The notes under the pieces were generated by a model. The model was given only the letters and a program-made list of their open reading frames with translations, had not been told where the DNA came from and searched no databases. The position numbers and the translations under genes were made by a program. Positions 1-64,000 of a stretch of 64,000 nt of DNA are shown one piece after another. The DNA is from Owenia fusiformis. Lineage: Eukaryota > Annelida > Polychaeta > Sabellida > Oweniidae. How positions within the stretch are numbered: the first letter of the stretch is position 1; each line of letters starts with the position of its first letter. The stretch is taken from the NCBI GenBank assembly GCA_903813345.2, contig CAIIXF020000008.1, positions 9,947,278 to 10,011,277 on the forward strand. Direction: 5' to 3'.

Positions 1-246
1 TACTATGTTTCCTAGCTGACAGTCAAAATTGAACATGGCCTCAATATATCACTTTTCAAAATGTAAAGAAAAAAGTAATGCAATATATTTGCCACCCACA
101 GAGTAAAATGGATGCATTTTTCAATATGTATGTACGATAAATGTCACTGATAAATATCCTTGTAGATACCTTCAAAAATAAATACAAGACATCCACCCCA
201 GCCCTTGGTTTCATCAGTAACTACCAGAGGACAATCCACTATAATT

Positions 247-1276
247 ATGAACGGAAGCCAGATTGATGACAAACTTGATATGACAACTGAAGTTCTCGCA
301 TCTACACTATCTGCAGAGAATAGTAGCACAGGTGTGACTGAAACATTCAGACTTTCACCTGTACTTCCAAGGAATTACCTTATAGCTCATGCTGTGTTTG
401 AATCCATAATTGCTGTTCTTATCGTTGGAGGGAATAGCATCGTGTTGATCAGTATTCTGATTCATAAGAACTTACATACTGTAAATAACATGTTTTTTAA
501 CCAGTCTGGCAGTTGCAGACCTTATTATGGGGTTATTTGTATCCCCGCTCACAATTGACCTCCTCTATGTGAAACCTCTCACTTTTGGTGAATACAAACA
601 TGACAAATGGACATGTATAATACGTTTGTATTTACATGTTATGTCAATAGGAGCATCTTTGTTGAGCATTTGTGGAATTGCCTTGGATCGTTACATTGCT
701 ATCATGCACCCTTTGAAATATAGAAGTATGTTAACCCATCGAAGAGTCATGGTTTATATCCTATGTATTTGGGTATATGTGATCTCACTCTCTGCATATT
801 TATTTTCAGAAGGCAACATTCAATTTAAAGCAAATGAAACTTGCCGTACAAAATATGTTATTTCACCACTTGTTTTCTCCATACTGAAAATTCATGTTTT
901 CGTTACTATATTTGTGAGTGTAATGTCACATACCATTGTTGCCATAGTAGCAGCAAAGCATAGAGCAAAGATCAACTCTGATTTGGTCAGGTTCAACAAT
1001 AACATGGCGGTTGCACATCGTAATGAAAATAAAATTGCTAAGATGATGATTCTTCTTGTTGGGTTGTTCTTGCTCTGCTGGCTACCACAAACAATTAACT
1101 CACTTATTAAAAGGGCAGATTCTCCTGATTGGGACAAATCTCTTAGTTATTATTTGGTCACTTTATCAGTTGCAAATAGTGCGATGAATCCCTTGATTTA
1201 TGGTATTTGGTTTAAAAAGATGCGAAAAGCCATGTTAAATGTTATACAGTGTTCAATGAAAAGTTCCATAGAGTAA
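247..1276 (+). pseudogene. Class A (rhodopsin-like) GPCR, intronless, one-base frameshift in TM2
   Basis: Seven-transmembrane receptor for an unknown extracellular ligand, expected at the plasma membrane. The frame from ATG 247 gives an N-tail with N-glycosylation sites (NGS, NSS) and TM1 with the GN motif. The frame from about 500 onward gives LAVADL in TM2 (D2.50), DRYIAI after TM3, a Cys in extracellular loop 2 (NETC), CWLP in TM6 and NPLIY in TM7, followed by a short basic tail and TAA. The two frames meet at a run of six T's near 492-497: 247-1276 is 1030 nt, one more than a multiple of three, so one extra T explains the break. With that base discounted the length (342 aa) is normal for the class. 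Position 3.32 counts to His, not the Asp of aminergic receptors, so the ligand class is open; the overall look is adenosine/amine-like orphan. It could be a recent pseudogene or a homopolymer error in the assembly. It lies on the opposite strand and downstream of the PNPT1 exons, possibly inside a PNPT1 intron. Confidence 0.85.
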
Positions 1277-1724
1277 GTTACCTTGTTAGCATTCGAGAAG
1301 TTTCACATAACATTTTGACTCTCCTGTACAATACAACTTTATCATTACATGAACTAAGGCGTGTTATGCGATCTCTCTCTATTGTCTAGATATTAAGATT
1401 ATCCTCAAGGATGGACATTGTTAATAGCTTATACTTATACGCATTTTCTCATATTTCATATTGTGTTTCATTGATAATCATATATATTTTGTTTACGTCA
1501 GTTTCACCAGTTTATTTGATTAAATTATTATATTAACAAAACGGTCATTGTTAATGTATAAGTGAGATGTGAATTGAATTGAATAGGTGATATTATAATA
1601 GTGACACTATGTTATTCCAATCCAATGATGTACATATCAAAAATATACAATGCATGTGTATTGTATTTAACATATTGTAAGTCTTCTCAAGAAACCCTGT
1701 ATAATGTATAAATGATCCAATATA
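1277..1724. other. AT-rich flank after GPCR, no gene seen
   Basis: This stretch holds the likely 3' UTR and flank of the GPCR. No long open frame and no repeat structure are evident up to the mariner insertion that follows. Confidence 0.5.
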
Positions 1725-2816
1725 CGAGGGGTGATCAATAAGTAATGGACGCTTTTTTACACAGATACTTTTTATAGACCAATCCCTTTGATTTTCCTAC
1801 CAGTGATACATCATTCAATTATCTATCAATTCTGAAGATTTGAAGACAAAATATATAATACATATTGGTATATCCTTATTTCCGTGAAGGGGGTACAGGT
1901 ACCCCGGGACCGACATTTACGTCACATATTCAGTTTTTAGCCAGTTTGGTAAATTTCAGTTAGATTGGAACTTTTTATATGCAACAAGTGTTGTGTTGTT
2001 TGAAATTTTTTGCTGACTGGAAACACATAAACAGAAAGTATTGTGATGTCATAGTGTTGTATGGAAGGGGTTTGCAGGTCAATTTGAGAAAGCATTGTGG
2101 AAGAAAGGGGTGGTGAGAGAAGGGAACACCCTACTCCATATGGACAATGCACCTGCCCACAGATCTCATGTTCAGAAAACAATATCCCTGGACCTCAAAA
2201 TTGAGCCCTTGGCCAATGCACCATATTGTCCAGATCTGCTCACATGTGACTTGTTTATTTCTATACTACTTATTTCTATAGAGAAAGGACGCAGGTTTAT
2301 TGACATTGGTGAATTAAACATGATAAAACAACCCGTGCAACTGCATCTTGCTACCATGTCAGAGAATGGATTCAGCCTTGTCTCACAATCTTGAGTTAAG
2401 AGGATGAGGAATTGTGTACATGTAGCACTTGATGGAACCTATTTAGATGGCCCTGTGGAATGAATGTGGCATGAATACCACATAGTGATGATAAAATATT
2501 CCAAATTAACTCTGGCAAAACAAAATGGGGTAATTCATGACCATAATGGTTTGTTTTGTTCAGCCTGCATTTAACTGCATTGCATGTTAAACAAGCTAAA
2601 ATAGCTTCAGAATATGTGACGTAAATGTCGGTCCCGGGGTACCTGTACCTCCTTCACGGAAATAAGGATATATCAATATGTATTACATATTTTGTCTTCA
2701 AATCTTCAGAGTTGATAGATAATTGAATGATGTATCACTGGTAAGAAAATCGAAGGGATTGGTCAATAAAAAGCATCTGTGTAAAAAAGCGTCCATTACT
2801 TATTGATCACCCCTCG
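1725..2816 (+). mobile_element. mariner-like element with ~205-bp terminal inverted repeats, internally deleted
   Basis: Ends read cgaggggtgatcaataagta on the left and its reverse complement on the right, each flanked by TA (1723-1724 and 2817-2818), the target duplication of Tc1/mariner. The inverted repeats run from 1725 to about 1930 and from about 2611 to 2816 with few mismatches, unusually long for mariner. Inside, the plus frame near 2095-2394 holds MDNAPAHRS followed by PYCPDL..CD; the two aspartates are separated by 34 residues, the D34D spacing of mariner transposases. The interior (~680 bp) is too short for a full transposase of about 345 aa and the N-terminal part is missing, so the copy cannot be autonomous. 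Confidence 0.88.
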
Positions 2817-2818
2817 TA

Positions 2819-3609
2819 CAATGTAGTTTGTAATTTAATGTGACATCAAAAAACAAATAAAAGTACAAAATACTTTATATGTTTCACAAAAGTAAACAAC
2901 GAATCTTGTTTTTTATTGTTACGAGTCTAGTGAGTATCATTTTGGGCTAGGGGAATAGCCAAACCCAGTGTTGTAAAAACAGAAACCCCTGAATAATGGA
3001 AATGTCATATAAGAGTATAGCAGAAAGACAATTGACCCTTCAGGTAATGCTCACCTGACTTATTAATGCAAACCATATACATTAACTTGCATAATGTACA
3101 ACTAGGTGTAAAATCTAGATCACTAGACTCATTCTGATTTAAAAGTTTCATGGAAATGTATTCACTTTACTTATTAAACTGTAAATCCCAAGAATCCCAA
3201 TGAACAGAAATAAGTATTCACTAAATAACAGACATGATGGCCTATTTCTAAAACATACCACATTCAAATGGAAGGTGAGTTGTTTGAATTGAAATCTTCA
3301 ATTGAAACTTCAAGAATTTATTTGTCAGTTTTAATTTCTTGAAGTCTCTCAATGGTGCTTAAATTTTTTGATCAACTCAGAAATCTCTCCCATTGTAATA
3401 CTAAAACACAAAGACATCATTTGGAAAAGTCTATTACGACACCTTAGTCAATAGCCAGAATACTAATACCACACTATTTAATTATTACATGAACATTGTT
3501 AGCTATGATTACACCTAATAGTATATAAATGCATTGTCTTCACCATAGAAACCATGTAATCATAGTAAGAGGATAATAGAGTCCGGGGAATTTCTCTGCA
3601 AATCAGCCT
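2819..3609. other. Non-coding AT-rich stretch
   Basis: I see no exon, RNA gene or clear repeat. In particular no minus-strand continuation of PNPT1 (its next exon should encode the conserved GDMDFK-type motif) was recognised here. Confidence 0.45.
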
Positions 3610-3619
3610 TTAAACATCT

Positions 3620-4105
3620 TGTGAGTGGTAGGATAAGGTGCAACGAGCCCAAAGTGTTAGTATGATGTACTCATTGTATGAATTTTTAACTATGTTTGTA
3701 CCTACTGTTAGGTCAGTTATGCAGCCAATTTTATGGTGGAATATTAGTAAGAAAAGGCCTATTTTCAACAAACAATTTTGTATCCTAATGTTCAAACTGC
3801 AAACATGTTGCTACCCATTTGTTGTTTGTGCTTTACGCCCTCTGTGCAGCAAAGAAAATGACAACATGGAACACTTCTTGTTGCGTTGTGACATACTTTC
3901 TCATGGGCGACATACACTTACCATGCTTTTAGAAAGTAAATGCTGCCATACAATAAATGAAAATTTGGGCTTCATTTTTGGTATAAATCATTTGAGTTTG
4001 GGCCTAGAGAGTCTTGATTCTCTCTGTTCTGTTTTGATTAGCATTCACTCTATGCATAAAGCCAGGGAGACAATGTTAAGGCATTTTAACTTTTTGTACC
4101 TGTAA
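3620..4105 (+). pseudogene. LINE (non-LTR retrotransposon) 3' fragment, RT C-terminal zinc-binding region
   Basis: The open frame ending in TAA at 4103-4105 encodes about 155 aa. Its centre reads RPLCSKENDNMEHFLLRC, a C-x6-H-x4-C cluster preceded by another Cys, with a following aromatic/His-rich segment. This Cys/His cluster with 'EHFLLRC' is typical of the C-terminal end of LINE ORF2 proteins after the reverse transcriptase. No RT active-site motif (YADD-like) lies upstream in the window, so the copy is 5'-truncated, as LINEs usually are. The clade cannot be assigned from this fragment. Confidence 0.65.
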
Positions 4106-4385
4106 CTTTTATATTACTCTTTTCTTTTACCTTATATCATTGTATACCAATATCATGTGATATGTGACAACTCTAATCTTAGTGTGATGTCCAAAAATTA
4201 AGGACCTTACTAAGGATTAAGATAGATGTAGATGTAAATCTGAAACCCCTATTGACTCACATATTAAGAAACCTTGAAATGTGAACTCACTTATCCAAAC
4301 TCTTTGAGTAGTCCTAGCAGCATTCTGATTAGACAGGTTTTACTGTACTTTGCACCCCAGACTATCTTAAGGAGGATGTACATAC

Positions 4386-7300
4386 CAGAAGATCCTTCAT
4401 GAGGGTGTAGTCAGTGATCTTGCCAGTGTCTGGATGTGTCCTGGTAACAACACCTATAGCTACACCTGCTACATGGTCACTTATAGGCACTCCTGCATCC
4501 ATCAATGCTAAGCTTCCAGCACATGCAGACGCCATACTTGACGATCCTTAGAATAAAAGGAATGCCTTTCGGTTCACCTTATTCTTTTACAATATCAGGA
4601 AAATGATAACTTAGGAAAAATCAACATTATGTGCTGACCTTACGAGGACTTGTCAATTTACAGGAACAAAAGGTAGGTATACTTTCATTCACCTAATTTT
4701 AAAGTAGCAGCATGGACTGACGAGTCGTATCCAGTGATCCTGGCCCTATTGTAAAATGAGAGCTTTGAGTGTGTTATAGCCTTTAATGATGTAGCTATTT
4801 TCCACGTATGCAACTAGAATTTGTGCACATACCTTATATCGATAGGTAATGGCAAAAGAAAATCCCCTAATTCTTTGTCTTTTTCATCTCTCAGCCATTT
4901 TTATTAAACTGGAAGTTTGTTCTCTAATGTCCGCGCAATATTTTTTCACTTTCATTTCAGATTACGCTTTGGATTCGACTTTTAATGCTTTCTAATAATC
5001 GTTAAGTGATTTCTATAAGAAACATTTTCATAAAAAAACTCACACTATCAGAGATTTTATCGACTCAAGCAGCCAGAAAAATTAGTTTCAATTTTACCTG
5101 CTAGGTGATTCGACGTCGACTTGGAAAGAATTTAAAAAATCTATGAGTGGGACTCCTTGTATAGAATTATAGATTCTAAATGATTTGTCAGTTTTACTGG
5201 TTGATGAATATTGCCATATGCATACATTTTTTAAAATAGGAATAAGAAAGAAGAAACTTCGCCCTGATAGCTCAGAAAAGGTAAAATTTAACCATTTTTC
5301 TCTTCACAGTCCTTGTAGCGGCTTTAAATATCAGAAAAAAATGCAGTTACTATTTCTTATTAAAAGGTAAAAAAATCAACATCAAGGTCACTTGCTGACT
5401 GTGCTTGACCTTTTATTAACCAAGTCTTAACTTAGGATAGTTTAAAAAGAAGTGAACCAACCATTGGATTCTAAGACCTCTGCTGTTAGCCTAATAGTGA
5501 ATGGGTAGTTGTCTGGTACCACAGGGCATAGGGCTTTCTCAGCAAGAGCACCTGGAATACAATATGTAATGTATTGCATACATCTAATAGAATGTGTACT
5601 GTGTTATTGACATCTTCTTACAATAAAGCACAGTAATCTGTCTGTCAATGGTAATATAAAAGAAAACAAAGGTTCAATTATTTACAAAATCGCTCCACTA
5701 CTTTTCAGGTTATAGTAAAATATGTAAAAATGATGGCTCTCGAGCATAACTTCTACTCCCATAGAGACTATGTGTACAAAATATGAACAAAATCGGGCCA
5801 ACGGTATTTGAGTTATCGCCCGGACAGACAGATGGACGGAGGTGTTCCCTATATCCCTCCGAACTTCGTTCGATGGGATAAGGAATTTTATGCATTTGTG
5901 ATGAACCTACTAATGATTATTGGTGTTAAAATTTTCATTAAATAAATTGAACTCACCATGTCCAAGCTCCCTTCTCCCAATACCTCCAGGCCTCCCAGTC
6001 TCATTGGTTGCATATGGAGGGAACTGCAACAAATACATTCAAATACTCATAATGTAAATGTACAATGCACTTATAACTCATATAATCTCATATGACAAGT
6101 TGCATTTTTTCATTCATAATATTATAATGCATCATTTTCATGCTTTATGATTATACAAGCACATAAAAGAAGAAAACATACTTCTTGAATATTATTCTGA
6201 AGTAAACATTTGTAAGACAGTACAGTACAATCTGTATATTCAAACATCTGGCTAGTCTAAACACTTTTCGGTCCCATCTTTGATCTCCCATTGACCCCCA
6301 TGTTATAAAACCCTTGAAACGTGAACACCTCCCAATTTGAACGGTGAACAGTCATATTAGAAAAATTAACGTGTCTAATCTGAACACTTTTCATAAAAAA
6401 ATCACTTATTTCATTCAAATTGCTCAAATATTGAAACACTGATTTGCTGAAACATTGAATTGTGAACATCTCGTAATCCAAATGCTTTAACATGGTCTCA
6501 ATATATACTCAATGTATACTATATGACAATTGTACTTTAACATATTGTTTCACTGCAAATAAGAATGTGCTGATAAATGTAATGAAGGACCCACGGTCCT
6601 GTGCTCACATAGTGTAGAACCTTCAGAGGAATGTATATCCTGATTTTCAAACAAAATTATTGATTTTGATTTGTAGTCTCGAACTTTGAGAAACTTAGAT
6701 AGCACAGTTTGTGACCTAGTTTGAGGACCTTTGACCTTGAACATTTTACTTATTCAGAGCTCAGTAGGTCTTTTGTGATTAAGCTGACCAAAATTTACAT
6801 CCAAATAATCAATTTGAAAAATCAACTTTTTTGACCTTTCGAAGGTCACTGAAGGTCAAATCTGAAAAATAAGGTCAGATTTGAACTCCTGGAGTCCGTT
6901 TTTGTACCGTTCGTAGTAACGAACGTTCGCAATTCGTAAATTCATAAATATTTAAAAAGTTACGAATGAGTTGCAAATTCATAAAGTTGCGAATGGATCA
7001 TTTTTGTACGCTTTCGTAAGTCATTCGTAACTTTCCAATTGTTTAGAGTAAGATTTACGAATTGGTTGACGTCATATTCCACAGTTGTCAGGACAGATAG
7101 TACAACAAACAGGGTTGATCAAAATAATAAAACCAAAGTCATACATTAAGAACTTTATAAAAAATAAAAATTCCATGAAAAGTACTAAAATAGATATAGA
7201 AATAGGTTGATAATACGTTGATAACGGTGTTGCCCTTTGTGTTCTCTGATCTAGAATGACAAAACGTCACAAATCACAATATAAATGAATAAATAAGAGG

Positions 7301-10300
7301 CCGTTCGTAAAGTTACGAAAGGGTCAGAGGTGGTATTAAATCTACGAACGAAAACAGGCATGACGTCACTATTTTCGTAAAGTTACGAATCGTTCGTAAC
7401 TTTACGAATCTTACGAAAATGCAAATTTGCGAAATTCGCAAATTAAACAATGGACTTACGAACGTTCGTTACTACGAACGGTACAAAAACGGGGCCCTGG
7501 CAACTTGTAGACGATTTTCCCCCAAAGATTTGGTCAAATTGAAGCAAGTTGAAAAATAACAATTAATTTGACTTTTTGACGTCAAAATTGGCAATTTCTC
7601 GGAAACCGGGCGAACTTGAAAAATGGCAATGATAGGTCAAACAGGCAATATGGATATGCATAAAATGAATGTGAATATGACTCAATACGAATAGCAGTTT
7701 TAATTTGTACAGCCAATGATGATTGACTTTATACATGAGAAAGTTCCCTGAAAATGAGTCCTACTTTTTGTCAAATTTTATAGAGTAAACACCAAAAACT
7801 GTAATTTCAAGAGCTTTGAAATCTTCAGAGAACATAAGTTGCATATACAGCAACTACTACAAGTTATTTGAAAGTTCTACTTCAACAAAGTGTCTAGTAT
7901 TTACAGAAAATTTGACTTTTTGAAGTCAAAATCAGCAATTTCTCGGAAACCGGGCGAACTTGGGAAATCGCGATGATAGGTCAAATAGGCATTATGAATA
8001 TGCATAAAATGAATGTGGATATGACTCAATCCGAATAGCAGTTTTAATTTATGTGGCCAATGTTGATGGACGGACGGACCAACGGACGGACTGACACCTG
8101 GTCAATCCCATAGGCTCACTGTGTGAGCCAAAAATAAATTCATGTACATGAAGACCTACCTCATAATGAAGCATGAAGTTCTTCTCTTTGACACCACTAA
8201 AAGTATAAGAGAATGCTTTATTTGAAAAATAACATAAAGTTTCATATGTTAGATTCTCATGGATAATTTTAAGGTATTTGTTAAAAAACATCTAACATTG
8301 CCGTAATAATAAAAACGATGCAAAACAAAGTGTAAATCTAACTTAAATTGGTATGAATATATCCATAACCTTACGTCTTTAGATGATAAGGTAAGTAAAA
8401 TAATAATAATATTAATGTATTTCATAAATACATAACATTGTACATAATTTCATTGTATATTGTTCCTACATGGAACACTTGGGACTTGTTGCATGAATAG
8501 TAAATATAAACTAGATCAATTCTCACCTTATAAGATCAGCTTTGAGAGCAGATTCAATAGAATCTAGGGTCACTGAACACAGCACCTTTAAATAAATAAC
8601 ATTAGTTTGAAACCAGTTTTAAAATTGCAAAGCAAATGTGAATAATTATCCCTTTGTATGTTGTTTTGATTACTGGATTAGAATGTAACAAATAGTTTAA
8701 AAATATTGAGAATGTGATGAACTAAAAAAATGTCTAAAGTACATATACATATTTTTCATGCCACTAAGAGTTTTATTTTTTATGATAACCAATAATCATA
8801 ATTTCCAAAGATTAGGGTTATAATCAGTAATAGAATGGTTGGTTTAATCCTTGAAATGAATATCTCCACCTCAGGATAAACCGAATATCCAACACCTCTG
8901 ACTCTAAAACCCTATATAATAATGTACCTGTGTCTGGCCCCTCTGAAAGAGAGCTGAACCATGTAGAGGTTTATACAGATCTACACCACATGATATCTTC
9001 CTCAAGTCTCCAATACCACGACCATCACACCTTCAAATAAACATGTTTCTTTATGTTCACATTTTAACACATATTTATCAAACATCAAATTTCTTCTTGT
9101 CCCCACAATGTACAAATGTCCTTGCCTAAGGTATAGCATGATCAAATTAGCATATCAGCTCATGGATAAAAACAACATTTCTTCTTGTCCCCACAATGTA
9201 CAAATGTCCTTGCCTAAGGTATAGCATGATCAAATTAGCATATCAGCTCATGGATAAAAGACTTTCTCTTGTTTCTATAAAAAAATCTATTATTACCAAA
9301 GAAGGGTAAATTGGTACCGTGGGTTCTGGGCTCACATGGTGACAGAAAAAACGGATATAACTTTTTGCTGATTTTTTGTAACAAAATTATTTCAAGCCAC
9401 TTGCCACTATTTTAGGCTGACTGAAAGACAGATGGACAAATCGATGTTAAGTAAAATGGCTGAAAAAAAACCGGATATAATTTTTTGCAAATTATTTGTA
9501 ACAAAATTATTTCATACAACTACTCTTTACAGTGACATGGCTTTTTGCAATGCAAGACACATGAAATTATTTGTAAAGCTAGGAAATGGGCCAAAATTGA
9601 ATTTCGCGAGACAAAAATGGCGACCATTTTGAACCAGGAGTCATAGGGGAGTTTTTTGTATTGATGTTGAACAAAAATAACTTGAAACTGGAATCCTATC
9701 GACAGAGGTTTTAAGCAAATGGTCCAAAAGAGGATTTTGCGAGACAGATGGACAAACCAATGTTAACTAAAATGGCTGAAAATAAAAAAACGGATATAAT
9801 GTTTTGCCGATTTTTTGTAACAAAATTATTTCATACAACTACTCTTTACAGTGACATGGCTTTTTACAATGCAGGACAGCTGAAATTATTTGTAAAGCTA
9901 GGAAATGGGCAAAAAGTGAATTTCGCAAAACAAGAATGGCGACCATTTTGAAAATAGGCGAGCTTTTGAACCAAGAGTCATAGGAGAGTTTTTTGTATTG
10001 ATGTTGAACAAAATTAACTTAAAACGGGAATCCTATCGACAGAGGGTTTAAGGTAAATGGTCCAAAAGTGGATTTTGTGAGACAGATGGACAAATCAATG
10101 TTAACTAAAATGGCTGAAAATAAAAAAAAATGGATATAATTTTTTGCTGATTTTTCGTAACAAAATTATTTCATACATCTACTCTTTACATTGACATGGA
10201 TTTTTACAATGTAGGACACTTGAAATTATTTGTAAAGCTAGGAAATGGGTCAAAAGTGAATTTCGCGAGACAAAAATGGCGGCCATTTTGAAAATAGGCG

Positions 10301-13300
10301 AGCTTTTGAACCAGGAGTCATAGGGGAGTTTTCTGTATTGATGTTGAACAGAAATAACTTAAAACAGGAATCCTAAAACGTGCCACTGTTATTGACGGAT
10401 GGTTGATTTCGCGAGTCAGATAGACAAATCAATGTTAACTAAAATGGCTGAAAATAAAAAAATGGATATAATTTTTCGCTGATTTTTTGTAAAAAAATTA
10501 TTTCATATATCTACCCTTTACATTGACATTCCTATCGACAGAGGTTTTAAAACGTGCCGGTCAAAAGTGAATTTCGCGAGACAAAAGTGACGGCCATTTT
10601 CAAAATAGGCGAGCTTTTGAACCAGGAGTCATAGGGGAGTTTTCTGCACTGATGTTGAACAGAAATAACTTAAAACAGGAATCCTATCGACAGAGGTTTT
10701 AAAACGTGCCACTATAGTGAGTGATTGCAAAAGCTCACCATGTGAGCTAAAAATACCACATTGTTTTAGCAAAGATGTAAGACTTAGATATTTTCATTTG
10801 AACAAATATCTTTTTGTCAAAAAATTATTAAAAATGTTTAATTGTGACATATGGAAGTACTTCAGAATACCTTATTTTCTCATCCAATATTAAATTGCGA
10901 AATATTTGCTTGCATACAGCACTGAATACATCTGACAGTACGGATGGATGGACGTCTGGATAAGTCTCTGGAATGAAGTTATATTTTCGCATTATTAATG
11001 AATTCAATTAAGCCAAGACCAGTCAACAGTGAGCAACCTAAACCAACCAATAGACCCAGAGTCAGTTAGTTTTTATCCGGACAGCTGACTTTTTCATAAA
11101 TGAAGAAATTAAATGATGCTTGGTGTGTAATTTTGACAAGTAGTTTTGAAATTATTTTGATGCATTCTGCTAGCTACCAATTAAATATCTTTATTCACCT
11201 TTCTTGTTTAATTTTACCCAACATGAATAAAAATCTATTTATACATAGCTTATACATAGTTTTTTTACAATATGAACTCGCTGCTTACCTTTAACTGTTT
11301 CAATCACTCTGTTTTTAAGCTCTGACACGGCTTCGTCTCGGGATATCTATAAGAAATATACCGAAAGTTAACTTCTGAGAGTTATAAAAGCATCTAATAA
11401 ATCAAACTGTAGCTTGCAAATCAATATCTAGATGGCAAAAGTTCAATTCAAAATTCATCAATTTTGCCAAAATTCAGTTCATATCACAAAAGATGAAGCA
11501 TTCATGAAAGTGTAGATAAATGTTGGTGAAATAGAACATAAAAATGTTATTGCATGGATAATGGATATACCATTCTGTTGTCAGTTTGTTACCTTGTGAT
11601 GTGTGAAATCTGTGAGAATATCTCTCAAATGATTTGATGACAAGCTGAAAAAGATAATTGGAGTTTGAACAAAATACCACAATGATCACCAGAAATATAA
11701 ACATTGCATTGGGTTCTCAATTTAAATAAGTTTAATTTGAGAGAACAAAACTTCTGAGAACTTGTAGATGATTTTGAAAAAAATTTGCTCAATTTGAAGC
11801 AAGTTGAAAATAAGACATTTTTGACCTTGAGAAGGTCATTGAAGGTCATATCTCAAATCTAAAGTTAGATTTGAATTTCTGAGAACTTGTAGATGATTTT
11901 GAAAAAAGTGAAGTCAGTCTAAACAGTATTTGTTAAGTTATTGGAAGTTGTAAGAATTTGTTACAGACGCCAACTGCCAATCACCATCCAACGTCACAAA
12001 AAACAGAGACCATAACAAGATGTCACCACTTTTTCGTGGTGACATAATAAGTCTGCCTTTATTTTCATGATTCCATTAGAGTACATAGGGACATTCTTGG
12101 CCACAGGGCATTCCCGTACAAACCATTGGCATCAAGTGAAAATCTGGGGCATTGTCATATTAGACTCTTTGTAACACTATACTGTATATCATCCTATCAT
12201 GATTTGTCGAATTTAAAGTTTCAATAAAGAATTCATATAAAACAAAGAATTATTGAAGATCATTCGATAATGCTCCTATGTTCTCTACCAATTACCATTA
12301 CCCAGATTTGACATTGTATTTGCAAAAAAGTGAGTTGAAAATAAAGTCTAATTCATCCATACCTTTGTACTCCAGTTCGTATCTCATCTTCATTCTCTAA
12401 AGTGGTGACATCTAGTGTACGCTTGTTCTTGCCACATTGTGACTGGAGAGACTTAATACTGTGTATTATATGCTGGGTTGCACTGACTCCTTTCTTTATA
12501 GCCTTCCTGAAGTCCTGTTCTGGAACATTCTTGGCAGATGCCTCTAGCATAACTGAAAGAAGACTTCATCATCATTAGGGGTATGAGGGGTATCATTTAG
12601 AAAAAAAGAAAACTGGGCATATCGGTTAAAAGATTGAGCCAATGAAAACTCCATTTACAAACTCCACAAAATGCTTGTATTAGAAAAGTCATCATTAGCG
12701 TGACACTAAAATGGCATTAACACGACACAGCATGGCATTAATAGCATTGATAATGATTCAACTCTTCATGGCACAATACATTACAACAAAGCTGACTCAC
12801 CCACGTGATGGTCCAGTGCACCAGTCACTATCATATCTAATGTACTATGTTGTAGCTCTTTCCTAGTAGGGTTGATCACAGGTACATTGTCTATCAATCC
12901 AACCCTCACTGCACCTACATGGCAAATAAATCAATTATAATTCAACATTATTCTTCAAGTCTCTGTGACCCCCACATATAACCTCTACAAATAAAGGGGA
13001 AGGAGATAGTTGAGTCCAAAGACATGATGTAAGACTATTGAGTTCTTGAAAAACATTAAAATATCAATCATATCATCATTTGAAACTGCAGTCCATCGCT
13101 CAGATCGTGGAAAATTGGAATATGTTTCGCCAACCTGATGAAAAAATTCATTCCAAACACCATGCTAAAAGTATAATGGGGGAAAGTAGAATTACCTATA
13201 GGGCCATCCCAGGGTATGTCTGAGACAGCAAGTGCAGTTGATGCAGCATTTATAGCTGCCACAGCAGGGTCGTGCATCCCATCAATAGCCAAGATATTGC

Positions 13301-16300
13301 ACATCAGCTGAAAAACAACCTTTTTGTACCATATTGTACTGTACTCAGTGTACTATACTGTACTGCACTGTACTCTATTTTACTGTACAATGCTGAACTG
13401 CACTGCACAGTATTGAATTGTACTGTACAGTATTGAACTGTACTGTATAGTATTGAACTGTACTGTACAGTATTGAACTGTACTGTACAGTATTGTACTT
13501 AACTGAATTCTATGGTACAGTATTGTACTGTATGCAGTATGCACTAAACATTTAAATATATTTTACTTACATCATCGAATAACTTGTAGTACAGGGTGTC
13601 CAAAAAAACAAAACCTTAAGAAAGTTGAATAACTCGGTCAATTTTGCATATTTTGCCTTGAAATTTCAGAATTATTTAGTTCATTCAATGTGAATTTTGT
13701 TGTGAAAGTTTGATACTAATCTGCGGGTTGAGTCAAAATCTACAATTGCTTACAAAACATGCTCCAAATGTGCACTTCTCTCTATGCGCAATTCAATCAG
13801 GCGAACAAAGTTGTTGATGATCTTCCTCCACACATATCTTTCTGAATGGACAAGTTTGTTCCAAGATCAATTGAAACTGGGGCTTACATCCTCCTGATGA
13901 AATGTTACAGCATTCATTACATTCTGAACAATGCATTGCCTAGGTGGCAATGAGGAAACATGGAATCATCAGTCCTTTTTGGTTCGAAGATGACTGATGA
14001 CAAGGACCAGTAAGTTCTCGCTAAGTTTTGGAGGTCACTAAGCACCAGAAAGGACATCTAGGGAGAAAAGCAGTGGTTTCAACAAGCCAATACCACCCTA
14101 ACACTACAAATGATATGCTGAAAGGGTTTAGGCAATGCTTTGGTGGTCAGCTCATCAGTCGCAGAACACAAACCATACGGGCAGCTCATCCGCCAGATCT
14201 AAATCCCCCGGATTTTTATCTTTGGGGATTTCTCAAAGCAAATCTGTATATGTATAGGTTAGTGTATAGGTTAGGGGCATTAACAACTTGGTTCACAGTA
14301 TTCGTTTGTGTATAGAGAAGTGCCCACTTTGAGCTTGTTTTGTAAAGTACTGTAATTTTTGACACAATTGACAGATTATCATGAAACTTACAGAACAAAA
14401 TTCACATTGAATGAACTAAATATAATAATTCTAAAATTTCAAGGCAAAATATGCAAAATTGACCGTATTATTCAACTTTCTTACGGTCCTGTTTATTTTT
14501 GGACACCCTGTATTAACAGAATATGACTAAAATGTATACCTGAGTCTCACACAAATAACCCTCTGGGAACAAAGGTCGCACTGATCTATCTGTAAAAAAA
14601 TAAGTATTGAAATTTACATCAATGTGTAAAAACATATATGTATAAAGACTAATTCTTGCTGGGTGCATTCAATTTTACTATCCCTGCAATATCATGTACT
14701 GTAACAATCTGGGGAGTTTTTATTCTTTGCTACACTACACTACACACTGATCTAAAAATAATATACAAGGTGATCAATAAGTAAGGCAAAGGTAATTAAA
14801 TTCATGCTTGAATTGATCCTTCACAATAATAATGTTTGAGCTGACCTATCACACGACTGGTGAGGATTTCTTGTGGTGTAGGGCCAAGTTCCCGTCTTAA
14901 GTAATTTGTGGGTATCCTACCATAAGCTGCGGCTTTCTGTCTGTAATCTACCTATATCAAGTGAATATTACATTAGGGGATGTTTTGGATATCAGGTATA
15001 GCTCAAAGGGTGTAGATTAAATTCATTGAGGGTTAAAGGTTGTATCCGATTTTTTAAAAAAATCAAAATTTTGTTTGATTTTGATGATATTTCCAAAACG
15101 TCATCAAATTTGCATACACAATAAACCCAAGAAATATGAATTATTTCATTCAGATATTGGTACATGTAATGCAAATCCTGTGTATATGGGACACACAATT
15201 GTTAATTGTAGACAAATGTTTCAAATAGAGAAAGTTCAATTACATGAGTCAATTGGTTCTTTTCACAACTGTACTATAGAGATTGCTGATAACATCATAA
15301 AGAGTGTCATAATGGTGATTGAACTGTGGGGGTTGTACTTACTGTGAGAGGCAGGAATCCAGCAGTGCTTGGCTTAGATTTACCTACTGCTGTAACCATA
15401 ACTGATGTTTCTCCATCCTAAAGACAGTGAAATAAAACATACGACTTAAAGCCACTTCTCCAGGACATATAAAGACCGCAATTTAAAGCCTCAACACATA
15501 AATGCCACCTGGTATGAAGTTGGAAATATTAACTGCTTATGTTGTTTCATGAGAAAGCTCATGGTTGTTTCAATAAACTAAATATATAATATGCTGCTTC
15601 AAAGATGTTGTTTCCAATTAATGATTTGACCTAGTAGGAGTTAAAATGTTACTAAAGGTTTTTGTTCTCAAATCAGAGTGGCATCTAGTATAATGAAGAA
15701 ATGTACGCACCTTAAAGCTTGTTTTCAAAATATGACTTCTGAATACATGTAATTCTATGAATGATGTCATAGACACATGAGCAGCCTTTACCAGTTAGAT
15801 TTCATTCACCCTTGAACTATTATGATACTTTAGAAAATGATATGTTTACCTCAACAACTGCACACCCATCTGCAAATCTGGCAAGTTTACCGCAACTTAT
15901 CTTGATAGCTCTGAAGCAAAATCATTTCATAAAACAATTACAGAATTCCATGTTCAACAGTTCTGATTATGAATCCTGAATCAGAAATAAAGCCTGACAT
16001 TGACTTAACATGGCTAAACGCAATATTATCAATAACGGAGTGGCTCCAGGACCGACAATTGTCGGTACTGGAGACTGTCCAGGGGTATTTGCTAGGGTAC
16101 CGACAATTGTCAGCACTCTATCATCACCTAGTAGTGCCAGATAGAGAACCGACAATAGTCGGTACGCAAGTGGCTACTACGTGTTTTTGCTAGAGAGCCG
16201 ACAATTTCATAAATATTACTAGATAACGGCAACTCCGCGGAGTAGCAAATCCCAACGAACAAAATATCAATTACCGAATTCCAATCAATTATACTCATTA

Positions 16301-19300
16301 CTTTGGTTAAAATTGAAAAATTTAGATTTTAGAATTGCGAATTCCTGCAAAGCAGCCATTTTGAATTTTGTGAGGTACAAATCTGAAAAATAATACCATA
16401 ATTGTGATCTACTCCAAAATTCCTTCAATTTGAGTATTATATAGCCATACTTTGAAGGGATCGAAAAATTATTGCGAAATCGTACATTAGACAGCCATTT
16501 TGAATTTTACGAGGCTCGAATCAGAAAAAAGATACAATATTTGCAATCTACTCTTAATTGCCTTTCATTTGAGTATAATAAAGCTATACTTAAGAAAGAT
16601 CTAAAAATTAGCGAAAATTTCTGTTTTCCTAACCCCCCATACATGGCCCCTGGGGGTCAGGATGAAAAATACGGAATATATGTGAAATAGATAGATGTTG
16701 CAAATATACTACCAAAATGTCAAACAATAATAATTACTTTGGTTTAGAATTAAAAATTTATGATTTTTGCGAAAAAGTCCCATCATTTTTAAAGCGGCGG
16801 CCATCTTGAAAAATTCCATTTTGAATTTTCTGAGGTACAAATCTGAAAAATAATACCATAATTGTGATCTACTCCAAAATTCCTTCAATTTGAGTATTAT
16901 ATAGCCATACTTTGAAGGGATCGAATAATTATTGCGAAATTGTACATTAGACGGCCATTTTGAATTTTACGAGGCTCGAATCAGAAAAAAGATACAATAT
17001 TTGCAATCTACTCTTAATTGCCTTTCATTTGAGTATAATAAAGCTATACTTCAGAAAGATCTAAAAATTAGCGAAAATTTCTGTTTTCCTGACCCCCCAT
17101 AAACGGCCCCTGGGGGTCAGGATGAAAAACACGGAATATATGTGAAATAGGTAGATGTTGCGAATATGCTACCAAAATTTAAAACAATAATATTAATTAC
17201 TTTGGTTTAGAATGAAAAATTTATGATTTTTACAAAAAAGTCCCGTCATTTTTAAAGCGGCGGCCATCTTGAAAAAATTTTTTTTTGCGTAAAACTATTC
17301 ATCAATAAACATCTTTCCATCAAATATGAAGAAAATCCGTCAACTAATATTTGAGTTATCTTCCGGACGGACGGACTGACTGACTGACTGACGGACTGAC
17401 AGACTGACGGACTGACGGACTGACGGACGGAGGGCTTCACTATATCCCTACCGAACTTCGTTCGTTGGGATAATAAATCGACTACTTTTACTTTTACAAA
17501 TAACCTCATCACTGGTAGCCTCGTGGTTAGCGAGCACGACTCGAACACACTCGGTCCCGAGTTCGGATCCCGGCAGGACCTACATTTTTCTTTTGAGGGG
17601 GGGGCATAGTGCTTCTTTTGCAGTATGGAATCGCACAGGCATTAACTTGTAGTGAGCCATAATTTATTTCGACAAAAATTGATTCAACTTCCATCAAAAT
17701 TGTCCTACAAGCTTCAATTAAAACACATTTTAAAGCTCTTTTCTTGTTCTATCTATGGGTCGATATATACAGTTAGGGGAGAGGATGCTTTCGCCCCCGT
17801 CGCTCTCTACCCTTACTATGCCATGGCACAGGAGAAATATCTCATTTGGAATATATCACTGTTTACTTTGCGTTTGGTAGCTCTCTCATGCGAGATGGAA
17901 TCGTGGCCATTAACTAAGGGAGCCAAATGCAACTTCCATCAAAAATTGTGCTATAAGGTATGAGTACCGTAATCCAACACCAAATTCGAAAATTCATAAC
18001 AATACTTTGCACATATGGCGTTCGTGACCAACTATGAAACGCTTACCCCCCATAATGTTATATATCAAAATGCACCTGTCCATATAGGGGTTCGATTGAC
18101 CTACATCAAATTATAGGGAGTCAGGTTACTTTTTGAGATATCAGCGTCCGTTTATTGTAACTCGCGTTTGCTACCACTTCCTCAATTCTGATATGACGGG
18201 CAAACGCGTAGTAAACATGCTCACGTTCGGAACTATTTTGACCTACATCGCTATTTTCGTAATTCAAATGAAAGTTGAACTCCTCTTTATTTTGATACCA
18301 AATAGTGGCATACTAGGTACCCTAGAAGCCAACTATGGGTTATTTAGAACGATACCACAGGTTTTTAAATGGACTATATAGGGCGGATGGATATGGAACC
18401 TCATACCATAAGCTTCAAATAAAAAACATTCTAGCTATTTTCTTCTATCTAATGGGTAGCAAACGCCCGTTTCTACGCCTGATCGGCTCAGGAGAAATAT
18501 CCTGTCTGTTTAGAATATATATAGCCGTTTACTCTGCATTAATAGCTTTCTAACATCTTACTTGTTCATGTTTTTTATTGGGTTTTCAACGTTTACTACC
18601 ATTCCCTGTTCTCGGGCTACCATTTTTTGACTGGGTTTGGTAATCCCCGGGTAACCGGGGCTAATGCCCTCCCCGGGTTTTGCACTTGTTCCCAAAATAT
18701 CCGTATGATATCTGAAATATCCCCCCGCGCATTGCGCATGCGCCAGAAGATTCGAAAATCAATATTTGTCGGTCCCCTAGCGTGTAAACACAGCATATCT
18801 CCCGTACCGACAATTTATTTGTCGGTCCTCTAGCGTGCCACCACATCAGAGTCTAAAGTACCGACAATTGTCGGTACTCTAGCCTTTACATATCAATAAA
18901 CACTGGCTAAACTGGAAATTGCTTTTATTCAATATAAATCACACATCAACGTGATATTATATTCCACGTTTACACATTTCTTGCATCTTTATCTAAAATT
19001 AAACATTACTAAGTGGGATTTGGACGATTCGGATTCGATGATTGGGATTCGGAAGAATGGGATTCAGAGCTTTGTGATTTGGACATATTTGGATTTGGAC
19101 CAATGTGATACGGACAATTGGAATTCAGACCAATGTGATTTGGACCTTGACCATTGCATCTGGATTCGGACCATTGGACCATTGACCAATGGGGCGACCC
19201 CTTTCAAAATCTATCAACAATAACTGTATTCATGGTAAAGGGCTTTAATTTTGCTTGCATTCATGATTCAAAAGGAATATTATATTTGACATAAAAACAT

Positions 19301-19505
19301 GATCATGAAATTGAAAGAAAAGAAACTGAAAAAATTACTTTGAGTTTGAAGAAGGTATTTCCACTTCAGACACGTTTCCTCCACCATCCCATGGATTTTT
19401 ATGCATCTGCCTTCGACTGAGGTATCTTAACTTGTTTTTGTTACAAGTATCAAGGACGCTGATGCACCTCGAGCACAGAAATCGTCCAAATATTACTGGA
19501 AACAT
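4386..19505 (-). CDS. PNPT1: Polyribonucleotide nucleotidyltransferase 1, mitochondrial (PNPase), 5' 17 exons, 3'-incomplete
   Basis: Phosphorolytic 3'-5' exoribonuclease of mitochondria. Coding exons (minus strand, 5' to 3'): 19505-19339, 15910-15850, 15417-15343, 14951-14846, 14589-14540, 13307-13196, 12914-12801, 12552-12363, 11644-11593, 11346-11289, 10967-10871, 9030-8928, 8585-8527, 8196-8160, 6023-5957, 5551-5462, 4546-4386. All junctions are GT-AG and in phase; the sum is 1599 nt = 533 codons. Exon 1 gives an Arg/Cys-rich, acid-poor N-terminus, a plausible mitochondrial targeting peptide, then the first RNase PH domain ([54 protein letters not shown]), the helical linker (~290-360) and the second RNase PH domain ([47 protein letters not shown]). 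The family is about 780 aa; the exon with the catalytic GDMDFK-type aspartates, the KH and the S1 domains are not in the window. It shares a 57-bp start region with TTC13. Confidence 0.96.
4547..5461. other. PNPT1 intron 16, no extra features
   Basis: This is the intron between exons 16 and 17 on the minus strand. Apart from AT-rich sequence I see no RNA gene or clear transposon. Confidence 0.6.
5740..5895 (-). repeat. Terminal fragment of the 1.2-kb 'ccgaacgaagttcg' repeat family
   Basis: Read on the minus strand it begins with a tatccca(t)cgaacgaagttcg-type terminus, then a ccgtcc-rich tract and 'gataactcaaat'. The same order occurs at the end of the element at 16219-17472 and at the start of 42655-43882. 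It lies in PNPT1 intron 15. Confidence 0.7.
6225..6545. repeat. Degenerate 'acagtaaaacctgt'-type MITE-like repeat
   Basis: Pieces such as 'acagtacaatctgtatattcaaac', 'gaaacgtgaacacctccc' and 'gtaatccaaatgctttaac' recur at 4260-4350 and 22376-22755, which end in the inverted form 'acaggttttactgta'. Termini of the CAGTAAAACC type are known from pogo/Tigger-like elements; that assignment here is an inference. Confidence 0.5.
6896..7492. mobile_element. MITE with perfect 34-bp terminal inverted repeats (597 bp)
   Basis: Positions 6896-6929 (starting ccgtttttgtaccgttcgta) are exactly inverted at 7459-7492. The interior is full of the inverted motifs ttcgtaa and ttacgaa, mostly near both ends, so the whole element can fold back. 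There is no coding capacity. It sits in PNPT1 intron 14. No obvious target duplication was identified. Confidence 0.87.
7563..8140. repeat. Direct repeat pair within a dispersed repeat ending in a 'gctcac..gtgagc' hairpin
   Basis: A block of about 135 bp starting 'gactttttgacgtcaaaa' at 7569 recurs at 7913, sharing 'tctcggaaaccgggcgaact' and 'gcataaaatgaatgtg'. The second copy runs into a (ggac)n-rich tract and then 'aggctcactgtgtgagccaa', a terminal hairpin also seen at 10729-10745 and (degenerate) at 9331-9342. Confidence 0.75.
9088..9259. repeat. Recent 90-bp tandem duplication
   Basis: About 82 bp beginning 'tttcttcttgtccccacaat' at 9088 recur, apparently without mismatch, at 9178, separated by 'acaacat'-type bases. 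The identity implies a recent duplication. It is in PNPT1 intron 11. Confidence 0.88.
9320..10745. repeat. Tandem array of ~315-340-bp units (4+ copies)
   Basis: Each unit contains 'gacagatggacaaatcaatg', 'aaaatggctgaaaataaaaa', 'aacaaaattatttcatacaa' and 'aatttcgcgagacaaaaatg'. Unit starts fall near 9428, 9742, 10081 and 10418; the last copy is rearranged. The array ends with the hairpin 'gctcaccatgtgagc'. Two copies keep similar 66-67-codon open frames (9432-9632 and 9748-9951), but other copies do not and nothing supports translation. Confidence 0.85.
12003..12050. repeat. 'gtcaccac..gtggtgaca' hairpin repeat fragment
   Basis: The stretch 'gtcaccactttttcgtggtgaca' is a perfect short hairpin. 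Related sequences occur at 37346-37612, 39033-39062 and 62502-62532, so it is a dispersed family in this genome. Here it lies in PNPT1 intron 8. Confidence 0.6.
13321..13535. repeat. Low-complexity 'tgtactgtacagtattgaac' tandem tract
   Basis: About ten imperfect 20-bp units built on 'gtactgtacagtattgaact' directly follow (on the plus strand) PNPT1 exon 6, within intron 5. The unit is itself partly palindromic (gtactgtacagtac). Confidence 0.85.
13592..14510 (+). mobile_element. Tc1/mariner element relic with 'cagggtgtccaaaaa' ends
   Basis: The ends 'cagggtgtccaaaaaaaca' and 'ttatttttggacaccctg' are inverted and flanked by TA at 13590-13591 and 14511-14512. Subterminal inverted similarity continues for about 140 bp (gttgaataactcggtcaatt versus the right end). 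The plus frame around 14028-14260 keeps the transposase C-terminus ([28 protein letters not shown]), while the block that should carry the preceding catalytic Asp (FQQDGA-type) is mutated. It is dead, 919 bp long, in PNPT1 intron 5. Confidence 0.87.
14763..14786. repeat. Solo mariner end, partial
   Basis: 'aaggtgatcaataagtaa' matches the outer end of the mariner at 1725-2816. No partner end was found nearby, so this is a fragment or chance match. Confidence 0.35.
16043..16210. repeat. Cluster of 'ccgacaattgtcggtac' palindromes (left cluster)
   Basis: Four variants of accgacaattgtcggtac lie near 16050, 16099, 16149 and 16198, separated by about 50 bp with shared spacer words such as 'ctagg' and 'ccagg'. 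A matching cluster is found at 18764-18885. The two clusters flank 2.6 kb of repeats inside PNPT1 intron 1. Confidence 0.8.
16219..17472 (-). mobile_element. Full-length copy of an unnamed ~1.2-kb non-coding repeat family
   Basis: Read on the minus strand it starts 'ttatcccaacgaacgaagtt' (17472), passes through a (gtcc)n tract and 'gataactcaaatattagttg', carries several 'caaaatggccgcc'-like words, and ends 'gggatttgctactccgcgga gttgccgttatctag' (16219). The copy at 42655-43882 on the plus strand has the same two ends and the same order. Neither has a coding frame. This copy contains an internal 460-bp tandem duplication. The two termini share 'aacgaac/gttcgttggga' in inverted form. Confidence 0.75.
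16355..17280. repeat. 460-bp tandem duplication inside the repeat element
   Basis: The block with 'gaggtacaaatctgaaaaat' at 16372 recurs at 16832 (offset 460), and downstream words such as 'cccctgggggtcaggatg' and 'aaagcggcggccatcttgaa' recur at matching offsets. Divergence is only a few percent. Confidence 0.88.
17515..17590 (+). repeat. tRNA-derived SINE-like head
   Basis: The sequence has an A-box-like 'tagcctcgtggttagcg' and, about 33 bp on, a B-box-like 'gagttcggatcccggc', as in Pol III promoters of tRNA-derived SINEs. It does not fold as an intact tRNA and has no anticodon arm I can defend, so it is not called a tRNA gene. A poly-G tract follows at 17597-17606. Confidence 0.5.
18760..18885. 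repeat. Cluster of 'ccgacaattgtcggtac' palindromes (right cluster)
   Basis: Contains 'tttgtcggtcccctagcgtg', 'taccgacaatttatttgtcg' and 'taccgacaattgtcggtact'. It mirrors the cluster at 16043-16210, and together they may be subterminal repeats of one composite insertion in PNPT1 intron 1. Confidence 0.75.
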
Positions 19506-19562
19506 GTTTACAAACCGGAAGTAAATAATTTCTAACCAGTGTCAGCTTTTGGCGAAACTTTT
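19506..19562. promoter_or_regulatory. 57-bp bidirectional PNPT1/TTC13 start region with ETS/GABP site
   Basis: The PNPT1 ATG (19505, minus) and TTC13 ATG (19563, plus) face away from each other with 57 bp between. At 19514-19522 the gap contains accggaagt, the consensus of ETS factors such as GABP/NRF-2, which are known activators of mitochondrial genes and of head-to-head promoters. No TATA box is seen. Unless both 5' UTRs are under about 50 nt, the two transcripts must overlap at their 5' ends. Confidence 0.75.
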
Positions 19563-22500
19563 ATGATGTGGAACTTGAAAAAGTTCATTGTTTTGCTTTT
19601 ATTTGCTAATCTCTGCCATTCTGATGAAACCTGTGACATTGCAAGTGTACATGTCACTAATGAAGATGGAAGTCAACACACTTTTAGCATGAAACAACTC
19701 ACAAATCCAGAGAAACATTGTACAACATGTGGCACCCAAATTTCAACAGATCCATTTTCTGTTGGGTTGATGCCTTCTATAGCAGCAGACATGGGTATGC
19801 CCAATATTCCGTGTGGTAAGTTAGATTTGTATTACAAAGTTGCATTATATTACACAGGTTTTCTATATCTTCTATCATAAAGTCACTCTCATTGAAATGG
19901 GAGCTAGACCAAACTTTATCCTATTCATAGGCCCCGGGAACAAATATAAAATAGCGAGTCGACATCTGTATTACTACTGAAGAAGTAGTAATACAGATTT
20001 TGACTCGCTATTTTATACATGTTCCCGGGGCCTATGATCCTATTATTATTTGTTGATGTTCATGCCAAAATGGATAGCAGTCATAGATGCTGGCCAGATC
20101 CTTTTGTAGTAGTATCAGTAGCTCAATAAATTTTCTTCAAGATGAGACACCAAATTAGAAAATTTTAAGATGTTCCTAAGACTACAAAGTTGTATGTGCT
20201 TACTTGTGTCTCTGGCAATAACTTTGCTAGACACGGGGCTAGACATCATCACACTCGGCCCGCCATGTATAAACAATTTGATTCAGAAATATTTTAAATT
20301 TTGAATATTATTTTATATTGTTATTTGAATGAGGTATGCAGGGCTTGCATTAACGGCGTCCCGTACATGTTAAGGACTCAAAAATAATTTGGAGGACACA
20401 AAAATTGAAAATATTTCCGTTTTTTGGACTCAAAATTTTATTTAGGTCAATACTACAATGTGTTTACAACGATACCTAACAAAAACAAATAATTATGATC
20501 TCTCACCTTTATTTGAATCGTAAATAAGGCTCAACATGTTGAATATTTACAAATAATCATGATTCTCTCGAATTTTTTTGACTTTGTTTATTTTTAGATT
20601 TGAAACCATGACACGCCACAGTTTTTCCTATTCAGAAACAAATATTAGGTTATTCATGAAATAAAATGTATTCATTGTCGAATGCACGAACATGCATTTA
20701 TTCAGTCCGTACTTAATGTTTACTTCCGTTTTAAATTCGCGGCAAGAAATCAAAAACTGAAAAATAAGGGATAAACTTTTTTTTCAAAGGACACACCTTT
20801 TTAGAAAAATTGCGTCCTTGGGACTCACAAATTTTCTAACCTAATGCAAGCGCTGGGTATGATAAGTCTTATATATTTCTTTATTGGATGCACAATTGCC
20901 ATTTTAGAATTTGTAATTTTATTTGGTGTTTCATTTTGAGGAATTATTGTTGAGCTGCCGACACCTCTATTTAACGATCTGGCCTGAATCTTTGGAAGTG
21001 GTAGCTATTTGCCTGATAATTTCCTACATTATAACATTACCAATAGTATTCTGTATGAGGGATGTGAAAATTGTCCCCTATCGGCAAAAGTTAAGGTTCA
21101 CCTACATATGAGTTACGAGGAGTTCATATCTGATCTTGAATATAAGATTTGACCTTCGAAAGGTCAAATTTTCAAATTGTTTATTTAGATAAGAATTGAG
21201 GTCATATGGATCAAAAAAGACCTAAAGCTGTAGGGAAAGGTAAAATTTTGAAAGTCAAAGGCATCAAACTAAGTCATACCATCACAATAGCTATTATCTC
21301 TAAGTTTCTCTAAAGTTTGGGACTAAAATTTTGAGAATACAGATGTCTGTCCTTAGATTTGAGACTTGACCTTTCACTGACTTTTGCTTTTGAAATGCCA
21401 GAAATTTTTTTAAAATCAATGAATTCAATATTATGTCAAACAGATGACCAAGGACCTAAAATGTCAGATTTTGAGTTTAAAAGGTCAGGGTCATTGACCC
21501 AGTGATCTTCAATATGTATGTAGTTGAGTAGGATTCCTCTTTCTTACAAACTGAAAATTTGAGAATTTACTTGCAGAAAAAGATGGAGATGACCTCTGCA
21601 AACTATGTCAAGGTGACCAAGAGAATAATCCTGAATGTGAAGCTAATGAAGACTTGTTAAAGGTAAAAATGGTGAAAATATTTTCAGGAGGTTACACCCA
21701 ACTTATCTTTATTCTCAATAGACTTTCAAAATCTAATGAAAAGATTGATTCCACCCTTTGACAGTCTCTATCCCTTCTACTTCCTTTAACATTATTCATT
21801 AAGCAATTCTATTGTAGGCTGCAGCTCAGTCTTTGATAGATAAAGGACATATAGTGATAGCATCAGGGGACGAAGAAGTAGATGACAAAATTGGTAAGGC
21901 TCTTTACATTACAAGTTAATTATGTGGATTTGTTAAATAAAATAAAAGACAACAAAACATGTCTAATATTTTTTTCTTTAAATAAAAATTCAAAAAAATA
22001 TGTTTCATTGGTTTGGAAATTACTAAATATTTTATCCATTTTGAAAATAACAATAGAAAATCTAGTATTTAAACATTTTTTGATTCTCATAAAAGGCTAT
22101 TTTGTTCCAAGTTTCCTCAGTGCCCGGGCCTCAGTGTTCAATTTCTCAATTGCCCTCTTGGTTATTTAAAATATTACAATATTGAACTGAGTAACAATTT
22201 TGTTGTTATGTGCTCAATTTTATTATTACTTGAGAGGTTGCATCAAAAGAACAATGAACATCAACAATGAATTAATTTTATTTTGACTTAATTCCCCTAT
22301 TCTTTCTTAGGTAGTTTAATTATCTTTGAAAATTATGTTACCAATCCACTTATATCGACTTAAATATTATAATACACAGTAAAACCTGTATATCTGAATT
22401 CCTCTCTAATCTAAACAGTGAACACCTCTCAAAATGATTGCCATGGGCGTAGCGCTATTTTTCTAAGTAGTACGCCACCACCACAGGAACAAGAGTTGAG

Positions 22501-25500
22501 TGAATCAAAAAACGAACATTCAGGGGGATCTGGGGGTTCTCCCCCAGGAAAATTTTGAAATTTGGTTGTATTTGGAGCGAATTTGCAACCATCTGGTATG
22601 CCTGTGCGTACCCAGCGTACTGGGTGCTACGCCCATGATTGCTAATATTTGATCTGCCATAAATTACCATGTAAAATTGAAATAGGAACACCTTATAATC
22701 CAAACACTTTAACCTGGTCCCAGTGACATTCAGATGAGACAGTTTTACTTTAACATGTATTGTTGGGTATCCATTGTAGGTCTTAATATGTTGACATAGG
22801 TGTATGAAGTTTTTTTGTTGTTTTTTATTCCTTTTTTATTCATAGAAAAAACCTTTGAAAGCAGTTACATTAACATACTTACAATATATGTACAGTATAC
22901 AATATACATAATATCATAGAAGTCACACAATTTCCCATCATATTCTTTTTTTTAAAGGTGGGAAATTATGGGTACTGTATGTTTGTATGTATCATTTATT
23001 TGCGTCTAAAATAAGACAGTTCCATATTGTACAATAATTATATAAAATGAAATAAAGAAAGTAAATTAGATTAGACTAGTGTGGTTAGATGCCTTAAAAA
23101 AGAATATGATAGATGTGAAGTTGGTTCATTTAAAAAAAAGTTGAAATGAGCACTACTTAATTTGCATGAAATTTAATTGATCACTTAGAAATATATTTTT
23201 AAATCCAGCGCTTAGATGTGTTATTATTTACTCGTTATAGCTTATGGAATGGTGCTTTTGCTTAGTGGTCTCGTGGATGCCTCCATTGACCAGCTTACAT
23301 CAGTCATACAGGTTAGTCCATATGATTTGCTAATAGAGGTGTTTTACAGCATCCCACTGATTAGCTTTGCTGTAACTCGTGGTTCAAATAAAATGCAGAA
23401 ACTATTTTAACTGAAGCATCTTGTCAGCTGATATATTCATACACTTTTCGAAATGCAATGTTCAGTATTACAGCAATGGTGCTCATTTCCACACACGGAC
23501 ATAGAGGTTGCCACGAGTTGTGGACTTTCTTTTGATGTTTGTTATACTGTTTTCATATGTTCAGAAAAATATTTTTATTACACTTTACATTACTAAATTT
23601 ATTTTTCATGGAAAACATAATTGCTATTGTTAATTTAGTGCCATATTTTCAATTTCAGAATGGTAAGGATTTTAACATCTCGGTGGCTCATAGAGGGAGG
23701 GGCATGGCCTACACAAAGAAAGCAAAAGAGGTAAGTCCACTCTCAGTCAATTTGTAATGCTTTTACAGGTCAAATTTTAAAATAAAATGACTCGCAATGT
23801 TGTTCTCATATTCATGTAAAACCTGTAAATGGATTACCTTAGGTAGCTCAAAATAGTGTTCCACTTTTGAGGTGTTCCACTTGAGGAGGCTCATTTTACA
23901 GGCCTTACTGTGATAAAAAGGTGAATGCCTGTATAGTAAAAACTGTCCAATGGGACACCTTTATGTAAGGAAACCCTGTCTACAAGGAACAATTTTCAAA
24001 AGAACCAAATATTTTCCCATTAACTAAAATGTTAACAGACCCTCTCTGTAAGGAATACCTGTCTACAAAGGAAAAGTATTTTACAGTGTACATTGCATTT
24101 ACTTAGGTGTGAATGGCTTAAACCAATACGTGATTCTAAAGACTTAGACTAATACGAATGAGATTTGGATAAGCTGATTGTTTACAAGCTGCGACATCCC
24201 TTCCACTGCTAATTACCCCAATATTTTTTTTACAAATTAATCTGTGTGTTACAAATTTCCAATTGACATTAATGCTTTCTTTCAACAAAAGTTGATTTCA
24301 TCTGACAAGTTAAGCTATTCTAGGGAGTGATACAACTGTTTTAGGAGATAATAGAAATGTATTTCTGTTAAATTGAGCCAAATCTCATTAAATCTTATAA
24401 AAATCCAAACTTGCAGATTGTAAATGCAACAAATTGAGGTTGATGAAACTTGACTATCGGCTCTAAACAACATTGCTCTACTATCACATCAGTGATTCAT
24501 CATCAACAATAATTAAATGCTTATTCCACATATTGGTTGGCCCAAAACATGGACCCTCTCAGTAGGGAAGGCCTGTCTACAAGGAACAATTTTGACCAGT
24601 CCAGAGAATGTTCCTTGTTCGCTTGTTTTACTGTATTATTGTAATATGCAACCAATACATTTTTCCAGAATGTTTCCTTCCTGGGAAAGGCGCTTGCAGA
24701 TTACACTAAAGCAATAGAACTAAATAACAGCGATCCAGACAACTATGAACGAAGGGCAGAGGTAAAAACATTTTCTTCCATAAATGGCTATGAAAGCTTG
24801 ATATTAGGTCATTGAGGCTAATAGCCATCAAAACCCTAAAATCTTTTAACTTAAAGATAAAAAGGCAGAGTAATACTAGCTTATTAGGAATTCAGAATCA
24901 CTGACAAGATATGATCTCCAACACTTATAATTTAGCCGTTTTTTGTCTTCCTTACTCAATGCTCAACAACCATGCGGACGGTATGTCAAGTTATTTTTTA
25001 TTGGTTCTTCTTGTTTACATCATGTCACTTTACTATATTGCAAATTCTGCTTTTAGACATTATGCCACTTTATTATATTGCAAGTTCTGCTTGTAGACAT
25101 TATACCACTTTATTGAATTGCAGGTTCTCCTTGTAGACATTATGGCACTTGATTTTGTTGCAGGTTCTCCTAGCGGCAGGCAGATACACTCAGGCATCTG
25201 AAGACATTCAGAAGGCTTTGAAAATTAAAAGATCTGTCAAATTACAGTTCCTACTTGGCATTGTCAAACTTGGGACATGGGTGAGCTTTTGATATTCTTC
25301 AAAGATACAATGATTTCATAATTCGTTATAATTTGCTGTTTACTGGCTTTGTTTACACATCAAATGAAATGTGTCTATCATATGGACTGTGGTTCAGCAT
25401 TAAGTAAATATATAACCTGTTCTCTTTTATGTTTTTTGATATGGATGTACAAACTTCTTGTAGGACTTTGTTGGTGCCAAAAAGGAGCTTCGTGGTGTAC

Positions 25501-28500
25501 TGGATGTGGAGGAAAAAAATTACCAAGCCCTTTACTACCTCGGCTTGGCTCTTTATAATATGGGAGAAATTAGGGTAAGATGTAGTCATAATTGAGTATA
25601 TCGTGAGAATTACATACCTATTGTTCTTATTTTAATTGAATAATCAAATGACAGACCAGTTGCCATGCTATTTCCTATGTTAAAAATTAGTTAACCAGGG
25701 CTACTAGAATTCTGCGCTACAAGATTCTGAAAAACTGTGAAATTCTGCAAAATTTCTGCATTTCATCACAGCATTTTTCACAACATTTTTTGACAAAATG
25801 GTGTCAAAATCAAAATAAAACTACCAGCTAATGTGTACATTTAGTAACAATATAGAGATGATATATTGGCCAGGAGCAATAGAAAACAAGTATGTCGTCT
25901 TCACAGATTTTGTGTTTCACATTCACCTACAAAAGTGAGCTACAAAAGATTCAAATGATTACAACAAGCACCTAAAATAATGCTAGGTAAACTTTCAGTT
26001 CATTTTATGTTCTCAAATCATGAATTCCAGGATATAAGCAGAAAATCAATACTTTGCAAGTTTTTGCATTTTTCTGCTGCAGTGCGGAAACACAGAATTC
26101 TTGTAGCACTTGATAATTCTGATCTAAACCAGGATTGGTCTTCTCTGTGCCATCTTTGATTTTGAATACTGACCCCATACTCAGATTTTAAAAAAATACT
26201 TATATTAACGAAATCAGCTTGACTTTTTGGAGTAAAGTTATATCTAATATAAATAACTTTGTAAAAGTATTTTCTACATTTCTAGAATGCCATAGAGGCT
26301 TACAAAGAGGCAATTGCACTAAAGCCAGACACACCAGAGGTTCACACCAGTCTGGCACATGCTTACAAGTAAGAAACATTTAATTGTACTGAAGTAATAA
26401 TGGACAACTGTACACAAATGTAAAGAATTGCTTTTGAGGGAGGAGATTGTGTTGTTTTCAACTATGAATTGTCTGGCAATACAATGACAAAACATAGATA
26501 TATAGTTTAATACAGTTTAGTACAAGTTGATTAACCAAAGTCCCAAACATGTATATGAGTATGTGCGTATCTCATTTGTCAAATGTGCTTTAGATGAAAT
26601 AACTTAACAGTTAAGATCAATCCTGGGTAGCATTACATGGCAGGGATTACAAAAAGAACTGCACAAATATGGGTAAATATGCAAAACATTTTGAACAACC
26701 CTTATATTGTTTAAATGCCATATTTCCAGAGAGCTAGGCAACCAGAAGTCTGCTAGACAGAGTTTCAACACTTCACTGACCCTGGACAGTAATGTAGCAA
26801 TGACATGGCAGTTACGTGGTGCCATGTACCAGAATCTAGGTCAGCCAGGACATTCCATACAAGACATGCAGGTGAATAAATCAGGTTTACAAGGAAATGT
26901 GAATATAGTAGGGATGTTAAGATACATGTTTGTTTTTAAAAAACTTGTATGTGAACACATAGAATTATGGTCCTCTTTGGATTAGTTCTCCCATTTATAG
27001 TATTTACTTGGCCGATTGGTATACGGAAATAATTGTAATAGTGGTACAGTAATCACAGGTTCGAAATATTACATGCTCATGTACCGGTTCTCTTAAAAAT
27101 GTGTAACTTAACCTCCCAACTGTATGCAGATTCTGAAACCTGATTGACAATTGCATATAAATTGATACTCAGTATATGTTTGTTTGGAGGTTCAGGTAAG
27201 ATTAGTGTCTCATTTTGAATGTTATTTGATTGTTCTTTCAGAAATGTCTTGAACTTGACCAGCACAACAGGGTATGTGAATATATACAAGGTGTGGCACA
27301 TATGGCCCAGGGACAGTTCTTTGAGGCTGTCAAAGATCACACAAGGGTGAGAAGCATTTTTTATAAATAGATAATTATTATATTTTTGACAGTCACCTTT
27401 ATGGCATTATAAGCTAAGCAGTTTTTGTAATACTGTAAATAATTGTATGAAAGGAATTTATGCAAAATGTACATTTCATATACAGATTTCTCAAATGCAC
27501 ACTATCAAGGTTATAGTAGCAGTTCTGTTAAATACACTTGGTATGAGAAAAATAATAAATGATTCTTAGACCTTATAAACAGTGAATATTTTGAATATGC
27601 ACTCTCTTAGGGAAAAGTTATCTTTCTTAAATAAAAAAAACTGTAAAATAATTAAGTATTCATTTGATTGATTTATTCTTAAATAAATCAAATTCTTATT
27701 ATATTATTGTAATTGCAGCTCATAGCATATAAGCCTCGTCCAATGTTGAAACTACCTCCTGAAATGCTGAAAGCACATTACCTCAGAGGTGAGTCCTGAT
27801 GTTTATGCATATAAATATGGATGTCACCATACTCTCTCAAGTCTCATTCAAAATGAGTCAGATTTCTTGAGAATTTTGGACACCAACTAAACTTTGTCGA
27901 CAATTTTCAACAATTTAAAATTCATCAGTTGTACTTTTTAATACCATTGCTTTTTGTAAAATCCATTTTTATTGTGTCACATTTGTCCCAAAGAAAAAAT
28001 CAAGTCAAACTTTGTATACACATATTCTTCAGTTTTTAAAGTATTTTGAATTCGGTATGTGTTGTACAAATCTAGAATGTGTTGTTCTATGTGTTGTACA
28101 AGTCTATAAAACAATTTGAAATAACCAACCAATAATCTGTATTGTCAATTTGTGTTTCAGAATACTCCAGATATCTCCATGCAGAGCTAGATACTTCAAT
28201 AAGTGACTTTAACCCAGACAATCAACTGGATGGAGAGTTCAGAGACCACTGGGCTAAACTTTTACCTTTTATATTTGAGGTATGGAATCTTCATTAATCT
28301 GATCTGTTTTATATTGATCAACTATTGAAAATTGATTAAGCAGCAAATATATTTTGGTATATTATTTTTCTCATTTTTACCATATGCTTATTTATGATAA
28401 AATGTCGCATTTCTTGAGAATACTTCATTGTGTGAATTGTACCTGGAATTTTACAATTTGACTGGGTGCCAAAGAAAAACACAAAATGGCCAAGCTTAGA

Positions 28501-31500
28501 ACTATCAAGAACATGAACACACTCGAAATTATACTATAAGTTTATATATTAATTTCAGAAATATACAGAACAGCCAGGGATTCAACCAAATATAGAGTGA
28601 GTGGTTAATTTCAACAAGAATTATTTGATCTCTAAAATTATGTTATACTTTTTTGAATATGTTTAGGGTATATCTGCTTATGCATGAATTAATCATATTA
28701 TTCTTTTAACTTATAGCTAACAAATGTATTAAGACCTTGAACATTAATTTGGACTACATTGTCAAAGTTAATTCACAAATTAACCTCTCCTTCTACCATT
28801 TCCCTTTCAGAGATGTGTCACTTCCAGAATTTAGTGAATATGAAAGTGATGTTCAAGGTTTAATATGTCGGGCAGAAAAGATCGGCAAACTATCTCAGAT
28901 TAACGCTGATGGGTACAGTGTTAATAAAAGGTTGAATTTAGCAATTGGTCTTGCAGCGATCCATACTGCTCAGTCAATGGAGGTAATTATGAGATAATCG
29001 CAGATTTGTTTTAAAAGATTTTGAATTAAAACAAGGAGAGAGCACAAAGTGCAAAACGAGTCAAACATTTAATAATCTATTGGCTCAAACCATACATTTC
29101 ATATGATTATACAGATATGAAAAACATATTTTGAGATGAATTATTGTGCATGATTGATAAAGAAATTTGATTCTAAATATTTCAGGCCATTTTTAGAGGG
29201 GGCACAAGTAAACACATTAAACCAGATCAGAGATACCACTGGCGTGACCTCTACAATATAGCAGTGCCCTATAGGAGACTTTATGACATGGAAAACCCTG
29301 TCTTTTGGCTTGATCTCATGCCTGAGGAGAGACAGAGGGAAGGCTACAACTCAGATCTCAATTTTATCAGGTATATCAAGATGAATGAATTTACAAAAGT
29401 TCAGCCTCATATTCACTCTTTAAGTCAGAGACACTTCTTTGATCATAGCTGGCATCTATTCGTGTATAATCAATTCATTTTGCCAATGATTGCCAAAGAT
29501 TTATATGAGATTGTCAAGATTGTAAAATCATCTGATTATTTGCAGGAAAATGTTGCTACCCCATTCTGATACTCTTAGCATCTTTTTGTTTACTTGAAAC
29601 ATGCTCTGATATTATGAGGCATATTCTGCGATCTGAGCACATCAGATGGGAAGAGTTAAAACTATCAATAAGTGTGATTGTTGTCATGCAATCATCATGC
29701 CCGTAGCCAGGATTTGCTAAGGAGGGGTTCAATTTTCAAAAATTTCCAGGGGGGGTTCACATTTGACAATTTTGGCCCAAATATGGCTAAAATCACTTGA
29801 GAAGTGCTCAAAATAGTGAAAAACTGCATGATTTTGAAAGAATTTTTTGGCCAGGGCCCGAACCCTGCGAACCCCCATGGCTACGGGCCTGGGTGAATAG
29901 TGTATAAAAGGTTACTTTAATTTAGAAATTTTGTGAATATTGCACGGGGGAGGAATATAAAGTTACCATATGCATAGTATCTCTCTATTTTTATGATCAC
30001 CCCTCGTATCTTTTCAGATGATTATTCTTTCGTTTCCCCTTTTCTTATGCTTACTCGGGATGCTTACTATGAGACGTGTTTGCATACTTTAATATTGTTT
30101 GAATTAATTTAAATGAATACATTATCTCAATACATTTAGACGTTAAGTAGATCTTCATTGCCCTCTTATATCCACTTACTTATTTATTTTTTTTTACTAT
30201 ATCGCCCAGTCCTGCTTCAAACTCATGATGTAGCTCTATACCAAGTCAATAACGATTATAGCATTTGTGGCCTTGGCTACTTATTCAAAATCAAAATCAG
30301 ATACTATAAGTTTATTGAAACATTTTCAGTACATTTTTGAATTGTAAATGTTGTATAGTGCAGTTCACTATAATAAAATTCCCGATGGTTTTATCAATTA
30401 ACTTACAAGTAACTCGTCGTGTTGTATGTGAATAGTTCCATCTCATGACTTCGAATTAAGGTATACAACAGTTTTATCACCAAATTCATTATGAAATTTA
30501 TTGAAATCAGAATAACCTCTGGGAATATCCAAACTTTGTGGAATATGTATAATTCTTCCCCCAATTGATTCGCTTTTTGTCAGTGGTACTATCTGCCGCA
30601 CGCAGTCCAGAGCAGTGATTATGGTGGGTTTTTAAAATTGAACATGGGTTCAGTACAGTCTTGTTTAACCTTTTAGCAACTACATGCATAAACAAATTTT
30701 CGGCCCCTAGTCTATTTATAGGGGACGTCAAAAAATGTAAGCTCCATTTGTCGAAAGGTGCATCCATGTAAAAAATATGGACGTCATGGGAGCCCATATA
30801 TTTCTGCCTGCAAAAGTTTGGGTTTGATGGACATTTGGTGAATAAGGACGAGTGTCTAGTTAAAGAATAAGCGACCCGGCGTTCGACTAAGAATCTATCT
30901 TTAATCCTGTTGAATCCATCCCTGAGTGATATATCAGCGTTCATTATAGCAATATTCTTAAACATCAGATTTTCATTTGCATACTGGGCATAATCCCTAT
31001 AGGTGGGGAAGTTTGACAGTTTGTAAAAACGAACCATGGTTTCAACCTCCGACACAAGGAAATATTTTGTATCCAATGTTTTAATGTATCCCTCAACGTT
31101 CATGTTTTCCACGAGCAGATGGATCCTTTCCACACAGGGATGTTTTATATTAGAGGAGAGCGATTGGACGAATTCCATTTGGCGATTTTGAAAATGTTTT
31201 AAAGAAATGTTAGCAAATCCATGAGATTTTATTTCGCGCATAGATTGCAATACGGGGAATGTGGTAATAATGTTCAGCATGGCATCACAAGTCTCATCTC
31301 AAACTATCCTTTTAGCTTTAATTATTGCCGAGATGTCCTTACTCTGCTGTATTACATCTTTAATCCCTGTGCTCTTTAGCAATTGCCAAAGAAATACAAG
31401 GTTAACAGATGCGATCACTATTAAAACCAAAATAAATTGATTTGGTCTCATTGTCCACATTTCGATAAGTCTCAAATTCAAATTATAAGTGTATTTTGGT

Positions 31501-34500
31501 TCACTAATTACAGTAACTGTAACTTCATGAACATCCGTCTTATTCGTAGTTTGCTGAGTCTTCAAATGTCACCATCGGTTTATTGGGTCTATTGGAGCTA
31601 CCCTTGATAAATCGTCATTCCCAATTCATGCTTTAGAGTTCATTCAAAGATATGTCAAATTCTGACACATGCTATTTTCCCAAATCTTTTAGATGAATTT
31701 TGAAAAGAATCCAAATCAAAAGAATTTTATCCCATACTTGGACGTGTTACAGGTACATAAAGCCGGTTTGTAAAAACTTATATTTTCATCAGCGGGCAGA
31801 TATAGCTTTACGTCCCGCTCCGAGCGGGCAGATATAGTATATCTGCCCGCTACGTCATAATCGCCGCTCGTATATTTGTTCATAATTTGTAACGTTCGCG
31901 TAATGACTGTAAACGACAGTGGAGAAAACACAGACAATCGGGATCTGTTTGATGGTTTAAAAAAGGGAAGGAGCATCCACTTAAAAAATTCGAGAAAATA
32001 GATGTGGAAATATTTGAGAGAACAGAAAAATCCGCCCACGGCCAAGAAAACAAAACTGGACATGAATATTCTAATATATTTCCACGATTGAACAATGTGA
32101 ACCAGATGACCAAGATTGGTATGGGATAAACACATTATCCTATAGTCGGTTCAGGATATTGGGATTATCCCTTGGTCAATATAATATATTTTCCCTCGGG
32201 ACCTGCGGCCCTCGGGCAAATATATTATATTGGCCTCGGGGTAATCCCAATATCCTGAACCTCATATAGGATAATCTCTATTTATTTGATATTTCATTTT
32301 GTAATACATCATGAACTTACAGTTATTTACTGAAAACTAGTATATTCAAAAGCAAATGTTTTTGAAGAATGTAATACTTATTAAATCATGGCGCACAATA
32401 AAAGTCGTAATGGCTGCACGAATACTCTCAATTGGTACTGACGATAGAAGTGACAGATGACAAGTAGTATTGTATTACATATGGAATGAAACATTCTATC
32501 ACCGTTCCGCTGTTTTTATCATTAATGACGAGAATCATGAACGTTTTGAGAAATGAAAACATGTTAGATGAACTTGTGAATCATTATAAACTTTGATTTG
32601 TTTTTGAGAAATTAACGTTTTATTATCTTATTCAAGAATGCTGCCAAATCCTTTTTAGACACACGATTTGAAATTTGTGGTAGGCTAATCCTCTGTCTTT
32701 CTGGCAAATACACTCCACTCCAAAAGTTTGGCAACCTAAGCTCCCTGCCTCCTCTTTATATTTGAAATTTTATTTACATAACCTGCGGGGAAAATACTTA
32801 TAATATTGATTAAAATGTGACTTGATTTCATTTCCAAATGCCTCCTAATTTTTCGAATTTTTTTTACTTCTTTTGTTGAATTTTTTAATCCGTTGGTGAT
32901 TATCAGTGGATCAGTTTTTCCTTTAACTGTGAAAATGTAATACTCATTCGAAATAATAAATCTAGACTTATTTGATATAATCCTCCTTACACCTTTGTTT
33001 TCCTCAGCAAAAGATGACTGCATCTGGCCTTTTTATTGGACAGAACTTTCCACTGCACGTAATGTGTGTACCTTTTACACTTGTATCTAGTACCACAGGC
33101 ATACTCACCTAATTGCCTCCCTTAATCCATTTATTTGCTTTAAACATATTATAATTAATGACATAAACGTGATCCACTGAAGTTTGATATTCTTCAAAAT
33201 AGAGTACATACTAAATACACTGAAACAGCAACAATTTAATCTTAAAATGATATCCGAGATGAACGTGCATGCTTTTAATAATAACTCATTTCAAAATGTT
33301 TCTATTATTTAATATTTGCTTTTGAGGACTTGTCAGCCCCGGGGACTTAGCAAGAATTTTTTTGTTTGAAATAAAACAAAATGGAGGGGCACAGATTTGA
33401 AAGAAAATGTGTTTTCATCAGTATTAAGACAGTTGGTTTATTTCACTGTAGATGGAGCAGCTTTTAAGTTGGAAAATAAGTTGTGTGAAACTATTGATAT
33501 TTTTTCTTTGCATAATGTCATGATGCTCTGGGGTCTTCCCAAAATTAAACAATCACACCCCGTGCCTGAGGTTGCCAATCTTTTGGAGAGAAGTGTAAAT
33601 TTACTATTTTTATCTACTTGTCATATAAATTGAATATAAGTTATTGGTTATTGCAATGAATTTTCCACAAATATTTTTTTGGGGGAAATGCCAACTGGGG
33701 GTTCGTCCGAACCCATCGAACCCCCGGTCCCTACGGCTATGATCATTTACCTTATGTCAATACATTACATAATAGGCATTGTAATAAAGAGGAGATATTA
33801 GCACCGGCACAGATACACAAGTTTTATGACCCCAATTAGATGAAATATGAGCTGGGATAAAAGATCTCAAACATCCTCAATTTTGGGCTCTCCTGGATCG
33901 CCAAATCAAGCTCATTATATCATGGCATCTCAGGGCTGAGAAGAAATGAGATGTCATGGTTCATCATGATGTTGCTGCCCCATGAGATTCAATTAGCTGA
34001 ATGTCATCATTATTATTTTCTGGTAGACTGCATCTTTAAGCATTTACTTTTGTTTCATTGTCTTAGTTGGCTACTTTCTGTTGAAACTAAAGTTATAACT
34101 TAATCATGTTTGATGTATCCCTGTCTGGAATTGCTTTTACCTTCCATGTATGTAGAAATAAAAACTTCAATACATGACATGACAGTACACTAGATATGAA
34201 ATTTATATTTTGCTTTTTTAGGGGCCAGACTAAGAATCTCAGGTTGAGGTCTTACTTCAACCTTGTGTTTAGTCTCATTCAAACCATGATACAGCGCAAT
34301 CAAGATAATACTGCATTCTCTGCTAAATTCAAAGACCAAATAAGGAAAGCCAAAACTTGCGAAGACATTCTACAGATCTCAAAGGTATGGAAGCAAACGA
34401 TCATTTTAAAAAAATTGATTTGATATAGCTTAGATACAAAAAATACATGTTTTTGTTTTTGAATATACAGCTCAAAACATGGATGTAACATTTAGAAGGT

Positions 34501-37265
34501 CTCTTGATCCATTATTTTAAATAAAACAGGAATTTTATAAATATGATATGGAAAGTGCTATAAATGAGTATTATTTGACTACAGGACTATAATCTGAACC
34601 AAGAGGGCTATATGGTGTCCATTCAGGTGCCCTGCTTTCCTGAAAGGATCAAAGAGCAGAAAGGAGACCAGGCCATAGAGGGCATCATCTTGACACTAAC
34701 AGGGGAAAAGTAAGTCAGGAAATGTATTGTTCTCTTGTCTGAGACAAAATGGCAATTCCTGTGATATCTTACTCTGAGCTTTCTCCCTTTTAAAGAAACT
34801 GATAGGCTGTGATCAAAATATGGGACAGTATTACATACCTACCGAAGCATTTGTATGGAAGTCAATGGAGCTGAAGGTTGGGTATATATTCCTGTATAGC
34901 CGCCAAACTTTGTTATCATGACAGCTTTATGACGTAATAACATGTAAACAAAGTGATTTCGACTGGAATGGTGTAAAATTTTGCAGATCCTCTAATATCT
35001 CATTCTAAGCCTCACTCTGCTTTGTAAAGATGAACTGAAACTGATTTCTAAAATGATACATAATATCCAGATAGGAATAGTGGTTAAGGAGGCTAGATTA
35101 TGTCGCATTGGCTCATGCATTACTCGCTGGGATCATGTGATCAAAATTCAAACCATAAATCAAGAGACAGATTTTTGAATTTGGGTTTCTTGAAAAATCA
35201 TTTCATAATTTCATTCTATTCTAACAAAATTTAAAGATAATCTTAAGAAGACTCTTTATTAGCAACATACAGTTTAGACAATTAATAATATTCTTGAGAT
35301 GCCGATGTTATTGTATGTTATTGTACATGATGTCTACTTGTTATTCACCTATATTTTACCATTTTTAATTTGTACTTATATTTTCAAGGTCTGGGAATAC
35401 TCAGTTTTCTATCAACATTGCCAACACTAAAGAACGAATCAACAGCTTTCACATTGAGTTGGACTACATCTTTAATCGTCTACAGGAAGAGGGTAGAAAG
35501 GCTGTCTCAGGAAAACTCAATGTAAGTTTATAGATAGTAGCATTAGTCTTGCATAAAACCCTCTGCCTGTGGCTTCTAGCCAGATACACAACCTATGAGG
35601 ATAATGGGAGTATATTTCAATATAGGGTATACAGGACTCAAAAACAACTACATGTATATGTATATTATGTGAAAGTTCGCATAGTTCATAATGTAAAAAG
35701 TGGTACTTTAGAGAGTATAAGAATTTGGGATTTGTTCCCAATGAAAACTTTGCGATGTAACATATTAATTTCACAAAATCATGAGGTACATCTATCTCTA
35801 TAAGGTAAATGAGGGTCTAAAAATTATGGCATAAGGATGGATTTGGAATTATAGGTATACATGTAGTTCAGTATAAAGCTATAGAATCAAGGTGCATCGT
35901 AAGGATTTCAAATTGAATCATAACTAGCTATGACATTAATTTCCTATCCTGAACATTCTTAAATGATCAGAATAAGTTCAAAATTAATTTCATTGGTTAC
36001 ATAATATACAGATTCATGGAGTGGTTGTTTGGATTTGCTACTCCGTGGAATTGCCGATTTCTAGTTTAATTAAACATTCATTGGACATGTGCTTTGACAT
36101 AATGTTGCAGGAATCTGATGGAATAATGAATCTGATTCTCTCACTGACCTACTACTTCTACAACCTAAGCCCACTCTCTAGAGGGACAAGTGCAGTGGCT
36201 TACTCTGTATTGCTGGGATTAACAATGGCTGTTGGGAGGGAAATCACTGGCAAGCTACCACAAGGAAAGGTACGGGTAAAGCAGATATATGTTTAAAGAA
36301 TAAAGAATATAGATTGAAGAGCAGTAGGGTGTATATTAGGGGTCCCACGATCCATTATCTTTAATTTCGATATGAGCAACAATATTTACCTCACAATACG
36401 ATACAAACGATAGGAGCAATGTGAGAGCCTAATAGATATTTTTATTCTTTAAAAATATATGGGTAAACATTCGAACTTGTGAAACAGTATTAAAAGCTAT
36501 GAATGTCTTCCTAAAACTAATGTGGACGAGTGTCTGGTGTCCATCCATGGTATATATATTTATTTCACGTTCTTTTTCCAAGTATTTTCATTAAAACGAA
36601 TCTGGATATCCTATAGTGGGGGTACATTCAATGCCAGATTACACAAGGAAAATAACAAAATGGAAAAACGGGAAGATACAATCTTATTTAAACTGCTTTC
36701 TTACATGATTTTGCTGTTTTGGGAAGTTAAAAATGATACAGAATTTTAACCGATATTCAAGTTCAATGTGCTTCTTTCCACAGATGTGGTGTAAGGCAAA
36801 AATAATTTCCAATCTGTCTATGAAATAAGTGTCCATACAAAGTATCTTTGTAGTTTGAATCTTTGCAATGTAGCCTAGTCTCTGAAAATGGATCCAAACA
36901 CACATGTATATCTAATTTTTGTGTTTCAGCTCTTGGACCTTGAGGCAATGCTTTCTAGCTCACCAAATACATTCATTACAGTCGTCAAACAATGGTTTAA
37001 TATTAAAAGGTAAGCTCAATTGAACAACAAAACATATACTTTTTTTTAATTTAGGCAAGTTGATTTGATTCTTATTACTCAGTGCCTAAAATCACAGTTG
37101 ATAATCTCTTGCATTGTCTATAGACTATACATGTATTGTGTAATATTCCTAATTCTTTGCAGGTTAAATTCTCCAGTTAGCACATTACCAAAAGTAGCAG
37201 ATAGCTTCCCAACAGTGCGCAGTGTCATAGAAGTGCTCAACCTGAGTCATTCACTCTCCTGCTGA
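19563..37265 (+). CDS. TTC13: Tetratricopeptide repeat protein 13, complete, 22 exons, 851 aa
   Basis: TPR protein of the secretory pathway; the molecular role of TTC13 is not established. Exons: 19563-19815, 21577-21662, 21818-21893, 23241-23311, 23659-23730, 24669-24761, 25164-25280, 25464-25574, 26286-26368, 26730-26871, 27242-27346, 27719-27788, 28161-28279, 28559-28596, 28811-28982, 29186-29370, 34222-34384, 34585-34709, 35389-35521, 36111-36269, 36930-37009, 37163-37265. All are GT-AG and in phase, 2556 nt. The N-terminus (MMWNLKKFIVLLLFANLCHS) is a signal peptide, followed by a Cys-rich segment with two CxxC motifs. TPRs span about residues 139-403 (e.g. ALADYTKAIELNNSDPDNYE). The C-terminal half matches vertebrate TTC13 in order: EYSRYLHAELDT, FRDHWAKLLPF, WRDLYNIAV, VFWLDLMP, LSLTYYFYNLSPLSRGTSAV, PTVRSVIEVLN. 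Length equals the human protein within about ten residues. The second ATG (19566) has the better -3 context. An AATAAA follows the stop by about 135 nt. Confidence 0.97.
19927..20035. repeat. 109-bp hairpin (52-bp arms) in TTC13 intron 1
   Basis: The arm 'ataggccccgggaacaaata...tattactact' is inverted as 'agtagtaata...gttcccggggcctat' around a loop of about 6 nt. Few mismatches are present. It resembles a foldback MITE or microRNA-like hairpin, but no expression can be inferred. Confidence 0.85.
20337..20857. mobile_element. MITE-like element, ~520 bp, ends 'gcttgcatta'
   Basis: The left end 'gcagggcttgcattaacg' and right end 'cctaatgcaagcgctgg' are inverted. Subterminal pieces 'aaggactcaaaaat..ggaggacacaaaaa' and 'aggacacacc..ttgggactcacaaa' also correspond. 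It has no coding frame and lies in TTC13 intron 1. Confidence 0.6.
21120..21500. repeat. 'gaaggtcaaa' dispersed repeat fragment
   Basis: Contains 'gaccttcgaaaggtcaaat' and similar words also found at 6730-6880 and 11750-11900 (tttgaccttgagaaggtcat). It is part of a degenerate dispersed family and reaches close to TTC13 exon 2. Confidence 0.5.
22376..22755. mobile_element. pogo-like MITE with a second 'gggcgtagc' MITE nested inside
   Basis: The outer element runs from 'acagtaaaacctgtatatct' (22377) to 'gatgagacagttttacttta'. Inserted in it is a 195-bp element with ends 'catgggcgtagc' (22442) and 'gctacgcccatg' (22637). The host word 'aatgattgc' is repeated at both sides of the insert (22433-22441 and 22634-22642), consistent with a target duplication of about 8 bp or with the inner TIR itself. 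Confidence 0.6.
23815..24090. repeat. pogo-like MITE fragments in TTC13 intron 5
   Basis: Words 'gtaaaacctgtaaatggatt', 'gtgttccacttttgaggtgt' and 'caaggaacaattttcaaaag' recur at 24555-24635 and 52994-53165. They belong to the family with 'acagtaaaacctgt' ends. Confidence 0.55.
25024..25173 (+). repeat. 40-bp tandem repeat (4 units) that includes the exon 7 splice acceptor
   Basis: Units at a constant 40-bp spacing read 'cactttattatattgca(a/g)gttct(g/c)ct(t)gtagacattat'. The corresponding 'ca(a/g)(a/g)ttct(g/c)c' words start at 25041, 25081, 25121 and 25161. The last is the real acceptor of TTC13 exon 7 (ttgcag at 25158-25163). The unit before it also carries 'ttgcag' followed by the same exon-start bases; its use would shift the frame, since 40 is not a multiple of 3. 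Confidence 0.9.
29702..29892. mobile_element. ~190-bp MITE with ends 'gcccgtagcca'
   Basis: The left end 'tgcccgtagccaggatttgc' and right end 'catggctacgggcc' are inverted. The interior has 'ggaggggttcaattttcaaa' and 'cgaaccctgcgaaccccc'. A related fragment occurs at 33672-33742. It lies in TTC13 intron 16. Confidence 0.75.
29992..30008 (-). repeat. Solo mariner end
   Basis: 'tgatcacccctcgta' is identical to the outer right end of the mariner at 1725-2816. No transposase or second end was recognised nearby. Confidence 0.45.
30507..31565 (-). pseudogene. Intronless glycosyltransferase-like type II membrane protein nested in TTC13 intron 16, one in-frame TGA
   Basis: One continuous minus-strand frame of 352 codons (ATG 31565, stop at 30507) is interrupted only by TGA at 31299-31301. 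Residues about 41-62 (FILVLIVIASVNLVFLWQLL) form a single membrane anchor after a short N-tail, the topology of Golgi glycosyltransferases. After the TGA come IITTFPVLQS, then YANENLMFKNIAIMNADISL, a VAYSLTRHSS segment, YMGSHDVHIF, NRLGAENLF and a C-terminal LNPCSILKTHHNHCSGLRA. The NADI..G..R, SHD and GAEN..NPC..L..HH.H motifs suggest a family of putative nucleotide-sugar transferases seen in invertebrates, but I cannot name it and no reaction is claimed. The TGA falls between the anchor and the luminal domain. It may be a single-lesion pseudogene, a polymorphism or a sequencing error. The lack of introns and antisense nesting suggest a retrocopy or a natively single-exon gene. Confidence 0.7.
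31790..31856. repeat. Small palindromic cluster 'agcgggcagatatag'
   Basis: 'gcgggcagatatag' occurs at 31794 and 31823, and inverted as 'tatatctgcccgct' at 31838-31851, just upstream of the nested minus-strand gene. A minus-strand open frame of 139 codons that crosses this region shows no family resemblance. Confidence 0.7.
32137..32273. repeat. 137-bp hairpin with GC-rich core
   Basis: Arms 'cctatagtcggttcaggata...' and '...tatcctgaacctcatatagg' pair over about 55-60 bp. The centre is 'ccctcgggacctgcggccctcggg'-like (32191-32214), very close to the centre of the hairpin at 50033-50201 although the arms differ. Confidence 0.85.
33672..33742. repeat. Fragment of the 'ctacggg' MITE family
   Basis: 'gggggttcgtccgaaccc' and 'cgaacccccggtccctacgg' resemble the right half of the MITE at 29702-29892. 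Confidence 0.5.
36018..36066 (+). repeat. 3' terminal fragment of the 1.2-kb repeat family
   Basis: 'ggatttgctactccgtggaa ttgccgatttctag' matches the end of the elements at 16219-17472 and 42655-43882. It ends about 45 bp before TTC13 exon 20. Confidence 0.6.
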
Positions 37266-37345
37266 CATCTATACATCACAACATGAAGCTCAAGATACAA
37301 CATAGAATAGCTTTTATACCATATGAACTATTCATCATTTATAGA

Positions 37346-37620
37346 TGTCACTAGCGATGACATAATCTCCATGACAGGTTTGAAGGTGCTGCCAACAAAT
37401 AAAGCAGAGTTTAATTTGGAAAAAATTGACATTTTATCAGTTATGTTTTGAAGTTATGATTGCTCAGTTTTTAACTAAGGGAGCAAAATTTGTTTTCTGT
37501 TTACTGGTTGTTTTTTTGTCAATATTACAAGTGGTGACATATTGTTATGGTCTTTTAAGGACACTATTTGGAATTTGTTTTTGTTGAGCACTCGGCTTTA
37601 GGCATCTATAACAAATGGCA
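37346..37620. repeat. 'gtcac..gtggtgaca' family repeat downstream of TTC13
   Basis: Contains 'gatgtcactagcgatgacat', two copies of '(c/a)aagtggtgacat' (37529 and 37619) and 'tctataacaaatggcaagtgg'. The related sequence at 39033-39140 has 'tgtaacaaatggcaggtggt'. Confidence 0.55.
37398..37403 (+). terminator. Likely TTC13 polyadenylation signal
   Basis: AATAAA lies 133 nt after the TTC13 stop codon, followed by a GT/T-rich stretch. Other AATAAA words farther on could also be used. Confidence 0.5.
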
Positions 37621-40526
37621 AGTGGTGACATTTTACATGTTAATGCCTTGTCTTATTTTACTCAGTTTTACAAGTGTCTATGGTTTTATCTATGGTTATA
37701 TATATTGCAATGCATCTTTTATTTAGAACTGAAACAATGATAAGGTCATTATCATTATTCATTACAAAAACATGCACTTGCATTAATTGATATGTTGGCA
37801 GCATCTCATTAGATAAGGCCTCTACTAATACATTTACAGTAAAACTTGTTGAAACCAAACACTATGTTATTGGAATAAAAGCAATTGGGTCATAAAATAG
37901 GAAGCAAGATGCAAGAAAGCAACAGGGTTAAGAAACGAGATATCAGGAAGCCCCATGCATGGTATCCCGCCTTTTGGGAAAAGTGTTACATTGAACAATA
38001 CTGTTAATTTTTACAGGTTATACTGGACATCAAATATGAGTTACTAACATGCACTTCTCTTTCCACTTTATATGCAATGTAATTGTTGTTTTAGTTTCCA
38101 ATTTTTACTTTTTCATTTATGGCTGTAAAACATTGTTTTTTACGCTAGACAATTCTTTTAACAATTCTAGATCTCTACATCATGAATTATGAGTAAGTGA
38201 ATTAGAAAAGTTATTTAGTAAAAATAACATGTTTACGAAAATAACATGTTTACTAATATAACATGTTTACTGGACAGATTTCATATGATCATCATAAACT
38301 ATGATATACATACAGCACATGCTCACAAGAGTGAAATGTAGTTTAAAGTTTGAATATTTATTGTGTTTAGATTAATTTAGTCAGCCACATAAAACTACCG
38401 TGCACAGACAAATTCTTGTTTTGTTATTAATTCTTGAAATTCATTTGGAAATTTAGCATTATGATATTTGTTAAAAAGTTTTATTGAAACCTTTTTGGAT
38501 AACTTACAGTTTCCCCATTATATTCTAACGCCTATTACTTGACATTCATTTTTAAATTGTTATTAAGAAACCAAGCAAAATGTACTTTTCCAGCATAATT
38601 CAGAAAATCAGTTCAAATCAGTTTTCTTCCAAAGATAACAATAATGATCACTGATCATTGGGAGCTATGTGGAGACATTGTTGTCAAACCTCCAGCATGT
38701 CACCTAGTTCTGCTGGTGAGAAATTACCTCATCCTTACCGAGGCAAACCTAAATCTGATAAAATATACCTTTTATACTTATATTTATCTGGAAATACAAC
38801 ATTAATATGTAGTTATTATATCAATATTTTGGAGAAATATTGAAAGATGACAAAAATAAGCTCATTTTAAATTTTAAAGGTTTCTATCAGGTTTTAGAAA
38901 ATCTCTCAGTGGGTACATGTCATTAATTGTTTACATTGAGTTGATTTTGTGTTGACAGGATACGAGTTGTAATACACATATCCTCATACCTAATTGAAAA
39001 GTTATGTGACACAATAATATTATTAAGCATTTTTATGTCACCACCAGAAGTGCTGACATAATGTTATAGTCTCCAACATTTTCTGGACGGTGTTCAGCAT
39101 TTGGCAGTAGGTTTTGTAACAAATGGCAGGTGGTAACATATAAAGGGCACTGTCTACACCATACAGGGAAATCTGAAGAACCACTATCTATGTTTTAGTT
39201 CTTTTTTAACTGAATGAACATTTCACTTTCTTGCTTTTGGGAAAGTATGTATCCTAATTTGGAATGACTTATAAAACTCAGAGTGGCCATAAATTGGCAT
39301 TGCAGAAAATACATAAATCATTCCAAAATTAGTTTATATTGTCCACAAACCCATTTTTGAGTAATGACAGTGACAATTGAAAAGCATCTAAATATTAGTT
39401 TTGGCTATGAGAAAAAGGCAGCAACTCGTTAGTTAGTTGAATATTTTCCAACTAAAAACAACTTTAGGATATGAGTTATTAGGAGATGAGTTTTCCAAAA
39501 CAACTCTCTGAAGATAAGCATGATCTCATATAATGCCCTATTTATTATACATTTTGTATGGCATTGCTTATTTTTCTGATATATTCAATGGAACAATAAC
39601 TAAACTATATTTTAACGTTTCAATGTTATCTGAAATGAATGCTTCTTATATTGTCAGGACCTCCTTAATGTGTACTGTGTTTAGTTATAACATTTTGTAG
39701 TCTGGTATAAGCTAGAGAAGAAATAGGCAGATTGACTAAAAATTCATCCAATTGACACTTGGAAAACATGCTGTAAAGGTATTTTAGGCTGTATTCATTA
39801 CTATGGCAACAAAATAAGGTAGCTGTAACATTTTTTTCAATTGTTTTAATTTAAGAAGAAATGATCATACAGTATATATTTTTGAAATCAGAGTGATCAC
39901 TTGTTAGGATGTCATTATAGGCAGTATATGTTACCATGGCAATGGATCGACTCTAATTCTGCAACCGCAACCAGATGGTGGCATTTGTTACAATGTAGCC
40001 TTATTTACTCAAAATTATTTTATGAACTTATTAAAACCATAATTTATTGCTTGACTTTGTAAAAAATTCATCTTCAAATGTTAAATCTCAGGGTCAAACA
40101 TAGTACAAAAGAATACTAAATAACTTTTACTGTTGATAACTTTCATTAATATATTTATTTTTTATTCAGTCTAAATTGTCTGTTTATGATGTTTTGAGTT
40201 ATATCATAAAAGTGTCTTCTAAAATATACAGAAACAAGATGTAGACAAGGCAAGATGATACAGATGGATGGCGGATATAGATAAAAATTGACGTCAACCA
40301 AGGCCGAACGTAATACCTGGAATGCCTCGTTCACAATTTCAATGTATTGGCGTTCAGCCTTTTACCGTATACTGTTGTACCGACCAATGAAATTATAGGG
40401 GTGAGCTAAGTTTAAATGTTTTCGGATTAACTGCATCACTCCTCTTTTGACATGATGTCCAGAGTTACTCACTTCGAGAGCCATGTTAGATTTTGAAACT
40501 TATGGCTCTCGAACGGGGACATGGAC

Positions 40527-41030
40527 AGCTGAATAATAGTGACCTTTGAAACACGAATTGAGTCGATCTGCGCCGATCAGCGGCTTACCTTTGTTCCTTA
40601 ACTATGTCATACATCATTTTCATCCTTCCGTGCAAGTATTGGAGCGCTGAAGTACTTCCTTTTTCGACCAAGACTTGTAATTGTTAGTCGAGTGAAAGTT
40701 TTTTTCTGCCCAATTCCAATATGGTGTTTTCTGCTCGGACATTTTTGTAAATCTCCGGAGGTTGTCTGAACCTAACTCATTCTCAAAATTCATTTCGTTC
40801 GTTGCGTATCTCGCTCCGACTGAGCAGACCGCCATATTGGAAATGGGTCGAAAAAAACATCCACTCGACGAACAATTTACAAGTCTTGATCGAAAAAGAA
40901 GTATTTCAGTGTTCCAATACTTGCACGGATTGATGATACCGACGGAAGACACAGTTAGAGACCAAAAGTAAGCCACTGATCGACGCTGATCGACTCAATT
41001 CGTGTTTCAAGGGTCACTATTATTCAGCTA
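40527..41030. repeat. ~500-bp foldback with two mirror-image copies of an exon-like sequence
   Basis: The arm at 40527-40742 (starting 'agctgaataatagtgacctt') is inverted at 40815-41030, about 85% alike, around a spacer of about 70 bp. In the right arm the plus frame reads AILEMGRKKHPLDEQF followed by ISVFQYLHGLMIP and ends CAAAAG/gtaagc, like a coding exon with a donor site. The left arm carries the same sequence on the minus strand with frame damage (a stop after LSLD). The origin of the exon-like sequence is unknown. Confidence 0.8.
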
Positions 41031-42654
41031 CCCAAGTGCGCTGTGGGAAAGCTATTAGACTATATCAAAATCCACATAGCTTTCGCAGTAAGTAAGTCCA
41101 GAGCTGAGTATCTCAGCACATTTTAGTAATTGGTACGTAAAAACAATCTATAACGTAACATATTTTCGATAGTTTAGTGAATTTTGGCCACTGAACATTC
41201 AGAAACAACAGTTCAAAACGAAGATTGTCTGCATCTGTTTTGATCTGCTGGGAAACCAATGGAGTCTTCTCATATGCATAATCATGTGACCTTATATCCC
41301 AATATAGAGCTGGGTGACACTGATAAGCAGAAAACACAATCGCCACTTCAAGTACCATTTACCTGTTTTTCTGTTCGTATTAGCCCTCATTTTCATATCA
41401 TACTTTTAAGTTAATCAATTATGTTGCTTACGATGTGAGCGGATAACAATGAAATTAGGTAAACAAAATGGTGCTGAAAAAGGTGCCTTAAGGTCTGAGA
41501 AAACTAACCCCTTAAGCTACTACTTTGTAATGAGTACAATCCAAAGCCTACGATGTCGTGTCGTTTCGTTTGGTACACAAATACTAAGGCCTGGGTATTA
41601 AATATGGCCTTGCCTCAACCAGGGTAAAAATTGAGAGGAGATTGATATTATGGAAATAAATTCCATAAATGGCATTATTTGTCTTCGAATGATTTTTCTA
41701 GGGTGTATACTAGTCTACTGTATAAACCGAGGGCCATACTCTCCCGCGAAGCTCCTTGGAAGTGCAACACCTACTGCCTAAACATAGAATGAAATATTTG
41801 TGTTATAATACATGTACAACTTTTAGAAGGCACACTCAAACACATTTCTGCGCCTTAAAATCTGAAAATTGTAACACCATTATAATTTTTTGGGATATAT
41901 TAAATATTGCTCACATTTTATTACTATTATTTATTACTCATTATGATGAGTTCTACCACAAAAGTTATGTCTTGCAGACTTTCGGGTATCATTAAAATCT
42001 TTGGCCTTCAACCTCACAAGTGGATTAAAGATCACAAATATTTGTAATTGGATTTGCTGTTAAGTCGCTACATATTTGTTAGGGTGTCTGTCATCCCTAG
42101 CACAAGATATGACTTCATATTAATGATAAGCACCCAGACATTGGAGCCTTAAGTTAAACAATTGCAAAAATAAACGTTTTATTACATATGCAAGTAGGAA
42201 GCTTTATCAGTGAATTTGTACTCGACTAATGTTTTACATCATTAACAAGACAGGGAAGTTCCACTTTACGTCACTGAGTTCCATAGATCTTAATTTGCGA
42301 TTTTAATATCATCATCATGTTGAACTCAGAGTTTTTGATATTCCTGTTTTTCAGTATTCTGTATTGTTCATTATGTTATGATGTTTTGTCAGACCCTAAT
42401 GTTATTTTCGGATGTGGTTAGAAGGCTGGAGATAGCCATAGGTTTGGGTTTGAATATCCTGAATATATAGTAATATTTTAGCCTGTTGATCTCAGAAAGG
42501 TGGCAGCATTTTTGCTTCTACATGTAATTACATTCCCATGCCCCATGCATTGCATTATGTTTTCAGGAAAAATAAATTAATAATTTAACAACTGAATGTA
42601 ACTTGATTGATTTCTTGGCAGTACATGTACATGTATTTTAAACTGAAACATATT

Positions 42655-43882
42655 TATCCCACCGAACGAAGTTTGAAGGGGATATAGAAAAGCTGTCGGT
42701 CCGTTCATCCGTCCATTTGTCCGTTCGTTCTTCCGTCTGTCAGGGTAATAACTCAAATATTGGTTAACAAATTTTATAGGTTTATGGGTATAGGACCTCT
42801 ACTCAAAAAGGAATTTTCAATTTGGCCGCTCAATTCAAAATGGCCACCATTTTTCGTAAAACATATAATCTTTGATAACTAAAATATGAATTCTCGAAAT
42901 CGCTGTTCCCTCTTCAAAAGAGGAGACGCGAAAATCTTTCCTTATAAGGTCAAAATATTTCCCATGATGCAATTCGCGGAGGAACAAATTTATACTTCCT
43001 TGTTTTCCCTCATAGGTTTAACATGGGGATTTTCACACCTATTTTTCAAACGATATATTCGTTCATATTCCCGTACGAGGGTACAGAAAAAATATTATAA
43101 ACGATTGACCTCTTATTAATCTTAATATAACAGCTATTTTTTTCATTGTATTGATTCATAGCGTGGTGAAAACGATGATTGAAAAGTGAAAAAATATTCC
43201 GGAAGAGAAGGTCACATGATCAGTTGACTAGTCGCCATATTGGAAAAAACAATTCCATTCGACTTTTCAATACTCTCATGCCAATCTTACCGCACTACAG
43301 ACTGCAACATCGATGCAACAACTGAATAAAAGTATTCATCTTCAAATTACATCATAGAGTTACGTTGAAAACCAACAAATCACTGAGCAGTAGACCAAAG
43401 AGGAAGCGTCGCTATTATCTAGGTCACTCTGTTCAGTGGTCCGAAAGCAAAGCTATAGTACTCGTTTCCGAATTTTGTTGTTCATTGTACAATCTTTTAT
43501 TGATTAAACTCGGTATACTGACTATTAAAGCAATGACAAAGAAGAATACTTCCGATGTTGTCATTGTTTTATTTAGCGTGCGGGTGTAAAAACAAAATTG
43601 CGTAATTAGTTTGATTTAGAACTTTCGGGTCACGCAAATAGCTACGCGAAATGCATAGTGAGAAAATGTTCTAGAAAGATTTTCAAAATGGCAGCTGAAT
43701 TTCAAAATGGCTGCCATTTTTCATAAAAAAGGAATGTTATCTTTGATAATTCAAATGCTTATTGAAGGATTGGTTTACATTTTATATGTTGATACCTAGG
43801 GACAAACAATTTTCAAGATGGCCACTAATAATCAAAATATGTTTGGTGGGATTTGCTTCTCCTTGGAGTTGCTGTTTTCTAG
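42655..43882 (+). mobile_element. Full-length copy of the unnamed 1.2-kb repeat family
   Basis: Starts 'ttatcccaccgaacgaagtt', continues with 'ccgttcatccgtccatttgt' and 'ataactcaaatattggtt', has 'caaaatggccaccatttttc'-type words at 42836, 43686 and 43815, and ends 'gggatttgcttctccttgga gttgctgttttctag'. The same ends and order occur inverted at 16219-17472. No conserved coding frame is shared between copies. Confidence 0.75.
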
Positions 43883-45905
43883 TTTGAGCTTGTGTCAATT
43901 CAGAATTATAACTCCAAAGGAATTTTTTTCACATTCCAGTTGCAAAAAAAAAATTATTTATTTTGGAGTATCTAGTTGTAATCTAAACATTTTAAGGCTG
44001 ACTGGTGGCCATTTTGAAAACATTTATCACAGATTCACAACTGGAACTTTTTATTTGTGGTATGTTCATTCTTGTAATGATATTCTCTTCAAATTGGAGG
44101 TTCCTCTAATAGTTGATATCTAAATTCAAAAACTTAAAATAACACCTTGAATCTATATCATAGATCTATTAAGCAAATTCCTTTATTCTAGGAATGATTT
44201 TATCTTAGTCAGTAAATATTAGTCCAAAGGTGGAGTTTACGTCTGCTATTTTTCATCACATCATTAATGATAAGGTTATTAACATATACAGGCTCCGTGT
44301 TAGTGGTTTTGACCAATTTATATCAACATTGATAGCAGCAGATTGGAGGTATAAAGTTTAATGAGTTATTATCCAAAATCCTACTCTTGTGTGCCAAAAG
44401 TGTTTTATGAACATGGGCATAACCAAACATGGGGAGAGCTTATTGTCTCAACAAAATGTTCCAGAAATATATTATTCACACATTTTTCAATGAAAACTGT
44501 AAGTGAAATCTCATTTAATTGAGATTCACCTCTCCTATTATTTCTTGCCTCACTTAATGTTAGATCCAAAATTGTCCCTTGTGAAATTTTATTAAATAAA
44601 ATGTAATCGAACAATACTGTATTCACGCCTTCTATAAACTGTGAACAAAATGAATATTTCACCCAGTATTTATTCGTGGATATAACACCTGGTCTGTACC
44701 AAATGTGAATCATTTATTATTTTGAGGAAAAAATGAATAAATGGATGATTTTTATTAGAAATAGGCATAATAAGAAATGATGTGAGACCAAAAAAATAAT
44801 CGAAAATACAGAATGATTTTTGGGAAAGTTTGCTAGATCTGACCTTTAATGTCTTGGTAGAAAATCACATATTGGTAAATTATAATATAAGTTCTTTAGT
44901 TCGCTTAATATCTAGTATAGATATTCTGTGAAATTCTGTTCTTAAATTTGAAATTTAACCTCAAGTTACCCTTTCATATTAGATAATAAAATTGTTTTAA
45001 TGATATAATTATTTGACTCAAGATAACACTATAAGGAAGACTATTCACATCGAAAATTATCTTAGATGCATTTCTCAAAGTTATGAGGAGGCAGAGAGCA
45101 ACAATTGTTTAACAATAAAGATAGCACTAGGCAGACTATTATCAACTCAGCTTTGATTGTTGCTATAATGTTACCCTCTTAATTACTAAAATTGCATCAT
45201 AAATAAATTACTGCCGCCATTTCTGTTTCCTTGAAGGCGGCATATTGCCTGATATTGTTCCACTGTTAGATAAACACAACCATACGTTAATGGGCCATTG
45301 TAAATATTTTGGGTTATATTTGACTGGGTTGTCAGATTCTAATAATTGTTTGGATTATGCTTTTTTTTATAGACCCCACCCAAGTTGGAATTTTGAGAAT
45401 ACCTTTTCTACTTTGCTGTTACATAATTAAAGGCCTGTACATACATGGAGTGATTCTGATTACAGTTTAATATTTGAGTTCATTACACTGGTATGTGTCA
45501 AGAGTTGTGATATAGCTACTATAGTTTAACTGAGAATATAATATCAAAGAATAAAACAATATTGATCTATTCCATATCCTAAAATTGGTATAATCAAGAC
45601 CTTATCCTTACCATGACATACTTTTATGTCATCATCCAGTCAAAAAGTTGATATAGATACAGGCAAAACACTTGTGTGTTACTATGACAACAGATTATGA
45701 AACTGAAAATGAATGAATTAAAACTTTTTGAATTTTGAATTATAATAATGATTAATGCATAACTAAGAAGTATTGATCAGAAATATACATGAAACACAGT
45801 TAATATCATATATTTATATATTGTTAGAATGGTGAGATCATTCTTTTGCTTATCTTGGCAAAGAATTGTGGGATTTTTAGATAGTTATGTTTTGTTAAAA
45901 GATAC

Positions 45906-46630
45906 AGATGGTCAAACAGTATTATTAAACTATACCATTATGATGGTCAAATAGTATTATTAAACTATGCCATTATGATGGTCAAACAGTATTCTTAAAC
46001 TATGCCATTATGATGGTCAAATAGTATTATTAAACTATGCCATTATGATGGTCAAATAGTATTATTAAACTATGCCATTATGATGGTCAAACAGTATTCT
46101 TAAACTATGCCATTATGATGGTCAAATAGTATTATTAAACTATACCATTATGATGGTCAAATAGTATTCTTAAACTATGCCATTATGATGGTCAAATAGT
46201 ATTATTAAACTATACCATTATGATGGTCAAACAGTATTCTTAAATTATGCCATTATGATGGTCAAATAGTATTATTAAACTATACCATTATGATGGTCAA
46301 ACAGTATTCTTAAACTATGCCATTATGATGGTCAAATAGTATTATTAAACTATACCATTATGATGGTCAAACAGTATTCTTAAACTATGCCATTATGATG
46401 GTCAAATAGTATTACATGTATTAAACTATGCCATTATGATGGTCAAATAGTATTATTAAACTATGCCATTATGATGGTCAAATAGTATTATTAAACTATA
46501 CCATTATGATGGTCAAATAGTATTATTAAACTATGCCATTATGATGGTCAAATAGTATTATTAAACTATACCATTATGATGGTCAAATAGTATTATTAAA
46601 CTATGCCATTATGATGGTCAAATAGTATTA
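45906..46630. repeat. 35-bp minisatellite, ~21 units
   Basis: The unit is 'gatggtcaaa(t/c)agtatt(a/c)ttaaactat(a/g)ccattat'. Unit starts run from 45907 to 46613 with constant 35-bp spacing and one 6-bp insertion (near 46412). Three variable sites co-vary in the middle of the array, giving a 70-bp dimeric higher-order unit. It is not CRISPR: there are no spacers, and this is an animal genome. Confidence 0.96.
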
Positions 46631-48705
46631 AATTGTGATATTTTCCGAGCTGCTTGCTTTGAGAAGAAAGTGAGTAAAGCTGGTACTTGTGAACACCTCT
46701 TTAAACAGTTGAAGTAAACAGCTCAGAATGTAGTTTAGATTATTCATTGTTTTGCATTTACTAGTATAATACACGTACATGTTCGGTGTTCAATACATGT
46801 TCAATACATGTTCAATGGCAGTTTTGTGTTTTGAAATGATTGCCCTGTGTGACTTTCTGAACTAACAGCAGAAGTGTGATTAAACTAATTTTTTCGATGT
46901 GGGAATTGTTCAGTTGATCCCTGTGAATGAGTAAATATTGTGTAAAGCAATTACCTTCAGTATCTTTTCAATGTGCTCTGCTACCAGACTTAAGCTAATT
47001 AGGCAATCAGTTGAGTTAATTCATTAATTAAATCTCAGGGTCCAAACATTGCTGTGAGAAGCAGACTGTCGCCATTGACTATCAATGCTGGCAAAAACAA
47101 TGGCCTTTTAATCTGGAGCTACTATCAGAAATAATATTTGGAGGTTCATTAGTATAAGTGTTATTTCTATTTTTTATAATTTATTTGCTTTTACTTCTTA
47201 TGTTATTCACATTTGAAAAAATGTTTACTGACTGTCATAATGTCAAATCTGCAAATAGTTCATCAAGAAAACTTATTTAAATTGAATAAAACCCTTGATT
47301 CGAATGATGACACATTCATTAGTTTTTGATTGGCAACTTTCACCTTTGATATACTTTGATGAAAAATTCCTTATTTTGTATCTCTTTCAATTTGGAACCT
47401 GTCCTAGAATAAATAGAGTAGAGGTCCTCATTTATAGAAACAATATCGAAGATACCTAGGTAAGCAGATAGGGATACTAGGTAAATGGAAGGGATGGGGT
47501 GGCATTGGGCTCAGAGGTTTCTCCTTAAGGAGACAGTGAGATATCATTAATGCGCCTACTTAATCAATTGTGACATCACATTACCTTTCCTAACTAACCA
47601 AATATATCATAATATTTAAACTAGACTAATGCCCTGCGTAATGCAGGAAAAGATATCATGTTGAATTAATTACATTGTTTTGAACCTCTAAGTGGATTGA
47701 CTGATTTACAGTTTATCCTAATAAATAAGCAGCTATTACTAATATATATCTATTTTCATTTACTTAAATATCTTCCTCAGTGTAATGAAGTAAAATTAAT
47801 GAACAAGTCTCATCGCAATTAACCAATCAAGAATGAAACGTTTTATATTGGCTAATAATACCTTAAGTGAATCCGTTTTCCTGATTTTTTACTTATAATA
47901 TGAATAAATGGATTGACTTTTATGTTGTTATTAGTTGTAATAAAGGACTCGGTTGTTAACCATGCTATAACTGTAATGGTTTATGTAATAGAAATGTGGT
48001 TAAACTCCTCCCTTCATTTCTATTAGGGTTGTTCAAAAAGTTCTACACAAATATTTCTAACTATAAATGATTGACCAATCTTGTTCATAGTAAGTTGTTT
48101 GTTTGATGTTCAAAAGTAATATTTCCAAGTTAGAGACTGAAATACTACTCTGGATCATTAAATAAGTCATTAAAGAGGGAAATACCACAATTCCAGTTTA
48201 TAAATAATTACACCAAGATTTGATAATAAACACATTTTCTCTTTTAATCTTGTCAAATTTATCTCTGTAGAAGAAACAGCTTGCTCATCTTTATAACTTC
48301 AGTAAAGACCTGTGTCCATTCTAAAAATTTCCGTCTGCTCAATGCTCATGCTTTTCGCCTTATTCTATTTTATTTCACTCAATTTCTCTCTAAAATTTGA
48401 ATGAAGCCTTCCATTTTCTTGCATTTCTGTACAATCCAAGGTGTAAACTTCACATCTGTTAATTTAACACCTTGGCAATTCTTCATCTTTTTATCCAATA
48501 TCACATTTTAAAAAGAGTCTGCCATGTTGTTTATTTTCTAAGTTGAGGTTTGAAATACTCTGCTATGATCTGCTAAGGTGAATGTGTTTGCATTGGGGTG
48601 ATAGATGAGGGGTGTTGAGTGCTAGGTCTGAGTGTTAGTGGGTCTGCTAGGGGGTCTGCTAGGGAATATGTAGACCTACAGCAGTTCTTGGGATAATGAG
48701 AACTT

Positions 48706-48750
48706 AGCTTGTTTGTTTGTTTGCTTGCTTGTTTGTTTGCTTGCTTGTTA
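48706..48750. repeat. (ttgc/ttgt)n microsatellite
   Basis: Alternating 'cttgtttgtttgcttgcttg' units form a simple repeat in intergenic DNA. Confidence 0.85.
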
Positions 48751-50032
48751 ATATGTTGTTCATTGTTGTCCATGTGATGTCACAATAAGTAGCATTAACA
48801 TAGATTTAAATATAAATATAAATATTTGATTTCCATTTTCTCCTAAAGGAGATGCTTCGACTAAATCTTGATTCCCTTCAAAGCTTACTTCTGAAATATA
48901 ATGATTCACTTTTGCAAAGCAATCACAATTTGTGAGATATCATGAATGATTTCTCAACAATTATTCCTATCCATAAGAAAATGTGTACATTGTATATCCC
49001 ATTTTTTAGACAATGGGAAGTTTGTGCAAACATAATTTTCCTAACTATGAATTTTAACTTCATCATCTTTAACAATGGTAAAATATTGTTTACTGGACTT
49101 CTTTTTCTATAATACACTTTCATTGTTGCTCCTATTGAAAATCAATCAAAGTTTGAATTTCATTCTATTTGATAATAGGGCACTAAACTGTGCTGAAATC
49201 TCAGTTCACACCAAATAAATTAGCAGTAATTACTCTGTTTAATAGGTTTATTTGCTGTTTGGTAGTCTGGTGAATTTCATCTTTATCTGTTGAGTCTTCA
49301 ATTCTTCTAATTTGGTTCTGGTATCTCTCGATTGGGGTATGCCTTGCATCATTTTCATACTGATTGTTTTCTTTATAAATTCCTGTTGGCCATTTATCAC
49401 ATGTTAAGTACCATTGGAGGGCTATTATCTAAGTGTTATACTTCACAGGTAGAGACTACAAGTTCTCACTGGTGCTTTATGGGAACATTCGCTGATGACT
49501 CACTCCAATATAATATATTATTATTAGCACGATTGGCAATTAGGAAAACAAACCCCCAAAGACAATATCATTATCAATCCAATATCAACTCATGGAATCA
49601 TTTTAAAAATCAAATTTTGCATGTTTTCAACAATCACACAAAACCCACGAAAAATCCTATATAGAAAAATGTTTAACTTATATTTTTGAGTAGTCGTTAA
49701 TGTGGTTTCGTTAGTTTGTTATTATTATATACCTCAAATGTATTCTAGATGCTCATTGGCTTATTCATGGTCACATGACATGGAATAGATGAACTAATTC
49801 CCTGGAAAGTCCTAAATCCCTGCTTTCAGGGAAGATGAATTGTACTAATCACCAGTTAGGTCATGTGACCAGTCAATAGTACATTTTGTCTTCCCCCAAA
49901 TCAGAGATTATAGGAGTTGAAAGGTAAAATGCCTTTAAATGCCAATAAGAACCTGTGAACATTTGATATTGAAATGAAAAGACTTCTCATTTGTTTTTGT
50001 TTACAGAGTACTTATCAGGTATATAATAAAAC

Positions 50033-50201
50033 AAATAGTGACTGCCACATTTTCGGGAAATAGTGTAAAAATTTTCCTCTCGGGAATATCCTGTCCACTG
50101 ACTTGTTCCCTCGGCCTGCAGCCTCGGGAACATGTCAGTGGACAGGATATTCCCTTGAGGAAAATATTTTGCACTATTTCCCTCAATGGCAGTCACTATT
50201 T
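50033..50201. repeat. 169-bp hairpin with GC-rich core
   Basis: Arms 'aaatagtgactgccacattt...' and '...gcactatttccctcaatggcagtcactattt' pair over about 75 bp. The centre 'ccctcggcctgcagcctcggg' (50110-50131) closely resembles the centre of the hairpin at 32137-32273. Long open frames on both strands here are a by-product of the palindrome. Confidence 0.9.
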
Positions 50202-50744
50202 GTACATTACTGTACAGTGTGTGACTGTGACTAATTTATTAATGGAATGGTTAAATGCATCATTTGAAATAACATGTCAGATGTGTTAGGGCGTCATGGG
50301 ATTTTTCAATTTTTTTTTTAGTTTTTAAAGTTGTTTATTTTTAGGAAAATAGCATTATATAATTCAAAAGTTATTACTGTGACAAAGTATTTGAAAATCA
50401 CATGTTTTTACAATGTAGATTTGTGAAGATTAGTTTCAGTAAGATTGTAAGCATTTATTCATGCTTAAAGAGTCAACAATGGAAAGAGAGGCTTTGAATA
50501 TTATTCTATTATATTAAGTCAAATTGCATATAAAAATGGTGAAAATTTCACAATTTTCTGATTAGGACTGATTTATTTTTATTAAAATGTTTATCAGAAT
50601 TATCTTCCAAAATTTTACACTCAACTGGTTTTTTGAAATGGAGAAAAAACATTTAAGGCGCAACATGTTTTTTTTACTAATAACCTTATATGCATGATTA
50701 ACATATATGCTTCAATTGTTAGAAATGTAACAAGATGAATGATC

Positions 50745-50766
50745 ATTGTTTTTGGACACCCTGTAT
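50745..50766. repeat. Solo Tc1/mariner end
   Basis: 'tttttggacaccctgta' equals the right end of the element at 13592-14510. No left end was recognised. Confidence 0.45.
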
Positions 50767-52193
50767 AATTTAAAAAACACATGGAAGATAATGTTTTCCA
50801 AATAGTTGATGGTTGACATGGCTGCCAAAATGAATTGTTTACTATAAGTGGCTGAGCTGACCATATATCTCTGTCAAGTCAAGTGCTCCAGCTTGGACCC
50901 ACATTGAAACTACACCAGAAAGATAAACCAATCAGCAGCGTTGTCATTAAAATATTTTACACACACATGTCCTGTCAGGTCATTTACCAGTTCTGGCTAA
51001 TTGGAGTTTTAGTTAATCTTTTTCTCATTTTCAGACTTCTGGGCCAGTCATTTATATTAGCCCATGTAGGATTCAGTTTCTGAAAATCTGATGCTGTTTT
51101 CTTTCAAAAATTGAGGCCCACCTTTTCAATTAAGGCCCATTTTATCAAGAGAGGCCCATTTTGAGGATTAGGGCTATTTTATTACAAAAATAAAATCAAA
51201 ATCTGCAAATCATTTTGTTTTAATTTTAACCTTCACCTTTCCCCAAAAGCAAAAATCATGATTTTTGGATACTTGATTTTTCTTTACTTTTGAACAAAAT
51301 TAAAAGATGAATTTCATTGGACCATGGGCTTTGAGCTCTTGACGAAAGCCCATGATTGGACATGGTTCACTAAAATTAACACTTTCAATAATATGTGTAA
51401 TTGAAACCTAGTGACAATAACAACAACAATGCTACAACAATTACAACATTGCAAGGTTTCAGTTTTATTTCTGAACTTATACTTCTTGGAAGAGGGAGAA
51501 AATTGTTTATTTTCTCTAAACAAAATGGATCCTATTTTTTACATCCATAAAACAGGGAAAGGGTTTGAAATAATAAAAAGATCTTCCCAGATTATTATAA
51601 TTATTGAACTTTATCTGTATATTTTTCATCCAAATTGAATTGTCCTGCAAAGGCTCCAACTCTCTGGGAAATGTCTTGGGAGAGAGTATCATATAGCACA
51701 GGATTAATGGGCAGACACCTTATTAGATTCAGCAAATTAGAAAGGCAGCCACCAATCATGTCAGCCCAATTAGTATGTCACTTTTCTATAAATATTCACA
51801 ACTTTAAGCAAGCACTGCTTCTTGAGGATAACTTAGGTGAATTCGCTCAAACGAAAGTGAGTGTTTGAGAATTAGAAAATATAATTTTATTGAAGATAAT
51901 TTGAGGTTTCGTGGATGAATGTTCTTATACTGATATAAAGACAGAAATCAAAACTTTGAAGAACAGTAATAAGAAAGTTAAAAGACACTTCGACATAGCA
52001 AGAACAATTAGGATTTACAATAGAATTTAAAGTAAGAAAAGATTTTAGTTTGTTCTCATTCTAGAGAGATAATCTAGGGACAAAGCTACAAACTAGTTTA
52101 TTTAGCAAAGAAGAATATGAAAACAAATAATTGAGCACTAAATTTAAAATATTTTGAGCTCCGATATTGCTTCTGACGAGTTTCTAAGTGACA

Positions 52194-55100
52194 ATGTTGA
52201 TCAGCCCAGCTGGGTTTCAAGGAGTGAATGGGACAATGGGTACTTATTGGCCCTTAGGAAGCCTTGATGGAATCAAATATGGACCTTATATAGCCCCTGT
52301 TGGATCCTACCCCCATGATTTACGTCTTCTCCCGCTGACACTCCCTGGCCTACCCCGAGGGCCAACCACAGAGAGGGTGGAAGCTACCCCTAGCCCCCCA
52401 CACACGCAGCATCTCCCGGCAACTCATGAACAGGAAGATGCTCAAAAAAATAAAGATTTGAAATTCGGAATTGCAAATATTTTGTCTGATAAAATAGGAA
52501 CTTCAAAAAAGGAAGGTAAAATTACATTATGTTTTGTTTGTATTGTATGTGTAATTAAGGTTGATACTGTCTTATTTATATAGGATCTCATTACATCTTT
52601 TATTTAGTATGATTTGAGTTACTTTTCCCAAGTTAATTCTCAAAATTATTTGAACATAACAGATCTGATTGTTTGTTATATTTGTAGGGATCATCAAAAA
52701 TAATTTTGAGCTTTTAAAACAATTTAAATAGTTTATTCTCTTCTGATATAGAAATCAGTGAATATGTTGGATATTAGTAGAGCAAGGAATAAAAACATTT
52801 AAACAATTTGTTTCAGAATTGGTCAAACATGCATTTGTCCCAGTTTCTTCAAAACACACAGGTGCACTGATAGCACATAGTGGCTCAATCCAATCTCATG
52901 GCACAATCCCCACAGATGCTGGCACAACCAATGTTCAGACCCACCTAGGTCACCTTGATGGTCCATTACAAAGTCAGAATCCTGAAGGTGAATATACAGT
53001 AAAACCTGTGTAAATGGAACACCTTGGTATGTTGAAGAATTGTTCATCTAGGGAGGTGTTCCACGTACAGAGGTTCATTTAACATGAAGTCAGTGGGTCA
53101 TGGGACCCTTTTCTCTTTTGGATGTGTTCCACTTGCAGAGGTGTTCCACTTTACAGGTTTCAGTGTAATTTATTTGAATTGTGTTTTGAAAAATGTTGAT
53201 AATATGGTACGTAATGCCAATTGTATGTTTTCTATATGGGTGGCTTAATTTTGAAACAAATAACAATAATTTTAGATACATTTGTATGCTTCCTGGTGAA
53301 GACACTGAAATATATCAAAATCATTTTTGAGAGTCTAATACGCATGTTCATAACAATATCATATTGTGATATCATATTATACAATACAATGCAATAAAAT
53401 ACAATATTATATCATTTTGGTAATTACTTTACCCATACATATTACACAGCATTTAACTAATTTAAATTAGACATTTTATTTTCATTTCAGTATTTGGACA
53501 GAATGGAACTATAAGAATGTCGTGTTGTTCTAGCAGTCAGCCTGCACCCCCACATGTTGTGTCACACCTATCCTACAGTATAGCCCATCTGCCATACAGT
53601 ACTAGCCAGACCGTATGCAACTTGCCTGATATTGACAGGTTACCAGGTGAGTGTTAAACAACCAGACTTTATCTTAGACTTACCACTCCTCCGTTTTTGT
53701 TATTTTTTAATTTGATTGATTATATTTTAAAATAAACAAAATCCAGGGACAGATAGCTGCATTCCCACTAATTATTTAATGCTCAATCCCTGTATGTTAC
53801 CATTGATCAGTTCCACCCCACATTGCTGAAAATGATATGAGTACATAATGCAATATACCTGATCTCATGATCTTTAATTCCCAGAATGTGAACCTGACTG
53901 AAGATCCCCAATTTATTTTTGAATTGGTTTTATTGTGACACAGGATCTATAATAAGCAGCTGTCCTCAAACAATCAGGCAAAATCATTCTCATTTTGAAT
54001 CTAACTAGAACACCAGAATTGAGTTCCAGACTTATTTGGCTTTTCAGATATTCCCACATGAGGAATATATTTTTGTTAAAATCGTATATCTTATTTTTTC
54101 ATTTATTGACCTGTTTTCTTTCCAAATATTCTGGTTGAAGGTCACACATTAGATATTAATCTCAAGTTTTTTTTAACTATTTATCTGCAATTTACACTTT
54201 CCTTTCCTTGCATAATAAATCTTAAAAAACAATAGGGGGTGGAATCCAATTTTTTAACATCATTTTTATGGGAGGAAACACTTATGGAAAATTTATTTTG
54301 TTGCGTCAACTATTAAAATTCCAAAACATGGGCTAGTTTTTCAGTTTCTTTAGTTTCAACAAGGGGAAATGAATCAGAACTTATTAAAGAATCGCTGCTT
54401 CCAAACGAAGATGCTCATAAGTACATGTACTGACTTTTGGTATTATATGCTGCACATTGTTGACTCTTTTGACATAGTCCCTCAAGTGTCACATTTAGAG
54501 CCAGTTCTTATGTAAATAGCAATAAAATGTTTTATGATGAATTTTTTATAAATTGATGTGTTTATTTTCCCAAGAAATGGAATCTGAACTTGAATATTAC
54601 AATAAATTACTAAACATCCGTGCGAACAAAATTTATCTTGCTGTTTATTATTTACAATATAACCTCATGCATCATACTGCTTTCAGCATGAATATGCAAT
54701 GTGATTTTTCTTGCATTGTTTCAGGTTAAGATATGGGACATAATTTAAAGTACATTTTCAAAATATGCCATATGATATTACTTATGAGTTCTGTCATAGA
54801 ATTCATGCTTATGAGGAATATATTCCATTTATTCCCATAAACAGCAAAATAGCTTTAAATATTAGAAAAATGAAAAGTACATGTAAGTTTGAAATTGATA
54901 ATTAGTCTTTAAATTCAAGTCTCATTATAAATCATATAAACATATTTACATACCAGCATTAAAGAGCCTTCAAGGGAATATATGGCTTATGTATGAAAGA
55001 ATTAAAAATTCATTGAATTGAAATTGAAAATTCAGAATTTGTCATCCTCTCATTTTAGATAAAAATTCTCTTGTTTAACATGTTTAATCGTTTGGTAACA

Positions 55101-58100
55101 AAAATGGCATTGTCTCTATAATACAATAAAATAACGGTTAAAAAAATTATTTATTCAAAACAATATACTAGATGCAAGTAGACATAATCTTGATTTACGT
55201 CATTAAATATTCAAAATTCAGTCAAAGTGATGTCATATTTGAAATCTACATGTAAAAGTACATCTAGAAATATGGTTTCGGAAATTGTTTATCAACTTTG
55301 AACATTTTTTTTTGAAAGTTTGACTTCTCGTTCGGGTTGATTCCCCATAGACCCAATGTTACAAAATCACAAAAAGTGAAATATCTTTTCTTGTATTGGA
55401 CAGATAACATTTTCTTTTACTGGACATATTTCAATTTGCATAACTATTAGATACATAAGGGTTATATGAAAATTGAGCCACTAAAACAAATGTAATTTAA
55501 TTTAAAGGGAACTTTCTGCTATACCCGCCATGCTATCTGACCCGAACGAGCCACCTGGTGGTGAAACTGGTAAATACCTACTCGCATCTGGGTTATTGTA
55601 TACCAGCCTGTAATATTGTATATGTGACAAATGTCACTAGAATGGGTGGTCTTAAAGGTTTAGTATTGAAGTATGTTGTTAACACTTTACACTCATTAGC
55701 AGATTTTGGATCAATGCCCCTGCTTTATTTATAATTGTTTGCCAGGGAATTAGCATTTTAACAAAATAAAAATTGTACTTAAATTATTACACGTCCAGTT
55801 GCAGTGGCAGAAAAATCCAGAATTCTGCAGAAAAATTCACAATTTTGCATGGGAGAGATAATGGGTTTCCATATATTTGTCTTACTCTATAGTCTCACTC
55901 TATAGTTCGTCTTTGTAAGGCTAACACAGGCTATATTGGTCAGTTGTGTAATTTAACCCTTTCCCGACGTGAATATAAGAGGTAAATGTTGGCCCTGGTG
56001 ACGGATAAGTAAGAGCAGTTTTTAGGGGAAAACTGAAAATTACCTATGCCCAGGGACCTATACCTTGAATTTTATCACTGAAATACATTTTTTAGTAAGG
56101 ACTATCGTATTAGAACAACTTGTGAAAATTTGGTGTAAAAATACAGAATAGAACTGGAGATATTATCATTTCATCGATGTATATAAATGAAAATTATGGT
56201 GCCAAAAGGAGCCTATCGTCCTGAAAGGTATTACATATTAGGGCTCCATATGGAGCCCATCGTCGTGAAAGGGTTAACTGGGTATAATCACTAGTCCAGC
56301 ATAATCACATCTTCGTTCACTCGGCTCCTGTCGGTCCGTCGATGAACGCAGTGAAGACCGAGCGTGCGAAGATGGCATAATCATTGGTTTGGCATAATCG
56401 CTAGTCTTATAGACAAGAAATTTTATTATTGGTCAACTGTTAATTTATACATGGACAAGGAAAATCTCATGTCAGCTGGTCCTTAAATTAGTTTTGACAA
56501 GTAAGTCTGTATAAAATTCTTTTCATGCAAATTTTGATAAATGGAACTTGCTGTTGGACCAAAAATGGTTTATTTGTATTCTATCATGTCTCAATGGTTC
56601 TGATACTCTGATAGGTGACTGAGTACAGCAAATATGTGTATATTTCTTTTACATAATACGGAGTGGTTACAAAGTTTTCCAAAATCCCAGTTGCATCTTT
56701 TTTGTAACCCTGTCTGACATTCAAGAGTTTATTAATTATTTGCCATGATTCCTTATTTCTTGATTAAATGTAAAATCACTTTGAAATGGAAAAATCAAGG
56801 AACCCATTAGTACTATTATCAAAACGAAGTAGAAGCAATGCACATATTTCCAAGAATTTACAGCCAAATGTTTCTCATTTTATATTGTTTATCTAGGCAT
56901 AGTAATGACACCCCTAAAATTAACCTGCCACAGGAAATAAACACCTTGCTTAATGAGGGTATAATCAGGTGATGGGACTATTATCTGCAATTCTTGATTC
57001 CTTCCAGAACCAATTCTTTAAACTGTGGACATGTAAATTAGTCCAACAGATTTTTATTGAAAAACAATTGCTGGTTTGTGATAGAAAAACATCTTCTGTT
57101 TGTTTGTTTTTCAGCTCAGTTTTTAAAAATATTTTTTATATTGTTAGTTGTTCTTTTTTTCTTTTCTTTTTTCTTGTAAGCTGGAAAATCACCTCTCCCG
57201 GTTGAAAAATATTTTTTGTTTTCATTGAAAAAAATGAGTGCTTATATTTAGTATAAAGACTTTATGTATCTTCTTGTTAACATGGATATAAAGATTCATG
57301 GTATGCATATTTGCATCATCTTTATTGTTTCCTTTGCTAGAATGGGAGTTAGTGTCATGAACTGACCTCTTCTCATTAATTCTTAGTTAGCATATTTGTG
57401 CAATACAAATATCATCCAGGGTTATTGTTTCAAAAGTACCATACAGAAATATGTTCAATATTTATTTAACTAATATCAACTTAGATTAATGTGTTTTGAC
57501 TAAACTATGAAAAATGTTTCTCAAAATTACTATATTCATCACTCATCAAATCAATGTCTTAAACAATTCCAGGACAATCATCTCCAATTATTACATAAAG
57601 CAGGTGTTTTTTGTCAACATGAAAAATGCCTAGAAGGATTGGGTTTAACTGGAGATTTATTGGCAACAAGCATTAACCATTAAACTTGGGTCTTATCACA
57701 AGCATGCCCCTCCCCCTTATCTTATACCAACATGAGTGTGAAAAGCTCACAAAAACCTGTTCTATGGAAAGAAAAAATACCAAGCTACTTTTGCACAACT
57801 TCTTGTGAAGTTTTTCTGTTAGAATGAGCTACATGTATTATAGATATATTTTGAATGAGTCATAGCAAGATCTAGTGAAGTCTTAAAATATCAAAATTAA
57901 ATTGAAACGAAATGAGAGAAAACATAATTCAATATTAATAATTCAATCTAAAATTAAGAACTAAAATTTATTAATCTCATATTTGTGGTTTGGTTTACAT
58001 CCTTCTTGAAGTAGAAATTATAATTAAAAATGACTGACTTGGTTTGGTCTTATTTATATTGTATGCTTTCTATATTTGATAAATTATTAAATTGCCAAAA

Positions 58101-61100
58101 ATGTCTTCCTAAATGACGCCATATGTGTATACATAAACTATATACTCTAATTAATTATTTAATGTGCCATGGAATAGGCCTTTTTTAAAAATAGGCCCAA
58201 ATTAAATTGAATACAGAAAGGATTGTCAACATTTTTGTCCCCATTGTGAATTTGAAGATCTGACTCTGAAATAGGTTAACTAAGGGATGTCTTAACTTGT
58301 CATTTGTTGCGTGAATGTTGTTGAACTGATGATGATCATGTGATAAAAAATGATGATCACATGATAAGAAATGATGATCATGTGCCAATAAGAAAGTCCC
58401 TGTATGATACAAAACTGGCAATAATAAATAAAAAAGAAAGTCATTTTAGTGCATCTATCTATTAGAATCAAATTATCACCTTATAAGTTGGATTATTTCC
58501 ACAGAGTCAGTCTGTTTATGGAAACAAAAACATATCTTTTTGTAATATCTGTTATTGTTTTGAATCAGGATTACTCATATTTATGAAAAGGCGGAAATTT
58601 TGTTGACAATATTATCATAATAAACATTATGACATAGGGTTTTCCTAGAGATATATCATGAACCATTAATCAAAATATACCACATCTACTTCTTACTTAT
58701 CTTCAACTCTGACATCATAATTCATTCAGAATAAATTCCATATCCAATCACACACTTCTCATAACTTGAATTAATTACTCAGATGCGAGTAGGTAGTTAC
58801 CAGTTTCGCCACCAGCTGGCTGATTCGGAGGAATTAACATGGCAGGGTATTACAAAATTCCCTTAAACTTGAATATGCATCAGTTTTAGTGGTTCACTTT
58901 TCGTATTACCCTTATGTATCTGATAGTTATACAAATTAAAATATGTCCAGTAAAAGAAAATATTATCTGCCCAACACAAGAAAAGGTATTTCACTTTTTG
59001 TGGTTTTACAACATGGGGTCTATGGGAAATCTCCCCGACCTAGAAGTAACATTTCAAAGAAAATTAAATTTCAAAGTTGATAAACTCTTTTCAAAACCAC
59101 ATTTTTAAATGTAATTTTACATGTAGATTCCAAATATGACATCAGTTTGACTGATTTTTTGTGAGTTTTTAATGATGTAAATCAAGATTATTTCTACTCG
59201 CATCTGGAATATTGACCAAGAAGATAATAATTTTACCAATGGTATTTCCTAAATTGAAATTATCAATATTTACAACATCTGTAGGTTGTGTATCAATAAA
59301 AATACTAAGTCATTAATTTACATGTTAACAAGATGTTTGAACTAGTTTGAAGAGACACATATAAATATGACACTATGTAGTACTTTATCATCCACTTAGA
59401 TATGACATCTATTAAACGTCTGTTTTAGATCACTTACACACTTATAAATCCCAAATTGCATTTGTCAAATTGTCACCTAAATCTAAAGACTATGGGTGGT
59501 TTTTATGGGTTCACTTGAAGGTTTATCTAAGAAACCTTATCAGACTTCCATGTTGACAATTATGGGGTGATTCATTTAAAGGGTTTTGATTTCCCTACAG
59601 GGTGACTCATATGTGGGAACACCATTGATAATTTTTGAAATAAGAATTTTTTTTAAAATAAGGATTAGTGTTCCTTGTAATATTCTATTATCATCAATAT
59701 TCCACCATACAGTTTTATGTCCCAGAACTATTAATGCATTATTCCAAAAACATTTTATTATCTAATTAATCTGAATTTTGTGGGATTTTGATCAAGTTTA
59801 TACTTTCACTTGTGATTTCTCTCTTATTCTTATTTGCTATGAATATTAATGATTTTTTTGATTTTTCATGAGTCACCCATTGTACTTTTTATTTAAAACT
59901 ACCATAATCACTTTGCTAATATTTCTCAGCTTTATCACTTGTTTTACAGGGCTTTCTTACGTCATTGTGAAATCATGTATTGCCATTTGTGTTTTCCAAT
60001 TTGATCCTACTGCTTGCCCATTGCTATAGCCATGCCAAGTAACAATGCAGATGTTCTACAAGTTGTCAGCCCCTCAGCCATGATCAATGTTGATCACATG
60101 ATCCTTGTGTTGATATGATGATTTCACAGACCCCAATGCCACCAACCAGCAGGCAATACATCAACTGTCACAAGTGTTAATAGTGGAACTAAGTGTTGAC
60201 AAATTGCCATGGTGATCTGTTGTTTCTCACAATGATGTTGCTTTGGTAATCACCACAGAACTCTGCGTTAGATTTCAACAGAAAGTGTTTGTGATAATGA
60301 ATAAACATAGAGATGTCTCATTTAGTTTTTGGAGTTTTGTTTACTTTGGTTGTCTTTAGTTTGGGTACAAATACACTGTGTGATTGCTGTTCAGGAGTCA
60401 TCAGTTCTGTCCTTCAGAAGACAATAGGCATTTTAGACTTCTCCATTACAGACAATTTCAACCTTGGTTTTCTTATAGGAGTCACTGCTGAACATTATTT
60501 CTTGCATTTAAATGGAATGGTCCAGCCACATAAAATTGTATACAAAACTTTTATCTCATTATTTTATCACTTTACATTTTTTGGTGTGAAACTATTTTAA
60601 TATGTTTGTAAAAGTGTCATTAGCGACTCCCCCAGTCAATTTTTTTCATTGATATCCCGTTCAATACAATATAAACATACTCAGTTTCTTTATTGTCAAA
60701 CTTTGTGAAAGATAAAACAGAAAAACATTACAGTTTTGCAAACAAATATTTTGAGAGTTTTTACAAAATAAACAAACAGTGAATTAAAGGTTGTTAATTT
60801 TGATATATGAGCACCACTCTATTCAGTAAATAAAATGGGTTGTACAATTATGTTTGAAGCCTGTACAGAGGTCAGAGTTACAGTCCAATGTAGCATAGGA
60901 ATCTAAAGATGTGGTCTCCTGGTCCATTGGGAGTTTTTATCACCAAAAAAAACATAAAATGTCAAATCCATTTCCTTTCTTGTTGGTGGTCTGCCTTAAA
61001 GGAGAAGCCCTTGCCAATAACATTAGGGACTTTATCAAATTACTTAATAATCTTGCTTGTTTGAACATTGGAAAACATCTTCCAAATGGTTTATATACCA

Positions 61101-63512
61101 CCCTTCATGAATAGAAACTTTGATACTGTGTTATGTCACTTAATGTTACTTAAATGTAAATGTTACATTATCTGTTACTTTTGTTTTGTATTATGTAAGC
61201 ATGAAATGTTGAATGTATTTTCATTTACATCGTTTTTAAATGATGTGCTTCCAGGTCCGTACAGTATATTGAATACAGAACAAAATGGGCACCCCCACAG
61301 TAAAAGAAAAAGATCGTGGTCGCGAGCTGTGTTTTCCAACCTCCAACGTAAAGGCCTGGAAAGAAGATTTGACATTCAAAAATATGTGGCTAAGCCTGAT
61401 AGGAGGCAACTGGCTGCAATGCTGGGCTTGACAGATGCACAGGTGAGTTGTTAGTGGTGGGGTATTGGTGGTGATTTGCTAGTGATGAGATGTTAATGGT
61501 GAGTTGTTTGTGGTGGGGTGTTAGTGGTGGGGTATTGGTGGTGATTTGCTAGTGATGAGATGTTAATGTTGAGTTGTTTGTGGTGAGATGTTAGTGGTGA
61601 GTTGTTTGTGGTGAGATGTTAGTGGTGAGATGTTTGTGGTGAGATCTTAGTGGTGAGTTGTTTGTGGTGAGATGTTAGTGGTGAGTTGTTTGTGGTGAGA
61701 TCTTAGTGGTGAGTTGTTTGTGGTGAGATGTTAGTGGTGAATTGTTTGTGGTGAGATCTTAGTGGTGAGTTGTTTGTGGTGAGATGTTAGTGATGAGTTG
61801 TCTGTTGTGAGATGTTAGTGGTGATTTATTTGTGGCGAGATCTTAGTGGTGAATTGTTAGTGGTGAGATGTTAGTGGTGAGTCATTTGTGTTGAATTGTT
61901 GGTTGTGGTTTGTTAGTGTTGTTTGTTCTTGATGGTGTGTTCTCTGGGTCATGTTTTAATGATATGCTCTTGGTTGCATGTTCTTGGTAGCATATTCTTG
62001 GTGGTTTGTTTTTGGTGGTGTGTTTTTTTGGATGTGATCTTGGTAGCGTGGTTGCTCCAAAAGTATAGATAGCTATGTTGAAGAAGCTAAGTTTGTATCA
62101 CTAGATATTCATTCGATAACGCAACATGTGGATTGTGCAGATTGTTGTGCTGTAGAGGATGTGGCACTGTAGACTGTATAAAGGGCTCCTGAAATGTTTT
62201 ATTTCTCTGCAAGTTTATATTCATTTTTTTACAATCAGATGGCAGCACCTTACAGTACTTTATTTGACTCTAATTAATACATGCTTGATAGTGATTGTTA
62301 TCAAACTGAACTATTATACACTAGTTTATGCTGTAAAGTCACTTTTATTGTGGATGAAAAAGTATATTTCATTAGGATAGGGGAGGGGGTAAATGAAGGT
62401 TCTCTTTGTGATAATTGTTTCTTTTCACTGATGTGAAACTCAAGTGAATGCAGTTAAATAAGGGGGAGGGGGTTAAACCAGAACAAAATCAACTATATTT
62501 TTATGTCACCACCCAAAAGTGGTGACATATTGTCTCTTTTAGCATTTCAACAATATCCCCAATAGTGAGTGTTGGTATGATCACTTTTTTCTCATGAGGA
62601 ATGCCAATTTTAAGTGAGACACCACTCACAATGCTAAAATGGTATTCTCCCCATCTTTGCACACTCTGTCATCAGTACAATTTGAGAAAGCCAGGTGAAC
62701 AAAGATAATTTTTGCCTGAATACAAAGAAACATGATTTGATCAGGGAAGTTTTGAGACATTTGTTTTTTATTTTTAAGGGCCTTCAAGTGTAAATTAGAT
62801 ATCTTATATTATTCCATAGTTAGCATGATATTCATAGGATAACATGTGAAAATAAAAACGGTATTTTTGTAATCAGTGGTAAAATATGATATTTTTGACA
62901 AATTTTCACTTAACCATAGCATACGATTTTTTAGCCATGACATACGGCGCCATATGCAATGGTTTATGGAGTTTTGCTACTTCAGACTCAAAACGAGGTT
63001 AAGTGTCAACATCGCCGGATCATTTGGAAAATTCGAATTAAATCACTTAATTTCCGACGATTCTGATGATGACTTTAACTATGGAATAAAAAGAACATCC
63101 TATGATTTACTCGTGATATGATTTTAATCCACTCATGGATATTGATATCATATCATTCGTGGATAAAAATCATATCACTCATAAATCATAGGATATCCTC
63201 TATATATTTTAAATTTCATTATTGTTATCCAATAATGGTGATTTGTTTTATTTCATATTCTTGCAGGTAAAAGTTTGGTTTCAAAACAGAAGAATGAAAT
63301 GGAGACGAGAAAAGGATGTCGAGAAACAGAAAGAATTATTGGACAATGTAAATAATGTAAACAATACAGCTATGAACAATACAGCTATAAACAAGACAGC
63401 TATGAACAATACAGCTATAAACAAGACAGCTATTGGTAACATAGATATAAGTGACACAGTGGAGGAAATTGATAATACACAAGTTGAAATGACAGTCTCA
63501 AATAAAAACTAA
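52194..63512 (+). CDS. HLX: H2.0-like homeobox transcription factor, complete, 5 exons, 360 aa
   Basis: Nuclear DNA-binding transcription factor of the NK-like/H2.0 class. Exons: 52194-52515, 52817-52987, 53491-53646, 61255-61442, 63267-63512 (TAA); all GT-AG, in phase, 1083 nt. The ATG at 52194 has A at -3. Exon 1 holds KDLKFGIANILS (eh1 motif FGIANILS at residues 91-98, a Groucho co-repressor contact) as in vertebrate HLX. Exon 4 carries PGPYSIL, the HLX-type pre-homeodomain segment, and SKRKRSWSRAVFSNLQRKGL. The homeodomain is residues 236-295, with Q50 and N51 in KVWFQNRRMKWR, nearly identical to vertebrate HLX. Intron 4 splits it between homeodomain positions 44 and 45, a known conserved site. 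The C-terminus is short (about 65 aa) and contains a 5-residue tandem repeat (NNTAM/NKTAI). Intron 3 (7.6 kb) is filled with MITEs. Length is shorter than the human protein, mostly outside conserved parts. Confidence 0.95.
52994..53168. mobile_element. pogo-like MITE immediately after HLX exon 2
   Basis: Begins 'tacagtaaaacctgtgtaaa' and ends 'cactttacaggtttcagtgta', an inverted pair of about 15 bp. The interior has 'gttccacgtacagaggttca' and 'gttccacttgcagaggtgtt'. It starts 7 bp after the exon 2 junction, next to the donor site (gtgaat). Confidence 0.72.
55169..55591. mobile_element. 425-bp MITE, copy 1 (inverted relative to copy 2)
   Basis: Left end 'tagatgcaagtag' (one or two changes) and right end 'ctactcgcatctgg' are inverted. 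The interior matches the reverse complement of 58780-59206 throughout, e.g. 'gttgattccccatagaccca' and 'tactggacatatttcaattt'. Similarity is roughly 80%. Confidence 0.85.
55957..56273. mobile_element. piggyBac-type MITE, 317 bp, TTAA target duplication
   Basis: The ends 'ccctttcccgacg' and 'cgtcgtgaaaggg' are inverted and flanked by TTAA at 55953-55956 and 56274-56277. TTAA target sites with CCCTTT-like ends are diagnostic of piggyBac. A subterminal palindrome 'gggctccatatggagccc' sits at 56240-56257. No transposase frame. Confidence 0.85.
56281..56410. repeat. Short imperfect palindrome 'cttcgttcactcgg'
   Basis: 'cacatcttcgttcactcggc' and 'gaccgagcgtgcgaagatgg' are inverted around 'ctgtcggtccgtcgatgaac', flanked by direct words 'gcataatc' at 56299, 56364 and 56391. 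It may be a small foldback element adjacent to the piggyBac MITE. Confidence 0.5.
58780..59206. mobile_element. 425-bp MITE, copy 2
   Basis: The ends 'cagatgcgagtag' and 'ctactcgcatctg' are perfectly inverted (13 bp). The interior corresponds to copy 1 in the opposite orientation. It contains no convincing coding frame. Confidence 0.88.
61443..61900 (+). repeat. Minisatellite of 14-bp units beginning at the HLX exon 4 donor
   Basis: Units alternate 'gtgagttgtttgtg' and 'gtgagatgttagtg' (28-bp dimer), about 25-30 copies, more degenerate at both ends. The first 'gtgagttgttagtg' is the actual 5' splice site of exon 4. The array is therefore a long series of sequences close to the donor consensus GTGAGT. 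Confidence 0.92.
62502..62532. repeat. 'gtcaccac..gtggtgaca' hairpin repeat fragment in HLX intron 4
   Basis: 'tatgtcaccacccaaaagtggtgacata' is a perfect hairpin of the family seen at 12027, 37346 and 39033. Confidence 0.65.
63096..63194. repeat. ~99-bp foldback just before HLX exon 5
   Basis: 'atcctatgatttactcgtga tatgattttaatccactcatgg' is inverted as 'cattcgtggataaaaatcat atcactcataaatcataggat', with 'atattgatatcatat' at the centre. It ends about 70 bp upstream of the exon 5 acceptor. Confidence 0.85.
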
Positions 63513-64000
63513 TGTATTTTAACACAAACAAATGAAAACTGATGAACATTAGGTAGGATTTCTGTTACTGTTATTTATACTAAAATGTACAATTGATTCT
63601 CATCTAGTCAATGGCACTATTTGAATAGGGAGGGAAATAATGTTTTATCCCAACTCTGCAACATGTTAATTATATAAATAAAAAATCATTAGAACTTAAG
63701 TTTGAATTAGCTTTGTATCTAATAGGAAAATTGAAAAATAAAGAGGAACATATTTTACATGTATTTCATTTTTTCTTTGGCATATTTAAGGTGAAGCACC
63801 CAAAGACAGTTGAGTAAGTGTGAAAAGAGGGTATCTTATGAATGAGTTTAGACATGTAACATTTATAACATGGGGGTGTACCCCCCCCCCATCCCCACGA
63901 AAAAAGCTATTTTTTAAAATTGTCCTGTCTGTCCTTACCCAAATAGGTTTTCTCTATTATGGTCATGATCATCAGATAGTATATTTAACATCATATTTAT
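63513..64000. other. HLX 3' UTR and flank
   Basis: AATAAA words at 63677-63682 and 63738-63743 are candidate polyadenylation signals for HLX. A run of ten C's is at 63881-63890. No further gene is seen to the right edge. Confidence 0.55.

Follow-up and report, generated by a model that had tools for sequence, protein, structure and literature searches.

A 57-bp interval between the divergent start codons of PNPT1 and TTC13 as a putative shared bidirectional promoter

PNPT1 and TTC13 gene models

The window, namely the 64-kb stretch of DNA that was analyzed (C8:9947278-10011277), belongs to a genome of 498 Mb with GT-AG introns and animal genes, and it carries PNPT1 on the minus strand and TTC13 on the plus strand. 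Human PNPT1 and TTC13 protein sequences were used as tblastn leads, and a colinear series of exons was found for each gene:

4386 to 4547, minus strand: PNPT1 internal exon of the second RNase PH region, final PNPT1 exon identified in the window
15850 to 15910, minus strand: PNPT1 coding exon 2, spliced to exon 1 in frame at 15910
19339 to 19505, minus strand: PNPT1 coding exon 1, donor AAA/GTAATT, in-frame junction with exon 2
19563 to 19815, plus strand: TTC13 coding exon 1, apparent signal peptide MMWNLKKFIVLLLFANLCHS, donor GTG/GTAAGT
21577 to 21662, plus strand: TTC13 coding exon 2, acceptor TTACTTGCAG, donor AAG/GTAAAA
23241 to 37262, plus strand: the other TTC13 exons that could be recognised, covering the TPR region and the conserved C-terminal region

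The remaining PNPT1 exons were located outside the window (G000:C8 9919136-9924298); a gene truncated in the window was rejected, since these C-terminal exons were found past an intron of about 27 kb. The spliced exons matched the solved human PNPT1 chains (E about 1e-76) and the RNase_PH Pfam domains, which bears out the name proposed in the first-pass annotation, and the gene is apparently present as a single copy. Judged by eye, the basic N-terminus of PNPT1 resembles a mitochondrial presequence. Within the ∼27-kb intron, an open frame of the Rhodopsin-family GPCR type lies antisense to PNPT1 (485-1276, plus strand; PF00001, E 5e-37) and is predicted to be a nested gene or a gene fragment. 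PNPT1 intron 1 holds 139-bp repeats (16353-16610 and 16816-17070), near which a CGGA-rich simple repeat was found (17364-17431).

The TTC13-like identity proposed for the plus-strand gene agreed with TPR Pfam matches and with conserved C-terminal exons reaching 63% identity to the human query; the name TTC13 is putative and derives from that query, of which the TPR content is independent. The gene was found at a single place in the genome and is apparently single copy. Exon 1 opens with MMWNLKKFIVLLLFANLCHS, by eye an apparent signal peptide, which fits a start codon at 19563, and the human TTC13 protein has been described as ER-localised (PMC10783571). A 263-aa open frame (30507-31298, minus strand), for which no Pfam match was obtained, lies inside the 4.85-kb TTC13 intron (29371-34221).

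Geometry and composition of the inter-ATG interval

The A of the minus-strand PNPT1 ATG is at 19505 (CAT on the plus strand, 19503-19505) and the plus-strand TTC13 ATG is at 19563, followed by a second in-frame ATG at 19566. The divergent start codons are separated by 57 bp (19506-19562), and both positions and the spacing, as annotated before, were confirmed by re-reading the letters. The two protein-coding genes thus form a divergent pair, head to head on opposite strands with ATGs less than 1 kb apart. The following features were identified in the gap:

19506 to 19562, no strand: putative shared bidirectional core promoter, the 57-bp inter-ATG interval, GC 0.35, two CpG
19514 to 19522, plus strand: ACCGGAAGT, ETS/GABP consensus, reading ACTTCCGGT in the PNPT1 direction
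19518 to 19524, minus strand: TTACTTC, YYANWYY initiator match overlapping the ETS site, a pattern match only
19526 to 19545, plus strand: TAATTTCTAACCAGTGTCAG, weak acceptor-like stretch, score 2.2, which would leave room for a non-coding TTC13 exon upstream
19548 to 19557, plus strand: TTTGGCGAAA, E2F-like site absent from the first-pass annotation, sole copy in the window

In-frame stops were found 30 nt upstream of the TTC13 ATG (TAA) and 39 nt upstream of the PNPT1 ATG, and neither leader contains an additional ATG within the gap. TATAWA was absent from both strands of the 57 bp, and the lack of a TATA box is usual for bidirectional promoters, not required. No CpG island was found over the gap region (19501-19750: GC 0.36, CpG o/e 0.25); such an island is typical of human bidirectional promoters and is not part of their definition.

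If the TTACTTC initiator were used, PNPT1 +1 would be A19522 and the leader would be 17 nt long, and YYANWYY is a common pattern, with 1.7 matches expected per 57 bp. Another minus-strand match, YYANWYY/BBCABW-like, was found at 19569 inside TTC13 exon 1. This initiator would suit PNPT1 if the 5' leaders overlapped, with each start site lying within the first exon of the other gene, the mRNA 5' ends complementary and the promoters facing each other across the gap. Ordinary leaders of more than 57 nt would make overlap unavoidable, and divergent 5' ends overlap in about 2.5% of human genes (PMC10887517); however, initiator matches are very common, and the position of the ETS site is at least as compatible with a start site in the gap. 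Overlapping leaders are put forward tentatively, and they are not fully exclusive of a common promoter, both readings amounting to a shared promoter region.

The ETS-type site

The first-pass annotation had reported an ETS consensus in the gap, which was found at 19514-19522, and had placed the end of its core 9 bp from the PNPT1 ATG; its closeness held, and the distance was corrected to 8 nt from the edge of the 9-mer and 11 nt from the GGAA core (19517-19520). ACCGGAAGT lies near the putative start sites. With both strands counted, CCGGAAGT occurs as a single copy in the 64-kb window, and its expected number per 57 bp is about 0.0009 (empirical) or 0.0001-0.0003 (order-1 Markov model); these chance figures are local, and the motif was picked after the fact among many possible ones. 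The looser E2F pattern TTTSSCG occurs 16 times in the window, and E2F motifs too are among those reported to be enriched in bidirectional promoters (PMC10887517).

In human, bidirectional promoters show a strong association with GABP, and an CCGGAAGTG site can confer bidirectional activity (reviewed in PMC10887517). Given this tie and a GABP-alpha encoded in this genome (PF11620 matches on C10, E 1e-10), use of the gap site by GABP or another ETS factor is plausible. Human GABPA motifs are concentrated a few bases or less from start sites (PMC5117513).

Genome-wide, ACTTCCGGT lying 30 nt or less from an ATG was counted 7,295 times, versus 1,283 for the reversed pattern. This excess is largely due to an abundant repeat carrying the motif, and the count was rejected as an enrichment test because of the confounding repeat with ACTTCCGGTTCGGAAGTTATG. 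The abundant repeat contains ACTTCCGGTTCGGAAGTTATGGCG, and many of its copies include the ETS-like consensus (G000 C1, e.g. L004, L017, L024). At most 12-17 bp are common to the gap and the repeat loci examined, so an origin of the ETS site as a copy of the repeat was also rejected. The Ras and LSm gene starts were dropped as a promoter sample, since they offered too few dependable start codons.

The match could nonetheless be incidental, with the promoter shared and the site not used. Copies of the 9-mer abound across the genome, general ETS use was not apparent in a small sample of other gene starts, and many motifs could have been chosen; on the other side, many of the genome copies are repeats, the match is improbable locally, and of the 12 ETS-ATG matches inspected away from the main repeat, at least two (L029, L012) stand at plausible gene starts. 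An unused site is quite possible, short of probable.

Splice acceptors and upstream non-coding exons

The previous annotation had also held that the gap must contain both core promoters or the leaders must overlap. Logically this stands, provided that neither gene has an upstream non-coding exon, and an acceptor model trained on the 29 introns of PNPT1 and TTC13 (held-out real acceptors, median 6.5) was applied to this proviso. No credible PNPT1-strand acceptor was found in the gap, where the best AG scored -3.3; a PNPT1-strand AG scoring 3.2 exists farther upstream, inside TTC13 exon 1. As the HSPD1 5'-UTR acceptor from the same genome, the positive control, scored 6.0, the model makes a hidden first exon unlikely for PNPT1.

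For TTC13, an upstream non-coding exon appears weakly possible under the same model. Such an exon would be spliced just before the ATG, with the TTC13 promoter elsewhere and the gap serving mainly PNPT1. The two TTC13-strand AGs, at 19539 and 19545, are preceded by a modest stretch of pyrimidines and scored 0.9 and 2.2, a range into which real acceptors do fall (2/29 below 2), and HSPD1 appears to have a 5'-UTR intron of this kind. However, these scores belong to the bottom tail of real acceptors, a score of at least 2 is reached by 18% of all AGs in the window, and the exon would need to sit antisense within or beyond PNPT1 exon 1; a separate TTC13 promoter is improbable.

Comparison with known divergent pairs

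The locus resembles the human GABP/ETS housekeeping bidirectional promoters (PMC10887517) in its two protein-coding genes, arranged head to head at a distance below 1 kb, in the lack of a TATA match, in CCGGAAGT near the putative start sites and in having a nuclear-encoded mitochondrial protein as one partner. It differs from them in a gap much shorter than usual that is CpG-poor (35% GC) and contains a single ETS site. In human, the two start sites of a bidirectional pair are mostly separated by more than 60 bp (PMC10887517), and the PNPT1 and TTC13 leaders would therefore be very short or overlapping. Most human bidirectional promoters have a CpG island (PMC2559893), and its absence here weakens the case for a shared promoter; the role of the ETS site is weakened by the description of the human PNPT1 promoter as SP1/NFY/ISRE-driven, in which an ETS site is not mentioned (PMC9570217).

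HSPE1-HSPD1 is likewise a divergent pair with mitochondrial function, and its orientation is retained in this genome. Unlike the 57 bp between PNPT1 and TTC13, HSPD1 and the first recognised HSPE1 exon are about 8 kb apart, and a 5'-UTR intron seems to be present in HSPD1. No CGGAAG site was found in the HSPE1-HSPD1 stretch examined. The pair was dropped for calibration, as HSPE1 exon 1 was not placed and HSPD1 has the apparent 5'-UTR intron.

The mammalian TTC13-ARV1 pair is, we presume, head to head. TTC13 is listed beside ARV1 in cattle (PMC12090490), whereas its neighbour here is PNPT1 and ARV1 is 24.6 Mb away on the same chromosome; the neighbours of TTC13 thus differ between lineages. 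PNPT1 and TTC13 were not found named together in the literature searched.

A probable very short bidirectional promoter

The gene models, their geometry, the motif and the lack of a good PNPT1 acceptor in the gap are observed features of the locus. Together they suggest, with a probability of roughly 0.7, that the 57-bp interval is a very short bidirectional promoter common to the single-copy genes PNPT1 (minus strand) and TTC13 (plus strand). In each direction, transcription would most likely begin within these 57 bp or directly next to them, in DNA that is TATA-less and CpG-poor, and the leaders would measure roughly 15-60 nt. GABP or another ETS factor, bound at the ETS site, would bring in the initiation machinery for one or both directions. 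We infer the start-site positions, the binding factor and any coordination of expression; the weak TTC13 acceptor at 19546 counts against a shared promoter because it leaves room for an upstream exon. In a further reading, which is very unlikely, the 57 bp cannot accommodate two initiation complexes at once, and a single ETS-centred complex chooses direction, with PNPT1 and TTC13 transcription in competition; if true, this arrangement would link mitochondrial RNA decay with an ER TPR protein as a molecular either/or.

Divergent gene pairs are well known, as are bidirectional promoters containing ETS sites, and the locus is a tidy, tight case of a common gene arrangement, in which nothing indicates a new mechanism. 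With single-copy genes, well-defined start codons, 57 bp, one ETS site and one E2F-like site, it offers a natural test case for how little DNA can serve two divergent RNA polymerase II start sites; apart from this value, PNPT1-TTC13 is a routine divergent pair. Start sites inside the gap would make both leaders very short, and start sites outside it would make the two mRNAs antisense at their 5' ends.

Tandem repeats elsewhere in the window

Two tandem arrays were found downstream of the recognised TTC13 exons: a 35-bp repeat at 45907-46630 (20.5 copies, 92% matches), and a GT-rich array with 28/56/84-bp units at 61442-61918, whose strands are strongly asymmetric (GC skew of 0.51 across 61001-62000).
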